A DNA stretch of 64,000 bases, taken from Siphonodentalium dalli (lineage: Eukaryota > Mollusca > Scaphopoda > Gadilida > Siphonodentaliidae). Shown in pieces: positions 1-64,000 of this stretch. The stretch is from contig CP136066.1 in the NCBI GenBank assembly GCA_032622095.1, positions 11,245,784-11,309,783 on the forward strand, read 5' to 3'. Below the pieces are notes generated by a model that was given only the letters and a program-made list of their open reading frames with translations, was not told the origin of the DNA and ran no database searches. How positions within the stretch are numbered: the first letter of the stretch is position 1; every line of letters starts with the position of its first letter. A program made the position numbers and the translations under genes.

Positions 1-347
1 CAACGGTCACTGTATAGTGACAGGTGCATCCCAATGTATTATTGTTGGCCAAACTTGATCGTTGACTTCCGGCTTATCTGTTTAGATTCCGTATGCTACG
101 TATGCTAAATGTGACTATTGTTGATTAATTTTCTTTAAATTTACGCCATTAAATACATCTGAGTCTTATTTATCTTATTTAGAATTTTAAGAATCGGCGC
201 AGGCGTTTGTGAGTTATGGCCGTTAGATGTGAGGATGTATCTAATAGTAAACGCCTTTGTTACGTATGTATGTATGTATGTATGAATGTATGTGTGTATG
301 TATGTAAGTATGTATAGCGAAGCGATTTTTAAAGTGGCATGCTCTGT
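1..347. other. Intronic/intergenic left flank, no gene seen
   Basis: I see no coding exon here on either strand. The stretch lies 3' of the last visible exon of the minus-strand METTL24-like gene, so it is probably intron. It contains a short perfect palindrome (GTCACT...AGTGAC, 6-21) and the TATG microsatellite listed separately. Confidence 0.5.
258..316. repeat. (GTAT)n microsatellite
   Basis: About a dozen GTAT/TATG units with a few substitutions, directly readable. It sits about 50 bp left of the 42-bp array. Confidence 0.85.
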
Positions 348-362
348 TTAAATAACGACACG

Positions 363-3078
363 ATCATCATAATAGTGGTCTGTTCTATCAACTATATCAT
401 CACCATCATCATAATAGTGGTCTGTTCTATCAACTATATCATCACCATCATCATAATAGTGGTATGTTCTATCAACTATATCATCACCATCATCATAATA
501 GTGGTCTGTTCTATCAACTATATCATCACCATCATCATAATAGTGGTCTGTTCTATCAACTATATCATCACCATTATCATAATAGTGGTCTGTTCTATCA
601 ACTATATCATCACTATCATCATAATAGTGGTCTGTTCTATCAACTATAACATCACCATCATCATAATAGTGGTATGTTCTATCAACTATATCATCACCAT
701 CATCATAACAGTGGTCTGTTCTATCAACCATATCATCACCATCATCATAATAGTGGTCTGTTCTATCAACTATATCATCACCATCATCATAATAGTGGTC
801 TGTTCTATCAACTATATCATCACCATCATCATAATAGTGGTATGTTCTATCAACTATATCATCACCATCATCATAATAGTGGTATGTTCTATCAACTATA
901 TCATCACCATCATCATAATAGTGGTATGTTCTATCAACTATATCATCACCATCATCATAATAGTGGTCTGTTCTATCAACTATATCATCATCATCATCAT
1001 AATAGTGGTCTGTTCTATCAACTATATCATCACCATCATCATAATAGTGGTCTGTTCTATCAACTATATCATCACCATTATAATAATAGTGGTCTGTTCT
1101 ATCAACTATATCATCACCATCATCATAATAGTGGTCTGTTCTATCAACTATATCATCATCATCATCATAATAGTGGTCTGTTCTATCAACTATATCATCA
1201 CCATCATCATAATAGTGGTCTGTTCTATCAACTATATCATCACCATCATAATAATAGTGGTCTGTTCTATCAACTATATCATCACCATCATCATAATAGT
1301 GGTCTGTTCTATCAACTATATCATCACCATCATCATAATAGTGGTCTGTTCTATCAACTATATCATCACCATCATCATAATAGTGGTCTGTTCTATCGAC
1401 TATATCATCACCATCATCATAATAGTGGTCTGTTCTATCAACTATATCATCACCATCATAATAATAGTGGTCTGTTCTATCAACTATATCATCACCATCA
1501 TAATAATAGTGGTCTGTTCTATCAACTATATCATCACCATCATCATAATAGTGGTGTGTTCTATCAACTATATCATCACCATCATCATAATAGTGGTATG
1601 TTCTATCAACTATATCATCACCATCATCATAATAGTGGTATGTTCTATCAACTATATCATCACCATCATCATAATAGTGGTCTGTTCTATCAACTATATC
1701 ATCACCATCATCATAATAGTGGTCTGTTCTATCAACTATATCATCACCATCATCATAATAGTGGTCTGTTCTATCAACTATATCATCATCATCATCATAA
1801 TAGTGGTCTGTTCTATCAAATATATCATCACCATCATCATAATAGTGGTCTGTTCTATCAACTATATCATCACCATCATAATAATAGTGGTCTGTTCTAT
1901 CAACTATATCATCACCATCATCATAATAGTGGTCTGTTCTATCAACTATATCATCACCATCATCATAATATTGGTCTGTTCTATCAACTATATCATCACC
2001 ATCATCATAATAGTGGTCTGTTCTATCAACTATATCATCACCATCATAATAGTGGTCTGTTCTATCAACTATATCATCACCATCATTATAATAGTGGTCT
2101 GTTCTATCAACTATATCATCACCATCATCATAATAGTGGTCTGTTCTATCAACTATATCATCACCATCATCATAATAGTGGAATGTTCTATCAACTATAT
2201 CATCACCATCATCATAATAGTGGTCTGTTCTATCAACTATATCATCATCATCATCATAATAGTGGTCTGTTCTATCAACTATATCATCACCATCATCATA
2301 ATAGTGGTCTGTTCTATCAACTATATCATCACCATCATCATAATAGTGGTCTGTTCTATCAACTATATCATCACCATCATCATAATAGTGGACTGTTCTA
2401 TCAACTATATCATCACCATCATCATAATAGTGGTCCGTTCTATCAACCATATCATCACCATCATCATAATAGTGGTCTGTTCTATCAACTATATCATCAC
2501 CATCATCATAATAGTGGTCTGTTCTATCAACTATATCATCACCATCATCATAATAGTGGTCTGTTCTATCAACTATATCATCACCATCATCATAATAGTG
2601 GTCTGTTCTATCAACTATATCATCACCATCATCATAATAGTGGTATGTTCTATCAACTATATCATCACCATCATCATAATAGTGGTCTGTTCTATCAACT
2701 ATATCATCACCATCATCATAATAGTGGTCTGTTCTATCAACTATATCATCACCATCATCATAATATTGGTCTGTTCTATCAACTATATCATCACCATCAT
2801 AATAATAGTGGTCTGTTCTATCAACTATATCATCACCATCATCATAATAGTGGTCTGTTCTATCAACTATATCATCACCATCATCATAATAGTGGTCTGT
2901 TCTATCAACTATATCATCACCATCATAATAATAGTGGTCTGTTCTATCAACTATATCATCACCATCATCATAATAGTGGTCTGTTCTATCAACTATATCA
3001 TCACCATCATCATAATAGTGGTCTGTTCTATCAACTATACCATCACCATCATCACCATCATCATCATCATCATCATAA
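363..3078. repeat. 42-bp minisatellite, about 64 copies
   Basis: A head-to-tail array with monomer core 'tggtctgttctatcaac' followed by a CAT-rich half (tatatcatcaccatcatc). The period is 42 bp with point variants and one 39-bp unit near 2040. The right end runs into pure (CAT)n at 3045-3078. Because 42 is divisible by 3 and the monomer lacks stops in several frames, ORFs of 850-1010 codons run through it on both strands. These reflect the repeat and are not evidence of a protein. It lies in the intron downstream of METTL24-like exon 4. Confidence 0.95.
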
Positions 3079-3416
3079 TACGGAACAAGTCTTGCGACTG
3101 TTCGTCCCAATAACATTATTTGCAATGTTTGTTTACAAATATACGTATCGTCATTCGATATTTTCTTGTGTATGTATTCATTCGCAATCACCGTCGAGTT
3201 CAGCGCTTGTGTGGAAAGATAAATGATTCGCCATGTCCTGGTGGGATTTATGATTCGCCATGTCCTGGTGGGATTATGAAAATCCCCAACTCTCAGTAAT
3301 ATCTGGGAGGACGTACATTTTACAATACTCGTCTCGTATATATGGGCCAAATATATTGCCCTAGAGCGAGATATTTCCATTCCACCCCTGGTCGTGATGG
3401 ATAATATTAATCTTAC
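3079..3416 (-). other. Intron downstream of exon 4, with a small direct repeat
   Basis: Begins on the minus strand with the donor GTAAGA of exon 4 (3416-3411). The only structure I see is a 27-28 bp direct duplication ('gattcgccatgtcctggtgg', 3226-3278). No further exon was recognised. Confidence 0.6.
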
Positions 3417-3491
3417 CTCGGATCGAAGCTATGAATTTCGCAGGCATAGTATTTCTCTATTGCATCGTCAAATGACCAGTCACCGGCTACC
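3417..3491 (-). CDS. METTL24-like: METTL24-like exon 4: SAM-binding motif
   Basis: Acceptor 'cccttctctag' ends at 3492. The 75-nt exon gives one base to close the Gly codon of exon 3 (GG|G), then VAGDWSFDDAIEKYY and ACEIHSFDP, ending with two bases before donor GTAAGA (3416). With exon 3 this rebuilds the family motif Y-S-F-G-x-x-x-D-W-S-F-D-D and C-E-x-H-S-F-D-P, the glycine-rich SAM-binding strand and the acidic end of strand 2. The donor here is not amplified. The next exon is not in the window. Confidence 0.85.
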
Positions 3492-6400
3492 CTAGAGAAG
3501 GGAGGAAGGTATCAATATTATATAGATAATGGCTGTAACAGCCTCCCTTTGGGAGCCATAATTCATAAATGGGTCTTTGTACGCTGAGGGCCTGCGCTTC
3601 CTGCGCGTTTAGATCTTAGACTTTCCACCGGCCCCTTTGTGCACTTCTAGCGCATTTGAATCTTTTAAATATTTTGATTTAAAAAAGAGAAACAAAAAAA
3701 CAAATTTACATTTTATATTTTGAAATTTTATTTTAAATTTTTGTTTTCAGATTGAATTAAATCTAACATTTTTAATTGAAGTGTTTTCAATTAATTCTGG
3801 CTTGATCTAGACAATGTTCAAATGAATATGGGCAGTTTAGTTTCTCAGAATAATGCAGAATGAATTTTAACATACAACAATCTGAAATAAATAAATGAGT
3901 GATTTGTTCACTTATATGTAGGTGCTGGCAGCGGTGTCATGCGTAGCAGGGGACTGAACTCTATATGGAGCTATGCCTTCAGTCACATCATAAGTCACCC
4001 GAATGAGTAAACGATGCACTTATAACTCACAGAATGAGTAAACGATGCACTTATAACTCACCCGAATGAGTAAACGATGCACTTATAACTCACCCGAATG
4101 AGTAAACGATGCACTTATAACTCACAGAATGAGTAAACGATGCACTTATAACTCACCCGAATGAGTAAACGATGCACTTATAACTCACCCGAATGAGTAA
4201 ACGATGCACTTATAACTCACCCGAATGAATAAACGATGCACCTAAACTCACCCGAATGAGTAAACGATGCACTTATAACTCACCAGAATGAGTAAACGAT
4301 GCACTTATAACTCACCCGAATGAGTAAACGACGCACTTATAACTCACCCGAATGAATAAACGATGCACTTATAACTCACCAGAATGAGTAAACGATGCAC
4401 TTATAACTCACCCGAATGAGTAAACGATGCACTTATAACTCACCCGAATGAATAAACGATGCACTTATAACTCACCCGAATGAATAAACGATGCACTTAT
4501 AACTCACCCGAATGAATAAACGATGCACTTATAACTAACCAGAATGAGTAAACGATGCACTTATAACTCACCCGAATGAGTAAACGATGCACTTATAACT
4601 CACCCGAATGAATAAACGATGCACTTATAACTCACCCGAATGAATAAACGATGAACTTATAACTAACCCGAATGAGTAAACGATGCACTTATAACTCACC
4701 CGAATGAATAAACGATGAACTTATAACTAACCCGAATGAGTAAACGATTCACTTATAACTCGCACGAATGAGTAAACGATGCACTTATAACTAACCCGAA
4801 TGAGTAAACGATTCACTTATAACTAACCCGAATGAGTAAACGATGCACTTATAACTCACCCGAATAAGTAAACGATGCACTTATAACTCACCCGAATGAA
4901 TAATCGATGCACTTATAACTCACCCGAATGAATAAACGATGCACTTATAACTCACCCGAATAAGTAAACGATGCACTTATAACTCACCCGAATGAATAAT
5001 CGATGCACTTATAACTAACCCGAATGAGTAAACGATGCACTTATAACTCACCCGAATAAGTAAACGATGCACTTATAACTCACCCGAATGAGTAAACGAT
5101 GCACTTATAACTCACCCGAATGAATAAACGATGCACTTATAACTCACCCGAATGAATAAACGATGCACTTATAACTCACCCGAATGAATAAACGATGCAC
5201 TTATAACTCACCCGAATTAATAAACGATGCACTTATAACTCACCCGAATGAGTAAACGATGCACTTATAACTCACCAGAATGAATAATCGATGCACTTAT
5301 AACTCACCCGAATGAATAATCGATGCACTTATAACTCACCCGAATGAATAAACGATGCACTTATAACTCACCCGAATGAGTAAACGATGCACGTATAACT
5401 CACCCGAATGAGTAAACGATGCACTTATAACTCACCCGAATGAGTAAACGATGCACTTATAACTCACCCGAATTAATAAACGATGCACTTATAACTCACC
5501 CGAATGAGTAAACGATGCACTTATAACTCACCCGAATGAGTAAACGATGCACTTATAACTCACCAGAATGAATAAACGATGCCCTTATAACTCACCCGAA
5601 TGAATAAACGATGCACTTATAACTCACCAGAATTAACAAACGATGAACTTATAACTCACCCGAATTAATAAACGATGCACTTATAACTCACCCGTATTAA
5701 TAAACGATACACTTATAACTCACCCGAATGAGTAAACGATGCACTTATAACTCACACGAATGAGTAAACGATGCACTTATAACTCACCCGAATGAGTAAA
5801 CGATGCACTTATAACTCACCCGAATGAGTAAACGATGCACTTATAACTCACCCGAATGAATAATCGATGCACTTATAACTCACACGAATGAATAAACGAT
5901 GCACTTATAACTCACACGAATGAGTAAACGATGCACTTATAACTCACCCCAATGAATAATCGATGCACTTATAACTCACCCGAATGAATAAACGATGCAC
6001 TTATGACTCACCAGAATGAATAAACGATGCACTTATAACTCACCCGAATGAGTACACGATGCACTTATAACTCACCCGAATTAGTAAACGATGCACTTAT
6101 AACTCACCCGAATGAGTAAACGATGCACTTATAACTCACACGAATGAGTAAACGATGCACTTATAACTCACACGAATGAATAAACGATGCACTTATAACT
6201 CACCCGAATGAGTAAACGATGCACTTATAACTCACCCGAATGAGTAAACGATGCACTTATAACTCACCCGAATGAGTAAACGATGCACTTATAACTCACC
6301 CGAATGAATAATCGATGCACTTATAACTCACCCGAATGAATAAACGATGCACTTATAACTCACCCGAATGAATAAACGATGCACTTATAACTCACCCGAA

Positions 6401-9400
6401 TTAATAAACGATGCACTTATAACTCACATGAATGAGTAAACGATGCACTTATAACTCACCCGAATGAATAAACGATGCACTTATAACTCACCCGAATGAA
6501 TAAACGATGCACTTATAACTCACCCGAATGAATAAACGATGCACTTATAACTCACCCGAATGAGTAAACGATGCACTTATAACTCACCAGAATGAATAAA
6601 CGATGCACTTATAACTCACCCGAATGAGTAAACGATGCACTTATAACTCACCCGAATGAGTAAACGATGCACTTATAACTCACACGAATGAATAAACGAT
6701 GCACTTATAACTCACCCGAATGAGTAAACGATGCACTTATAACTCACCCGAATGAGTAAACGATTCACTTATAACTCACCCGAATGAGTAAACGATGCAC
6801 TTATAACTCCCCCGAATGAGTAATCGATGCACGTATAACTCACCCGAATGAATAAACGATGCACTTATAACTCACCCGAATGAGTAAACGATGCACTTAT
6901 AACTCACCAGAATGAATAAACGATGCACTTATAACTCACCCAAATGAATAATCGATGCACTTATAACTCACCAGAATGAGTACACGATGCACTTATAACT
7001 CACCAGAATGAGTAAACGATGCACTTATAACTCACCCGAATGAATAAACGATGCACTTATAACTCACCCGAATGAATAAACGATGCACTTATAACTCACC
7101 CAAATGAATAATCGATGCACTTATAGCTCACCCGAATGAGTACACGATGCACTTATAACTCACCCGAATGAATAATCGATGCACTTATAACTCACACGAA
7201 TGAATAAACGATGCACTTATAACTCACCCGAATGAGTAAATGATGCACTTATAACTCACCAGAATGAGTAAACGATGCACTTATAACTCACCCGAATGAA
7301 TAAACGATGCACTTATAACTCACCCGAATGAATAAACGATGCACTTATAACTCACACGAATGAATAAACGATGCACTTATAACTCACCAGAATGAATAAA
7401 CGATGCACTTATAACTCACACGAATGAATAAACGATGCACTTATAACTCACCAGAATGAATAAACGATGCACTTATAACTCACACGAATGAGTAAACGAT
7501 GCACTTATAACTCCCCCGAATGAGTAAACGATGCACTTATAACTCACCCGAATGAATAAACGATGCACTTATAACTCACCCGAATGAGTAAACGATGCAC
7601 TTATAACTCACCAGAATGAATAAACGATGCACTTATAACTCACCCAAATGAATAATCGATGCACTTATAACTCACCAGAATGAGTACACGATGCACTTAT
7701 AACTCACCAGAATGAGTAAACGATGCACTTATAACTCACCCGAATGAATAAACGATGCACTTATAACTCACCCGAATGAATAAACGATGCACTTATAACT
7801 CACCCGAATGAGTACACGATGCACTTATAACTCACCCGAATGAGTAAACGATGCACTTATAACTCACCCGAATGAATAAACGATGCACTTATAACTCACC
7901 CGAATGAATAAACGATGCACTTATAACTCACCCGAATGATTAATCGATGCACTTATAACTCACACGAATGAATAAACGATGCACTTATAACTCACACGAA
8001 TGAATAAACGATGCACTTATAACTCACCAAAATGAATAAACGATGCACTTATAACTCACCAAAATGAGTAAACGATGCACTTATAACTCACATGAATGAG
8101 TAAACGATGCCCTTATAACTCACCCGAATGAATAATCGATGCACTTATAACTCACATGAATGAGTAAACGATTCACTTATAACTCGCACGAATGAGTAAA
8201 CGATGCACTTATAACTCACCCGAATGAATAATCGATGCACTTATAACTCACCCGAATGAATAATCGATGCACTTATAACTCACCCGAATGAGTAAACGAT
8301 TCACTTATAACTCGCACGAATGAATAAACGATGCACTTATAACTCACATGAATGAGTAAACGATGCACTTATAACTCACCAGAATGAATAATCGATGCAC
8401 TTATAACTCACCAGAATGAATAAACGATGCACTTATAACTCACCAGAATGAATAAACGATGCACTTATAACTCACCCGAATTAATAAACGATGCACTTAT
8501 AACTCACCCGAATGAGTAAACGATGCACTTATAACTCACCCGAATGAATAAACGATGCACTTATAACTCACCCGAATTAATAAACGATGCACTTATAACT
8601 CACCCGAATGAATAAACGATGCACTTATAACTCACCCGAATTAATAAACGATGCACTTATAACTCACCCGAATGAATAAACGATGCACTTATAACTCACC
8701 AGAATGAGTAAACGATGCACTTATAACTCACACGAATTAATAAACGATGCACTTATAACTCACCCGAATGAGTAAACGATGCACTTATAACTCACCCGAA
8801 TGAGTAATCGATGCACTTATAACTCACCCGAATGAATAAACGATGCACTTATAACTCACACGAATTAATAAACGATGCACTTATAACTCACCCGAATGAG
8901 TAAACGATGCACTTATAACTCACCCGAATAAATAATCGATGCACTTATAACTCACCAGAATGAATAAACGATGCACTTATAACTCACCAGAATGAATAAA
9001 CGATGCACTTATAACTCACCAGAATGAATAAACGATGCACTTATAACTCACCAGAATGAATAAACGATGCACTTATAACTCACCCGAATAAATAATCGAT
9101 GCACTTATAACTCACCCGAATTAATAAACGATGCACTTATAACTCACCCGAATGAGTAAACGATGCACTTATAACTCACCAGAATGAGTAAACGATGCAC
9201 TTATAACTCACCCGAATGAGTTAACGATGCACTTATAACTCACCAAAATGAATAAACGATGCACTTATAACTCACCAGAATGAATAAACGATGCACTTAT
9301 AACTCACCAGAATGAGTTAACGATGCACTTATAACTCACCAAAATGAATAAACGATGCACTTATAACTCACCAGAATGAATAAACGATGCACTTATAACT

Positions 9401-12400
9401 CACCCGAATGAGTAAACGATGCACTTATAACTCACCCGAATGAGTTAACGATGCACTTATAACTCACCAAAATGAATAAACGATGCACTTATAACTCACC
9501 AGAATGAATAAACGATGCACTTATAACTCACCAGAATAAATAATCGATGCACTTATAACTCACCCGAATGAGTAAACGATGCACTTATAACTCACCCGAA
9601 TGAATAATCGATGCACTTATAACTCACCCGAATGAATAATCGATGCACTTATAACTCACCCAAATGAATAATCGATGCACTTATAACTCACCCGAATGAG
9701 TAAACGATGCACTTATAACTCACACGAATGAGTAAACGATGCACTTATAACTCACCCGAATGAATAAACGATGCACTTATAACTCACCCGAATGATTAGA
9801 CGATGCCCTTATAACTCACCCGAATAAATAATCGATGCACTTATAACTCACCCGAATGAGTAAACGATGCACTTATAACTCACCCGAATTAATAAACGAT
9901 GCACTTATAGCTCACCCGAATGAGTAAACGATGCACTTATAACTCACCCGAATGATTAGACGATGCCCTTATAACTCACCCGAATGAATAAACGATGCAC
10001 TTATAACTCACCCGAATGAATAAACGATGCACTTATAACTCACCCGAATGAATAAACGATGCACTTATAACTCACCCGAATGAATAAACGATGCCCTTAT
10101 AACTCACCCGAATGAATAATCGATGCACTTATAACTCACATGAATGAGTAAACGATGCCCTTATAACTCACCCGAATGAATAAACGATGCACTTATAACT
10201 CACATGAATGAGTAAACGATGCCCTTATAACTCACCCGAATGAATAATCGATGCACTTATAACTCACATGAATGAGTAAACGATTCACTTATAACTCGCA
10301 CGAATGAGTAAACGATGCACTTATAACTCACCCGAATGAATAATCGATGCACTTATAACTCACCCGAATGAATAATCGATGCACTTATAACTCACCCGAA
10401 TGAGTAAACGATTCACTTATAACTCGCACGAATGAATAAACGATGCACTTATAACTCACATGAATGAGTAAACGATGCACTTATAACTCACCAGAATGAA
10501 TAATCGATGCACTTATAACTCACCAGAATGAATAAACGATGCACTTATAACTCACCAGAATGAATAAACGATGCACTTATAACTCACCCGAATTAATAAA
10601 CGATGCACTTATAACTCACCCGAATGAGTAAACGATGCACTTATAACTCACCCGAATGAATAAACGATGCACTTATAACTCACCCGAATTAATAAACGAT
10701 GCACTTATAACTCACCCGAATGAATAAACGATGCACTTATAACTCACCCGAATTAATAAACGATGCACTTATAACTCACCCGAATGAATAAACGATGCAC
10801 TTATAACTCACCAGAATGAGTAAACGATGCACTTATAACTCACACGAATTAATAAACGATGCACTTATAACTCACCCGAATGAGTAAACGATGCACTTAT
10901 AACTCACCCGAATGAGTAATCGATGCACTTATAACTCACCCGAATGAATAAACGATGCACTTATAACTCACACGAATTAATAAACGATGCACTTATAACT
11001 CACCCGAATGAGTAAACGATGCACTTATAACTCACCCGAATAAATAATCGATGCACTTATAACTCACCAGAATGAATAAACGATGCACTTATAACTCACC
11101 AGAATGAATAAACGATGCACTTATAACTCACCAGAATGAATAAACGATGCACTTATAACTCACCAGAATGAATAAACGATGCACTTATAACTCACCCGAA
11201 TAAATAATCGATGCACTTATAACTCACCCGAATTAATAAACGATGCACTTATAACTCACCCGAATGAGTAAACGATGCACTTATAACTCACCAGAATGAG
11301 TAAACGATGCACTTATAACTCACCCGAATGAGTTAACGATGCACTTATAACTCACCAAAATGAATAAACGATGCACTTATAACTCACCAGAATGAATAAA
11401 CGATGCACTTATAACTCACCAGAATGAGTTAACGATGCACTTATAACTCACCAAAATGAATAAACGATGCACTTATAACTCACCAGAATGAATAAACGAT
11501 GCACTTATAACTCACCCGAATGAGTAAACGATGCACTTATAACTCACCCGAATGAGTTAACGATGCACTTATAACTCACCAAAATGAATAAACGATGCAC
11601 TTATAACTCACCAGAATGAATAAACGATGCACTTATAACTCACCAGAATAAATAATCGATGCACTTATAACTCACCCGAATGAGTAAACGATGCACTTAT
11701 AACTCACCCGAATGAATAATCGATGCACTTATAACTCACCCGAATGAATAATCGATGCACTTATAACTCACCCAAATGAATAATCGATGCACTTATAACT
11801 CACCCGAATGAGTAAACGATGCACTTATAACTCACACGAATGAGTAAACGATGCACTTATAACTCACCCGAATGAATAAACGATGCACTTATAACTCACC
11901 CGAATGATTAGACGATGCCCTTATAACTCACCCGAATAAATAATCGATGCACTTATAACTCACCCGAATGAGTAAACGATGCACTTATAACTCACCCGAA
12001 TTAATAAACGATGCACTTATAGCTCACCCGAATGAGTAAACGATGCACTTATAACTCACCCGAATGATTAGACGATGCCCTTATAACTCACCCGAATGAA
12101 TAAACGATGCACTTATAACTCACCCGAATGAATAAACGATGCACTTATAACTCACCCGAATGAATAAACGATGCACTTATAACTCACCCGAATGAATAAA
12201 CGATGCCCTTATAACTCACCCGAATGAATAATCGATGCACTTATAACTCACATGAATGAGTAAACGATGCCCTTATAACTCACCCGAATGAATAAACGAT
12301 GCACTTATAACTCACATGAATGAGTAAACGATGCCCTTATAACTCACCCCAATGAATAATCGATGCACTTATAACTCACCCGAATGAGTAAACGATGCAC

Positions 12401-15400
12401 TTATAACTCACCCGAATGAATAAACGATGCCCTTATAACTCACCCGAATGAGTAAACGATGCACTTATAACTCACCCGAATGAATAAACGATGCACTTAT
12501 AACTCACCCGAATGAGTAAACGATGCACTTATAACTCACCCGAATGAATAAACGATGCACTTATAACTCACATGAATGAGTAAACGATGCCCTTATAACT
12601 CACCCGAATGAGTAAACGATGCACTTATAACTCACCCGAATAAATAATCGATGCACTTATAACTCACCCGAATGAGTAAACGATGCACTTATAACTCACC
12701 CGAATAAATAATCGATGCACTTATAACTCACCCGAATTAATAAACGATGCACTTATAACTCACCCGAATAAATAATCGATGCACTTATAACTCACCCGAA
12801 TGAGTAAACGATGCACTTATAACTCACCCGAATAAATAATCGATGCACTTATAACTCACCCGAATGAGTAAACGATGCACTTATAACTCACCCGAATAAA
12901 TAATCGATGCACTTATAACTCACCCGAATTAATAAACGATGCACTTATAACTCACCCGAATGAGTAAACGATGCACTTATAACTCACCCGAATAAATAAT
13001 CGATGCACTTATAACTCACCCGAATTAATAAACGATGCACTTATAACTCACCCGAATAAATAATCGATGCACTTATAACTCACCCGAATGAGTAAACGAT
13101 GCACTTATAACTCACCCGAATAAATAATCGATGCACTTATAACTCACCCGAATGAGTAAACGATGCACTTATAACTCACCCGAATAAATAATCGATGCAC
13201 TTATAACTCACCCGAATGAGTAAACGATGCACTTATAACTCACCCGAATAAATAATCGATGCACTTATAACTCACCCGAATTAATAAACGATGCACTTAT
13301 AACTCACCCGAATGAGTAAACGATGCACTTATAACTCACCCGAATGAATAAACGATGCACTTATAACTCACCCGAATGAATAAACGATGCACTTATAACT
13401 CACATGAATGAATAAACGATGAACTTATAACTCACCAGAATGAGTAAACGATGCACTTATAGCTCACCCGAATGAGTAAACGATGCACTTATAACTCACC
13501 CGAATGAATAAACGATGCACTTATAACTCACATGAATGAATAAACGATGCACTTATAACTCACCCGAATGAATAAACGATGCACTTATAACTCACCCGAA
13601 TGAATAAACGATGCACTTATAACTCACATGAATGAATAAACGATGAACTTATAACTCACCCGAATGAGTAAACGATGCACTTATAACTCACCCGAATGAG
13701 TAAACGATGCACTTATAACTCACATGAATGAATAAACGATGAACTTATAACTCACCCGAATGAGTAAACGATGCACTTATAACTCGCACGAATGAATAAT
13801 CGATGCACTTATAACTTACCCGAATGAATAAACGATGAACTTATAACTCACCCGAATGAGTAAACGATGCACTTATAACTCACCCGAATGAGTAAACGAT
13901 GAACTTATAACTCACACGAATGAGTAAACGATGCACTTATAACTCACCCGAATGAATAAACGATGCAGTTATTCTTCGCGATTGCATACTTGTCCTCTGC
14001 ACAAACCTCCCATCCTCCATCGTCAAGTTTGCCGAAACGGTACTTCCGCCTGCACGGGATCTCTATTGCGTCAACGAAACTGAAATAAGGGTGCGGTCGC
14101 TCGATGTAATACTACACGTCTAATGCGGGTGCGGTCGCTACTACACGTCTAATAAGGGTGCGGTCGCTCTATGTAATACTACACGTCTAATAAGGGTGCG
14201 GTCGCTCTATGTAATACTACACGTCTAATAAGGGTGCGGTCGCTCTATGTAATACTACACGTCTAATAAGGGTGCGGTCGCTCTATGTAATACTACACGT
14301 CTAATGTATATGGTATAAGGGTGCGGTCGCTCTATGTAATACTACACGTCTAATGTATATGGTCATTGTGATATTCAGTCCAATCTTTAATCAATTAATC
14401 ATTAACCCTTTACCCAACAGAATGGCCCTGTGCCAATGCATTCTCTTATATATGCGAGTCGACCATAGGTCGCCTCGCATATATAAGAGAATGCATTGGC
14501 TTAACACATTAAAAATTATAAAATTGTTAAAGAATGTAAGAAAAAATGGTAAAAAGTGTTAAAAAAAGATTGTTTTTAGGCCAATGCATTCTCTTATATA
14601 TGCGAGGCGACCTATGGTCGACTCGCATATATAAGAGAATGCATTGGCACAGGGCTTAACTGTAACTATCACAATGTGGTCAAGGAGCCGGTTCCAATGA
14701 TATCCATATTTGTATGGTTCTATTGAGACAGACCAAAGATATTTTAGGCTGTTGAAGCTTTATTTGGCCGGTTTTGGCCGTTTTGTTTGGTAAAGGGTTA
14801 ATATAATATAATATGTTTATTTGCACAATACTAAATGAATCATTGACAAAACATCAAAAAAAATTATCTTATTGTACATGAGCAGTATGACCTAGGTGTT
14901 CGTCTTCCTGTCGTCCCTATATAAACAGTGCAATATGAAATGAGATGGCATAATGTACAATAATTATACACGGAATATGGGATATTTGGTAGGTCGGTTG
15001 GTGTATACGTTAACTCGTTTTAGGCCTAGTTCACACAGCTTGGAAATCGAGAAGGGTAGATATTCAGGTATTGATGCAGATAAAAGATTGCGCGAATTAT
15101 GTAAACTAGAAGTTGGAGACGAGCAGCACTTCGTGATGAAATGTCCAATGCTGGAGAATGTGCGCAAGCATCTTTTGACTCAAATAATAAATAAATATCC
15201 CAATGTCAAGGTACTAGATGTCAGCAATAAGTTCATATAGTTCATGACCTCCGAGGACACCTCTGTAATGAAATGGCTGGTTCATTTATACTGATATCGC
15301 TATTTTCTGCTAGGTCCCTAATTCTGACTGACACTCCAGCAAGCAAAGTTTGAGGAAAAACCATTACCTTGGCATACACACGCTGCAAACCTTTATTATC

Positions 15401-18400
15401 TTATAAATTATTTCCTTATAAATATATATGTTATTATACCTTACATTGTTCCGTATTACACTCAAATTGTGATGTCTATGTCCCATTTTATTATTGTTTC
15501 CAAATGTACAAGTAGTACTTAACTCTCAATCATTAAATCATTACTCACCATTTATGGGCACATATCCATGGACACGTAATTGTATAGACATTTATTTAAT
15601 CATATCTGCCCGAACAAAGTTGGATATATAAAACACAACCCCAAAATTTTAACAATACATTATTTCAACAGCTGACCCTCATGCAACATCTCGATTGTCA
15701 CACAACAATATGATCGCCATCTGCTTATTCTCTATTATGTATAAGGGGCGGCAGGAAGACGGCCTGTATTGGCCATGCCGCTCCTGTGCAAATTTGAAAT
15801 ATATATTATTATGTTTGTGTATTATGTATTTAATTTGTGCAAATAAACAATCCAACTGTGAAGGCGCCTATGATTGGCAAATAAAGTTATTCTATTATAT
15901 TCTATATAGTTGAGAGCACTGTGGACACCAAGGTACTATACTACCTTTTAAATGGAAATACAACATCTCACATATCATAACAATATATCAAAGAACAGTT
16001 TTACTATTGAATACTAATACTCTTCACTCTTGATATTTTTTCTTCCAATAAGGTCTAAATTTCAGGCATCAAATAGGACCATCATGGAAATAAGAGAGTT
16101 TCTGTCTGGAACATTCTTTATTACATATATATCAACGTAATTCGCATGATCGCACGACGTTCCAGGCTTGTGATAATTCTCAGAATCGCACTAGTGCAAT
16201 CTGTCGACGGAACTATTTAATTCAGTGTTGTTAGATTGGCTCTCGCCGTTACTATTTTTACTTTTTCAACTTTTCAACGCAAGGGCGAAAACCCACTTGT
16301 CGAAATCGCAATGCCCAATTAACACCTTTGCGCGGGTCAAGATGGGTCAATTTCACTCGCGGATAGACGGGCTCCCTGTCTGATTGTTGCTTTAACCCTA
16401 AAATGCCGTTAAAACTCAATTAAATTCACATTTTCTGTACCGGAGATGTACGAATATAAGTCAACTTACTATGATACTGAGATATGTAATAAAAATAGAA
16501 CCTCACGAGTGCCTGGATTTTGACGAATTATCGCACTCGATTTGTTGGCGGAACGCGATACCTCTCGTGCGGGACTACGTCCCGCACTCGAGGTATCGCT
16601 CCGCCAACAAATCGAGTGCGATAATTTCGTAACAATCCAGACACTCATGCGGTTCTATGTGATCCCAGGCAATGAATGAGGAACTGGTGTGAACCCAGGC
16701 AATGAACGAGAGTTCCTGTGAGGAACATTCTTTCTGGTGTGATCACAGGCAATGAATGAGAGTTCCTGTGTGGAACATTCTTTCTGATGTGATCCCAGGC
16801 AATGAATGAGGAACATTCTTTCTGGTGTGATCACAGGCAATGAATGAGAGTTCCTGTGTGGAACATTCTTTCTGATGTGATCCCAGGCAATGAATGAGGA
16901 ACATTCTTTCTGGTGTGATCACAGGCAATGAATGAGAGTTCCTGTGTGGAACATTCTTTCTGATGTGATCCCAGGCAATGAATGAGGAACATTCTTTCTG
17001 GTGTGATCACAGGCAATGAATGAGAGTTCCTGTGTGGAACATTCTTTCTGATGTGATCCCAGGCAATGAATGAGGAACATTCTTTCTGGTGTGATCACAG
17101 GCAATGAATGAGAGTTCCTGTGTGGAACATTCTTTCTGATGTGATCCCAGGCAATGAATGAGGAACATTCTTTCTGGTGTGATCACAGGCAATGAATGAG
17201 AGTTCCTGTGTGGAACATTCTTTCTGATGTGATCCCAGGCAATGAATGAGGAACATTCTTTCTGGTGTGATCACAGGCAATGAATGAGAGTTCCTGTGTG
17301 GAACATTCTTTCTGGTGTGATCCTAGGCAATGCATGAGGAACATTCTTTCTGGTGTGATCACAGGCAATGCATGAGAGTTCCTGTGTGGAACATTCTTTC
17401 CGGTGTGATCACATGCAATGCATGAGAGTTCCTGTGTGGAACATTCTTTCTGATGTGATCCCAGGCAATGAATGAGGAACATTCTTTCTGGTGTGATCAC
17501 AGGCAATGAATGAGGAACTGGTGTGAACCCAGGTAATGAATGAGAGTTCCTGTGTGGAACATTCTTTCTGGTGTGAACCCAGGTAATGAATGAGAGTTCC
17601 TGTGTGGAACATTCTTTCTGATGTGATCCCAGGCAATGAATGAGAGTTCCTGTGTGGAACATTCTTTCCGGTGTGATCCTAGGCAATGCATGAGAGTTCC
17701 TGTGTGGAACATTCTTTCTGATGTGATCCCAGGCATTCTTTCTGATGTGATCCCAGGCAATGAATGAGAGTTCCTGTGTGGAACATTATTTCTGATGTGA
17801 TCCCAGGCAATTAATGAGAATGAGAGTTCCTGTGTGGAACATTCTTTCTGATGTGATCTATTTTTTTCGGGTCAAGAAACACGCCGTCAAAATGATGGTC
17901 TCAGTCAAAATTGCGTTATTAATACACTTGATTTAGAGTTATCCATCTTCGTCTGTTTGAATAAGGGCTTCTGTGGAAATTATTAGTACACATCTCGAGA
18001 AATTTGCAAACTTAGGGGCAATTATTAGTACACATCTCGAGAAAATGACAAATTTCAAAATTCAATATCTAATAACTCTGAGCTTTGATGGGTGGATTCC
18101 TCGACTCGAATCAAATATTTTTTACCCCCAAAGCCAAAGAAATAGTAATATAGGACCCTCTGATCGGATTGAGTATCTTTAACATCATAGATTTATCATC
18201 ATCTATTTCAATCATTTGTTCTCAGATGCTTGTGTGCAGACCAAACTGCGACGATCTATGTATAAGGTACTTAACCCTTTGAGTGCCAGGTCCGATTTTT
18301 GTATCAACCCATATATCCTGTGCCAATGCATTCTCTTATATATGCGAGTCGACCATAGGTCGCCTCGCATATATAAGAGAATGCATTGGCTTAACATTGT

Positions 18401-21400
18401 TGTTTTGTTTTACAATTTTTTAAAATTTTAATAAATTTTATTATATTCTTTAACAGACTTATTGTGTAGGTTTAGGGCCGATAATATCGGCCCCTGCCAC
18501 TCAAAGGGTTAAGAACATTCTGAAAACATCTGATATCTGATATAAAAAATAAGGGAACCAAAGGTGGGGAGAACAATATACGTGCTAAGAAATTTTGCTC
18601 ACACGTTGGCTTCTCATTTAAAACCTTCCAATTAAATTACCCCCATCAACAGAAGATCAGTTTAATTTGTGAAAAACCTGTTTTGCAAACAACGGGATTT
18701 CTGTATATAAAGAAACACCTCGTTTTGGAGTAAAATTGCTTGCTAGAATTGCATACCGCCACAGTGTCTAGCATAAAGTCTGATGTGCTGGAAATGGTAA
18801 ACCCAACTGTGGGTTCTGTGGGATTCCACCCCCCGCCGCCATTTCACAAAAGAATACGGTATATTTTTATCTGACAAAAGTATATTATTTCAACATGAGA
18901 AGGTCTATCCATGTATGAATACCACACCAGTCGATACTATAAGTTACAGGGCGAGTTGTTGCCGGATACGGTGTCATATGAGGCGAAGTGAGATTAATAT
19001 CGGGCGAGGCACTAACCGAGCCCGATATTAATCTCGCTGAGCCTCATGTCGCCGTAGCCGTCAACAAAGAATCGTGTAACGATTTTATCATGCTTTCCAG
19101 GTGAGAATTTTGATTACTTGTGAAAAATTCAGTAATCTAGTAAGTTAAATGTGTCGTCTATGGCCATTAACTTATGTCACATCACAGTGACGCGCCATGG
19201 GCGTTGAACGTCAACGCATTGAGTCAATAGTTATAATAATAGGACAAACAAGAAATTCAATTAATTGAGGAAAAACACCCACTGTCCCGAGTGGTAATGA
19301 TAAGCTATTGGGGGGTCTACTAGTTCGCATACAAAATAGCAAAATAACATTGAATGTCTCAATGACATCAACAGCTTGAAGATGGGAATAACCCACCATA
19401 TATGGTAGATATTCAACCAGGCTCTGCTTAAGTTTGTTAATTGATGACTGATGTACATGTACAATACACACAAATAGTAATAACGATTAACGTTATGATT
19501 TTGAAACTAACCATGATAGAATATTGACAGTAAGGTGGTATTAACTACTACGAGTACTATTAGTAACAATAGTACTACTTTTCTAGCATAACTTATGTGT
19601 ACATGATGTACCATATTAATGGACAAAACAATAGTTACAATACAATTATAACAATTTCTTTTAATTAAGCGCAAGAAGAGCTAATTGTGCTTAAGCGCAA
19701 TATGGGAATCTCTATTGTGCTTAAGCGCAATATGGAAGTATTTAACTGTGTTACCACAGCAGAATTATTGGTAATTTTTCAGGATTTAAAATCCTGAAAA
19801 ATTACCAATAATTCTGCTGTGGTTAAGTGATCAATTACTTTGGACATTACTGTATGTGGATTGAGTTATCATTAAACCTCAAATCCTTCTATTGGTTACA
19901 GTAATGCCCAAAGTAATTGACCACTTAACCACAGCATAATTATGGGTAATTTTTCAGGATTTAAAATCCTGAAAAAATACCCATAATTCTGCTGTGGTTA
20001 AGTGATCAATTACTTTGGACATTACTGTATGTAGATGGAGTTAAACTCACATCAGCGTGTTGGGAATTTGGACCTTGACTTCGGACCTTTGGTTTTTAAC
20101 GCAACAAATGCGCGTACACCTTATACACAAATTTCTTATGTAGCCAGAGTTTTTCTTGGATAAGATGAGTTTGAAGCCTGCTTACATTTCAAAATGTTGT
20201 CAGTTTTGTATTGTCTGCAGCGGAACTCGGCGTGTTGAAGCAAAAGTCACAAGAGATAAAATGTGTATGTAACGAGACTATAATACAAATGAAAAAATAA
20301 ATTGAGGGAGGGGTGGGCGATACAGGGAACTAAGGGTTGAACCGATATAAATTTGTAGAGCGATAACGACCAATGTTGACATATTATGCATCTCAACTAT
20401 ACCGTTGAAACAAGGCTATAAAATAGGGTGGGGGTGTCAGAATCTTAGTTGGGTTGGTTATATGGACTCGGAGAAAAAGGGGTTCGTACCGATGAACTGA
20501 CAAAAATTAGTGGAGCGATGTTGCCATGTAATGCATCGCGACTGTACTAAAGCAGCAATGATATAAAATTGGGGGGGGGGGGGGGTCTGATATTATCTCT
20601 ATCTCTATAGATGGCACCAGGATTATATAGAAAGGAATAGCAATTGATATACGTATATGGTATACAATAGTAATACCATAGACATATAAGTACAAGTATC
20701 ACGCGATAAAATATTACATAACATGACTATAGCGATGAAAAAAAAAATTGGACCGGGATTAGAGGTTGGGTTGGTTATATATGGATAATTGGATATGGAA
20801 TTCATACCGATGAAACGATACAAATTAGTGGAGCGATAAAGACCAATGTTGACACTTAGTCAGGCTACGAAGGGAAAATAGCGGTTGATACGATAGACCG
20901 AAATAAATTTGTCGGGTGATAATGACCAATGTTGATGTATAAAGTAACGCGACTGTACTGTCGCCAGGGATGGATCCAGGAATTTTTTGGGGACATTTAC
21001 CATAAAAAAAAGATTACCGTCAGCTTTATAAACAGACTCTATAAAAAATGCGCGAAACGTAATTCGAACAGGCATGACGTCACGAATATCTAAAACTTGG
21101 TGGTGTTGTTCATTTCATTTTAGAAAGCAATCAATTACAAACTATTGTACGACAAAAATATCAGAGATCCTTCTCTTTTTGTAGTTTGATGACGAAAAGT
21201 TTAATTTGGCCATTTTCGAAAAATGACATAAAATGCGGGGTAACTTTCTTATTATGTCTATGCGAAAACCGGCTCGTGAAATTTCAGTTATCTGTCTACA
21301 AGAAAATATTGTGCCATTAATTCCCTATCTTGGGGAAACCTTGCCTCAGCTGACCATGGACTACTATGGAAATTTACACATGTCTTACCTGAGGTAGACG

Positions 21401-24400
21401 TCTTTGATATTCTTACCTGATGTAGACGTCTTTGATATTCTTACCTGAGGTAGACGTCTTTGATATTCTTACCTGATGTAGACGTCTTTGATATTCTTAC
21501 CTGAGGTAGACGTCTTTGATATTCTTACCTGAGGTAGACGTCTTTGATATTCTTACCTGAGGTAGACGTCTTTGATATTCTTACCTGAGATAGACGTCTT
21601 TGGTATTCTTACCTGAGATAGACGTCTTTGATATTCTTACCTGAGGTAGACGTCTTTGGTATTCTTACCTGAGGTAGACGTCTTTGATCTTCTTACCTGA
21701 TGTAGACGTCTTTGATATTCTTACCTGAGGTAGACGTCTTTGATATTCTTACCTGAGGTAGACGTCTTTGATATTCTTACCTGAGGTAGACGTCTTTGAT
21801 ATTCTTACCTGAGGTAGACGTCTTTGATATTCTTACCTGAGGTAGACGTCTTTGATCTTCCCTTCTGGAATCATTGACACGTTCATCTTCCCATTTTGAA
21901 CATATTTCTTGTATAGGAAGTCTGTGAGATAATCTCGAGAGTCTCTGGCAGCGACGTTTCTCGCCGCATTAGTAATAACGCGCAACTGCAATATAAGAAA
22001 TACAAACAGGTCAGTGGACTGTACTAAATGGCGACAGTACACTAAAACCGGTCATTTATGGTACCATCTCCTATTATAATAAACATAATGTATGCAACAA
22101 ATGAATTAATTTGAGCCACGTATGTGTGCAAAATACACTCATGTGCTCTATGAACGATGCAAACAACATGGGAAATATAATAAAAATGAGTTCATGGCTC
22201 TAGTCACAAACTCATTACATGTCCCCATACTGTGAAACATTATCTAAATGAGTGTATATGCCATTATATATATACGTGTTATATACCATGTGTTATAAAA
22301 ATTGACAAAATAAATATGATTAAACTATATAATATATTATATATACTATAGTGATACTGTTGCTGGTTGGAACCTTCGAATGTACAGTGGGGTATCCACC
22401 ATACATAACAATAATTCAATGTTGTGCTAACATGTATTCCCTTTCAAGTACAGAGCAACTATTTCACAAAAGCTGATCGATTAAGTGTGTGGCATTTAGA
22501 TATAATAGAGGATAAAACAGGATTTCCAAAATAGAACAAAACACACATTTTGTTGTCAGTATGACACCATGCTGCGTGAGGTCAACTATACTACGTCTCG
22601 ATAAAATATTCATCTTGTCACGTTATCAACATCCCGGGACAGTATACGACCTTGGTCGGTCACAGCCTTCGGATATTATAGTCGGTCACCAAAGGTTAGG
22701 TAAATATTATGTTTCTTATTTGCAAGCCGTTTGTATTTTATGAATGGTCCGCGGCCGTGTGTGTAGTGGTGTATAGATAGAGCCAGCCGTTTTGTGAATG
22801 GTCCGCGGCTTCAAGCCGTTTTTATTTGTGAATGGTCCGCGGCTTCAAGCCGTTTTTATTTGTGAATGGTCCGCGGCTTCAAGCCGTTTTTATTTGTGAA
22901 TGGTCCGCGGCTTCAAGCCGTTTTTATTTGTGAATGGTCCGCGGCTTCAAGCCGTTTTTATTTGTGAATGGTCCGCGGCTTCAAGCCGTTTTTATTTGTG
23001 AATGGTCCGCGGCTTCAAGCCGTTTTTATTTGTGAATGGTCCGCGGCTTCAAGCAGTTTTTATTTGTGAATGGTCCGCGGCTTCAAGCCGTTTTTATTTG
23101 TGAATGGTCCGCGGCTTCAAGCCGTTTTTATTTGTGAATGGTCCGCGGCTTCAAGCCGTTTTTATTTGTGAATGGTCCGCGGCTTCAAGCCGTTTTTATT
23201 TGTGAATGGTCCGCGGCTTCAAGCCGTTTTTATTTGTGAATGGTCCGCGGCTTCAAGCCGTTTTTATTTGTGAATGGTCCGCGGCTTCAAGCCGTTTTTA
23301 TTTGTGAATGGTCCGCGGCTTCAAGCCGTTTTTATTTTGTGAATGGTCCGCGGCTTCAAGCCGTTTTTATTTTGTGAATGGTCCGCGGCTTGTGAATGGT
23401 CCGCGGCTTCAAGCCGTTTTTATTTATGAATGGTCCGCGGCTTCAAGAGATTATCATACTGTTTATTTATGAATGGTCCGCGGCTTCAAGAGATTATCAT
23501 ACTGTTTATTTATGAATGGTCCGCGGCTTCAAGAGATTCTCATACTGTTTATTTGTGAATGGTCCGCGGCTTCAAGCCGTTTTTATTTGTGAATGGTCCG
23601 CGGCTTCAAGCCGTTTTTATTTGTGAATGGTCCGCGGCTTCAAACCGTTTTTATTTGTGAATGGTCCGCGGCTTCCAGATCATCAAGCCGTTTTTATTTG
23701 TGAATGGTCCGCGGCTTCAAGAGATTATCATACTGTTTCTGTAATTTCCTTTCCTTACCAACCTTCGCATAAAGACCGTGTGTGTAGTGGTGTATAGATG
23801 GAGTCATAAAGACCGTGTGTGTAGTGGTGTATAAATGGAGCCATACAGACCGTGTGTGTAGTGGTGTATAGATGGAGTCATAAAGACCGTGTGTGTAGTG
23901 GTGTATACATGGAGCCATAAAGACCGTGTGTGTAGTGGTGTATAGATGGAGTCATAAAGACCGTGTGTGTAGTGGTGTATAGATGGAGCCATACAGACCG
24001 TGTGTGTAGTGGTGTATAGATGGAGCCATAAAGACCGTGCGTGTAGTGGTGTATAGATGGAGCCATAAAGACCGTGTGTGTAGTGGTGTATAGATGGAGC
24101 CATAAAGACCGTGTGTGTAGTGGTGTATATATGGAGCCATAAAGACCGTGTGTGTAGTGGTGTATAGATGGAGCAATAAAGACAGTGTATGTAGTGGTGT
24201 ATAGATGGAGCCATAAATACCGTGTGTGTAGTGGTGTGTATATATGGAGCCATACAGACCGTGTGTGTAGTGGTGTGTATATATGGAGCCATACAGACCG
24301 TGTGTGTAGTGGTGTATAGATGGAGCCATAAATACCGTGTGTGTAGTGGTGAATAGATTGAGTCATACAGACCGTGTGTGTAGTGGTGTATAGATGGAGC

Positions 24401-27400
24401 CATAAAGACCGTGTGTGTAGTGGTGTATAGATGGAGCCATAAAGACAGTGTATGTAGTGGTGTATAGATGGAGCCATAAAGACCGTATGTGTGGTGGTGT
24501 ATAGATGGAGCCATAAAGACCGTGTGGGTAGTGGTGTATAGATGGAGCCATAAATACCGTGTGTGTAGTGGTGTGTAGATGGAGCCATAAAGACCGTGTG
24601 TGTAGTGGTGTATAGATGGAGCCATAAAGACCGTGTGTGTAGTGGTGTATAGATGGAGCCATACAGACCGTGTGTGTTGTGGTGTATAGATTGAGCCATA
24701 AAGACCGTGTGTGTAGTGGTGTATAAATGGAGCCATACAGGCCGTGTGTGTAGTGGTGTATAGATGGAGCCATACAGACCGTGTGTGTTGTGGTGTATAT
24801 ATTGAGGCATAAAGACCGTGTGTGTGGTGGTGTATAGATGGAGCCATAAAGACCGTGTGTGTAGTGGTGTATAGATGGAGCCATAAATACCGTGTGTGTA
24901 GTGGTGGATAGATGGAGCCATAAAGACCGTGTGTGTAGTGGTGTATATATGGAGCCATAAAGACCGTGTGTGTAGTGGTGTATAGATGGAGCCATAAAGA
25001 CCGTGTGTGTAGTGGTGTATATATGGAGCCATAAAGACCGTGTGTGTAGCGGTGTATAGATGGAGCCATACAGACCGTGTGTGTTGTGGTGTATAGATTG
25101 AGCCATAAAGACCGTGTGTGTAGTGGTGTATAAATGAAGCCATACAGGCCGTGTGTGTAGTGGCGTATAGATGGAGCCATACAGACCGTGTGTGTGGTGG
25201 TGTATAGATGGAGTCATAAAGACCGTGTGTGTAGTGGTGTATACATGGAGCCATAAAGACCGTGTGTGTAGTGGTGTATAGATGGAGTCATAAAGACCGT
25301 GTGTGTAGTGGTGTATAGATGGAGCCATACAGACCGTGTGTGTAGTGGTGTATAAATGGAGCCATAAAGACCGTGCGTGTAGTGGTGTATAGATGGAGCC
25401 ATAAAGACCGTGTGTGTAGTGGTGTATAGATGGAGCCATAAAGACCGTGTGTGTAGTGGTGTATAGATGGAGTCATAAAGACCGTGTGTGTAGTGTTGTA
25501 TAGATGGAGCAATAAAGACAGTGTATGTAGTGGTGTATAGATGGAGCCATAAAGACCGTGTGTGTAGTGGTGTGTATATATGGAGCCATACAGACCGTGT
25601 GTGTAGTGGTGTGTATATATGGAGCCATACAGACCGGGTGTGTAGTGGTGTATAGATGGAGCCATAAATACCGTGTGTGTAGTGGTGAATAGATTGAGCC
25701 ATACAGACCATGTGTGTAGTGGTGTATAGATGGAGCCATAAATACCGTGTGTGTAGTGGTGTATAGATGGAGCCATAAAGACAGTGTATGTAGTGGTGTA
25801 TAGATGGTGCCATAAAGACCGTGTGTGTGGTGGTGTATAGATGGAGCCATAAGGACCGTGTGTGTAGTGGTGTATAGGTGGAGCCATAAATACCGTGTGT
25901 GTAGTGCTGTATAGATGGAGCCATAAAGACCGTGTGTGTAGTGGTGTATAGATGGAGCCATAAAGACCGTGTGTGTAGTGGTGTATAGATGGAGCCATAC
26001 AGACCGTGTGTGTTGTGGTGTATAGATTGAGCCATAAAGACCGTGTGTGTAGTGGTGTATAGATGGAGCCATAAAGACCGTGTGTGTAGTGGTGTATATA
26101 TGGAGTCATAAAGACCGTGTATGTAGTGGTGTATAGATGGAGTCATAAAGACAGTGTATGTAATGGTGAATAGTTGGAGTCATAAAGACAGTGTATGTAT
26201 TGGTGTATAGATGGAGCCAGCATAAAGACCGTGTTTGAAGTGGTGTATAAATGGAGCCATCATAAAGACAGTGTATGTAGTGGTGTATAGATTGAGCCAT
26301 AAAGACAGTGTATGTAGTGGTGTATAGATGGAGCCATAAAGACAGTGTGTGTAGTGGTGTATAGATGGAGCCATAAAGACAGTGTGTGTAGTGGTGTATA
26401 GATGGAGCTATAAATACCGTGTGTGTAGTGGTGTATAGATGGAGCCAGCATAAAGACCGTGTGTGTAGTGGTGTATAAATGGAGTCTTAAAGACCGTGTG
26501 TGTAGTGGTGAATAGTGGTGTATAGATGGAGCCATACAGACCGTGTGTGTTGTGGTGTATAGATGGAGCCATAAAGACCGTGTGTGTAGTGGTGTATATA
26601 TGGAGTCATAAAGACCGTGTATGTAGTGGTGTATAGATGGAGTCATAAAGACAGTGTATGTAATGGTGAATAGATGGAGCCATACAGACCGTGTGTGTAG
26701 TGGTGTATAGATGGAGCCATAAATACCGTGTGTGTAGTGGTGAATAGATTGAGCCATACAGACCGTGTGTGTAGTGGTGTATAGATGGAGCCATAAAGAC
26801 CGTGTGTGTAGTGGTGTATAGATGGAGCCATAAAGACAGTGTATGTAGTGGTGTATAGATGGAGCCATAAAGACCGTATGTGTGGTGGTGTATAGATGGA
26901 GCCATAAAGACCGTGTGGGTAGTGGTGTATAGATGGAGCCATAAATACCGTGTGTGTAGTGGTGTGTAGATGGAGCCATAAAGACCGTGTGTGTAGTGGT
27001 ATATAGATGGAGCCATAAAGACCGTGTGTGTAGTGGTGTATAGATGGAGCCATACAGACCGTGTGTGTTGTGGTGTATAGATTGAGCCATAAAGACCGTG
27101 TGTGTAGTGGTGTGTATATATGGAGCCATACAGGCCGTGTGTGTAGTGGTGTATAGATGGAGCCATACAGACCGTGTGTGTTGTGGTGTATATATTGAGG
27201 CATAAAGACCGTGTGTGTGGTGGTGTATAGATGGAGCCATAAAGACCGTGTGTGTAGTGGTGTATAGATGGAGCCATAAATACCGTGTGTGTAGTGGTGT
27301 ATAGATGGAGCCATAAAGACCGTGTGTGTAGTGGTGTATATATGGAGCCATAAAGACCGTGTGTGTAGTGGTGTATAGATGGAGCCATAAAGACCGTGTG

Positions 27401-30400
27401 TGTAGTGGTGTATATATGGAGCCATAAAGACCGTGTGTGTAGTGGTGTATAGATGGAGCCATACAGACCGTGTGTGTTGTGGTGTATAGGTTGAGCCATA
27501 AAGACCGTGTGTGTAGTGGTGTATAAATGAAGCCATACAGGCCGTGTGTGTAGTGGCGTATAGATGGAGCCATACAGACCGTGTGTGTGGTGGTGTATAG
27601 ATGGAGTCATAAAGACCGTGTGTGTAGTTGTGTATACATGGAGCCATAAAGACCGTGTGTGTAGTGGTGTATAGATGGAGTCATAAAGACCGTGTGTGTA
27701 GTGGTGTATAGATGGAGCCATACAGACCGTGTGTGTAGTGGTGTATAAATGGAGCCATAAAGACCGTGCGTGTAGTGGTGTATAGATGGAGCCATAAAGA
27801 CCGTGTGTGTAGTGGTGTATAGATGGAGCCATAAAGACCGTGTGTGTAGTGGTGTATAGATGGAGTCATAAAGACCGTGTGTGTAGTGTTGTATAGATGG
27901 AGCAATAAAGACAGTGTATGTAGTGGTGTATAGATGGAGCCATAAATACCGTGTGTGTAGTGGTGTGTATATATGGAGCCATACAGACCGTGTGTGTAGT
28001 GGTGTGTATATATGGAGCCATACAGACCGGGTGTGTAGTGGTGTATAGATGGAGCCATAAATACCGTCTGTGTAGTGGTGAATAGATTGAGCCATACAGA
28101 CCATGTGTGTAGTGGTGTATAGATGGAGCCATAAATACCGTGTGTGTAGTGGTGTATAGATGGAGCCATAAAGACAGTGTATGTAGTGGTGTATAGATGG
28201 TGCCATAAAGACCGTGTGTGTGGTGGTGTATAGATGGAGCCATAAAGACCGTGTGTGTAGTGGTGTATAGATGGAGCCATAAATACCGTGTGTGTAGTGC
28301 TGTATAGATGGAGCCATAAAGACCGTGTGTGTAGTGGTGTATAGATGGAGCCATAAAGACCGTGTGTGTAGTGGTGTATAGATGGAGCCATACAGACCGT
28401 GTGTGTTGTGGTGTATAGATTGAGCCATAAAGACCGTGTGTGTAGTGGTGTATAGATGGAGCCATAAAGACCGTGTGTGTAGTGGTGTATATATGGAGTC
28501 ATAAAGACCGTGTATGTAGTGGTGTATAGATGGAGTCATAAAGACAGTGTATGTAATGGTGAATAGTTGGAGTCATAAAGACAGTGTATGTATTGGTGTA
28601 TAGATGGAGCCAGCATAAAGACCGTGTTTGAAGTGGTGTATAAATGGAGCCATCATAAAGACAGTGTATGTAGTGGTGTATAGATTGAGCCATAAAGACA
28701 GTGTATGTAGTGGTGTATAGATGGAGCCATAAAGACAGTGTGTGTAGTGGTGTATAGATGGAGCCATAAAGACAGTGTGTGTAGTGGTGTATAGATGGAG
28801 CTATAAATACCGTGTGTGTAGTGGTGTATAGATGGAGCCAGCATAAAGACCGTGTGTGTAGTGGTGTATAAATGGAGTCGTAAAGACCGTGTGTGTAGTG
28901 GTGAATAGTGGTGTATAGATGGAGCCATACAGACCGTGTGTGTTGTGGTGTATAGATTGAGCCATAAAGACCGTGTGTGTAGTGGTGTATAGAAGGAGCC
29001 ATAAAGACCGTGTGTGTAGTGGTGTATATATGGAGTCATAAAGACCGTGTATGTAGTGGTGTATAGATGGAGTCATAAAGACAGTGTATGTAATGGAGAA
29101 TAGATGGAGTCATAAAGACAGTGTATGTATTGGTGTATAGATGGAGCCAGCATAAAGACCGTGTTTGAAGTGGTGTATAAATGGAGCCATCATAAAGACA
29201 GTGTATGTAGTGGTGTATAGATTGAGCCATAAAGACAGTGTATGTAGTGTGTATAGATGGAGCCATAAAGACAGTGTGTGTAGTGGTGTATAGATGGAGC
29301 CATAAAGACAGTGTGTGTAGTGGTGTATAGATGGAGCTATAAATACCGTGTGTGTAGTGGTGTATAGATGGAGCCAGCATAAAGACCGTGTGTGTAGTGG
29401 TGTATAAATGGAGTCTTAAAGACCGTGTGTGTAGTGGTGAATAGATGGAGTCATAAAGACCGTGTGTGTTGTGGTGAATAGATGGAGTCATAAAGACCGT
29501 GTGTATAGTGGTGTATAGATAGAGCCACACAGACCGTGTGTGTAGTGGTGTATAGATGGAACCAGCATACAGACCGTGTGTGTAGTGGTGTATATATGGA
29601 GACATAAAGACCGTGTGTGTAGTGGTGTATAGATTGAGCAATAAAGACCGTGTGTGTAGTGGTGTATAGATAGAGCCATGAAGACCGTGTGTGTAGTGGT
29701 GTATAAATAGAGCCATACAGACAGTGTATGTGGTGGTGAATAGATGGAGCCATAAAGACCGTGTGTGTAGTGGTGTATAGATGGAGCCATAAAGACAGTG
29801 TATGTAGTGGTGTATAGATGGAGTCATAAAGACCGTGTGTGTAGTGGTGTATAGATGTAGCCATAAAGACCGTGTGTGTAGTGGTGTATAGATGGAGTCA
29901 TAAAGACCGTGTGTGTAGTGGTGTATAAATGGAGCCATAAAGACCGTGTGTGTATTGGTGTATAAATGGAGCCATAAAGACCGTGTGTGTAGTGGTGTAT
30001 GGATGGAGCCATAAAGACCGTGTGTGTAGTGGTGTATACATGGAGCCATAAAGACCGTGTGTGTAGTGGTGTATGGATGGAGCCATAAAGACCGTGTGTG
30101 TAGTGGTGTATAAATGGAGCCATAAAGACCGTGTGTGTAGTGGTGTATGGATGGAGTCATAAAGACCGTGTGTGTAGTGGTGTATAGATGGAGCCATAAA
30201 GACCGTGTGTGTAGTGGTGTATGGATGGAGCCATAAAGACCGTGTGTGTAGTGGTGAATAGATGGAGTCATAAAGACCGTGTGTGTAGTGGTGTATAGAT
30301 GGAGCCATAAAGACCGTGTGTGTAGTGGTGTATAGATGGAGCCATAAAGACCGTGTGTGTAGTGGTGTATAGATGTTGCATAAAGACCGTGTGTGTAGTG

Positions 30401-33400
30401 TAGTGGATGTATATATGGTGTATAGGGGGTTGCATAAAGACCGTGTGTGTAGTGGTGTATATATGGAGCCAGGGGGGTTGCATAAAGACCGTGTGTGTAG
30501 TGGTGTATATATGGAGCCAGGGGGTTGCATAAATACCGTGTGTGTAGTGGTGTATAGATGGAGCTAGGGGGTTGCATAAAGACCGTGTGTGTAGTGGTGT
30601 ATATATGGAGCCAGGGGGTTGCATAAAGACCGTGTGTGTAGTGGTGAATAGATGGAGTCATAAAGACCGTGTGTGTTGTGGTGAATAGATGGAGTCATAA
30701 AGACCGTGTGTATAGTGGTGTATAGATGGAGCCATACAGACCGTGTGTGTAGTGGTGTATAGATGGAACCAGCATACAGACCGTGTGTGTAGTGGTGTAT
30801 ATATGGAGACATAAAGACCGTGTGTGTAGTGGTGTATAGATTGAGCCATAAAGACCGTGTGTGTAGTGGTGTATAGATAGAGCCATGAAGACCGTGTGTG
30901 TAGTGGTGTATAAATGGAGCCATACAGACAGTGTATGTGGTGGTGAATAGATGGAGCCATAAAGACCGTGTGTGTAGTGGTGTATAGATTGAGCCATAAA
31001 GACAGTGTATGTAGTGGTGTATAGATGAAGTCATAAAGACCGTGTGTGTAGTGGTGTATAGATGTAGCCATAAAGACCGTGTGTGTAGTGGTGTATGGAT
31101 GGAGTCATAAAGACCGTGTGTGTGGTGGTGTATAAATGGAGCCATAAAGACCGTGTGTGTAGTGGTGTATAAATGGAGCCATAAAGACCGTGTGTGTAGT
31201 GGTGTATGGATGGAGCCATAAAGACCGTGTGTGTAGTGGTGTATAAATGGAGCCATAAAGACCGTGTGTGTAGTGGTGTATGGATGGAGCCATAAAGACC
31301 GTGTGTGTAGTGGTGTATAAATGGAGCCATAAAGACCGTGTGTGTAGTGGTGTATGGATGGAGTCATAAAGACCGTGTGTGTAGTGGTGTATAGATGGAG
31401 CCATAAAGACCGTGTGTGTAGTGGTGTATAGATGGAGCCATAAAGACCGTGTGTGTAATGGTGTATAGATGGAGCCATAAAGACCGTGTGTGTAGTGGTG
31501 TATGGATGGAGCCATAAAGACCGTGTGTGTAGTGGTGAATAGATGGAGTCATAAAGACCGTGTGTGTAGTGGTGTATAGATGGAGCCATAAAGACCGTGT
31601 GTGTAGTGGTGTATAGATGGAGCCATAAAGACCGTGTGTGTAGTGGTGTATAGATGGAGCATAAAGACCGTGTGTGTAGTGTAGTGGATGTATATATGGT
31701 GTATAGGGGGTTGCATAAAGACCGTGTGTGTAGTGGTGTATATATGGAGCCAGGGGGTTGCATAAAGACCGTGTGTGTAGTGGTGTATATATGGAGCCAG
31801 GGGGTTGCATAAAGACCGTGTGTGTAGTGGTGTATAGATGGAGCTAGGGGGTTGCATAAAGACCGTGTGTGTAGTGGTGTATATATGGAGCCAGGGGGTT
31901 GCATAAAGACCGTGTGTGTGGTGGTGTATAGATTGAGCCAGGGGGTTGCATAAAGACCGTGTGTGTAGTGGTGTATAGATGGAGCCAGGGGGTTGCATAA
32001 ATATCGTGTGTGTAGTGGTGTATAGATGGAGCCAGGGGGTTGCATAAAGACCGTGTGTGTTGTGGTGTATGATGGAGCCAGGGGGCTGCATAAAGACCGT
32101 GTGTGTAGTGGTGTATGATGGAGCCAGGGGGCTGCATAAAGACCGTATGTGTATAGTGGTGTATAGATGGAGCCAGGGAGTTCCAAAACACAGATAATTC
32201 AAATTTTGTTATTGTCAGCTGTTTAAGTGGTACAATGCTGTAAGATCTAGAGTCCAACTTTTTCATGCAAATGGATGGACTAGTTTCTGATGTTTGTCTC
32301 ACCCATGTCTGTGTGGATATGCAGGGAATAACGAGTATAATATTTCAGTAGCTGTGTGTGAATTATGCAATATACAGTGATCACCTACCCATTTATAGAG
32401 TGGTCGTTGAACTTTGAAGAACTTTGAAGAAATTAATGCCAAATTCGTAATAAATATAAATGTTGACAAACAATGTTTAGTCGTATTTGTAGAATAACCA
32501 ATATTACTGGGTAAAATGTGAAGATCCTATTGTCCATGTCATAGCTGCATCCGATCAGGTGATGTGGGTGACACTGGGCCCTGATTTTTCAATAGCCTTG
32601 TGTGCTTTTTGCACCACACCATCACACCTCTTCCCTATGATTTACCATAGGTAAAATAGCCATTGGCACAGGAATTAATCCTTAATAGTGAAGTTCGATT
32701 TTTTTGGTCTAAAATATGACAGTATTTTTTTATGCGGTTCTGACACTAGTTACGAAAACACAAGATTTAAAGGCAAATTCCCTGCTAGACGGACATGAAT
32801 TTTTTGCGTAAAAAGTTTCCCCAAATATCAATGTTTTAGATTTAAAGAAAAGTTTGACCAAAAATTTATATTGCCAACAGTATATGCTAAAACGTTAGCA
32901 CTGAGGCCTATGGAAAATATATACACCAGTGTAACCTGAAGTAATTTGAACAAACTTGTTAACTAATAAACCGGTTTGGTGGCAGCGTGAACATCAGTGT
33001 TACATAAACTGTAAGTTGTACCGTTTCTTTCATCTGGTGAGTTATGGCGTTATTCTATTGAATATATGAGTGTTTCCTGCAGTAATAATCATTGGGACAT
33101 ATGTGCATGGTTTATTATCATGGAGAGTATAGAACATTCCGGAAATGTAAATAGTCTTTATACTGCATGAGTATGCACTTCAGTGTCTGTATTGCATTCA
33201 ATAATTAATCACAATGCCGACTGAAACAATCACGCACTGTGTGCCGAAACATTACTTGTGTTTTGCATGCCAAAAATTATTATATGTTGGACCGACAGTT
33301 GGATATTGGATAAGCATAACTTTAAAAACGTAAATCATTTGGTTTGACCGATAAATCCTTCCAATGGATCTGTTTTAATTATATGTGTACATTTAAAATT

Positions 33401-36400
33401 ACTTAACAACAACTTTTATATTACCAATACGCATTTGAAGTCCTATGTGGTTATCCAGTGTGTTGCTTTCATCCCTCAACTACACGATCCTAATGGAGAA
33501 CTTAAAGAGGGAATCCATCAACTACACGATCCAAATGGTGAACTTAAAGAGGAAATCCCTCAACTACACGATCCTAATGGTGAACTTAAAGAGGGAATCC
33601 TTTTATATTTTCGGCCATTTTTACAGCCATTTCATGGCCGCGAGTGTATTATTTTCTGTCCGTGTCATTCTATTCGCTTCCACACTCTAATTTTACACAA
33701 ACTGGTATAACTGATTAATTCATGTGCCACACATATCGTATATAGAGGATACTGCGGTTCTCGAGTGAATACAGGAATTACCTCATGAGTGGCTACAGTG
33801 GAATATAACTATTCCCACAAGCGGCCTTGGCCGCGAGTGGGAATAGTTATATTCCAATGTAGCCACGAATGAGGTAATTCCGGTATTCAATCGAGAACCG
33901 CAGGTATTCTGTTTATTATATGCTAAACAAATTAGCTGCGCTTAATCACCACAACAATAGAAATCGAATGACTTGTTTTGATCAATCAGCTGTTCTGTGA
34001 CCAGTTCACTACGATCTTCTGTAAAATAAGCGTGCACACAAAAAAATAGTCCCCGATGACCCGTTAGAATGAGGAGAAACCATTCGAAATATTCATCAAT
34101 TTATGAACAATTACCTCGAACAAAGCAATAGAATTGCTTATCTTCAATAAATGATTTGATTTTTATCAAGCATAATGAACAATTGACAACACAAAAAGTT
34201 CGTTCCATTTGGAAATACCAAAATCCTAATTACTGATAATACTTCCGCTTCGCAGTTTGGAATATAAAAATCAACACAATTCTGCTTCGATTTCTCTCGC
34301 TGTCACTGTCAACTAATCTCCTGATTGGTCGGTATTTCACGATATGACTCGACTCTGTGTCTTCTGATGTGATGCTTCGGTGAGAAGCTGTGAAAGTGCA
34401 TGTACACCGATCCACTGAAAGTTGCGTTTGAGAAAATAGATTTCAAACTTTGCATCGCACTTGATGAACTCACAACTCCAGGTGTACCAATAAGGTCACC
34501 ATTTGATACACTAACTGTCGATTTGGAAACAGTTACATTTGTCGGTGATGACGTTGAAATAGTGTCAGAACTTCGTACAGGAGCAGGTGCAGTTTCCAAT
34601 ACTGGTGAAAGCTCGACTACATGGGCTGTGTACAGGGATGTGGCTAGAGGGTCTCCGCTGGGGGGGGGTGTCCACCTTGGAAATTTCCAACTGCACTCCC
34701 CCCCCCCCCTTGATTCGGAATCACACCAACATAATTTCATTTGCACCCCCCCCCCCCCTTAAGTCGGAACCACACCAACACAACTTTTTGTATAATTCCA
34801 TTTGCACCCCCCCCCTTGAGTCGGAATCACACCAACACAACTTTTGCATAATTCCATTTGCACCCCGACCCCTTGTACCTCATGCTCAGGCCTAATTTCC
34901 TATATATTCATAAGCCATGCTTTTATTTTCCCAGTATGAGAACATTAAGATATTTTAACCTGAAAATTGCCCCCCAAAAAAAACAACTAGTGATCTAATT
35001 CCAGACAAATGTACACAACAACCGACAACAGACCAGGAAACACCTGGCCGACCATGGTTGTTTGGCCCGGTGTGAGAAAATTTTGAAAACTATATACAAG
35101 AAAATCGCAAATCCTAGCATCTAGACTGGCCTCAACTGAAGCTTTCCTAGTGTTGGAAATTTCAAACCTCATGCTCCCCCTCAGGTTGGAAATTTCTTCA
35201 ACTGATGACCATTTATGTCTACAAGTTTGACTAAATGTAGTAAAATATTGTTTTGCTAAACTAATTAGCAGTTTTGTATTGGCCATGTGGATGGGGCAAT
35301 GACACACCGGGCCGACCATGGTTCGGCCCACCTAGTACAAACGCTATCGCATGCCAAATGGGGTGGGATGCTGAAAAATCGCAAGCCAATTTGCGCGCGA
35401 TTTAGTTTGCCGTGTCCCGCGTGACTCAGCATCGCATGCGAATATGTTTCGATTGTAAAATTCAAAGAAATGTAACTCTAACATACCCGTTATTTAGTAA
35501 AAAATCATACCAAAAGAATGACACCACAAAGAGACACGTTTCAAAAACACTATAGGAAAAATCACTTTTAGGTTGGGTGGGCTTGGGGGGAGGCGGACGG
35601 CACTGTCTAAGACCTGTTATTGAAGCGCCGCAGGCGCGTTAAGCAACGTCACCCCTTTTTCAAATTGATATCGAGGCAGTCAGGTCGCGCCAGCGACCGC
35701 TGCCGCGGGGGCCTGATGGCTCATAAAAACAACTCTATATATAAGCGCCCGCGGCTACCACTTTATAGCATCAAGGGTAGACTGAGCAAATCGAGACGGG
35801 ATGCTGGTCCCGCCAAACTCTCCAGACGGCATCGACATATCAAAACGCATGCGATTCTCGCCTATCGTATCCGTATTTGGACGAGATTGTAAGACCATAG
35901 CCTGTTCGGCCCGGTGTGCGAAAATTTTGAAATCTGAACAAGAAAATCGCAAAATCCTAACATCTAGACTAGCCTCAAGCCTTCCTACTGTTGGAAATTT
36001 CAAACCCTACACCCCCACTTAGGTTGGAAAATTTCCAACTGATGACAATTCCAATGACAATGTTGACCAATTGTATGACAATATTGTTTTCTTAAATTAA
36101 CTAGAAGTTTTTGACTGGCCACGGGGGAGGGACCAGGTCACAAGCTTTCCAAGTGTTGGAAATTTCTAACCTGTCACCCCCCCTAAGGTTGGAAAATCCA
36201 ACTGATGTCCATTTCTGTCAAAAATTTTGACCAAAAATAGGAACATTTGCAAATATTGGTCGAAAAACAATAAATTCCCCCCAATAAATTGTTTTATAAT
36301 CAAACTACAAGAACATTTTCAACCTATTGTTGGTGTGAAATTTCGTTGTGGCAGGTATGAAATTTCCAACTATTGAAAATATAGCTCTCTGCTGGGGGGG

Positions 36401-39400
36401 GGGTGAGACACCCCCCACACCCCCCCCCCTATAGCCACATCCATGGAGCCTGTGTAGCTCGGAGTATTGTCGCTGACTCTGTGACTGTGTTATTGCCAGC
36501 AGTATTTGATAAAATTGAAGAGATCTGTTTTGTTTGGACAGCATTCATTTTGGAGTAGTTCAACAAACTGTTTACATTCTTGTGTCCTGACACTTGGATT
36601 ATCTGATGCGGTGGTACATTTTCATCGTTAAGTGACTGGACCAGCAGTTTTCGACAACACATATAATTTTGTAACGACTTTGGGTTATATGGTCCAAGAA
36701 CTTGCGCCCCATAAAATCGTTCAACATCATCTTGAGTAATCGGATCTGCTTCAAATGGCTTATTGCCCTCTCCTATATATTTCAGTTGTTTCTGTTTGCT
36801 TTTCAGAGTTTCACGACATGATGCAAACTGATGATCACTTGTGACAGAAACTGGATATGACCGCATCCTGAGGTATCGATCAAGTGAGGACATGAACGCT
36901 CGAAGTGACAGTGGGTCATATTCAGTTCCATCTTTCTTCCGCACAGATAGGAGGAAACTTGATATATGCCCACACAGAACGTCTGGGGGATGAACTCGGG
37001 CTGCCTCTGTTCATCTTTACTTAGCAGAAATGTTCTAAAGAGTTTAATATGATATTCACTTTTGTTAACAGTATTTTTATTTCTTTGTTGGTCATTTAAT
37101 TGAGATACTTCGTCATCAGTTACATTTATAAATCTGGAACTTACAGTGGAAGTTGAAGGCAATGGCAATTTTGGCAATGCAGCAGCTGAGGCAGAGGCTG
37201 AATTCAGTTGTGAGCTTGAACTTGAACTTGAACTTGAAGTTGAAGCTGCAGGAAACTGCTGGTCAAATATAGAGTCACTATTCATGTGTTGTACATGTGT
37301 AATTATCCAGCTTGGCATATCTAATATGACTTATATTCATTATATTTAGCTAATTTTTCCATTATAGAGTCCCAAAACACATCGCCCTCTACGTCTATTT
37401 CAAATCCGTCTTCCATATTGTACTTGACGAATGACGTTGCTAATGTAAACAGGCGTCTGTAATGTAGTTAAGGGGGAGATACTCTAATCTCACGCGCAAA
37501 AGTGCAAATAGTCCGTATCGCTTCAGGCGCATGAATATCGATTCAAAATTTAACGACATTACAAGTCATTCGCCCCGATTGGAGCTAGCGTTTAATATAA
37601 GGAAGCTAGCGTGTAATATAAGGAAGCTACCATGTAATATACGGAATCTACAGTGGAATATAACGTTGGCGCACAGTTGGACGATCGACTAGCGAAATAT
37701 AGCTTTCTATGCGAACAAGAAATCAATATAATTTAATAGGGAAGCATATAATAAAATGACTTATTTCGAGAAGTGATGTAATCTAGACAACCAAGTTGAA
37801 TGCCATCTGGGGTAAAAAAGGTTCTACCCAAAGCGGATTTTAGATATGTTGTTCCTGTTTGGACATTTGTGAATGATTTTGACACCAAAATCGCCTCACT
37901 AACAATTTGTTCTAGGTTGACCCTGCATTTTTACTTCAACGCCCAGACTACTATATTGGGGTGAACAGTTGCACATGTACAACACGTGAATTTTAGTCAT
38001 ATTAAATATCATGCCAAGCTGGATAATTAAACATGTACAACACATGAATATAAGTCATATTAGATATCATGCCAAGCTGGATAATTAATATAAGTCGTAT
38101 TGGATATCATGCTAAGCTGGATAATTAATATAAGTCATATTGAATATCATGCCAAGCTGGATAATTAATATAAGCCATATTGGATATCATGCCAAGCTGG
38201 ATAATTAATATAAGCCATATTGGATATCATGCCAAGCTGGATAATTAATATAAGCCATATTGGATATCATGCCAAGCTGGATAATTAATATAAGCCATAT
38301 TGGATATCATGCCAAGCTGGATAATTAATATAAGTCATATTGGATATCATGCCAAGCTGGATAATTAATATAAGCCATATTGGATATCATGCCAAGCTGG
38401 ATAATTAATATAAGCCATATTGGATATCATGCCAAGCTGGATAATTAATATAAGCCATATTGGATATCATGCCAAGCTGGATAATTAATATAAGCCATAT
38501 TGGATATCATGCCAAGCTGGATAATTAATATAAGCCATATTGGATATCATGCCAATCTGCATAATTAATATAAGCCATATTGAATATCATGCCAATCTGC
38601 ATAATTAATATAAGCCATATTGGATATCATGCCAAGCTGGATAATTAATATAAGCCATATTGGATATCATGCCAAGCTGGATAATTAATATAAGCCATAT
38701 TGGATATCATGCCAAGCTGGATAATTAATATAAGCCATATTGGATATCATGCCAAGCTGGATAATTAATATAAGCCATATTGGATATCATGCCAATCTGC
38801 ATAATTAATATAAGCCATATTGAATATCATGCCAATCTGCATAATTAATATAAGCCATATTGGATATCATGCCAAGCTGGATAATTAATATAAGCCATAT
38901 TGGATATCATGCCAAGCTGGATAATTAATATAAGCCATATTGGATATCATGCCAAGCTGGATAATTAATATAAGCCATATTGGATATCATGCCAAGCTGG
39001 ATAATTAATATAAGCCATATTGGATATCATGCCAAGCTGGATAATTAATATAAGCCATATTGGATATCATGCCAAGCTGGATAATTAATATAAGCCATAT
39101 TGGATATCATGCCAATCTGCATAATTAATATAAGCCATATTGAATATCATGCCAATCTGCATAATTAATATAAGCCATATTGGATATCATGCCAAGCTGG
39201 ATAATTAATATAAGCCATATTGGATATCATGCCAAGCTGGATAATTAATATAAGTCATATTGAATATCATGCCAAGCTGGATAATTAATATAAGCCATAT
39301 TGGATATCATGCCAAGCTGGATAATTAATATAAGCCATATTGGATATCATGCCAAGCTGGATAATTAATATAAGTCATATTGGATATCATGCCAAGCTGG

Positions 39401-41688
39401 ATAATTAATATAAGTCATATTGGATATCATGCCAAGCTGGATAATTAATATAAGTCATATTGGATATCATGCCAAGCTGGATAATTAATATAAGCCATAT
39501 TGGATATCATGCCAAGCTGGATAATTAATATAAGTCATATTGGATATCATGCCAAGCTGGATAATTAATATAAGCCATATTGGATATCATGCCAAGCTGG
39601 ATAATTACCAGCTGTGTTATTGTAGCCTTAATAACATTGAACTTCTCGAAGGTCACATAAAAGTCCGTTTTTGTGTAAACATATTGTTATTTCCAATCCA
39701 AACAAATAACACAGTATACAGATGACACATATAAGCAAAATAGAAGTGTTAGTATATGGAAACGAGGCTCAGACAACAAGCCCGAATGCTTATCAAATCA
39801 AATCGAATCGAATAAAATCAAATCAAATCAAATCAAGTTTAATGGTCTAAATCCAGTAAAACAGAATTATTACCACAGACATGGACAACATTAATATAAT
39901 ATGCAATACAATACAATACATAGAGGATCTACAACGAGTCCTCAGTTTATAGCGGAATTTACAAAATGAGTCCAGTAAAGGCTCGGTCCATACTTAATTT
40001 ACTGGACGAGTTTTGTAAATTCCGCTGTAAACTGGGGGCGAATTGTAGATTATATTTATTACATGATCCAAAACCTCGACAAAACTTACTTAAATCAACA
40101 AGCGGGATGCGAAACTAATAACGGCTTCTATATGACATGCGATGACGTTTTACGTAATTATGCTCCGCGTTTGTCCGCGTAAACAAATAGTCCCATATAA
40201 ATAAAGACCCTTTGTCATATTTAATGGCTTATATTTAATGAAATAACTTTTCAATCTCTTCATTCATTAGAGTTTATTGGAAAATATTGGAAGCCCTGGT
40301 ATTTTTGAGATATATCGTACTGGAATTTAAACAGACATCAAACCGGAAGTCAAAGGTCACCTGGCACTATTTCCTGTTATTAAACGAACGTTAAATATCA
40401 CAATTTATAGAATGGGTTTATTGAATGGAATAAGGGTAGGATCATGTAATAAAATACGATACAATACAATACAATACAATACAACACAACACAATGAAAC
40501 ATTAACCTGAACATTAATGCGAAAGGCGTTAATTTCGTCGGTTTTTCGTGAGTTGTCGTTCGTTGAATCGAAATTACTTCAAAATACACATTTCAATGAA
40601 AGATGGTGTCCATAGAAAGATGCAATATGTGACCCGCCATATCAAATCCAGTCGAAAGTCGAGATTGTTTTTACCCTGTGCCAATGCATTCTCTTATATA
40701 TGCGAGTCGACCATAGGTCGCCTCGCATATATAAGAGAATGCATTGGCCTAACAATTTTTTATCATTTTTTTTAAATAAATGTTTCTTACAATTTTTAGG
40801 ACAAAAAATAAAAAAAAAACATCCATTACCCTGCAGGGAGCCCCACACATATATAGAAGCATATAGAAGAGTGTCGTCGGCTAATGTTTGTCTGGGGCTC
40901 TGTATGGGTGAAATTATAAAATTGTTAAAGATTACAAGAAAAAATTTATTAAAATTGTAAAAAATTGTTAGGCCAATGCATTCTCTAATATATGCGAGGC
41001 GACCTATGGTCGACTCGCATATATAAGAGAATGCATTGGCACAGGGTAAAAAAATCCCGACCTACGACTGGATTTGATATGGCGGGTCACATATATATCA
41101 TTACTAGCAGGTGGACCCGACTTCGTCCGGGCTGTTTCCCATCTGCTTTTCGGCGAATTGCGCAATTTGACCTTGAATTGTCCATTTTGAAGGTCAAGGT
41201 GAGGTGTGGTCACGATTTGACCCGTCCAAAACACTGCCCGGACAAAAGTACGCGACAAAAGTATCCGTCGAAATCCATCCGGTTTTACTCGAATTAATCA
41301 TTTTGAAGGTCAAGGTCAGGTCGGGGTCACGATTTGACCCGGACAAAACACTCAGTGGACAAAAGTAACAATATGTATCAAATTTCGTGGAAATCCCATC
41401 AAAATTCGCGATTTGACCTTGAATTGACCCGATTTCAAGGTCAAGGTCACGTCGCACGGGCAAATGAATAAGCTTATGAGACTCCCCATACGAAAGTACC
41501 CCCACATACCAAGTTTCATCGAAATCCCGTGATATTCGGGCGTTTGACCTTGAAATGACCCGATTTCAAGGTCAAGTTCATGTCGCACGGGCTAATTAGT
41601 AGGCCTATGCCACTTCCCGATCGAAAGTACCCCCACATACCAAGTTTCATCGAAATCGGCCGTTTTCGAGTCCATCGCGAACACACCC

Positions 41689-41719
<31 letters not shown>

Positions 41720-42618
41720 ACACACACCCTCCCTAACGCACCCCCTCACACACACACACACACACACAGACAGATCTTCCAAAATATATAATAGATTTTA
41801 TGATATAAATTTAAGTAAGTATAGTACCAATATTTTGCAAGTGCGGACAGATAAAAATCTGTTTAAAAAAAACCAAAGACGACAACAATTGATACAAATT
41901 CTAGTTGATTATATGGGTGAATCGTTAGATGCCAGTATAAATCCTGTTAATTATATGGGTGAATCGTTAGATGCCAGTATAAATCCTATTATTTATATGT
42001 GTGAATCGGATGCCAGTATAAATCCTGTTAATTATATGTGTGAATCGGATGCCAGTATAAATCCTGTTAATCATATGTGTGAATCGTTAGATGCCAGTAT
42101 AAATCCTGTTCATTATATGTGTGAATCGGATGCCAGTATAAATCCTGTTAATCATATGTGTGAATCGTTAGATGCCAGTATACATCCTGTAAATTGTTAG
42201 ATGCCAGTATAAATCCTGTTAATTATATGTGTGTATCGTTAGATGCCAATATAAATCATGTTAATTATATGTGTGAATCGTTAGATGCCAGTATAAATTG
42301 AACTTTATCTTTGTCTTTTAAGCTACCAAATGTGGGTATAACTTTTGTACTGGCATCAAATAGGAATGACCGCTCTGATTGGAGCACATGACATATGTTA
42401 GAAGCTTGTATGAAGTCCTGCTCCGGTTTGAACACGTATGACGTCACCATGTATACCGGACATTACATGACTACATGGTACGAGAACTATATAATATAAC
42501 GGCCTACCTTATCTGAAACAGGTTGGGAACGCATGGAGAAGAATAAGACAACTGATGCTGTCGCAACAACGAGCATGATTTTGAATGCATATCCATAATT
42601 CATTCTCCCTCGTGACAT
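3417..42618 (-). CDS. METTL24-like: METTL24-like methyltransferase gene (4 exons visible, 3' end outside window)
   Basis: Seen: four minus-strand exons at 42618-42508, 21985-21837, 14079-13948 and 3491-3417, each with plausible AG/GT borders. Phases fit throughout: exon 1 ends in phase 0 and exon 2 starts in phase 0; exons 2 and 3 each end with two spare bases and the next exon supplies one. Joined, they encode a short cytoplasmic tail, one membrane segment, a stem, then DDGGWEVC, CIVYSFG, GDWSFDD and CEIHSFDP. Known: these motifs are the hallmark of the METTL24 family (Pfam Methyltransf_22-like), predicted S-adenosylmethionine-dependent enzymes whose substrate is not established. The CIVYSFG-GDWSFDD segment is the SAM-binding motif I region. 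Inferred: a type II protein of the secretory pathway; the remaining C-terminal half must lie left of the window. Odd: introns of about 20.5, 7.8 and 10.5 kb are filled with satellites, two of them made from the gene's own splice donors. Other small exons could have been missed. Confidence 0.85.
3492..3989. other. Intron 3, non-repetitive part
   Basis: AT-rich sequence between exon 4 and the 32-bp satellite. I see no exon, RNA gene or mobile element. An A/T homopolymer-rich patch lies at 3660-3790. Confidence 0.5.
8089..10200 (-). repeat. Higher-order block, copy 1 of a 2112-bp tandem duplication
   Basis: 66 monomers whose variant order is repeated exactly 2112 bp later. Landmarks: the GCGAGT-type unit at 8171 versus 10283, and the unit with 'tatagctc' at about 9906 versus 12018. 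Identity breaks just left of 8089 and after about 12349. Confidence 0.85.
10201..12349 (-). repeat. Higher-order block, copy 2 of the 2112-bp duplication
   Basis: Second copy of the 66-monomer block, identical at every landmark checked. Either a recent unequal exchange or an assembly duplication; long reads would distinguish these. Confidence 0.85.
12620..13300 (-). repeat. Alternating 64-bp dimers within the donor satellite
   Basis: Units of type 'cccgaataaataatcgatg' alternate with 'cccgaatgagtaaacgatg' or 'cccgaattaataaacgatg', giving a dimeric higher-order repeat distinct from the flanking monomeric order. Confidence 0.75.
13948..14079 (-). CDS. METTL24-like: METTL24-like exon 3: DDGGWEVC...CIVYSFG
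   Basis: Acceptor 'cttatttcag' ends at 14080. The 132-nt exon completes a split codon, then reads FVDAIEIPCRRKYRFGKL, DDGGWEVCAEDKY and NNCIVYSF, and ends with GG before donor GTGAGT at 13947. The pattern of a Cys, basic residues, R-x-G, D-G-G-W-x-V-C and C-I-V-Y-S-F-G is diagnostic for METTL24-type proteins. The final 24 nt lie in the last unit of the 32-bp satellite: TGCATCGTTTATTCATTCGG followed by the donor is the satellite monomer itself. Upstream, the acceptor-proximal intron is also repeated (38-bp array). Reading past the donor gives an immediate TGA. Confidence 0.88.
14083..14352 (-). repeat. 38-bp array at the exon 3 acceptor, about 7 copies
   Basis: Unit core 'taagggtgcggtcgctctat' plus 'gtaatactacacgtc'; period 38 bp with one truncated (about 29 bp) and one extended unit. 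On the gene strand the array is the acceptor-proximal part of intron 2: the real acceptor reads 'cgcacccttatttcag' and the repeats read 'cgcacccttattagac'. Confidence 0.9.
14402..14801. mobile_element. piggyBac-like MITE (TTAA/CCCTTT ends) carrying a nested double-hairpin element
   Basis: Ends are TTAA-CCCTTTACCCAACAGAAT at 14402 and its inverse at 14798-14801 (TTAACCCTTTACCAAACAAA on the minus strand). The TTAA target site and CCCTTT start are those of piggyBac elements; no transposase is present, so it is non-autonomous. The inner part (14426-14654) is another inverted-repeat element. Confidence 0.75.
14426..14654. mobile_element. Nested element with two terminal hairpins (CCCTGTGCCAATGC ends)
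   Basis: Terminal inverted repeats of about 75 bp (14426-14500 and 14580-14654), each of which is itself a near-perfect palindrome (14432-14500; 14580-14648): stem GCCAATGCATTCTCTTATAT continuing to GCGAG, with loop CGACC-ATA-GGTCG. The A/T-rich core between them resembles that of the copy at 40674-41046. Confidence 0.85.
14953..15292 (+). pseudogene. LINE ORF2 C-terminal remnant
   Basis: The frame reads LTRFRPSSHSLEIEKGRYSG, then a degenerate zinc-knuckle-like segment with DEQHFVMKCP, and stops at TAG (15238). The same frame continues as FMTSEDTSVMKWLVHLY, so the stop is a lesion in an old reading frame. Such a 'sahsLeIekGRY...R.C..C...DE.HF...CP' module is common at the C-terminus of invertebrate non-LTR retrotransposon ORF2 proteins. 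One of the expected cysteines is missing (RELCKL). The 3'UTR probably runs to about 15860. It is a dead 5'-truncated copy. Clade not assigned. Confidence 0.65.
15293..15930 (+). mobile_element. Probable LINE 3'UTR and tail
   Basis: Follows the ORF2 remnant. The segment 15742-15852 has 'ggcggcaggaagacggcc', 'ccatgccgctcctgtgcaa' and ends with 'ttgtgcaaataaac'. A similar tail occurs in reverse orientation at 42641-42760, which supports a shared 3' end. Confidence 0.5.
15931..16494. other. Intron 2 sequence; one isolated monomer of the 88-bp family
   Basis: No exon recognised. At 16094-16120 'agagtttctgtctggaaca' followed by 'ttctttatta' resembles the monomer of the array that starts 560 bp later, with a hairpin element between. 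Confidence 0.45.
16495..16658. mobile_element. Hairpin (foldback) element, 164 bp
   Basis: Near-perfect palindrome from 'atagaacc' to 'ggttctat', arms of about 78 bp with stem TTATCGCACTCGATTTGTTG and centre near 'gggactacgtccc'. The left flank reads (minus strand) TTTATTACATA about 4 bp from the stem, a flank shared by other hairpins in this window. Confidence 0.8.
16659..17858. repeat. 44/88-bp minisatellite
   Basis: Units built from 'gtgatcacaggcaatgaatg', 'agagttcctgtgtggaacat' and 'tctttctgatgtgatccc'. From 16740 to 17310 the array is a regular 88-bp dimer (about 6.5 copies); to the right it degenerates into 44-bp and mixed units. Confidence 0.92.
17859..18270. other. Intron 2 sequence with a short direct repeat
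   Basis: The only structure is 'attattagtacacatctcga' repeated at 17978 and 18019. No exon or RNA gene seen. Confidence 0.45.
18271..18512. mobile_element. piggyBac-like MITE containing one mobile hairpin
   Basis: TTAA-CCCTTTGAGTGCCAGG at 18271 and the inverse (TTAACCCTTTGAGTGGCAGG on the minus strand) ending at 18512, with TTAA on both sides. The terminal repeats differ from those of the 14402 element after CCCTTT. Inside, 18317-18390 is the left arm of the same double-hairpin element found at 14426 and 40674; the right arm is absent. Confidence 0.8.
18513..18957. other. Intron 2 sequence, nothing recognised
   Basis: No exon, RNA or repeat structure seen beyond a short C-rich patch at 18826-18842. 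Confidence 0.4.
18958..19065. mobile_element. Hairpin element, 108 bp
   Basis: Imperfect palindrome with arms GTTGCCGGATACGG.../...CCGTAGCCGTCAAC and stem centre GAGATTAATATCGGGC. The right flank 'ttttatcatgc' loosely matches the TTTATTAYATG flank of other hairpins. Confidence 0.65.
19066..19752. other. Intron 2 sequence with two 'gcttaagcgcaatatgg' repeats
   Basis: No exon recognised; the minus-strand ORF at 19471-19211 lacks splice or family support. 'tattgtgcttaagcgcaata' occurs twice near 19697-19733 and a related motif occurs at 53212-53262. Confidence 0.4.
19753..19854. mobile_element. Palindromic mariner-like MITE, partial copy
   Basis: A perfect hairpin (19753-19823, ACCACAGCAGAATTATTGGT stem) followed by 'ttaagtgatcaattactttg' and 'gacattactgta', identical to the right half of the next element. 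The matching left terminus is missing. Confidence 0.7.
19896..20031. mobile_element. Fully palindromic mariner-like MITE, 136 bp
   Basis: The whole element is one inverted repeat: TACAGTAATGCCCAAAGTAA... to its inverse ending CATTACTGTA, with an inner stem CACTTAACCACAGCATAATT. CAGT ends flanked by TA fit Tc1/mariner target sites. No transposase. Confidence 0.7.
20005..20320. other. Intron 2 sequence, nothing recognised
   Basis: Apart from the end of the palindromic element, no exon or repeat was seen. Confidence 0.35.
20321..20985. repeat. Degenerate tandem repeat, about 4 units, with a G-run
   Basis: Four diverged copies of a segment containing 'ccgat(g)aa...aatt(t/a)gt(a/g)gagcgat...gaccaatgttgac' start near 20338, 20487, 20802 and 20887. 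A run of 16 G lies near 20570. Confidence 0.55.
20986..21384. other. Intron 2 sequence, nothing recognised
   Basis: No exon, RNA gene or repeat seen between the degenerate repeats and the 28-bp donor array. Confidence 0.35.
21385..21850 (-). repeat. 28-bp splice-donor array at the end of exon 2, 17 copies
   Basis: Exact 28-bp period (units start 21385, 21413, 21441 ... ; 448 bp between the first and last 'gtagacgtc'). On the gene strand the unit is ATCAAAGACGTCTACCTCAG plus GTAAGAAT: the last 20 nt of exon 2, its donor and 8 nt of intron. The rightmost copy is the exon end itself. All copies keep CAG|GTAAG; variants change only the codon before it (ACATCAG, ATCTCAG) or the intron bases. Confidence 0.95.
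21837..21985 (-). CDS. METTL24-like: METTL24-like exon 2 (149 nt), donor tandemly amplified
   Basis: Acceptor tract 'tttcttatattgcag' precedes 21985; the exon reads LRVITNAARNVAARDSRDYL, continues TDFLYKKYVQNGKMN and ends at IKDVYL plus two bases, with donor CTCAG|GTAAGA at 21837/21836. 149 nt gives phase 0 at the start and two spare bases at the end, which fits exon 3. This is the stem/pre-catalytic region, poorly conserved in the family, so the assignment rests on splice sites, phase and position between exons 1 and 3. The last 20 nt of the exon and its donor are the unit of the adjoining 28-bp array. Reading through the donor meets TAA at once. Confidence 0.75.
21986..22744. other. Intron 1 acceptor side, nothing else recognised
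   Basis: Starts with the exon 2 acceptor tract (21986-22010 on the minus strand). The rest is AT-rich with no exon or mobile element recognised. Confidence 0.45.
22745..23735. repeat. 34-bp minisatellite, about 29 copies
   Basis: Unit 'tgaatggtccgcggcttcaa' plus 'gccgtttttatttg', period 34 bp. Variants with 'agattatcatactgtttatt' occur at 23445-23550. Each unit has a SacII site (CCGCGG) and a small stem (GGCTTcaaGCC). The first unit (22749-22795) contains a piece of the next array's monomer. Confidence 0.92.
24300..29085. repeat. 2393-bp higher-order tandem duplication in the 37-bp array
   Basis: Blocks of about 24300-26690 and 26690-29085 share the same order of variant monomers at an offset of 2393 bp: the 'gaatagattgagcc' unit at 25687 and 28080, the 'ggagccagca' unit at 26441 and 28834, and the 'gtgaatagtggtgtatag' unit near 26508 and 28901. 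Confidence 0.8.
29451..31864. repeat. 1207-bp higher-order tandem duplication in the 37-bp array
   Basis: The sequence from 29451 recurs from 30658 (offset 1207 bp), including the 'gtgtatagtggtg' unit and the terminal 'gggggttgc' units, with scattered substitutions. Confidence 0.8.
32186..33470. other. Intron 1 sequence, no gene recognised
   Basis: Unique AT-rich sequence. A fragment 'ccattggcacagga' at 32659-32672 resembles an end of the double-hairpin MITE but is too short to call. Confidence 0.4.
33476..33603. repeat. 42-bp tandem repeat, 3 copies
   Basis: Unit 'caactacacgatcctaatgg' plus 'agaacttaaagagggaatcc'. Three copies with few changes. An open plus frame gives LHDPNGELKE three times, but nothing else supports coding. 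Confidence 0.85.
33749..33907. mobile_element. Hairpin element, about 159 bp
   Basis: Arms GCGGTTCTCGAGTGAATAC...GGAATATAACTATTCCCAC and their inverse around 'gcggccttggccgc'. Left flank TATAGAGGAT; right flank TTTATTATATG 10 bp beyond the stem. Both flanks recur at the 39927 hairpin. Confidence 0.85.
33908..34308. other. Intron 1 sequence right of the hairpin
   Basis: Starts with the conserved TTTATTATATG flank (33910-33922). No exon or other element recognised. Confidence 0.4.
34309..34615 (-). pseudogene. Crypton-like recombinase gene, C-terminal piece
   Basis: The minus frame reads through a Ser/Thr-rich tail and KSIFSNATFSGSVYMHFHSF, like the C-terminal tails of Crypton-derived (DUF3504-type) tyrosine recombinase proteins of invertebrates. 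It lies directly downstream of the main body but is separated from it by a 1.84-kb insertion. The frames on either side of the insertion do not match if the 6-bp target duplication is removed, so the gene was already shifted or another change occurred. Confidence 0.55.
34616..36455. mobile_element. Inserted element with terminal inverted repeats, 1.84 kb
   Basis: Flanked by the 6-bp direct repeat AGCTCG (34610-34615 and 36456-36461). Ends are inverted: 'gggatgtggctagaggg' at 34635 versus 'cctatagccacatcca' at 36428. Inside, a segment of about 200 bp containing 'ggcccggtgtg', 'gaaaattttgaaa' and 'tctagact' is duplicated (35040-35240 and 35890-36090), with a third partial copy at 36110-36240 ('gttggaaatttc...aggttggaaa'). 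C- and G-runs sit at both ends. No transposase was recognised; ORFs inside lack family resemblance. Confidence 0.65.
36429..37416 (-). pseudogene. Crypton-like tyrosine recombinase gene, main body (frameshifted, internally deleted)
   Basis: Minus strand. A short ORF starts at 37416 (MEDGFEIDVEGDVFWDSIM...) and stops at 37321. From 37318 an ORF has a poly-Ser stretch and then SRFINVTDDEVSQLND, the usual N-terminus of Crypton-derived proteins. Near 36985 a single-base shift in a C-run moves the frame; the next ORF (from 36944) reads RKKDGTEYDPLSLRAF and GNKPFEADPITQDDVERF. The recombinase core then jumps to CRKLLVQSLN, IIQVSGHKNV and LLNYS, so the catalytic R-K (residue 98), His (121) and nucleophile Tyr (130 of that ORF) remain, but about 150 residues with the first catalytic Arg are missing. 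Three lesions (frameshift, deletion, insertion) make it dead. It lies in intron 1 of the METTL24-like gene, same strand. Confidence 0.75.
37417..37985. other. Upstream of the Crypton-like gene; 21-bp repeat
   Basis: Contains about 4 copies of a 21-bp unit ('gtaatataaggaagctagc', 37585-37665). No exon recognised. Confidence 0.5.
37990..39607. repeat. 40-bp minisatellite, about 40 copies
   Basis: Unit 'gccaagctggataattaata' plus 'taagccatattggatatcat', exact 40-bp period; a GCCAATCTGC variant recurs in pairs at intervals of 240-320 bp. The first units (37996-38060) carry 'aacatgtacaacacatgaat', matching in inverse orientation the 5' part of the Crypton-like gene (37285-37345). Confidence 0.95.
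39608..39926. other. Flank with (AAATC)n microsatellite
   Basis: A pentanucleotide (AAATC/GAATC) run lies at 39793-39836. Otherwise nothing recognised. Confidence 0.55.
39927..40050. mobile_element. Hairpin element, 124 bp
   Basis: Arms ATCTACAACGAG...GCGGAATTTACAAAATGAGTC and the inverse, loop near 'ggctcggtccatactta'. Left flank ATAGAGGAT and right flank TTTATTACATG are shared with the 33749 hairpin although the arms are unrelated. Confidence 0.85.
40051..40626. other. Intron 1 sequence; (AATAC)n microsatellite
   Basis: Pentanucleotide (AATAC/AACAC) run at 40454-40494. No exon recognised. Confidence 0.5.
40627..41094. mobile_element. MITE with GTGACCCGCC ends carrying the double-hairpin element
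   Basis: Outer inverted repeat TATGTGACCCGCCATATCAA (40627) with its inverse ending at 41093. Inside, 40674-41046 is the double-hairpin element: left arm 40674-40748, right arm 40971-41046, each palindromic and nearly identical to 14426-14654. The inner core has gained an insertion at about 40829-40912 with imperfect inverted ends ('gggagccccacaca'/'tgtctggggctc'). Confidence 0.85.
41110..41690. repeat. Degenerate 'tgaccttgaa' dispersed repeat, 4 units
   Basis: Diverged units of 100-150 bp containing 'atttgaccttgaattgaccc', 'ttcaaggtcaaggtca' and 'acataccaagtttcatcg'. A reverse-oriented relative lies at 55531-55695. Such units are common in mollusc genomes (established knowledge, from memory). 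Confidence 0.7.
41686..41770. repeat. Poly-C and (CA)n microsatellite
   Basis: A run of about 20 C is followed by two (CA)n tracts separated by 'ccctccctaacgcacccc'. Confidence 0.9.
41905..42300. repeat. 39/42-bp tandem repeat, about 10 copies
   Basis: Unit 'gatgccagtataaatcctgt' plus 'taattatatgtgtgaatcgt'; units with or without TTA give 42 or 39 bp. It lies just downstream of exon 1 on the gene strand, but the monomer contains none of exon 1's donor. Confidence 0.9.
42301..42507. other. Start of intron 1
   Basis: Begins on the minus strand with the exon 1 donor GTAGGC. Otherwise unremarkable. Confidence 0.5.
42508..42618 (-). CDS. METTL24-like: METTL24-like exon 1: N-terminal membrane anchor
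   Basis: 37 codons from ATG at 42618 to donor AAG|GTAGGC at 42508/42507. Residues 1-13 (MSRGRMNYGYAFK) are basic; residues 14-29 (IMLVVATASVVLFFSM) form a single hydrophobic segment, then a polar stem begins (RSQPVSDK). This is a type II signal anchor typical of Golgi/ER enzymes. A possible acceptor (TTTCAG) ends at 42635, so the exon may start at 42634 with 16 nt of 5'UTR and further exons may lie upstream; the frame is open back to that acceptor, so the start Met is likely but not certain. The exon ends in phase 0, matching the next exon. A retrotransposon 3' fragment begins only about 20 bp upstream. Confidence 0.7.
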
Positions 42619-42640
42619 CTTTGACCAAACAGATCTGAAA

Positions 42641-42760
42641 TTATTGAATTGAATTGAATGTTTATTTGCACAATTATACAATACAGTAGTATATAATTAT
42701 ATGTATACATATTTACATGTGCATGGGTGGCATGGCCGTCGTCCTGCCACCCCTGTAATA
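42641..42760 (-). mobile_element. LINE-like 3' end fragment
   Basis: On the minus strand: 'aggggtggcaggacgacggc', 'catgccacccatgcacatg', then AATAAACATTCAATTCAATT at the end. It resembles the 3' end at 15742-15852. Its terminal (AATTC)n touches the exon 1 acceptor region. How far it extends right is unclear. Confidence 0.5.
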
Positions 42761-43354
42761 TAACATTACATGTATGATTGAGATGGCGTTCATTGCTAAA
42801 TAATGAGTATTTACAACAAGGATGAGCGTGGAAGGGTTTGTCAATTGTAAATCTTCTTATACAATAGGACAGTCTGACATTCGAATATGTGTTTAATGTT
42901 AGGACTAAGCTAATTATATACGTATAATTAAATCGCCCAAAAAAAGGTGAGGGTACCTGGGTGACTCATACTTGTTGGGCCATGCCAATAATGTCAGTGA
43001 TTCCATGTTGTTACTCTGCAGGATTTACATCCTCGAGTTTTACATATAGTATCATTACCATATTGTGATAATAGATTATTGGTGATAGACTTTTTGAATG
43101 GTGTTTTATTTGGAGAATTTCTGAGCGAAGCGTTCAAACAGTTCCATACATTGGGGAAAGCGTGTTTTTGGAAGTATTAGTGAGAAATTTGTTCTCGGTT
43201 GTGTCATCATCAAACTTCCGGCTTGTCTGGTTATAGATATGGGTGTATATTTGAATGTTTTTTCGACTGAGGAGCGTTTTCTGGCAGCGTTCCTCTATTT
43301 AAATCACTAATATCCTTTTTCACTCGCTCCCTTGAGAGGAGAGGCACGAATAAC
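42761..43354. other. Upstream of exon 1, nothing firmly recognised
   Basis: Could be more of the retrotransposon fragment. A minus-frame CKTRGCKSC motif near 43050 is noted but not assigned. Confidence 0.35.
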
Positions 43355-43357
43355 ACG

Positions 43358-43624
43358 AACATTTTATACCGAGTATTATTAATTAATTATCACATTTTAT
43401 ACAGAGTATTATTAATTAATTATCACATTTTATACCGAGTATTATTAATTAATTATCACATTTTATACCGAGTATTATTAATTAATTATCACATTTTATA
43501 CCGAGTATTATTAATTAATTATCACATTTTATACCGAGTATTATTAATTAATTATCACATTTTATACCGAGTATTATTAATTAATTATCACATTTTATAC
43601 CGAGTATTATTAATTAATTATCAC
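43358..43624. repeat. 33-bp minisatellite, 8 copies
   Basis: Unit 'cacattttataccgagtatt' plus 'attaattaattat', almost invariant. Confidence 0.95.
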
Positions 43625-43829
43625 AAATCTGACTTGAGTGACATATTATTGACCTCGGATGATATCACCTCAAACTCGGCTGTTAACCGACTAAACACGG
43701 CTGATAGTAGTATCTATGTTCCGTATCATGATTATAGAAGCATTCCTATAATTTATTTACCAACAGGACTGTAAAATTTCAAAACAATTATCCAATACAT
43801 GTGGGTTGTAGGGTGTGCTGATGGATTGC

Positions 43830-44260
43830 CATTTGAAATCCAAGATGGCTGCTGGCGGCAAGGGAGGGAGAAAGGGAGGCTCTCATCTAGATGTCACCTC
43901 GAAGATCCATTATGAGGTTTGGTGACGATTGGATGAGAAATGTGATTTGTCAGGAGTGCTAACGAATTTAGTCATACAAAGAGTAACATTCAAGATGGCC
44001 ACTGACAGCCATGTTTGTTTTTACATAATTCGGGATAAAATGGGAGACACGCATCGATAGGTCACACTGAGGATCCATATGCAGTTTGGTGATGATCGGA
44101 TGAGGGATAAGCTGTGTAGGGTGTGTTAAAGGATTTAGTTATGCAAAGAGTAGAATCCAAGATGGCTGCCGGTGGCCAAGTTTTTCATCGAAAATCGTTC
44201 AAATTTAACAGCTCCCATCTAGAGGTGATCCTAGACCCATATACCGAATATTGTTGATAT
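43830..44260. repeat. Degenerate 'caagatggctgc' repeat, 3 units
   Basis: Three diverged units of 150-165 bp with 'tccaagatggctgctggc', 'catctagatgtcacc', 'gaggatccatatgcagtttg' and 'gatgatcggatgag'. A dispersed family often seen in marine invertebrates. Confidence 0.75.
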
Positions 44261-45910
44261 CTGTCAAAGTTTGTTCTAATACCTTTGTTTTATTTTATTA
44301 TGGCTTTTTTGAATAATCACTATTATCAGTTGAAGAGTTTACATTTAATTATTTAAATCTGAGGCACTCCATGTCAATGTGCATTGATAGATTCTTGATG
44401 AAAACATTTAGCAAGCTGACCTTTTTTATTACCCGTTGGTGCATCCTTCATTATTAACTGATGGTGAACTCAAACCAAGAGTTAAGAGCATATATCACAT
44501 GATAGAAGCATTCATAAAATCTTTTGTCAATTATTTTGAAGAAAACTGACACCAGGAACAAAATTACGGGGCCAAAATAAATTGTGTAAGCCGGGCTGCT
44601 GAACCATCCACCCACCCCACCTAGACAAGTGTTCGGAAAAAATGTGCCGACCACCCCCTGTAACTATATGAAAAAAATAACCTAAGGCAAACATAACCTA
44701 AAATCTAAAATAGAAATTGCCTTATAAATAAGGTTGTAAACATGCATATAAAACTTTAAACAATTCAGATAATACGAAAACAGGTGATTATCCGGAAAAC
44801 AAAAACACCAATTTTGAGTCCAAAAAGGACCATAACTCTGGTAAAAATAGTTAGACCCAAATCGAAATTTTTACCAAGATTGATCTCTACTCATTGCGTG
44901 TTGCTAAATTGTATTCGCTACGATATATATAATTGCACAATAGATCGTCCGGAATTGTGTTTGACCGTGGCCTGGTGGCAATTCCTCATTGACTCACATA
45001 TCATGCATGTGGTATGTTTTTTATATAATCTCAATGCATACATGTGTATCTACTTATATTAATTTCATTTGTAAGAACAAATCATGGCTGTTGAGATGGG
45101 TTATTCGTCAAGTTATCAAGTGGACTTGTGTGTTAGCGTGCAAAATATAACACTGCGTGTTGAGTAAAGATCAACAGCGACAAGACATTCAGGTAGATAA
45201 ATCTTTGAAAGATCGACCGTCGCTGGTAGAGCTTGGTAGAGTCATTGTGCGAATTTGCGGAGGGCGACATGGTTTGCTATGGCATATTAAAATTGACAAC
45301 CAATTGTCACCAAACTCCACCATAATACATTGTCACACCTACTATGCCATCGCTACTGTGGTACGTGTGTCCGCAGCCATTGATTGGTTTTACTACTTGA
45401 AGAACTAAGCTGCCCGATCAGGGTCAGATATATCGTATACAAATGAAAATAACCGTTCAACGAGTCGAACAATCGTCGTTGTCATGGTCGAACCCGGGGC
45501 GTTGCCAAATAATTTACATTGTTAACTGCATTTCTGTGTTGAGTTTAATCGAATATTGCGTCAATTGAGGTACGAATTTGAAAATCCTACATTTATGTTT
45601 ATCAAAGCTTACGTTGGGTGTTTATTTTCGCACTGCTAATGTCCCCTTGTAGCCCAAGAAATGACTTTTAGCGATCGGTTCGTGGTTTGGTCTGATGGTC
45701 CCCATTTGACCGAGCCGATTGTGACTCATTTTATGTATAGATCTCATCCCCGTATGTATTCCGTGAGTCAACATGGTGGATCTGCAAAGTCTACTCTGTA
45801 CAATGAAAACAAGAAGAAGCCCACTTTTGTCGTTTCAATTCAGTAAAAAGCTCCTGTATCTAAGTTTGTCATAAAAGATCACGTATAATATGGTCGCAGA
45901 ATCGTTAAGG
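44261..45910. other. Unique sequence, no gene recognised
   Basis: ORFs of 61-92 codons (for example 44784-45062, 45157-45408 on the plus strand) show no family resemblance or splice support. Nothing else seen. Confidence 0.4.
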
Positions 45911-46777
45911 TTGACCCAAACCACTCCAATATGGACTCCGAGAACAAGTTGGATAAATTTTAAAATAGAAGAAAAATGGCACAAACTTTACAGAAGTGGC
46001 TGCATTATATACAGTAAATAACACTTTATCTGTGACAGAAATTGGAAACATGTGATACTTTCTTCCCAATTGAAATCCGACTTTGTGTGCAGGCATAGGA
46101 TTTGTAGTTGAGAAATTTCCATAAATAAAAATCAATCCTGATTTGGGACATATCTATGGCGAATGCTTTTGTCGAGAAATCCATACATTATGCCACAGCA
46201 CATGACTTTATTCTCAAGCTTTTGAAGTGAGTGTTTGAAATTTGAAATGCCACAACCAGGTATCACACATCTCTGTTTGACTATGACGGTATTCAGTTTC
46301 GTTCTGCCAGTGGGCACACATTGAACAATCTCTTGATTAATCCTGATTGGAATTTGGACCAGGTTGGCTATGTTAAATTGTTTGCTTGGGCGGTTGAGTG
46401 AACTTGGTCTACTGTATAAACAAGCCACTACAGTCGGTACCAAACATTGCTGTTTACTTTCTGTTGAAATTGAGTCAAAACTCATACCCTCACTTTGAAA
46501 AATTGAAATTAAATACGTTTTTGTACTATAAAATGTGGATTTCCTGAATCAAAATATACTTTCTCTTATGTCTGTACGTGCGCACAAAGTCAGATTTTTG
46601 TTTGCAAGTAAGTGCCACATTATTTTTAATCTGATACCAGTATAGTGTTACTTACTACATATGACAATATAGCTAGTTGTTTTATGCGAATTTTGTGACA
46701 TTTTTGATACTTTTCTAGCAATTTAAAAATTTTATAAACATATCCCTGGAGTCCATATTGGACTGCTTTGGTTAAGA
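45911..46777. mobile_element. Old inverted-repeat element with about 185-bp arms
   Basis: Arms 45911-46095 and 46575-46777 are diverged inverse copies: 'aatatggactccgag' versus 'ggagtccatatt', 'ggcacaaactt' versus 'gaattttgtgac', and 'ccgactttgtgtgc' versus 'gcgcacaaagtcaga'. The right end is at TTAA (46774-46777); the left shows a decayed TTGA. The 117-codon minus ORF inside (46485-46132) has Cys pairs (RCVIPGC) but no recognised domain. Confidence 0.65.
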
Positions 46778-47182
46778 GGGAGGTCAAGTGACCAATTGTG
46801 AATGGGGATTTCCATGCAAATCTGCGGAGCAAAATTTGCAGAGTTGCATCAACTTCTGAGTGTGATTTGATGTGGTATTAGAAACAACGGGTTTTTATGT
46901 GGCGGGTCCACTTGGAACTTTTTCCATCATAATGTCGGTGTATTTAGTATTTATATTGATTTTTCAAATATAGGTAAAGTGATGTAATTCCATAAAAAAG
47001 TCTCAAAAATATATTTATTGCAAAATTTTATAATTTTCCAAGCGGACCCGCCAGATAATTAACTGTTGTTTCCAATACAACATCAAGTCACACTCAGAAG
47101 TATGTGCAACTCTGTAACTTTTGCACCGCAGGTTTGCATATAAATCCCCATTCAAATTTGTTCACTTGACCTCCCCCCTTAA
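46774..47182. mobile_element. TTAA-flanked MITE abutting the previous element
   Basis: TTAA-GAGGGAGGTCAAGTGACC at 46774 and the inverse (GTTCACTTGACCTCCCCCC-TTAA) ending at 47182. The arms extend about 150 bp ('ggcgggtccacttgg' versus 'ccaagcggacccgcc'). It shares the TTAA at 46774-46777 with the element on its left, as expected for insertion into that target site. Confidence 0.75.
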
Positions 47183-48620
47183 GCTTTAATACATAGCACA
47201 CTGGTTGTCAAGCCGCAGAATCGTGAAATTGGTCGCAGAATCGTCAAAACGATTGTGTCGTGTGAATTTAGATGCTCGAATGAGCCAAGTCCGTTTAAAA
47301 TTGAAAATTTGTTTAGATATATTTAATATTTTTTTTAGCAAAATGTTTAAAAGATCGAAATGTGCACAAAACGCACACAGGGACAGCATTCCCTCGGCCC
47401 TTTGTACATCGATGAATAAAGGCTCCCGAAGGGATTTTGATTCAGCTAGCATATACGTGCATATATAATACGTGTACTTACATGTACATCTATTTGCGTA
47501 TGTCCAAAATTGTATAAAAACTTGTATCCTGTTTCGTTATTTTTGGTATAACTATATTAAATAATTAAACACCTCACCGTATAGTGTGCAACTGTGCTCT
47601 TGTTATTCGAGACAATGGTAGTATAATGGCTGTCATCAGCTCTTACGTAACCTTTGATAGTTCTGCCAAGTCAACGATGTGGCAAAACTGATGCTATCTT
47701 GACATGACGTGGACAACGGTCGGTGCGTACTTTGAAGTACGGCGCCCTTTGTTACGCGGTGTTTTTAATATCTTGCGTGACAGTACATTAATTGACAAAA
47801 TCAGTTATCTATCCTCATGTCATCGAGATGTGGCCATGGCGATTCCTGCATAGTTTGCTACAATGTTATTAGAACAAAGTGATGATTTAAATAGTCTCTA
47901 AAGCATGTACTTGACACATATAACGGATTTCGGCATTATATATTAAAATAGCTCTGGACCGGAATATAAGAAATGATACATTCTGCGTTTCTGTTTTCGT
48001 TACTCAGCATTAATAGATTATATATTTAAAGAGCGCCGTTTAAGCCTATTGTCATCGTTTGACGACATATTAACGAAAATAAAAACGTGGAATAAATGTT
48101 TTTTTTATTATGAGCTTTTGCGACGTGTTACTTACGTGATGTGATGATTGTGTGGATTTTCGCTACGCCTGCGACATGCAAATAATGTCGATTTGGTGTC
48201 AGGTCGGACTAACACAAAACTATTTGGTTTTATTAGAATAAATTAGAATACGATGTTTACTAAAGATATATTAAATAAAATTGGAAAAGTGACTCATGGT
48301 AACCTGGCGCCTGGCGGGTGTTATAAAGGTGTTAGTTTTACTAAAGTTTAAAAATTATATTATTATTATACGATATGTTGATAAATACACGGCATATTGA
48401 TACACCAGCTGCACATTCTCTGAACAATACATGTATTTGATAATGTCAGAAATAGTAACCAGCTGTATTTACCAGTTGTATTTACCAGTTTTCGCACATA
48501 AATGAAATAAACGCTCTTTATTTCTAACATGTGAGGACCAGACTAACAATCAATGCTATTTATCGATCATTCCATGCCGAAGTTATGGACCCTAAGTTCT
48601 CAAAGTCGATCACTAGAATT
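47183..48620. other. Unique sequence, no gene recognised
   Basis: Two nearby copies of 'cgcagaatcgt' (47214, 47232) match one at 45894. No exon or RNA gene identified. Confidence 0.4.
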
Positions 48621-48624
48621 AATA

Positions 48625-51197
48625 CAAAAAGACGCCTTACATGTACACGTATAACAATTTATCGACATGCACATGTACACGTATAGCAATTTATCGACAT
48701 GCACATGTACACGTATAACAATTTATCGACATGCACATGTGTACGTATAACAATTTATCGACATGTACACGTATAACAATTTATCGACATGCACATGTAC
48801 ACGTATAACAATTTATCGACATGCACATGTACACGTATAACAATTTATCGACATGCACATGTACACGTATAACAATTTATCGACATGCACATGTACACGT
48901 ATAACAATTTATCGACATGCACATGTACACGTATAACAATTTATCGACATGCACATGTACACGTATAACAATTTATCGACATGCACATGTACACGTATAA
49001 CAATTTATCGACATGCACATGTACACGTATAACAATTTATCGACATGCACATGTACACGTATAACAATTTATCGACATGCACATGTACACGTATAACAAT
49101 TTATCGACATGCACATGTACACGTATAACAATTTATCGACATGCACATGTACACGTATAACAATTTATCGACATGCACATGTACACGTATAACAATTTAT
49201 CGACATGCACATGTACACGTATAACAATTTATCGACATGCACATGTACACTTATAACAATTTATCGACATGCACATGTACACGTATAACAATTTATCGAC
49301 ATGCACATGTACACGTATAACAATTTATCGACATGCACATGTGCACGTATAACAATTTATCGACATGCACATGTATAACAATTTATCGACATGCACATGT
49401 ACACGTATAACAATTTATCGACATGCACATGTACACGTATAACAATTTATCGACATGCACATGTACACGTATAACAATTTATCGACATGCACATGTACAC
49501 GTATAACAATTTATCGACATGCACATGTACACGTATAACAATTTATCGACATGCACATGTACACGTATAACAATTTATCGACAGGCACATGTAAACGTAT
49601 AACAATTTATCGACATGCACATGTACACGTATAACAATTTATCGACATGCACATGTACACGTATAACAATTTATCGACATGCACATGTACACGTATAACA
49701 ATTTATCGACATGCACATGTACACGTATAACAATTTATCGACATGCACATATACACGTATAACAATTTATCGACATGCACATGTACACGTATAACAATTT
49801 ATCGACATGCACATGTACACGTATAACAATTTATCGACATGCACATGTACACGTATAACAATTTATCGACATGCACATGTACACGTATAACAATTTATCG
49901 ACATGCACATGTACACGTATAACAATTTATCGACATGCACATGTACACGTATAACAATTTATCGACATGCACATGTACACGTATAACAATTTATCGACAT
50001 GCACATATACACGTATAACAATTTATCGACATGCACATGTACACGTATAACAATTTATCGACATGCACATGTACACGTATAACAATTTATCGACATGCAC
50101 ATGTACACGCATAACAATTTATCGACATGCACATGTACACGTATAACAATTTATCGACATGCACATGTACACGCATAACAATTTATCGACATGCACATGT
50201 ACACGTATAACAATTTATCGACATGCACATGTACACGTATAACAATTTATCGACATGCACATGTACACGTATAACAATTTATCGACATGCACATGTACAC
50301 GTATAACAATTTATCGACAGGCACATGTACACGTATAACAATTTATCGACATGCACATGTACACGTATAACAATTTATCGACATGCACATGTACACGTAT
50401 AACAATTTATCGACATGCACATGTACACGTATAACAATGTATCGACATGCACATGTACACGTATAACAATTTATCGACATGCACATGTACACGTATAACA
50501 ATTTATCGACATGCACATGTACACGTATAACAATTTATCGACATGCACATGTACACGTATAACAATTTATCGACATGCACATGTACACGTATAACAATTT
50601 ATCGACATGCACATGTACACGTATAACAATTTATCGACATGCACATGTACACGTATAACAATTTATCGACATGCACATGTACACGTATAACAATGTATCG
50701 ACATGTACACGTATAACAATGTATCGACATGTACACGTATAACAATTTATCGACATGTACACGTATAACAATTTATCGACATGTACACGTATAACAATTT
50801 ATCGACATGCACATGTACACGTATAACAATGTATCGACATGCACATGTACACGTATAACAATGTATCGACATGCACATGTACACGTATAACAATTTATCG
50901 ACATGTACACGTATAACAATTTATCGACATGTACACGTATAACAATTTATCGACATGCACATGTACACGTATAACAATGTATCGACATGCACATGTACAC
51001 GTATAACAATGTATCGACATGCACATGTACACGTATAACAATTTATCGACATGTACACGTATAACAATTTATCGACATGTACACGTATAACAATGTATCG
51101 ACATGCACATGTACACGTATAACAATTTATCGACATGTACACGTATAACAATTTATCGACATGTACACGTATAACAATTTATCGACATGCACATGTA
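48625..51197. repeat. 32/26-bp minisatellite, about 82 copies
   Basis: Unit 'acatgcacatgtacacgtat' plus 'aacaatttatcg' (32 bp). A 26-bp form lacking 'gcacat' occurs near the left end and often after 50690, where units with 'aatgtatcg' also alternate. The left 2 kb is nearly uniform. Confidence 0.95.
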
Positions 51198-51343
51198 AAT
51201 TGTTGATCACTGGAACCGGGCCGCGGTGTATCAAACTTGATCATAAGTTTGAATTGAATTGAATTGAATTCCTGTTGCGTATATAAGAGATTCGCGGTGA
51301 ATGCCCACGATCCTACATAGCTCACATAAATACAACCAGCATT

Positions 51344-53083
51344 ATGGCCCGAAAACAAGAACTAATTGAATACGTAGAAGAAAACAAAAGAGACATACTC
51401 AGTCAACGAAACAAAACTAGACAACGACATTAAATTCACATTTCCCGGCTTTAATACACATAGAAAAGACAGATCCTCCGCGGGAGGGGGGGTTAGGTCG
51501 CAATACTAGTTAGACACCACATAAAATACACACTTATCAACACGTCACAACTTACAGACGAAATCATAGCAATAGAAATGACTATCAGCAACAGAAAAAA
51601 ACAGCTATAATCTCCCTATACGTACCACCGTGCAAAACTCCCCCTCAACTTGCAACGTTCAAATACTTTACAGACAAATTCAAAAACTGCATCTTTCTGG
51701 GAGACCTTAACGCAAAACACATTATTTACAAATGCAGCAAAACTAATCCCTACGGGGACGCACTTTTCAACATAATCGAAGACCAAGAACTAATATTACT
51801 CAATAACAAAGGCATCGCAACTCACCACGGCATAAAATCCAAATCATGGGACATGTTAGACTATGCCATAGCCATGCCATCAATTGCAAAAACAATACAC
51901 AAATGCAAGATAGGATTCGATATAGGGAGTGACCACTATCCAGTCGAACTCTACATAACAAACGCAAAACCACAACACAACAAAGATACTCTCAATAGAA
52001 ACCTTAGAAATGCAGATTGGGACAAATTTAGGGAACTCATTAACTTAAACATCGACAATACAGAAATAAACACTCCCAATGACATCGAAATGGCAGCCAA
52101 ATCAATATCCGACATTATTAAGGATGCCATTGACACAGCATGCCCAAAAAAGAAAATAAAGCAAAACACATGGAGAGTATCACGGGAAACATTAGAATTA
52201 ATTCACCTCAAACGCAAAAGATGCAGACTAATGCAAAAACACACAAAAGACATCGAATACAGAACCATGTACAACAACATAACAAGACAAGTAAACAAAG
52301 CAGTTAAACGGGGAAAAGGGAATCATGGGAACGGGTAACCACTGAACTTGGGGAAAGGCAATTAGATGGGAAATTTTGGAAAACATTCAAGGTATTAACT
52401 GGCCAAGCCACCTCAAACAACAATGACAAACCACTCAAAGACGAAAACGACGAATCATTCACAAACAACAAAGACAAAGCAAAAATTTTCGCGACATCAC
52501 TTCAAAATATACACAAAACCCACACAGGGGACCAATCCAGCGAAAAGTTCAGAAAAGAGGTAATTGAATATGTAAGACAAAACAAATACATTCGTACACT
52601 TAAAATCACCCATACCTGAGGCAGACGATAAACACACATTAGCAACTCCCATTACACCACTAGAAATCCAAGACTGCCTTAAGCGAGCCAAACCAAACAA
52701 AGCCCCGGGTGATGGCGAATTAACATTTGGAATAATCAAACAGGGCCCAAAATCAATGTTCGACAGACTAGAACTTATAAATGTTTACAACACGGCTACT
52801 CCCCAAAAAAGACCATAAAATAGCTACCAATTTTAGACCCATCAGCTTACTTCAATGTTTGGGAGAACTTTTCGAACGAATCATCAGCACTAGAATATTA
52901 ACTCACCTAGAGAACCAACACTTTTTCAATAAATTCCAACGTGCATATCGTAAAGGCAAAGAGGGAACCGAACATATATTTTACAGAATAGTAGAAGATT
53001 TGTGCCTCCATCCCAGAGATCTAGTATATTTTATAAAAAAGAGACATATCTTGCACAGATCTATACCACTTCCATGGTCATAA
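51344..53083 (+). pseudogene. Decayed Jockey-type LINE ORF2 (endonuclease + partial RT)
   Basis: A first Met (51344) starts MARKQELIEYVEENKRDIL, then a frameshift leads into NETKLDNDIKFTFPGF. The endonuclease continues with LYVPP, GDLNAKH (51699) and SDHYPV (51928), the metal-binding and catalytic motifs of the APE-like endonuclease of non-LTR elements. The linker and the RT start are spread over several frames: KPNKAPG (52690), then FRPISLLQCLGELFERIIS (52831). It stops near 53080, before the YADD box, so the catalytic half of the RT is missing. At least three frameshifts and stops are present. Plus strand, opposite to the METTL24-like gene. Clade assignment (Jockey-like) is tentative. Confidence 0.8.
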
Positions 53084-53279
53084 AAGAGATCTTGGGGCTA
53101 CTGGGGGATTGCTTCCCTCATATGGTGGGCCTATATAGACTTTAGTGATGTGTTTAGACCTGTGCCATTTAAATTTAAATCAGGGTGGATCAATGCATAT
53201 AAATTTTTTATTTGTGCTTAAGCGCAAATCATTTGCGCTTAAGCATAAATGATATGCTCTTAAGTGCTTCGAACTAATT

Positions 53280-54010
53280 ATATATTCAAATACTATGAAG
53301 TTAGGTTCATAATTGTTGTGTTCCCACCTGTTGTGTGTGTCCATTTGGAAACACACTGTTACTGAAATAGATTTCACACATAAAGACAGAAGTGTCTTTA
53401 ACTGGGGACATTTCAACTTTCAGAACTATTTTATATATTCAAATACTATAAAGTTAGGTCCCCAGTTGTCGTGTTTGCACCTGTTGTGTGTGTCCTCAAT
53501 TGGAAACACACTGTTACTTAAATAGATTTCACACATACAGACAAAAGTGTCTTTAACTGGGGACATTTCAACTTTCAGAACTATTTTATATATTCAAATA
53601 CTATAAAGTTAGGTCCCCAGTTGTCGTGTTTGCACCTGTTGTGTGTGTCCTCAATTAGAAACACACTGTTAATGAAATAGATTTCACACATAAAGACAGA
53701 AGTGTCTTTAACTGGGGACATTTCAACTTTCAGAACTATTTTATATATTCAAATACTATAAAGTTAGGTCCCCAGTTGTCGTGTTTGCACCTGTTTTGTG
53801 TGTCCTCGATTGGAAACACAATGTTAATGAAATAGATTTCACACATAAAGACAGAAGTGTCTTTAATTGGGGACATTTCAACTTTCAGAACTATTTTATA
53901 TATTCAAATACTATAAAGTTAGGTCCCCAGTTGTCGTGTTTGCACCTGTTGTGTGTGTCCTCAATTGGAAACACACTGTTAATGAAATAGATTTCACACA
54001 TAAAGACAGG
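53280..54010. repeat. 155-bp tandem repeat, about 4.7 copies
   Basis: Marker 'aagttaggtc' at 53451, 53606, 53761 and 53916 (period 155), with a diverged first unit at 53298. Units include 'gtccccagttgtcgtgttt' and 'gatttcacacataaagacag'. The last unit breaks exactly where the rDNA-like sequence starts. Left of it, 53212-53262 has 'gcttaagcgcaa' repeats. Confidence 0.92.
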
Positions 54011-54690
54011 ACCTTCAAGATTCGAGCGAGGCGGGCTTCTTACCCATTTAAAGTTTGAGAATAGGTTTAGGACGTTCCGTCCCAAATGCCTCTAATCATT
54101 CGCTTTACTGGATAATCATGCTTGCGTGTATGAGCGCCATGCAGCTATCCTGAGGGAAACTTCGGTGGAACAAGCTACTAAACGGTTCGATTAGTCTTTC
54201 GCCTCTATACCCAAGTTTGACGATCGATTTGCCCGTCAGAATCGCTGCGGACTTCCACCAGAGTTTCCTCTGGCTTCGTCCTACTCAGGCATAGTTCATC
54301 TTCATCTTTCGGGTCCCAACGTGCTCGCTCTTGCTCGGCCTCGCCTGCCCCGCCAAACGAGGAGATCGACACCGGCGGGTGACCGGTGGTGCGCCACGAA
54401 GCTTGCGAAGCAGACGCGGATCCAACCTCGGCTAGCGCTCCGAGAGCGGCCTTCACTTTCATTGCGCCTTCGGGTTAGCGATTAGCGACACTCCTTGGTA
54501 CGTGCTTCAATACGGCCATCGTGCTCGGGATCCCACCGCCCAGAGACCCGAAGAGAGCGGTTGACCGGCAGCCCGCAAAGCTGAGCTTCCGGTCAGTCGT
54601 GACTCCCTCCGGCAGACAGACGACCGGCACGAAGGTGTGCGGTCCTCGATCCCGCCGACGATCGGCCGTCGAACGGAGACCGCGAGGACC
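54011..54690 (-). pseudogene. 28S rRNA fragment (D2-D3 region)
   Basis: On the minus strand the sequence is recognisably large-subunit rRNA: 'accaaggagtgtcgc', 'gcaatgaaagtgaaggcc', 'agaggaaactctggtgg', 'tttccctcaggatagctgc', 'agcgaatgattagagg' and 'tttaaatgggtaagaagcc'. Small differences from conserved positions (for example ggataatcc-type changes) and missing bases suggest a pseudogene. 54531-54690 is probably the variable D2 segment. The left end abuts the 155-bp repeat. Confidence 0.85.
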
Positions 54691-54820
54691 AAAATTCGGC
54701 CCCGAGATATAACTACGAGCTTTTTAACTGCAACAACTTTAATATACGCTATTGGAGCTGGGATTACAGCGGCTGCTGGCTCCAGACTTGCCCTCCAATT
54801 GATCTTCGTTAAAGGGTTTT
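54691..54820 (-). pseudogene. 18S rRNA fragment
   Basis: On the minus strand: 'ttaacgaagatcaattggag', 'gccagcagccgctgtaatcc', 'tccaatagcgtatattaaag' and 'gcagttaaaaagctcgtagt', the region before V4 of 18S rRNA. The universally conserved 'cgcggtaattcc' is altered (cgctgtaatccc), supporting a pseudogene. It is joined directly to 28S D2 sequence without ITS or 5.8S. Confidence 0.88.
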
Positions 54821-55530
54821 TCACATATAAACAGTAATTTAAAACCGCATCTCTGATAAGAACCAATGGCCTCATCAGAATGGTTCAAATGGACCATTAA
54901 CAGTTCTCAATGGGTTTTCAGATGGTTGTATTTCTCGGCAGATGATTTGAGCTTTCACTTCGCTTATTTCTCAAAATACATACAATGCATAATCTCTGGC
55001 TCGATACTAAATGAAGCACTATGTTAATGAAACTGATAAACAATTTGGGGTCCCATGAAATAATTAATTGGTCGTGTAGAGTTAATCATTGTACTGATAT
55101 ATATTCCATCAGTATGTTTTAACAAGATACAAAGAATTTCAACGGAGTGTGCTATCAATATAAATGCACGGGGAATACATCTCATCTGTGCCCATTTAGG
55201 TATCGTGATACATACACATAGACCCTGTCCCCAGTTGAATACCTCTGTCGGTGTGTATTGCACGTCCTCGTTTTATCTCATATGAACACTCTGTGTGTCT
55301 TGTCCTCAGTTTAATTTCCGTGTACAGTTCAGAGTGTGAACCTGGTGTGTCCCCACTATGTACTCACAGAACACATGGAACAAATCTCTTTATAACCATT
55401 AACCAGATACAGAAGAATTATCTATCAGGTGAACGTTTGACGAATTGAGCACTCGAAATCACAACACTCATTTTTTGTGAGGTCCTCATTTGTGATGGTT
55501 CCAAGAGATGTCCGCGTTTGACACCATAAA
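54821..55530. other. Flank with scattered 'gtccccagtt' motifs
   Basis: 'tgtccccagttgaat', 'tgtcctcagtttaat' and 'gtgtgtccccac' recur at 55220-55360, reminiscent of the 155-bp repeat unit. No gene seen. Confidence 0.4.
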
Positions 55531-55695
55531 CATGTATGTGTGTCTGTGTCTGTGTGATCGCGATGGACTCGAAAACGGCCGAGCCGATTTCGATTAAACT
55601 TGGTATGTGGGGGTATTTTCGGCCGGGGGGTGGCATGGGCCTATTAATTTTCAGATCCGAGGTCAACTTTTCACGTGCCGAGGTCAAATCTGTTT
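55531..55695. repeat. Single unit of the 'tgaccttgaa' repeat family, reverse orientation
   Basis: 'gatggactcgaaaacggcc', 'ccgatttcgattaaacttgg' and 'tatgtgggggtattttcgg' are the inverse of 41590-41690. Confidence 0.65.
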
Positions 55696-56200
55696 TTACG
55701 CTGTGTTACGGGACTTTCATTTGAGTTCGGTGCTTACAAATCGATTCGAAACAGCGCGAATAATAAAATGCCAGTCATAATAATGACACTGTGAGAATCT
55801 TTCGTGTTTCCTCTTTCCAACGATATATAATTCGTATGTATCCGTTTTAGTTATATGCCTCAATTATCAAGAAGAAGTGGTACTATCTTCCATCAGGATA
55901 AAAACAATGCGTAACTTCTATGACGTCGTTAGAGGTCATAACGTTAGATCACGTTAACGCTTAACCGGCCGATGCATTTGACTGTTTCAGACGTCTTGAC
56001 GATATCTCGGGCACCGATGGTAATTTATCTTTACGTTGAAACTTGATAATTAATGAGCGTGTTTATATGAGGCGCGTTTATATACTTGAGTGGAAATCAA
56101 ATCGGGTTAAACTGGCGGATTTTTACGAGTTATTTTATTATATCACATATTCGATATTATGGTGTCACTAATGCACGGATTCACGTTCTTCTGTGTATTA
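55696..56200. other. Unique sequence, nothing recognised
   Basis: No exon, RNA or mobile element seen. Confidence 0.35.
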
Positions 56201-56700
56201 CCTATTCAGTGATATCAATAATTAATGTTATGATATCACTAAATGAATATATGATATCACAATCGAATATATGATATCACAAAATGATTTTAAGATATCA
56301 CAAAATGATTTTAAGATATCACTAATTCCAATTTGTTATATCATAAATCCATCTTTTGATATCACAAAATATAATTATTGATATCAGAAACTAGTAAGCA
56401 TTTAGTGATATCAATAATTCGATGAAAATATTGGGGAATTGGTGATATCTCAAAATGATTTTAAGATATCACAAAATGGAAATAGCGATATCATAAATTC
56501 ATTTTGTGATATCGCATATATGATATCACAAAATAAGTGAGCATATTTTGCGATATCAATAATTCGATTTTATCACAAAATCTTGAAGAAATAGTAGTCC
56601 AGCTATGCCATTTTTTATTTATTGATATCACAAAATGAATTAGTGATATCACATTAATTTTATGATATCACAAAATGAATTTATGATATATCAAATTATT
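56201..56700. repeat. Degenerate about 22-bp repeat centred on GATATC
   Basis: About 20 copies of GATATC(A/N), most within 'tgatatcacaaaatgatttt'-like units spaced 18-26 bp; both orientations (TTTTGTGATATC) occur. The array resumes at 57185-57300. Confidence 0.75.
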
Positions 56701-56710
56701 GATATATACA

Positions 56711-56877
56711 TGTTATCGCTGCAGTGAATTGATCTGGGGCGAAGTATCACGTCGAGTTGAAGAGGTCAGATCGCTGGATCAAACGAGCCGCCGCAGGCGT
56801 CGAGTTTGATCCAGCGATCTGACCTCTTCAACGAGACGTGATGCGAAGCCCAGATCAATTAACTGCAGCGATAACAG
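56711..56877. mobile_element. Hairpin element, 167 bp
   Basis: Arms TGTTATCGCTGCAGTGAATT...CAGATCGCTGGATCAAAC and the inverse ending CTGCAGCGATAACA; centre 'gagccgccgcaggcgtcg'. Right flank TTTATTATATGACATGC, with an inverted copy of 'tttattatatgac' at 57117-57129. It splits the GATATC array. Confidence 0.85.
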
Positions 56878-57184
56878 GTTTATTATATGACATGCTTTTT
56901 ATTTAAAAAGCACAATTTCTCTCATTAATTATGAAATGAAACCAATTCACACGCTCGCTAGTATCAAAAATAAAGAAAGAACTGTCCTGCTTTTTCCGGT
57001 CATGCGCAGTATGCGAGATGAGGAAGGGTGGTATGACATCGGATCAAACTGCAGCTGATCCGATGGCCAGGAAATGATCGCTATACAATAGCGGTATTGG
57101 GGAAAGAAAAACGATAGTCATATAATAAAACTAAATACTTACTATATTGTATATCAATAATTCGATTGTGTGATATAAAAAAAA
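56878..57184. other. Segment between inverted 'tttattatatgac' motifs
   Basis: Bounded by TTTATTATATGAC (56880) and its inverse (57117-57129). Probably the body of the same mobile element as the hairpin. No ORF. Confidence 0.5.
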
Positions 57185-57300
57185 TGACATTATGATATCA
57201 CAAATTGGAATTAGTGATATCTTAAATTAACTTTGTGATATCATAAAATATTTAATTGTATTAGTCATTTAGTAATTTAAATGAATTATTGATATCACTA
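57185..57300. repeat. GATATC repeat, right part
   Basis: Four more GATATC-centred units, continuing the array left of the hairpin element. Confidence 0.65.
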
Positions 57301-57393
57301 AATATGTAATAAATAGAAGAACGGCGCCCCATATGTATGAAGCATTTATGAAACAAATATTATGTTTGTGTATTTTGAACCTGTTTGTGGACG

Positions 57394-57984
57394 TTAAAGG
57401 GGTACTGTACGCCACATGTTGTTGTTGGTTTATATAGTCTCCGAGTCGGAGAATAAGGTAACAATTTTTCCATTATTTGAAAGTCTGTTGAGTACGAAGT
57501 CATGTTACGGATGACAAATTTACCGGAATGCAAAAATACAAATTGTCGTTGTCGAGTAATTTTTGTAAAGTTTTCAACCAAATGAATCAAATAAAAGTTA
57601 TATTATATGCATACTAGTCCCATATAATCATTTAAGTTATTGTATCGTCGCTAGTCAGTGAGTGGCTTGAGTGTTCTCCCCGTATCATCATAATATTTTA
57701 AGCAATCGTGTGTGCGATCGGTTTAAAAATCCACTATCCCTCAATTACTATTTTTGATTACGGTAATTCGTAATTTAATTGACGCCATTTTATGGCTCCA
57801 GTCATAAATTCAATTTATATCAAATTATTAACTTTTAAATTATTAAATTTTAAGATAGCCTATTAACCTGAGCGTTTACAGAATACATCTTCGACTCAAA
57901 TTACTTATGTTTCTATATATTATCGATATTAGATCGTTGTTGTCACCGGAAATTTAATGAAAATGGCGTACAGTACCCCTTTAA
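57394..57984. mobile_element. TTAA-flanked MITE, 591 bp
   Basis: TTAA-AGGGGTACTGTACGCCA at 57394 and the inverse TGGCGTACAGTACCCCT-TTAA ending at 57984. Perfect 17-bp terminal repeats and a TTAA target site fit a piggyBac-type non-autonomous element. No transposase. Confidence 0.85.
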
Positions 57985-58069
57985 ACAATTATTATAAAAA
58001 TAATAGCCCCGAATAAGTTGGACAACTTTCTATAGGATAAAGTATCACTGGGGATGGGGTCAATTTATT

Positions 58070-58570
58070 TTGTTTTATGGACCTATGACCTCCGTTCCTC
58101 TGCCCGTTCATGCGATATTCACACGTTACGGATACCTTCCTTGTTATAATCAACTCCCCCGACAGTTTCGTAAATAAAGGAGTTTAACTATAGGATATAA
58201 ACATATATATGGATGACTGAAATATTGTCTTTCACCTTTAGTTATGTCCCTTTCCTGACATAGAACATGTTTGACCGTTTTGAGTTTTGGTACATTTATT
58301 GAGTAGTCAACTCCTCCTGCATTTTTTTTGTAGAGAATTAAAGCTTTAGGATATTGATACCAATATATTGCTAATGTGCAACATGCAGGCCTATACGGAC
58401 GACGGAAAAAAACATATTTTTCACCGAGTTATTCCTCTTTCTTGACCGTTTTTATTTTGGGCACATTCATTGTGTAATCAACTCCTCCCACAGTTTGAAA
58501 TGCAGAGAATTTAAACTGTAGGATATTGTTACCCATATATTGCTAATGTGCCACATGCACATGGAGTTAT
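58070..58570. repeat. Three diverged about 190-bp direct repeats
   Basis: Shared blocks 'gaccgttttgagttttgg', 'tcaactcctccca', 'taggatattg' and 'tattgctaatgtgc' recur near 58075, 58270 and 58445. Just upstream of the lectin exon. Confidence 0.6.
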
Positions 58571-58741
58571 TATTATTTTTTTACGAAATTTAGATTTTTT
58601 GCGGAAAAATCCAACTTCCTACGAAAACCATCTTGTTTCGGGGGACGTGTTGTCGGTGTCATTTTATTCGGTTTAGTATTTACAAGTGTGGGTTATCCGG
58701 TTGATAACTGGAGCACTATTAAATTTTATCGTATGTTTCAG

Positions 58742-58977
58742 CATATATTGATAGAGACCCTAAGGTTTACCAGCTGGGTGGCCGCGAAGTGTCCAGACTA
58801 ACGTTCGCATGGTATGATGGCGAGCCACTAAGCTACAGAAGATGGGAAAAGAACCAACCTACTGCAGATTGCGAGAATGGCACCCTTGGAGTCTTGAAAC
58901 GTGCTACCGATATGTTTCTCCTCGATGATTTGTGTAGAGACTGGGAATACAGTTTCATATGTCAGAGAGAAATCTAA
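58742..58977 (+). CDS. C-type lectin-like domain, terminal exon
   Basis: Acceptor 'gtatgtttcag' ends at 58741; two bases close a split codon and the exon reads YIDRDPKVYQLGGRE, FAWYDGEPLSYRRW, NQPTADCENG and DDLCRDWEYSFICQREI, then TAA. W-x-D-G-x-x-L-x-Y-x-x-W, then three cysteines ending in F-I-C-Q, are the C-terminal half of a C-type lectin-like domain. The long-loop motif is N-Q-P-T and not EPN or QPD, and the WND position is LLDD, so calcium-dependent sugar binding is doubtful. Earlier exons (signal peptide, first half of the domain) were not found upstream; they may lie beyond large introns. A palindromic MITE starts within about 10 bp of the stop and would supply the 3'UTR; a possible AATAAA-like signal (aataataaatt) lies at 59195. 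Confidence 0.85.
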
Positions 58978-58987
58978 TGTCGTATAT

Positions 58988-59504
58988 ATGTTACAGTCAG
59001 ATTGTGAAACCAGTCATTTCGTGAAATGACTAACATTTTGAGTCATTTCGTGAAATGACTGTGGGGGGGGGGGGGGGGGGGGAGGGGGGTCAGTCATTTC
59101 ACGAAATGACTGAATACGTTTTTATTTTGGTTAGTGGGACTTCAATTGTGAACTTAAAATTACGACTTGATTTAATTTATAAACTTTTATTCATAATAAT
59201 AAATTATAAATGTAATCTAAACATAAAAATATACATTGAAATAGTTTCAAACGATTAGTCACATGTATTGACTGAAATTCATACGTGTTTTCTTAAGATC
59301 AAACAGTTTGTCTATCTCATCCAGTCAGTTTGTGAAGTATAGCGGCATACATGTGAAATTACACAAGTTGACTGAAATTAGTCAGATTGTGTAAAGAATA
59401 TAACTAAATTTCAGTCATTTCATGAAATGGCTCACACCCAGAGACATGACTGAACATTGTTAGTCAGTTCACGAAATGACTGGTTTCGCAATCTGACTAA
59501 CATA
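58988..59504. mobile_element. MITE with palindromic AGTCATTTCGTGAAATGACT motifs
   Basis: Inverted ends: 'gtcagattgtgaaaccagtc' at 58996 and 'gactggtttcgcaatctgac' ending near 59498, flanked by 'atatat' on both sides. Subterminal palindromes TCATTTCGTGAAATGA occur at 59012, 59041 and 59090, with variants at 59412 and 59462. A run of about 19 G (59062-59080) follows the second. Internal AT-rich ORFs are not convincing. Confidence 0.75.
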
Positions 59505-59697
59505 TATAGAGACTCGATGAGACGCGATGGACCGACTCTATTTTAGAAAACAACGTCGCGGTGTCGACAACAACAACAAAAACAACAACAACAACGACGA
59601 CGACGACGACGACGAAAACGACGGCCAGAAGAAGACATGCAACTATTACCACAACTGATGCTATATAAAGCAACAAATATACAGAATATTACACGCA
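59505..59697. repeat. (AAC)n/(GAC)n microsatellite and flank
   Basis: Trinucleotide run at 59558-59616: AAC units switch to ACG units. Confidence 0.8.
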
Positions 59698-59790
59698 AAT
59701 ATTGGGTTGAAAATAACTCAAGTTTAGTCAGACTCTAACCCAATGTTCAATTAACCGAATCTGACTAAACGTTGGTTTAGAGCTGTTAAC
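59698..59790. repeat. AACCCAA-type repeats, left cluster
   Basis: 'attgggttgaaaataact', 'tctaacccaatgttcaa' and 'aagtttagtcag' motifs, recurring at 60880-60990 and 61870-61970. Diverged copies of one repeat. Confidence 0.5.
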
Positions 59791-59794
59791 TGAA

Positions 59795-60879
59795 CTACCT
59801 TACTCGTATAGAAATTCGCGCAGTACTATTTATCGCGCACTTAGCGGTGCGCGAATTTAAAACTGAGCGAAAAATAGTACGACTCCGAGTTCGGGCCAAT
59901 CCCACGGAAAAAATAAATAGTTTATGCATGGTAATCAGTTTTTATATTTTAAAACCTACATTGAGTGGAGGAATGTTTGTATACGTCAAACAATCAACAC
60001 ATGTGAATGTGTAAATGAGTAAATCACTATCGATAAAAATTATATATTATATGATGTGCAAATGGCTTGTCAATAATGATGCACATGCTATATATATATA
60101 TATTTACACACTAAGTGTTGTCATCACTAAATCCAGCATTCTGATTGGTCGGCGCCCACGTGGCTAGTTGCAGTTATTTCTCGGTGAATGCGTAACGCCT
60201 CATAACACCAAGCTAATAACACCATCGATACGTCATTAGGTTTGGAAAGACGAACGCGTAATGCTTTGGGCGCATTTTGACTCGCGCAGGATTGACTTAA
60301 TACATCATCGGGTTTCAACATGAAGAGCAATTGTTCCTATTAACTTTTGCCAAGGGTGCTATTGGGTATTTTGGGCTGATCTTGTCACGATACACTTTTC
60401 GATTTAAATATATTTACAAAAGCGGCTTTTTCGCTAAATGTATATAAATATAAGGATTAACTGTCATGTGGACTATTTTTATGGAGATGTAACGGTGAGG
60501 TAAGTGGACATAACTTGTATGTAAAACCCTTCGGGTTTTACACACGTTATGTCCACTTACCTCACCGTTACATCTCCATAAAAACAGTCCACATGACAGT
60601 TAATCCTTATGTACCGTATAGTATTGTAACATAACCCGAATAGAGCGTATGAACATTTATATTCTACTTGCGGCACATGCTGGTTGGTTTTATATTAATT
60701 TATAATATACTTTTGGGAACGATTAAGAACAGAAACTGCCATCGGATACGAAACTTTTAATAAACTATTTTTTATCAGTTTTGAATTCGCGCACCATCCA
60801 TGGTGCGCGAATTCAAAGTGCGCGAATTTAAAACTGAGCGATAAATAGTACTGCGCGAATTTAAATACGAGTAACGTAG
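59795..60879. mobile_element. Inverted-repeat element with CTAC...TTACTCGTAT ends, 1.08 kb
   Basis: 'aaattcgcgcagtactattt' preceded by 'ctaccttactcgta' at 59795; the inverse ends at 60879 ('tacgagtaacgtag'). Subterminal GCGCGAATTT motifs repeat in both orientations (59837-59860, 60785-60832). It holds a nested hairpin element. The 67-codon minus ORF (60330-60127) is unassigned. Confidence 0.7.
60450..60610. mobile_element. Hairpin element, 161 bp, nested
   Basis: Nearly perfect palindrome: ATAAGGATTAACTGTCATGT...ACTTACCTCACCGTTACATC, loop 'aaaacccttcgggtttt'. On the minus strand the flank is 'atttatatacat', similar to TTTATTAYATG at the other hairpins. Confidence 0.85.
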
Positions 60880-61965
60880 TTGGGTTAGAATAAAAAGTAA
60901 CCAATCATTGGGTAATGGTAACCCAACTTTGTTCCTAAACGTTGGATTAAATTAACTAAACATGGGGTTAGAAAAACCCGACGTTGATATATAAAATTAT
61001 ATTTCATCATCAATGTATGAGTTTTTACCATATAATCTGAGATTCTGATCATAATTAAGTTTTCCCAAAATAAGTCCAATTTATGGATTCATTTCTTACC
61101 TCTGAATAGATGAGGGATATTGAATTAAACCAGACTTCGAACCTATAGTATACAATATGAAAGTCCGAAACGTAACATATAATGACTTCCTTTTCGGGAA
61201 TAAATTACCAACCTATAGCAAAGAATATTGTACCAAATACACAAGCAATACTATAACTAAATCATTCCGACATAACAGATGCCTTCCTCTTGTATTTATT
61301 TGATGTAAACAGTATTTATTCCATATAATTCAAATACAGTATATGTTACAAAATATGAATCATGAATATTGGTTTATGGAGGGGATCCGACATAAAGCTT
61401 ATGGGGGTCGTTCCGATAACGTGTGAATAAGCCCACACTGTGAGAATGATAACATTATATTAGGTAATTGTGTTAATAATAATTTTCGAAGATCGTTGCT
61501 GGTATATTTGTTACTCAGCTACTCACAGTGTGGGCTGGATCGATAGATATATTTTTCTTATGGAATAATAGAAAGAAATTGATTGAAAATAGATTTAGTA
61601 TAGCGGAACGAAGTATAGATCGGTATAGACAATAGTGTGAGGTGACATATCAAACGTTTGTGTGAGTCTGATATGCAGTATAGGGAGGGGGTGGGGAGTG
61701 TAAATGATAAGCTATTGCTTTTAATTTCTACACTAATTTTGTGTTCTGGCCTATCATTTTTGCATTTGTATTTATTTGATTTTGATACCAATAAAGAGAA
61801 GAGAATATGACAAGAGAGTTCACATCCAGCAAATCTTTATCAAGGGGCGGAACTGAACACCAGTGATTATTAACTACACTGGTCTTACCCAACAATTGAA
61901 CCCATCTTCTTGAATTTTACCCAACCATTAACCCAACTTTGGATAACCCAACAATTTTGACTAAA
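60880..61965. other. AACCCAAC clusters and one inverted repeat
   Basis: AACCCAAC-type motifs at 60880-60990 and 61870-61965. A 15-bp inverted pair AGCCCACACTGTGAG (61430) / inverse (61522-61536) brackets about 75 bp. No gene recognised between. Confidence 0.5.
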
Positions 61966-64000
61966 CTTTATTTCAAGTAACAAATAAATTAAAAACAAAC
62001 TACGCCCATAGAACTGAGTTCTACAACAATCAAATATACAGCTGCAAATCGACCAAAATGTTGTTTAACATCACGAAACCGATGCTTGGAAAGTCAAAAC
62101 CATCGATTTTCCCCAACGATCGCGCAGCTGGCACCTTAGCTGATTCCTTTGCATTGTTTTTCCGAGACAAAGTGTCAAAAATCAGAGCCATTGTTGACCA
62201 AACGCATGGTGCACCGGAATATTTGGAGTTCTCAAGTCACAGAAAAATGGACGAATTTCGATCTGTGAGTTCGGAAGAAGTTAAGAATGTGATTTTGTCA
62301 ATGCCACCTAAGTCATGTTCGTTAGATCCCATTCCTACAACACTTCTTCGTATTCACTGCGATCAACTTTTGGATGTAATAACTGATATTATTAACTCCT
62401 CGCTCTCAACGGGTGTTGTTCCCCAATGCTTCAAACACGCCAGTGTTACCCCATTGTTAAAGAAGTCTGGTTTAGATCAAAATTTGCTGCAAAACTATAG
62501 ACCAGTCTCCAATCTTCCTTTCTTATCTAAAGTCCTTGAACGTGTAGTGCTCCACCAACTTCGTAAACACTTGAAAGACAATAATTTAGAAGAAAACTTT
62601 CAGTCAGCTTACAAGAAAAATCACTGTACGGAGACAGCCTTGACTCGAATTTTTAACGACTTGCTGTGTGCGACAGATGAGGGCAAACTCTCCATTCTTA
62701 CATGCCTTGACCTCTCTGCGGCGTTTGACACGCTCGATCATTCCATCCTGTTAAAACGCCTTTCTGTGACTTTCGGAATGTCCGGCACGGTATTAAAGTG
62801 GTTCCATTCTTACGTAACCGAGAGAACTCAATCAGTTATTGTTAATTCTACGACGTCTAACCCCGTGCATCTATCATATGGAGTGCCCCAAGGTTCTGTG
62901 CTGGGACCTGTACTATATCTCGTTTACACACAGCCTCTTGGAAACATCATCGAAAAACACAACATTCAGTATCACATGTATGCAGACGATACCCAAATGT
63001 ACATATCAGTTGAGCCATCGATCTTAGACGAAGCAATTTCTCAAGTTCAGACATGCGTTTCAGAAGTTAAAACATGGATGGAGATCAACAAACTCAAACT
63101 TAACGAAAGCAAAACTGAAATTATGCTTTGTGGAACTAACGCTCGGTTGAAGGGGGTCAGTCTTAATGCCACGCTCATCGGCGACAGTGTAATTGAATTT
63201 TCTGATGTTATTAAAAACCTCGGTGTGACCATCGACAAAAACTTCTCAATGTCATCTCACATCAGCAACCTATGCAGGTCCTTATATATGGAGCTCCGGC
63301 GCATTTCGCATGTACGTCCATATATCTCCGAACAATCCACACAAATATTGATGTCCTCATTTGTGTTATCCAAAATCGATTACTGTAATTCTATTTTAGC
63401 AGGACTCCCAGATTATCAACTTCACAAACTTCAAAAAATTGTTAATATTGCTGCAAAAATTGTGTGCCGTGCAGGCAAATTTGATCATGTTACCCCACTG
63501 TTGTATAAATTACATTGGCTTCCCATATTTGAACGAATTGTGTACAAACATGCTACTTTGTGTTATAGAAAGTCGGATATTGATAATGCTTTGCCACCAT
63601 ATATTGATACATTGTTGGTCAAATATGTACCTGCTCGACCACTTCGATCACAGGATGCGAATGCGATGGTTGTACCTAAACGAGATCTGATGTACTTTGG
63701 TCGCCGTTCTTTCGAGGTCTACGGGCCGACCATTTGGAACAACCTTCCCAAAGAGGTGAAACAGTCTGACTGTTTGGAAACATTCAAATCGGCCCTAAAA
63801 ACTCACCTATTCATCTCCCATTTCGGACAAATAACATCAGAAAACGTTGAGGAGACTTAATTATTGAAATACATGCATATTATTTATTGCGTATATGTTA
63901 TAGTGTGAATGTGTGTGACTGCGTTTGTGTGAATTGTTCAGCGCCATGAGCCATACGGGATATGGCGCTATACAAATACTCTATATTATTATTATTATTA
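61966..64000 (+). mobile_element. CR1/L2-type LINE, 5'-truncated, running off the window
   Basis: The RT frame is open from about 61966; a stop and AACCCAAC repeat sequence lie immediately left, so this is probably the truncation point. The 3'UTR is short and ends 'gcgctatacaaata' plus (ATT)n at the window edge, the tail type of CR1/L2-like elements. Confidence 0.8.
62058..63860 (+). CDS. Non-LTR reverse transcriptase (CR1/L2-like ORF2, C-terminal part)
   Basis: Six hundred codons without interruption. RT motifs in order: CSLDPIPTTLL (residues 87-97), NYRPVSNLPFLSKVLERV (146-163), CTETAL (190-195), LDLSAAFDTLDH (217-228, first catalytic Asp), GVPQGSVLGP (275-284), YADDTQMY (308-315, catalytic Asp pair), KLKLNESKTE (345-354), then FGRRSFEVYGPTIWNNLP near 547-564 and FKSALKTHLF near the end, typical of CR1/L2-clade ORF2. 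All catalytic residues are present, so the RT could be active, but the upstream endonuclease is missing through 5' truncation. The in-frame sequence upstream of Met 62058 (TEFYNNQIYS) belongs to the same protein, so this Met is not the natural start. Function: target-primed reverse transcription of its own RNA. Confidence 0.92.
   Translation: MLFNITKPMLGKSKPSIFPNDRAAGTLADSFALFFRDKVSKIRAIVDQTHGAPEYLEFSSHRKMDEFRSVSSEEVKNVILSMPPKSCSLDPIPTTLLRIHCDQLLDVITDIINSSLSTGVVPQCFKHASVTPLLKKSGLDQNLLQNYRPVSNLPFLSKVLERVVLHQLRKHLKDNNLEENFQSAYKKNHCTETALTRIFNDLLCATDEGKLSILTCLDLSAAFDTLDHSILLKRLSVTFGMSGTVLKWFHSYVTERTQSVIVNSTTSNPVHLSYGVPQGSVLGPVLYLVYTQPLGNIIEKHNIQYHMYADDTQMYISVEPSILDEAISQVQTCVSEVKTWMEINKLKLNESKTEIMLCGTNARLKGVSLNATLIGDSVIEFSDVIKNLGVTIDKNFSMSSHISNLCRSLYMELRRISHVRPYISEQSTQILMSSFVLSKIDYCNSILAGLPDYQLHKLQKIVNIAAKIVCRAGKFDHVTPLLYKLHWLPIFERIVYKHATLCYRKSDIDNALPPYIDTLLVKYVPARPLRSQDANAMVVPKRDLMYFGRRSFEVYGPTIWNNLPKEVKQSDCLETFKSALKTHLFISHFGQITSENVEET

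Follow-up and report, generated by a model that had tools for sequence, protein, structure and literature searches.

The window analysed here, a stretch of 64 kb, carries on its minus strand a METTL24-like methyltransferase gene. Exons 2-4 of this gene join into an open frame without a stop, the 119-aa product matches the Pfam family Methyltransf_22 (PF13383) over residues 56-118 (E 7.7e-11; 42.5 bits at a cut-off of 22.4), and the nearest named proteins are METTL24-like and mostly from molluscs (69 matches, some of them nameless). The exons are the following, a slash marking the exon-intron boundary.

42618-42508, minus strand: candidate exon 1, 37 aa with a hydrophobic anchor and a phase-0 donor, AAG/GTAGGC; hypothetical, without homology support
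21985-21837, minus strand: exon 2, 149 nt, phase-2 end at CAG/GTAAGA
14079-13948, minus strand: exon 3, 132 nt, ending CIVYSFG in phase 2; best tblastn match 1.9e-13, with P0025
3491-3417, minus strand: exon 4, 75 nt, GVAGDWSFDDAIEKYYACEIHSFDP, donor GAG/GTAAGA

The tail of exon 2, VYLS, corresponds in the alignment to residues of the LYHSY type in METTL24 homologues, and the donor G of exon 3 is at 13947, so that exon end and donor lie exactly where the original prediction had placed them. The acceptors assigned by homology, at 14080 for exon 3 and at 3492 for exon 4, are separate for the two introns, and intron 3, with its 10,456 nt, is almost wholly array. The candidate exon 1 is the one locus that passed a scan upstream of exon 2, in which a frame starting with ATG had to contain a hydrophobic segment and have a phase-0 donor; TRF shows no array over its donor at 42507, the nearest being found at 41896-42298, and the donor of exon 4 is likewise without an array. 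None of 2549 tblastn matches obtained with 18 homologues falls below 3417, i.e. there is no later exon in the window, which extends 3.4 kb beyond exon 4.

The donors of exons 2 and 3 are both overlapped by tandem arrays, and a further array lies upstream of exon 3.

3990-13972, minus strand: main donor array, 312 copies of 32 bp with the exonic one counted, unit with GTGAGT
8080-12335, minus strand: block duplication in the main array, monomers 51-117 being exactly equal to 117-183 (67 monomers at an offset of 66, or 2112 bp; coordinates derived from the 32-bp monomer step)
21383-21860, minus strand: second donor array, 17 copies of 28 bp with the exonic one counted, unit made up of the final 20 nt of exon 2 and 8 intron nt
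14139-14305, minus strand: array of 4.4 copies of a 38-bp unit, lying upstream of exon 3 and continued by related sequence to at most 4 nt from the exon (by eye)

In the main array the unit combines the final 20 nt of exon 3 with the first 12 intron nt, as had been proposed: copy 0 starts at 13967, and the consensus equals the exon copy at 32/32 positions. The proposed number of about 312 copies holds as well, both by TRF (period 32, 312.1 copies, 93% matches) and by stepwise segmentation, which gives 312 monomers including the exonic one, spaced exactly 32 apart in 308 of 311 cases and 31 apart in the other 3. The 309 of 312 monomers that are in register differ from the consensus at a mean of 1.4 positions and fall into 54 distinct types. 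Most copies do keep GTGAGT in register (290/312), as the original prediction had it, but the full 9-nt donor CGGGTGAGT is intact in just 196 of the 312. At position 12 of the unit, 130 of the 312 monomers have C in place of T, a variant that is not clustered near the exon, since bins of 26 monomers hold 8-11 each in the first eight and 12-15 each in the last four. Because a block of 67 monomers repeats exactly, the array can be said to have grown by duplication, and the 2.1-kb block is as expected of unequal exchange, block duplication or mis-assembly.

The second array, which is absent from the original prediction, is built on the same plan around the end of exon 2. Its unit reads TCTACCTCAG/GTAAGA, CAG/GTAAGA is intact in 17/17 units, and AG and GT thus abut in every one of them behind a short pyrimidine tract, while the units of the main array read CGG/GT, without an AG before the GT. 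By eye, each of the two exons shares a short stretch with its intron close to the ends of the unit, AAGA for exon 2 and ATAA for exon 3, and these would fit an origin by slippage.

Arrays are common throughout the window, where 17 merged minisatellite arrays make up 29.7 of the 64 kb (46%); one of them, with a 37-bp unit and more than 200 copies, starts at 23768. The 38-bp array and its degenerate continuation (14084-14363, minus strand) adjoin the exon 3 acceptor, with CACCCTTATT just before TCAG coming from the last copy, and exon 3 is therefore flanked by arrays on either side. Beyond this, at 14435-14645, two near-perfect palindrome copies (CCAATGCATTCTCTTATATATGCGAG...) flank an A+T-rich spacer (by eye) and look like a hairpin or a MITE pair. 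Large-subunit rRNA fragments (model positions 675-1124) and a weak small-subunit match, above Rfam thresholds, are found at 53997-54916 on the minus strand and adjoin an array at 53271-54009 with a repeat of 155 bp. On the plus strand, 61965-63860 and 51514-52338 hold frames for a LINE-type reverse transcriptase (PF00078) and endonuclease (PF14529), with best matches about 50% identical (best 120 of 7785), and two overlapping open frames at 36429-37330 on the minus strand resemble, by eye, a tyrosine-recombinase-like (Crypton-type) protein, Pfam returning no match for either.

The 20-nt tail of exon 3 encodes VYSFG, a stretch that is the same in the window and in all 18 homologues aligned, out of the 69 found. 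The exonic status of the tail rests on homology. Since VYSFG is invariant in the aligned METTL24 homologues, the main array derives from the exon, and the reverse order, in which the array came first and the exon later, is ruled out by the same invariance. Joined from the first donor, exon 3 and exon 4 read SFGVAGDWSFDD, which is also found in P0001 of Ylistrum balloti. An exon 3 that is prolonged to whichever later copy of the main array has an identical first stop right after the normal exon end (311/311), which bears out the earlier claim that later copies add an immediate stop and that the protein needs the first donor; only the first main-array donor preserves the reading frame. It should be mentioned that the stop is partly trivial, as any retained phase-2 intron starting with GTRA reads a stop. 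The frame thus requires a strict choice of the first donor, whose actual use is predicted from the sequence, and because both introns begin with arrays copied from the exon end and the 5' splice site, the cell must choose the first of many near-identical cut sites.

We consider it likely that the two arrays are neutral minisatellites that were seeded on exon-intron junctions, with the first donor kept by selection on the coding sequence. Two short tandem duplications would each have copied 28-32 bp across an exon-intron junction of the METTL24-like gene, and unequal exchange or block duplication would have amplified them into minisatellites. Such growth was presumably tolerated, because whatever follows the first donor is intronic, and purifying selection acting on the protein would see to it that the first copy with its donor continues to be used. 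The remaining donors would then have arisen as by-products; they may recruit a certain amount of U1 snRNP to the nascent RNA, but without any selected purpose, and the likeliest route to use of the first donor would be early commitment of the exon once its acceptor and first donor have been transcribed. This notion is in agreement with the identity of consensus and exon copy, with the invariance of the exon tail among the aligned homologues, with the exact block repeat, with donor positions that are conserved no better than the remaining unit, with the abundance of arrays in the window and with the lack of a strong donor in 12 of 14 array units scored for U1 pairing. In that scoring, done on either strand for the units of 14 among the 17 merged arrays (in the case of a 155-bp unit over 120 bases only), only the main and exon 2 arrays reach -11 kcal/mol, the next best being -6.8.

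Several observations count against it. Both donor units take exactly 20 exon nt, a coincidence that was noticed post hoc. Two array-seeding donors in one gene furthermore exceed random placement: with three donors the chance of at least two at an array edge is 0.0004-0.005, and given a first array-edge donor the chance of at least one further is 0.024-0.084, both computed post hoc and with the candidate exon 1 donor left out, whose inclusion would weaken them somewhat. A preference of arrays for donors is suggested by these figures but not proven. Greater accessibility of the first donor in the predicted RNA structure is ruled out, since 56 of the 59 next copies score above copy 0. Finally, of two comparable donors the intron-proximal one is favoured, for a reason given as not known (PMC6002489), and this published preference would ruin the present mRNA.

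The latter point also feeds the main rival, namely that the gene is dead or silent, so that correct splicing is not selected and the arrays grew freely; the intron-proximal preference (PMC6002489) predicts mis-splicing, and the gene may be incomplete, as the homologues find no match below 3417 in a window that ends 3.4 kb past exon 4. Exons 2-4 are nonetheless open, with compatible phases and canonical splice sites, the donor of exon 3 is the array consensus, and residues invariant in the alignment are retained over exons 3-4, and we therefore regard a dead gene as unlikely. A further reading is that minisatellites of this lineage arise preferentially at 5' splice sites. The segment duplicated (20 exon and 8-12 intron nt) would then correspond to the stretch covered by U1 snRNP, hinting at a link between occupancy of the splice site during transcription and duplication of the DNA, with splicing by strict first-donor commitment against the intron-proximal preference; taken as a whole this seems quite unlikely. 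Still less is to be said for the second array acting as a silent ratchet, in which splicing from the donor of one copy to the AG of another would restore the same donor, remove the array stepwise and leave the mRNA unchanged. The abutting AG and GT of all 17 second-array units would permit this, but the pyrimidine tract is short and the CGG/GT units of the main array offer no AG, making the proposal extremely improbable. We hold it just as hard to believe that the copy number is an artefact of assembly: mis-joining could also yield the exact 67-monomer block repeat, but the 309 in-register monomers fall into 54 distinct types, and the short 17-copy array has the same design.

The original prediction further entertained the idea that the array binds U1 snRNP in bulk, as a decoy or as protection against premature polyadenylation, and a splicing switch may be envisaged along with these. 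Sites for such a platform are plentiful according to a simple pairing model with the 5' end of U1, in which 196 of the 1201 GT sites in the main array (the real donor among them) equal or exceed the predicted pairing energy of the real donor, a level attained elsewhere by 1 of 3025 minus-strand GT sites (both donor arrays excluded) and by 1 of 4310 on the plus strand; GTRAGT hexamers on the gene strand likewise number 293 inside the 10-kb array versus 18 in the rest of the window. Furthermore, the U1 footprint is given as about 23 exon and 12 intron nt in the available text of PMC6002489, and the units of 20+12 and 20+8 nt come near to it, so adjacent copies could barely each hold a U1. The donor is however not the best-conserved portion of the unit. 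Mean diversity is 0.090 at positions -3..+6 against 0.060 elsewhere (p 0.30), and among the 309 monomers the donor window ranks 8/32 in conservation when taken as 6 nt and 21/32 when taken as 9 nt (8 and 23 over the 54 distinct types), while the lower diversity of the 12 intronic than of the 20 exonic nt (0.013 vs 0.102, p 0.10) is neither significant nor specific to the donor. Selection on the main-array donors is thus not seen by diversity or window ranks, and bulk binding of U1 as a function finds no support in them. Protection against premature polyadenylation fares no better, as the sense strand of the main array holds no AATAAA or ATTAAA, and the remainder of intron 3 just one AATAAA. 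The antisense (plus) strand of the array has AATAAA 147 times, which we take to follow incidentally from the coding sequence, and U1-like sites and poly(A)-like signals therefore lie on opposite strands. The main-array donors are moreover predicted to be mostly paired, but this is a weak point against a platform, because the ordinary donor of exon 4 also scores low (0.029). As for the donor hairpin, its stability does not exceed that of shuffled monomers: among 2000 mononucleotide shuffles, 67.8% come out as low as the T12 form or lower, and 28.4% as low as the C12 form or lower; the C variant at position 12 stabilises the hairpin. All in all a functional U1 platform appears very unlikely, and an origin as neutral minisatellites, with the first donor kept by coding selection, remains the reading we prefer.

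It was originally held that no satellite of this kind had been described, and this is incorrect. The human IFI6 (6-16, G1P3) minisatellite reportedly supplies multiple splice donor sites, according to Turri et al. in 1995. As described in PMC4526556, two downstream repeat units of IFI6 serve as donors and give rise to three mRNA species. It is the closest known case of a donor minisatellite. There as here, units repeated in tandem over an exon-intron junction bring a donor each, the 312 and 17 units found here having donors predicted from the sequence. The differences are that the present units of 32 and 28 bp are out of frame, as opposed to the 12-bp in-frame unit of IFI6, with a stop in 311/311 extensions into the main array, that the array spans 10 kb and that two exons of one gene are involved. 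Among the matches listed from the open-licence PMC literature, taken by titles and abstract openings, no donor-built satellite beyond IFI6 appears, and the array size, the frame-breaking units and the recurrence within one gene look new.

Splice signals are also copied by tandem duplication within a gene in the AGGT model of intron gain attributed to Rogers, examples of which are 24-bp repeats in fission yeast, ATP2A1 and the potato RdRp (PMC4974935, available text). There a new intron is made, the duplicate supplying both GT and AG, whereas here an existing intron is extended at its 5' end, the separate acceptors lie kilobases away and the main array has no AG before the GT. In exon 1 of ER-alpha a competing pseudo-5' splice site traps U1, the comparable donors being 33 nt apart (PMC6002489, available text), and the spacing near the U1 footprint is similar to ours; that case however concerns two sites of which the intron-proximal one is normally used, as opposed to 312 copies of which the most distal alone keeps the protein. 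Intronic minisatellites of C. elegans (CeRep25B) are likewise associated with splicing, a role in alternative splicing being suggested by enrichment (PMC4039745), but in the available text of that source, where the term 'splice donor' does not occur, their units are not described as copies of an exon end plus donor. Finally, a long intron with many U1-like sites is reminiscent of U1 telescripting, unlike which the main array has no sense AATAAA or ATTAAA to suppress. If splicing is correct, cells would pick the first among 312 almost identical donors that follow one another at 32 nt, and two such arrays in one gene would form a rare natural experiment setting first-come commitment against proximity in 5' splice site choice, as well as a reason to ask genome-wide whether satellites arise at exon-intron junctions.
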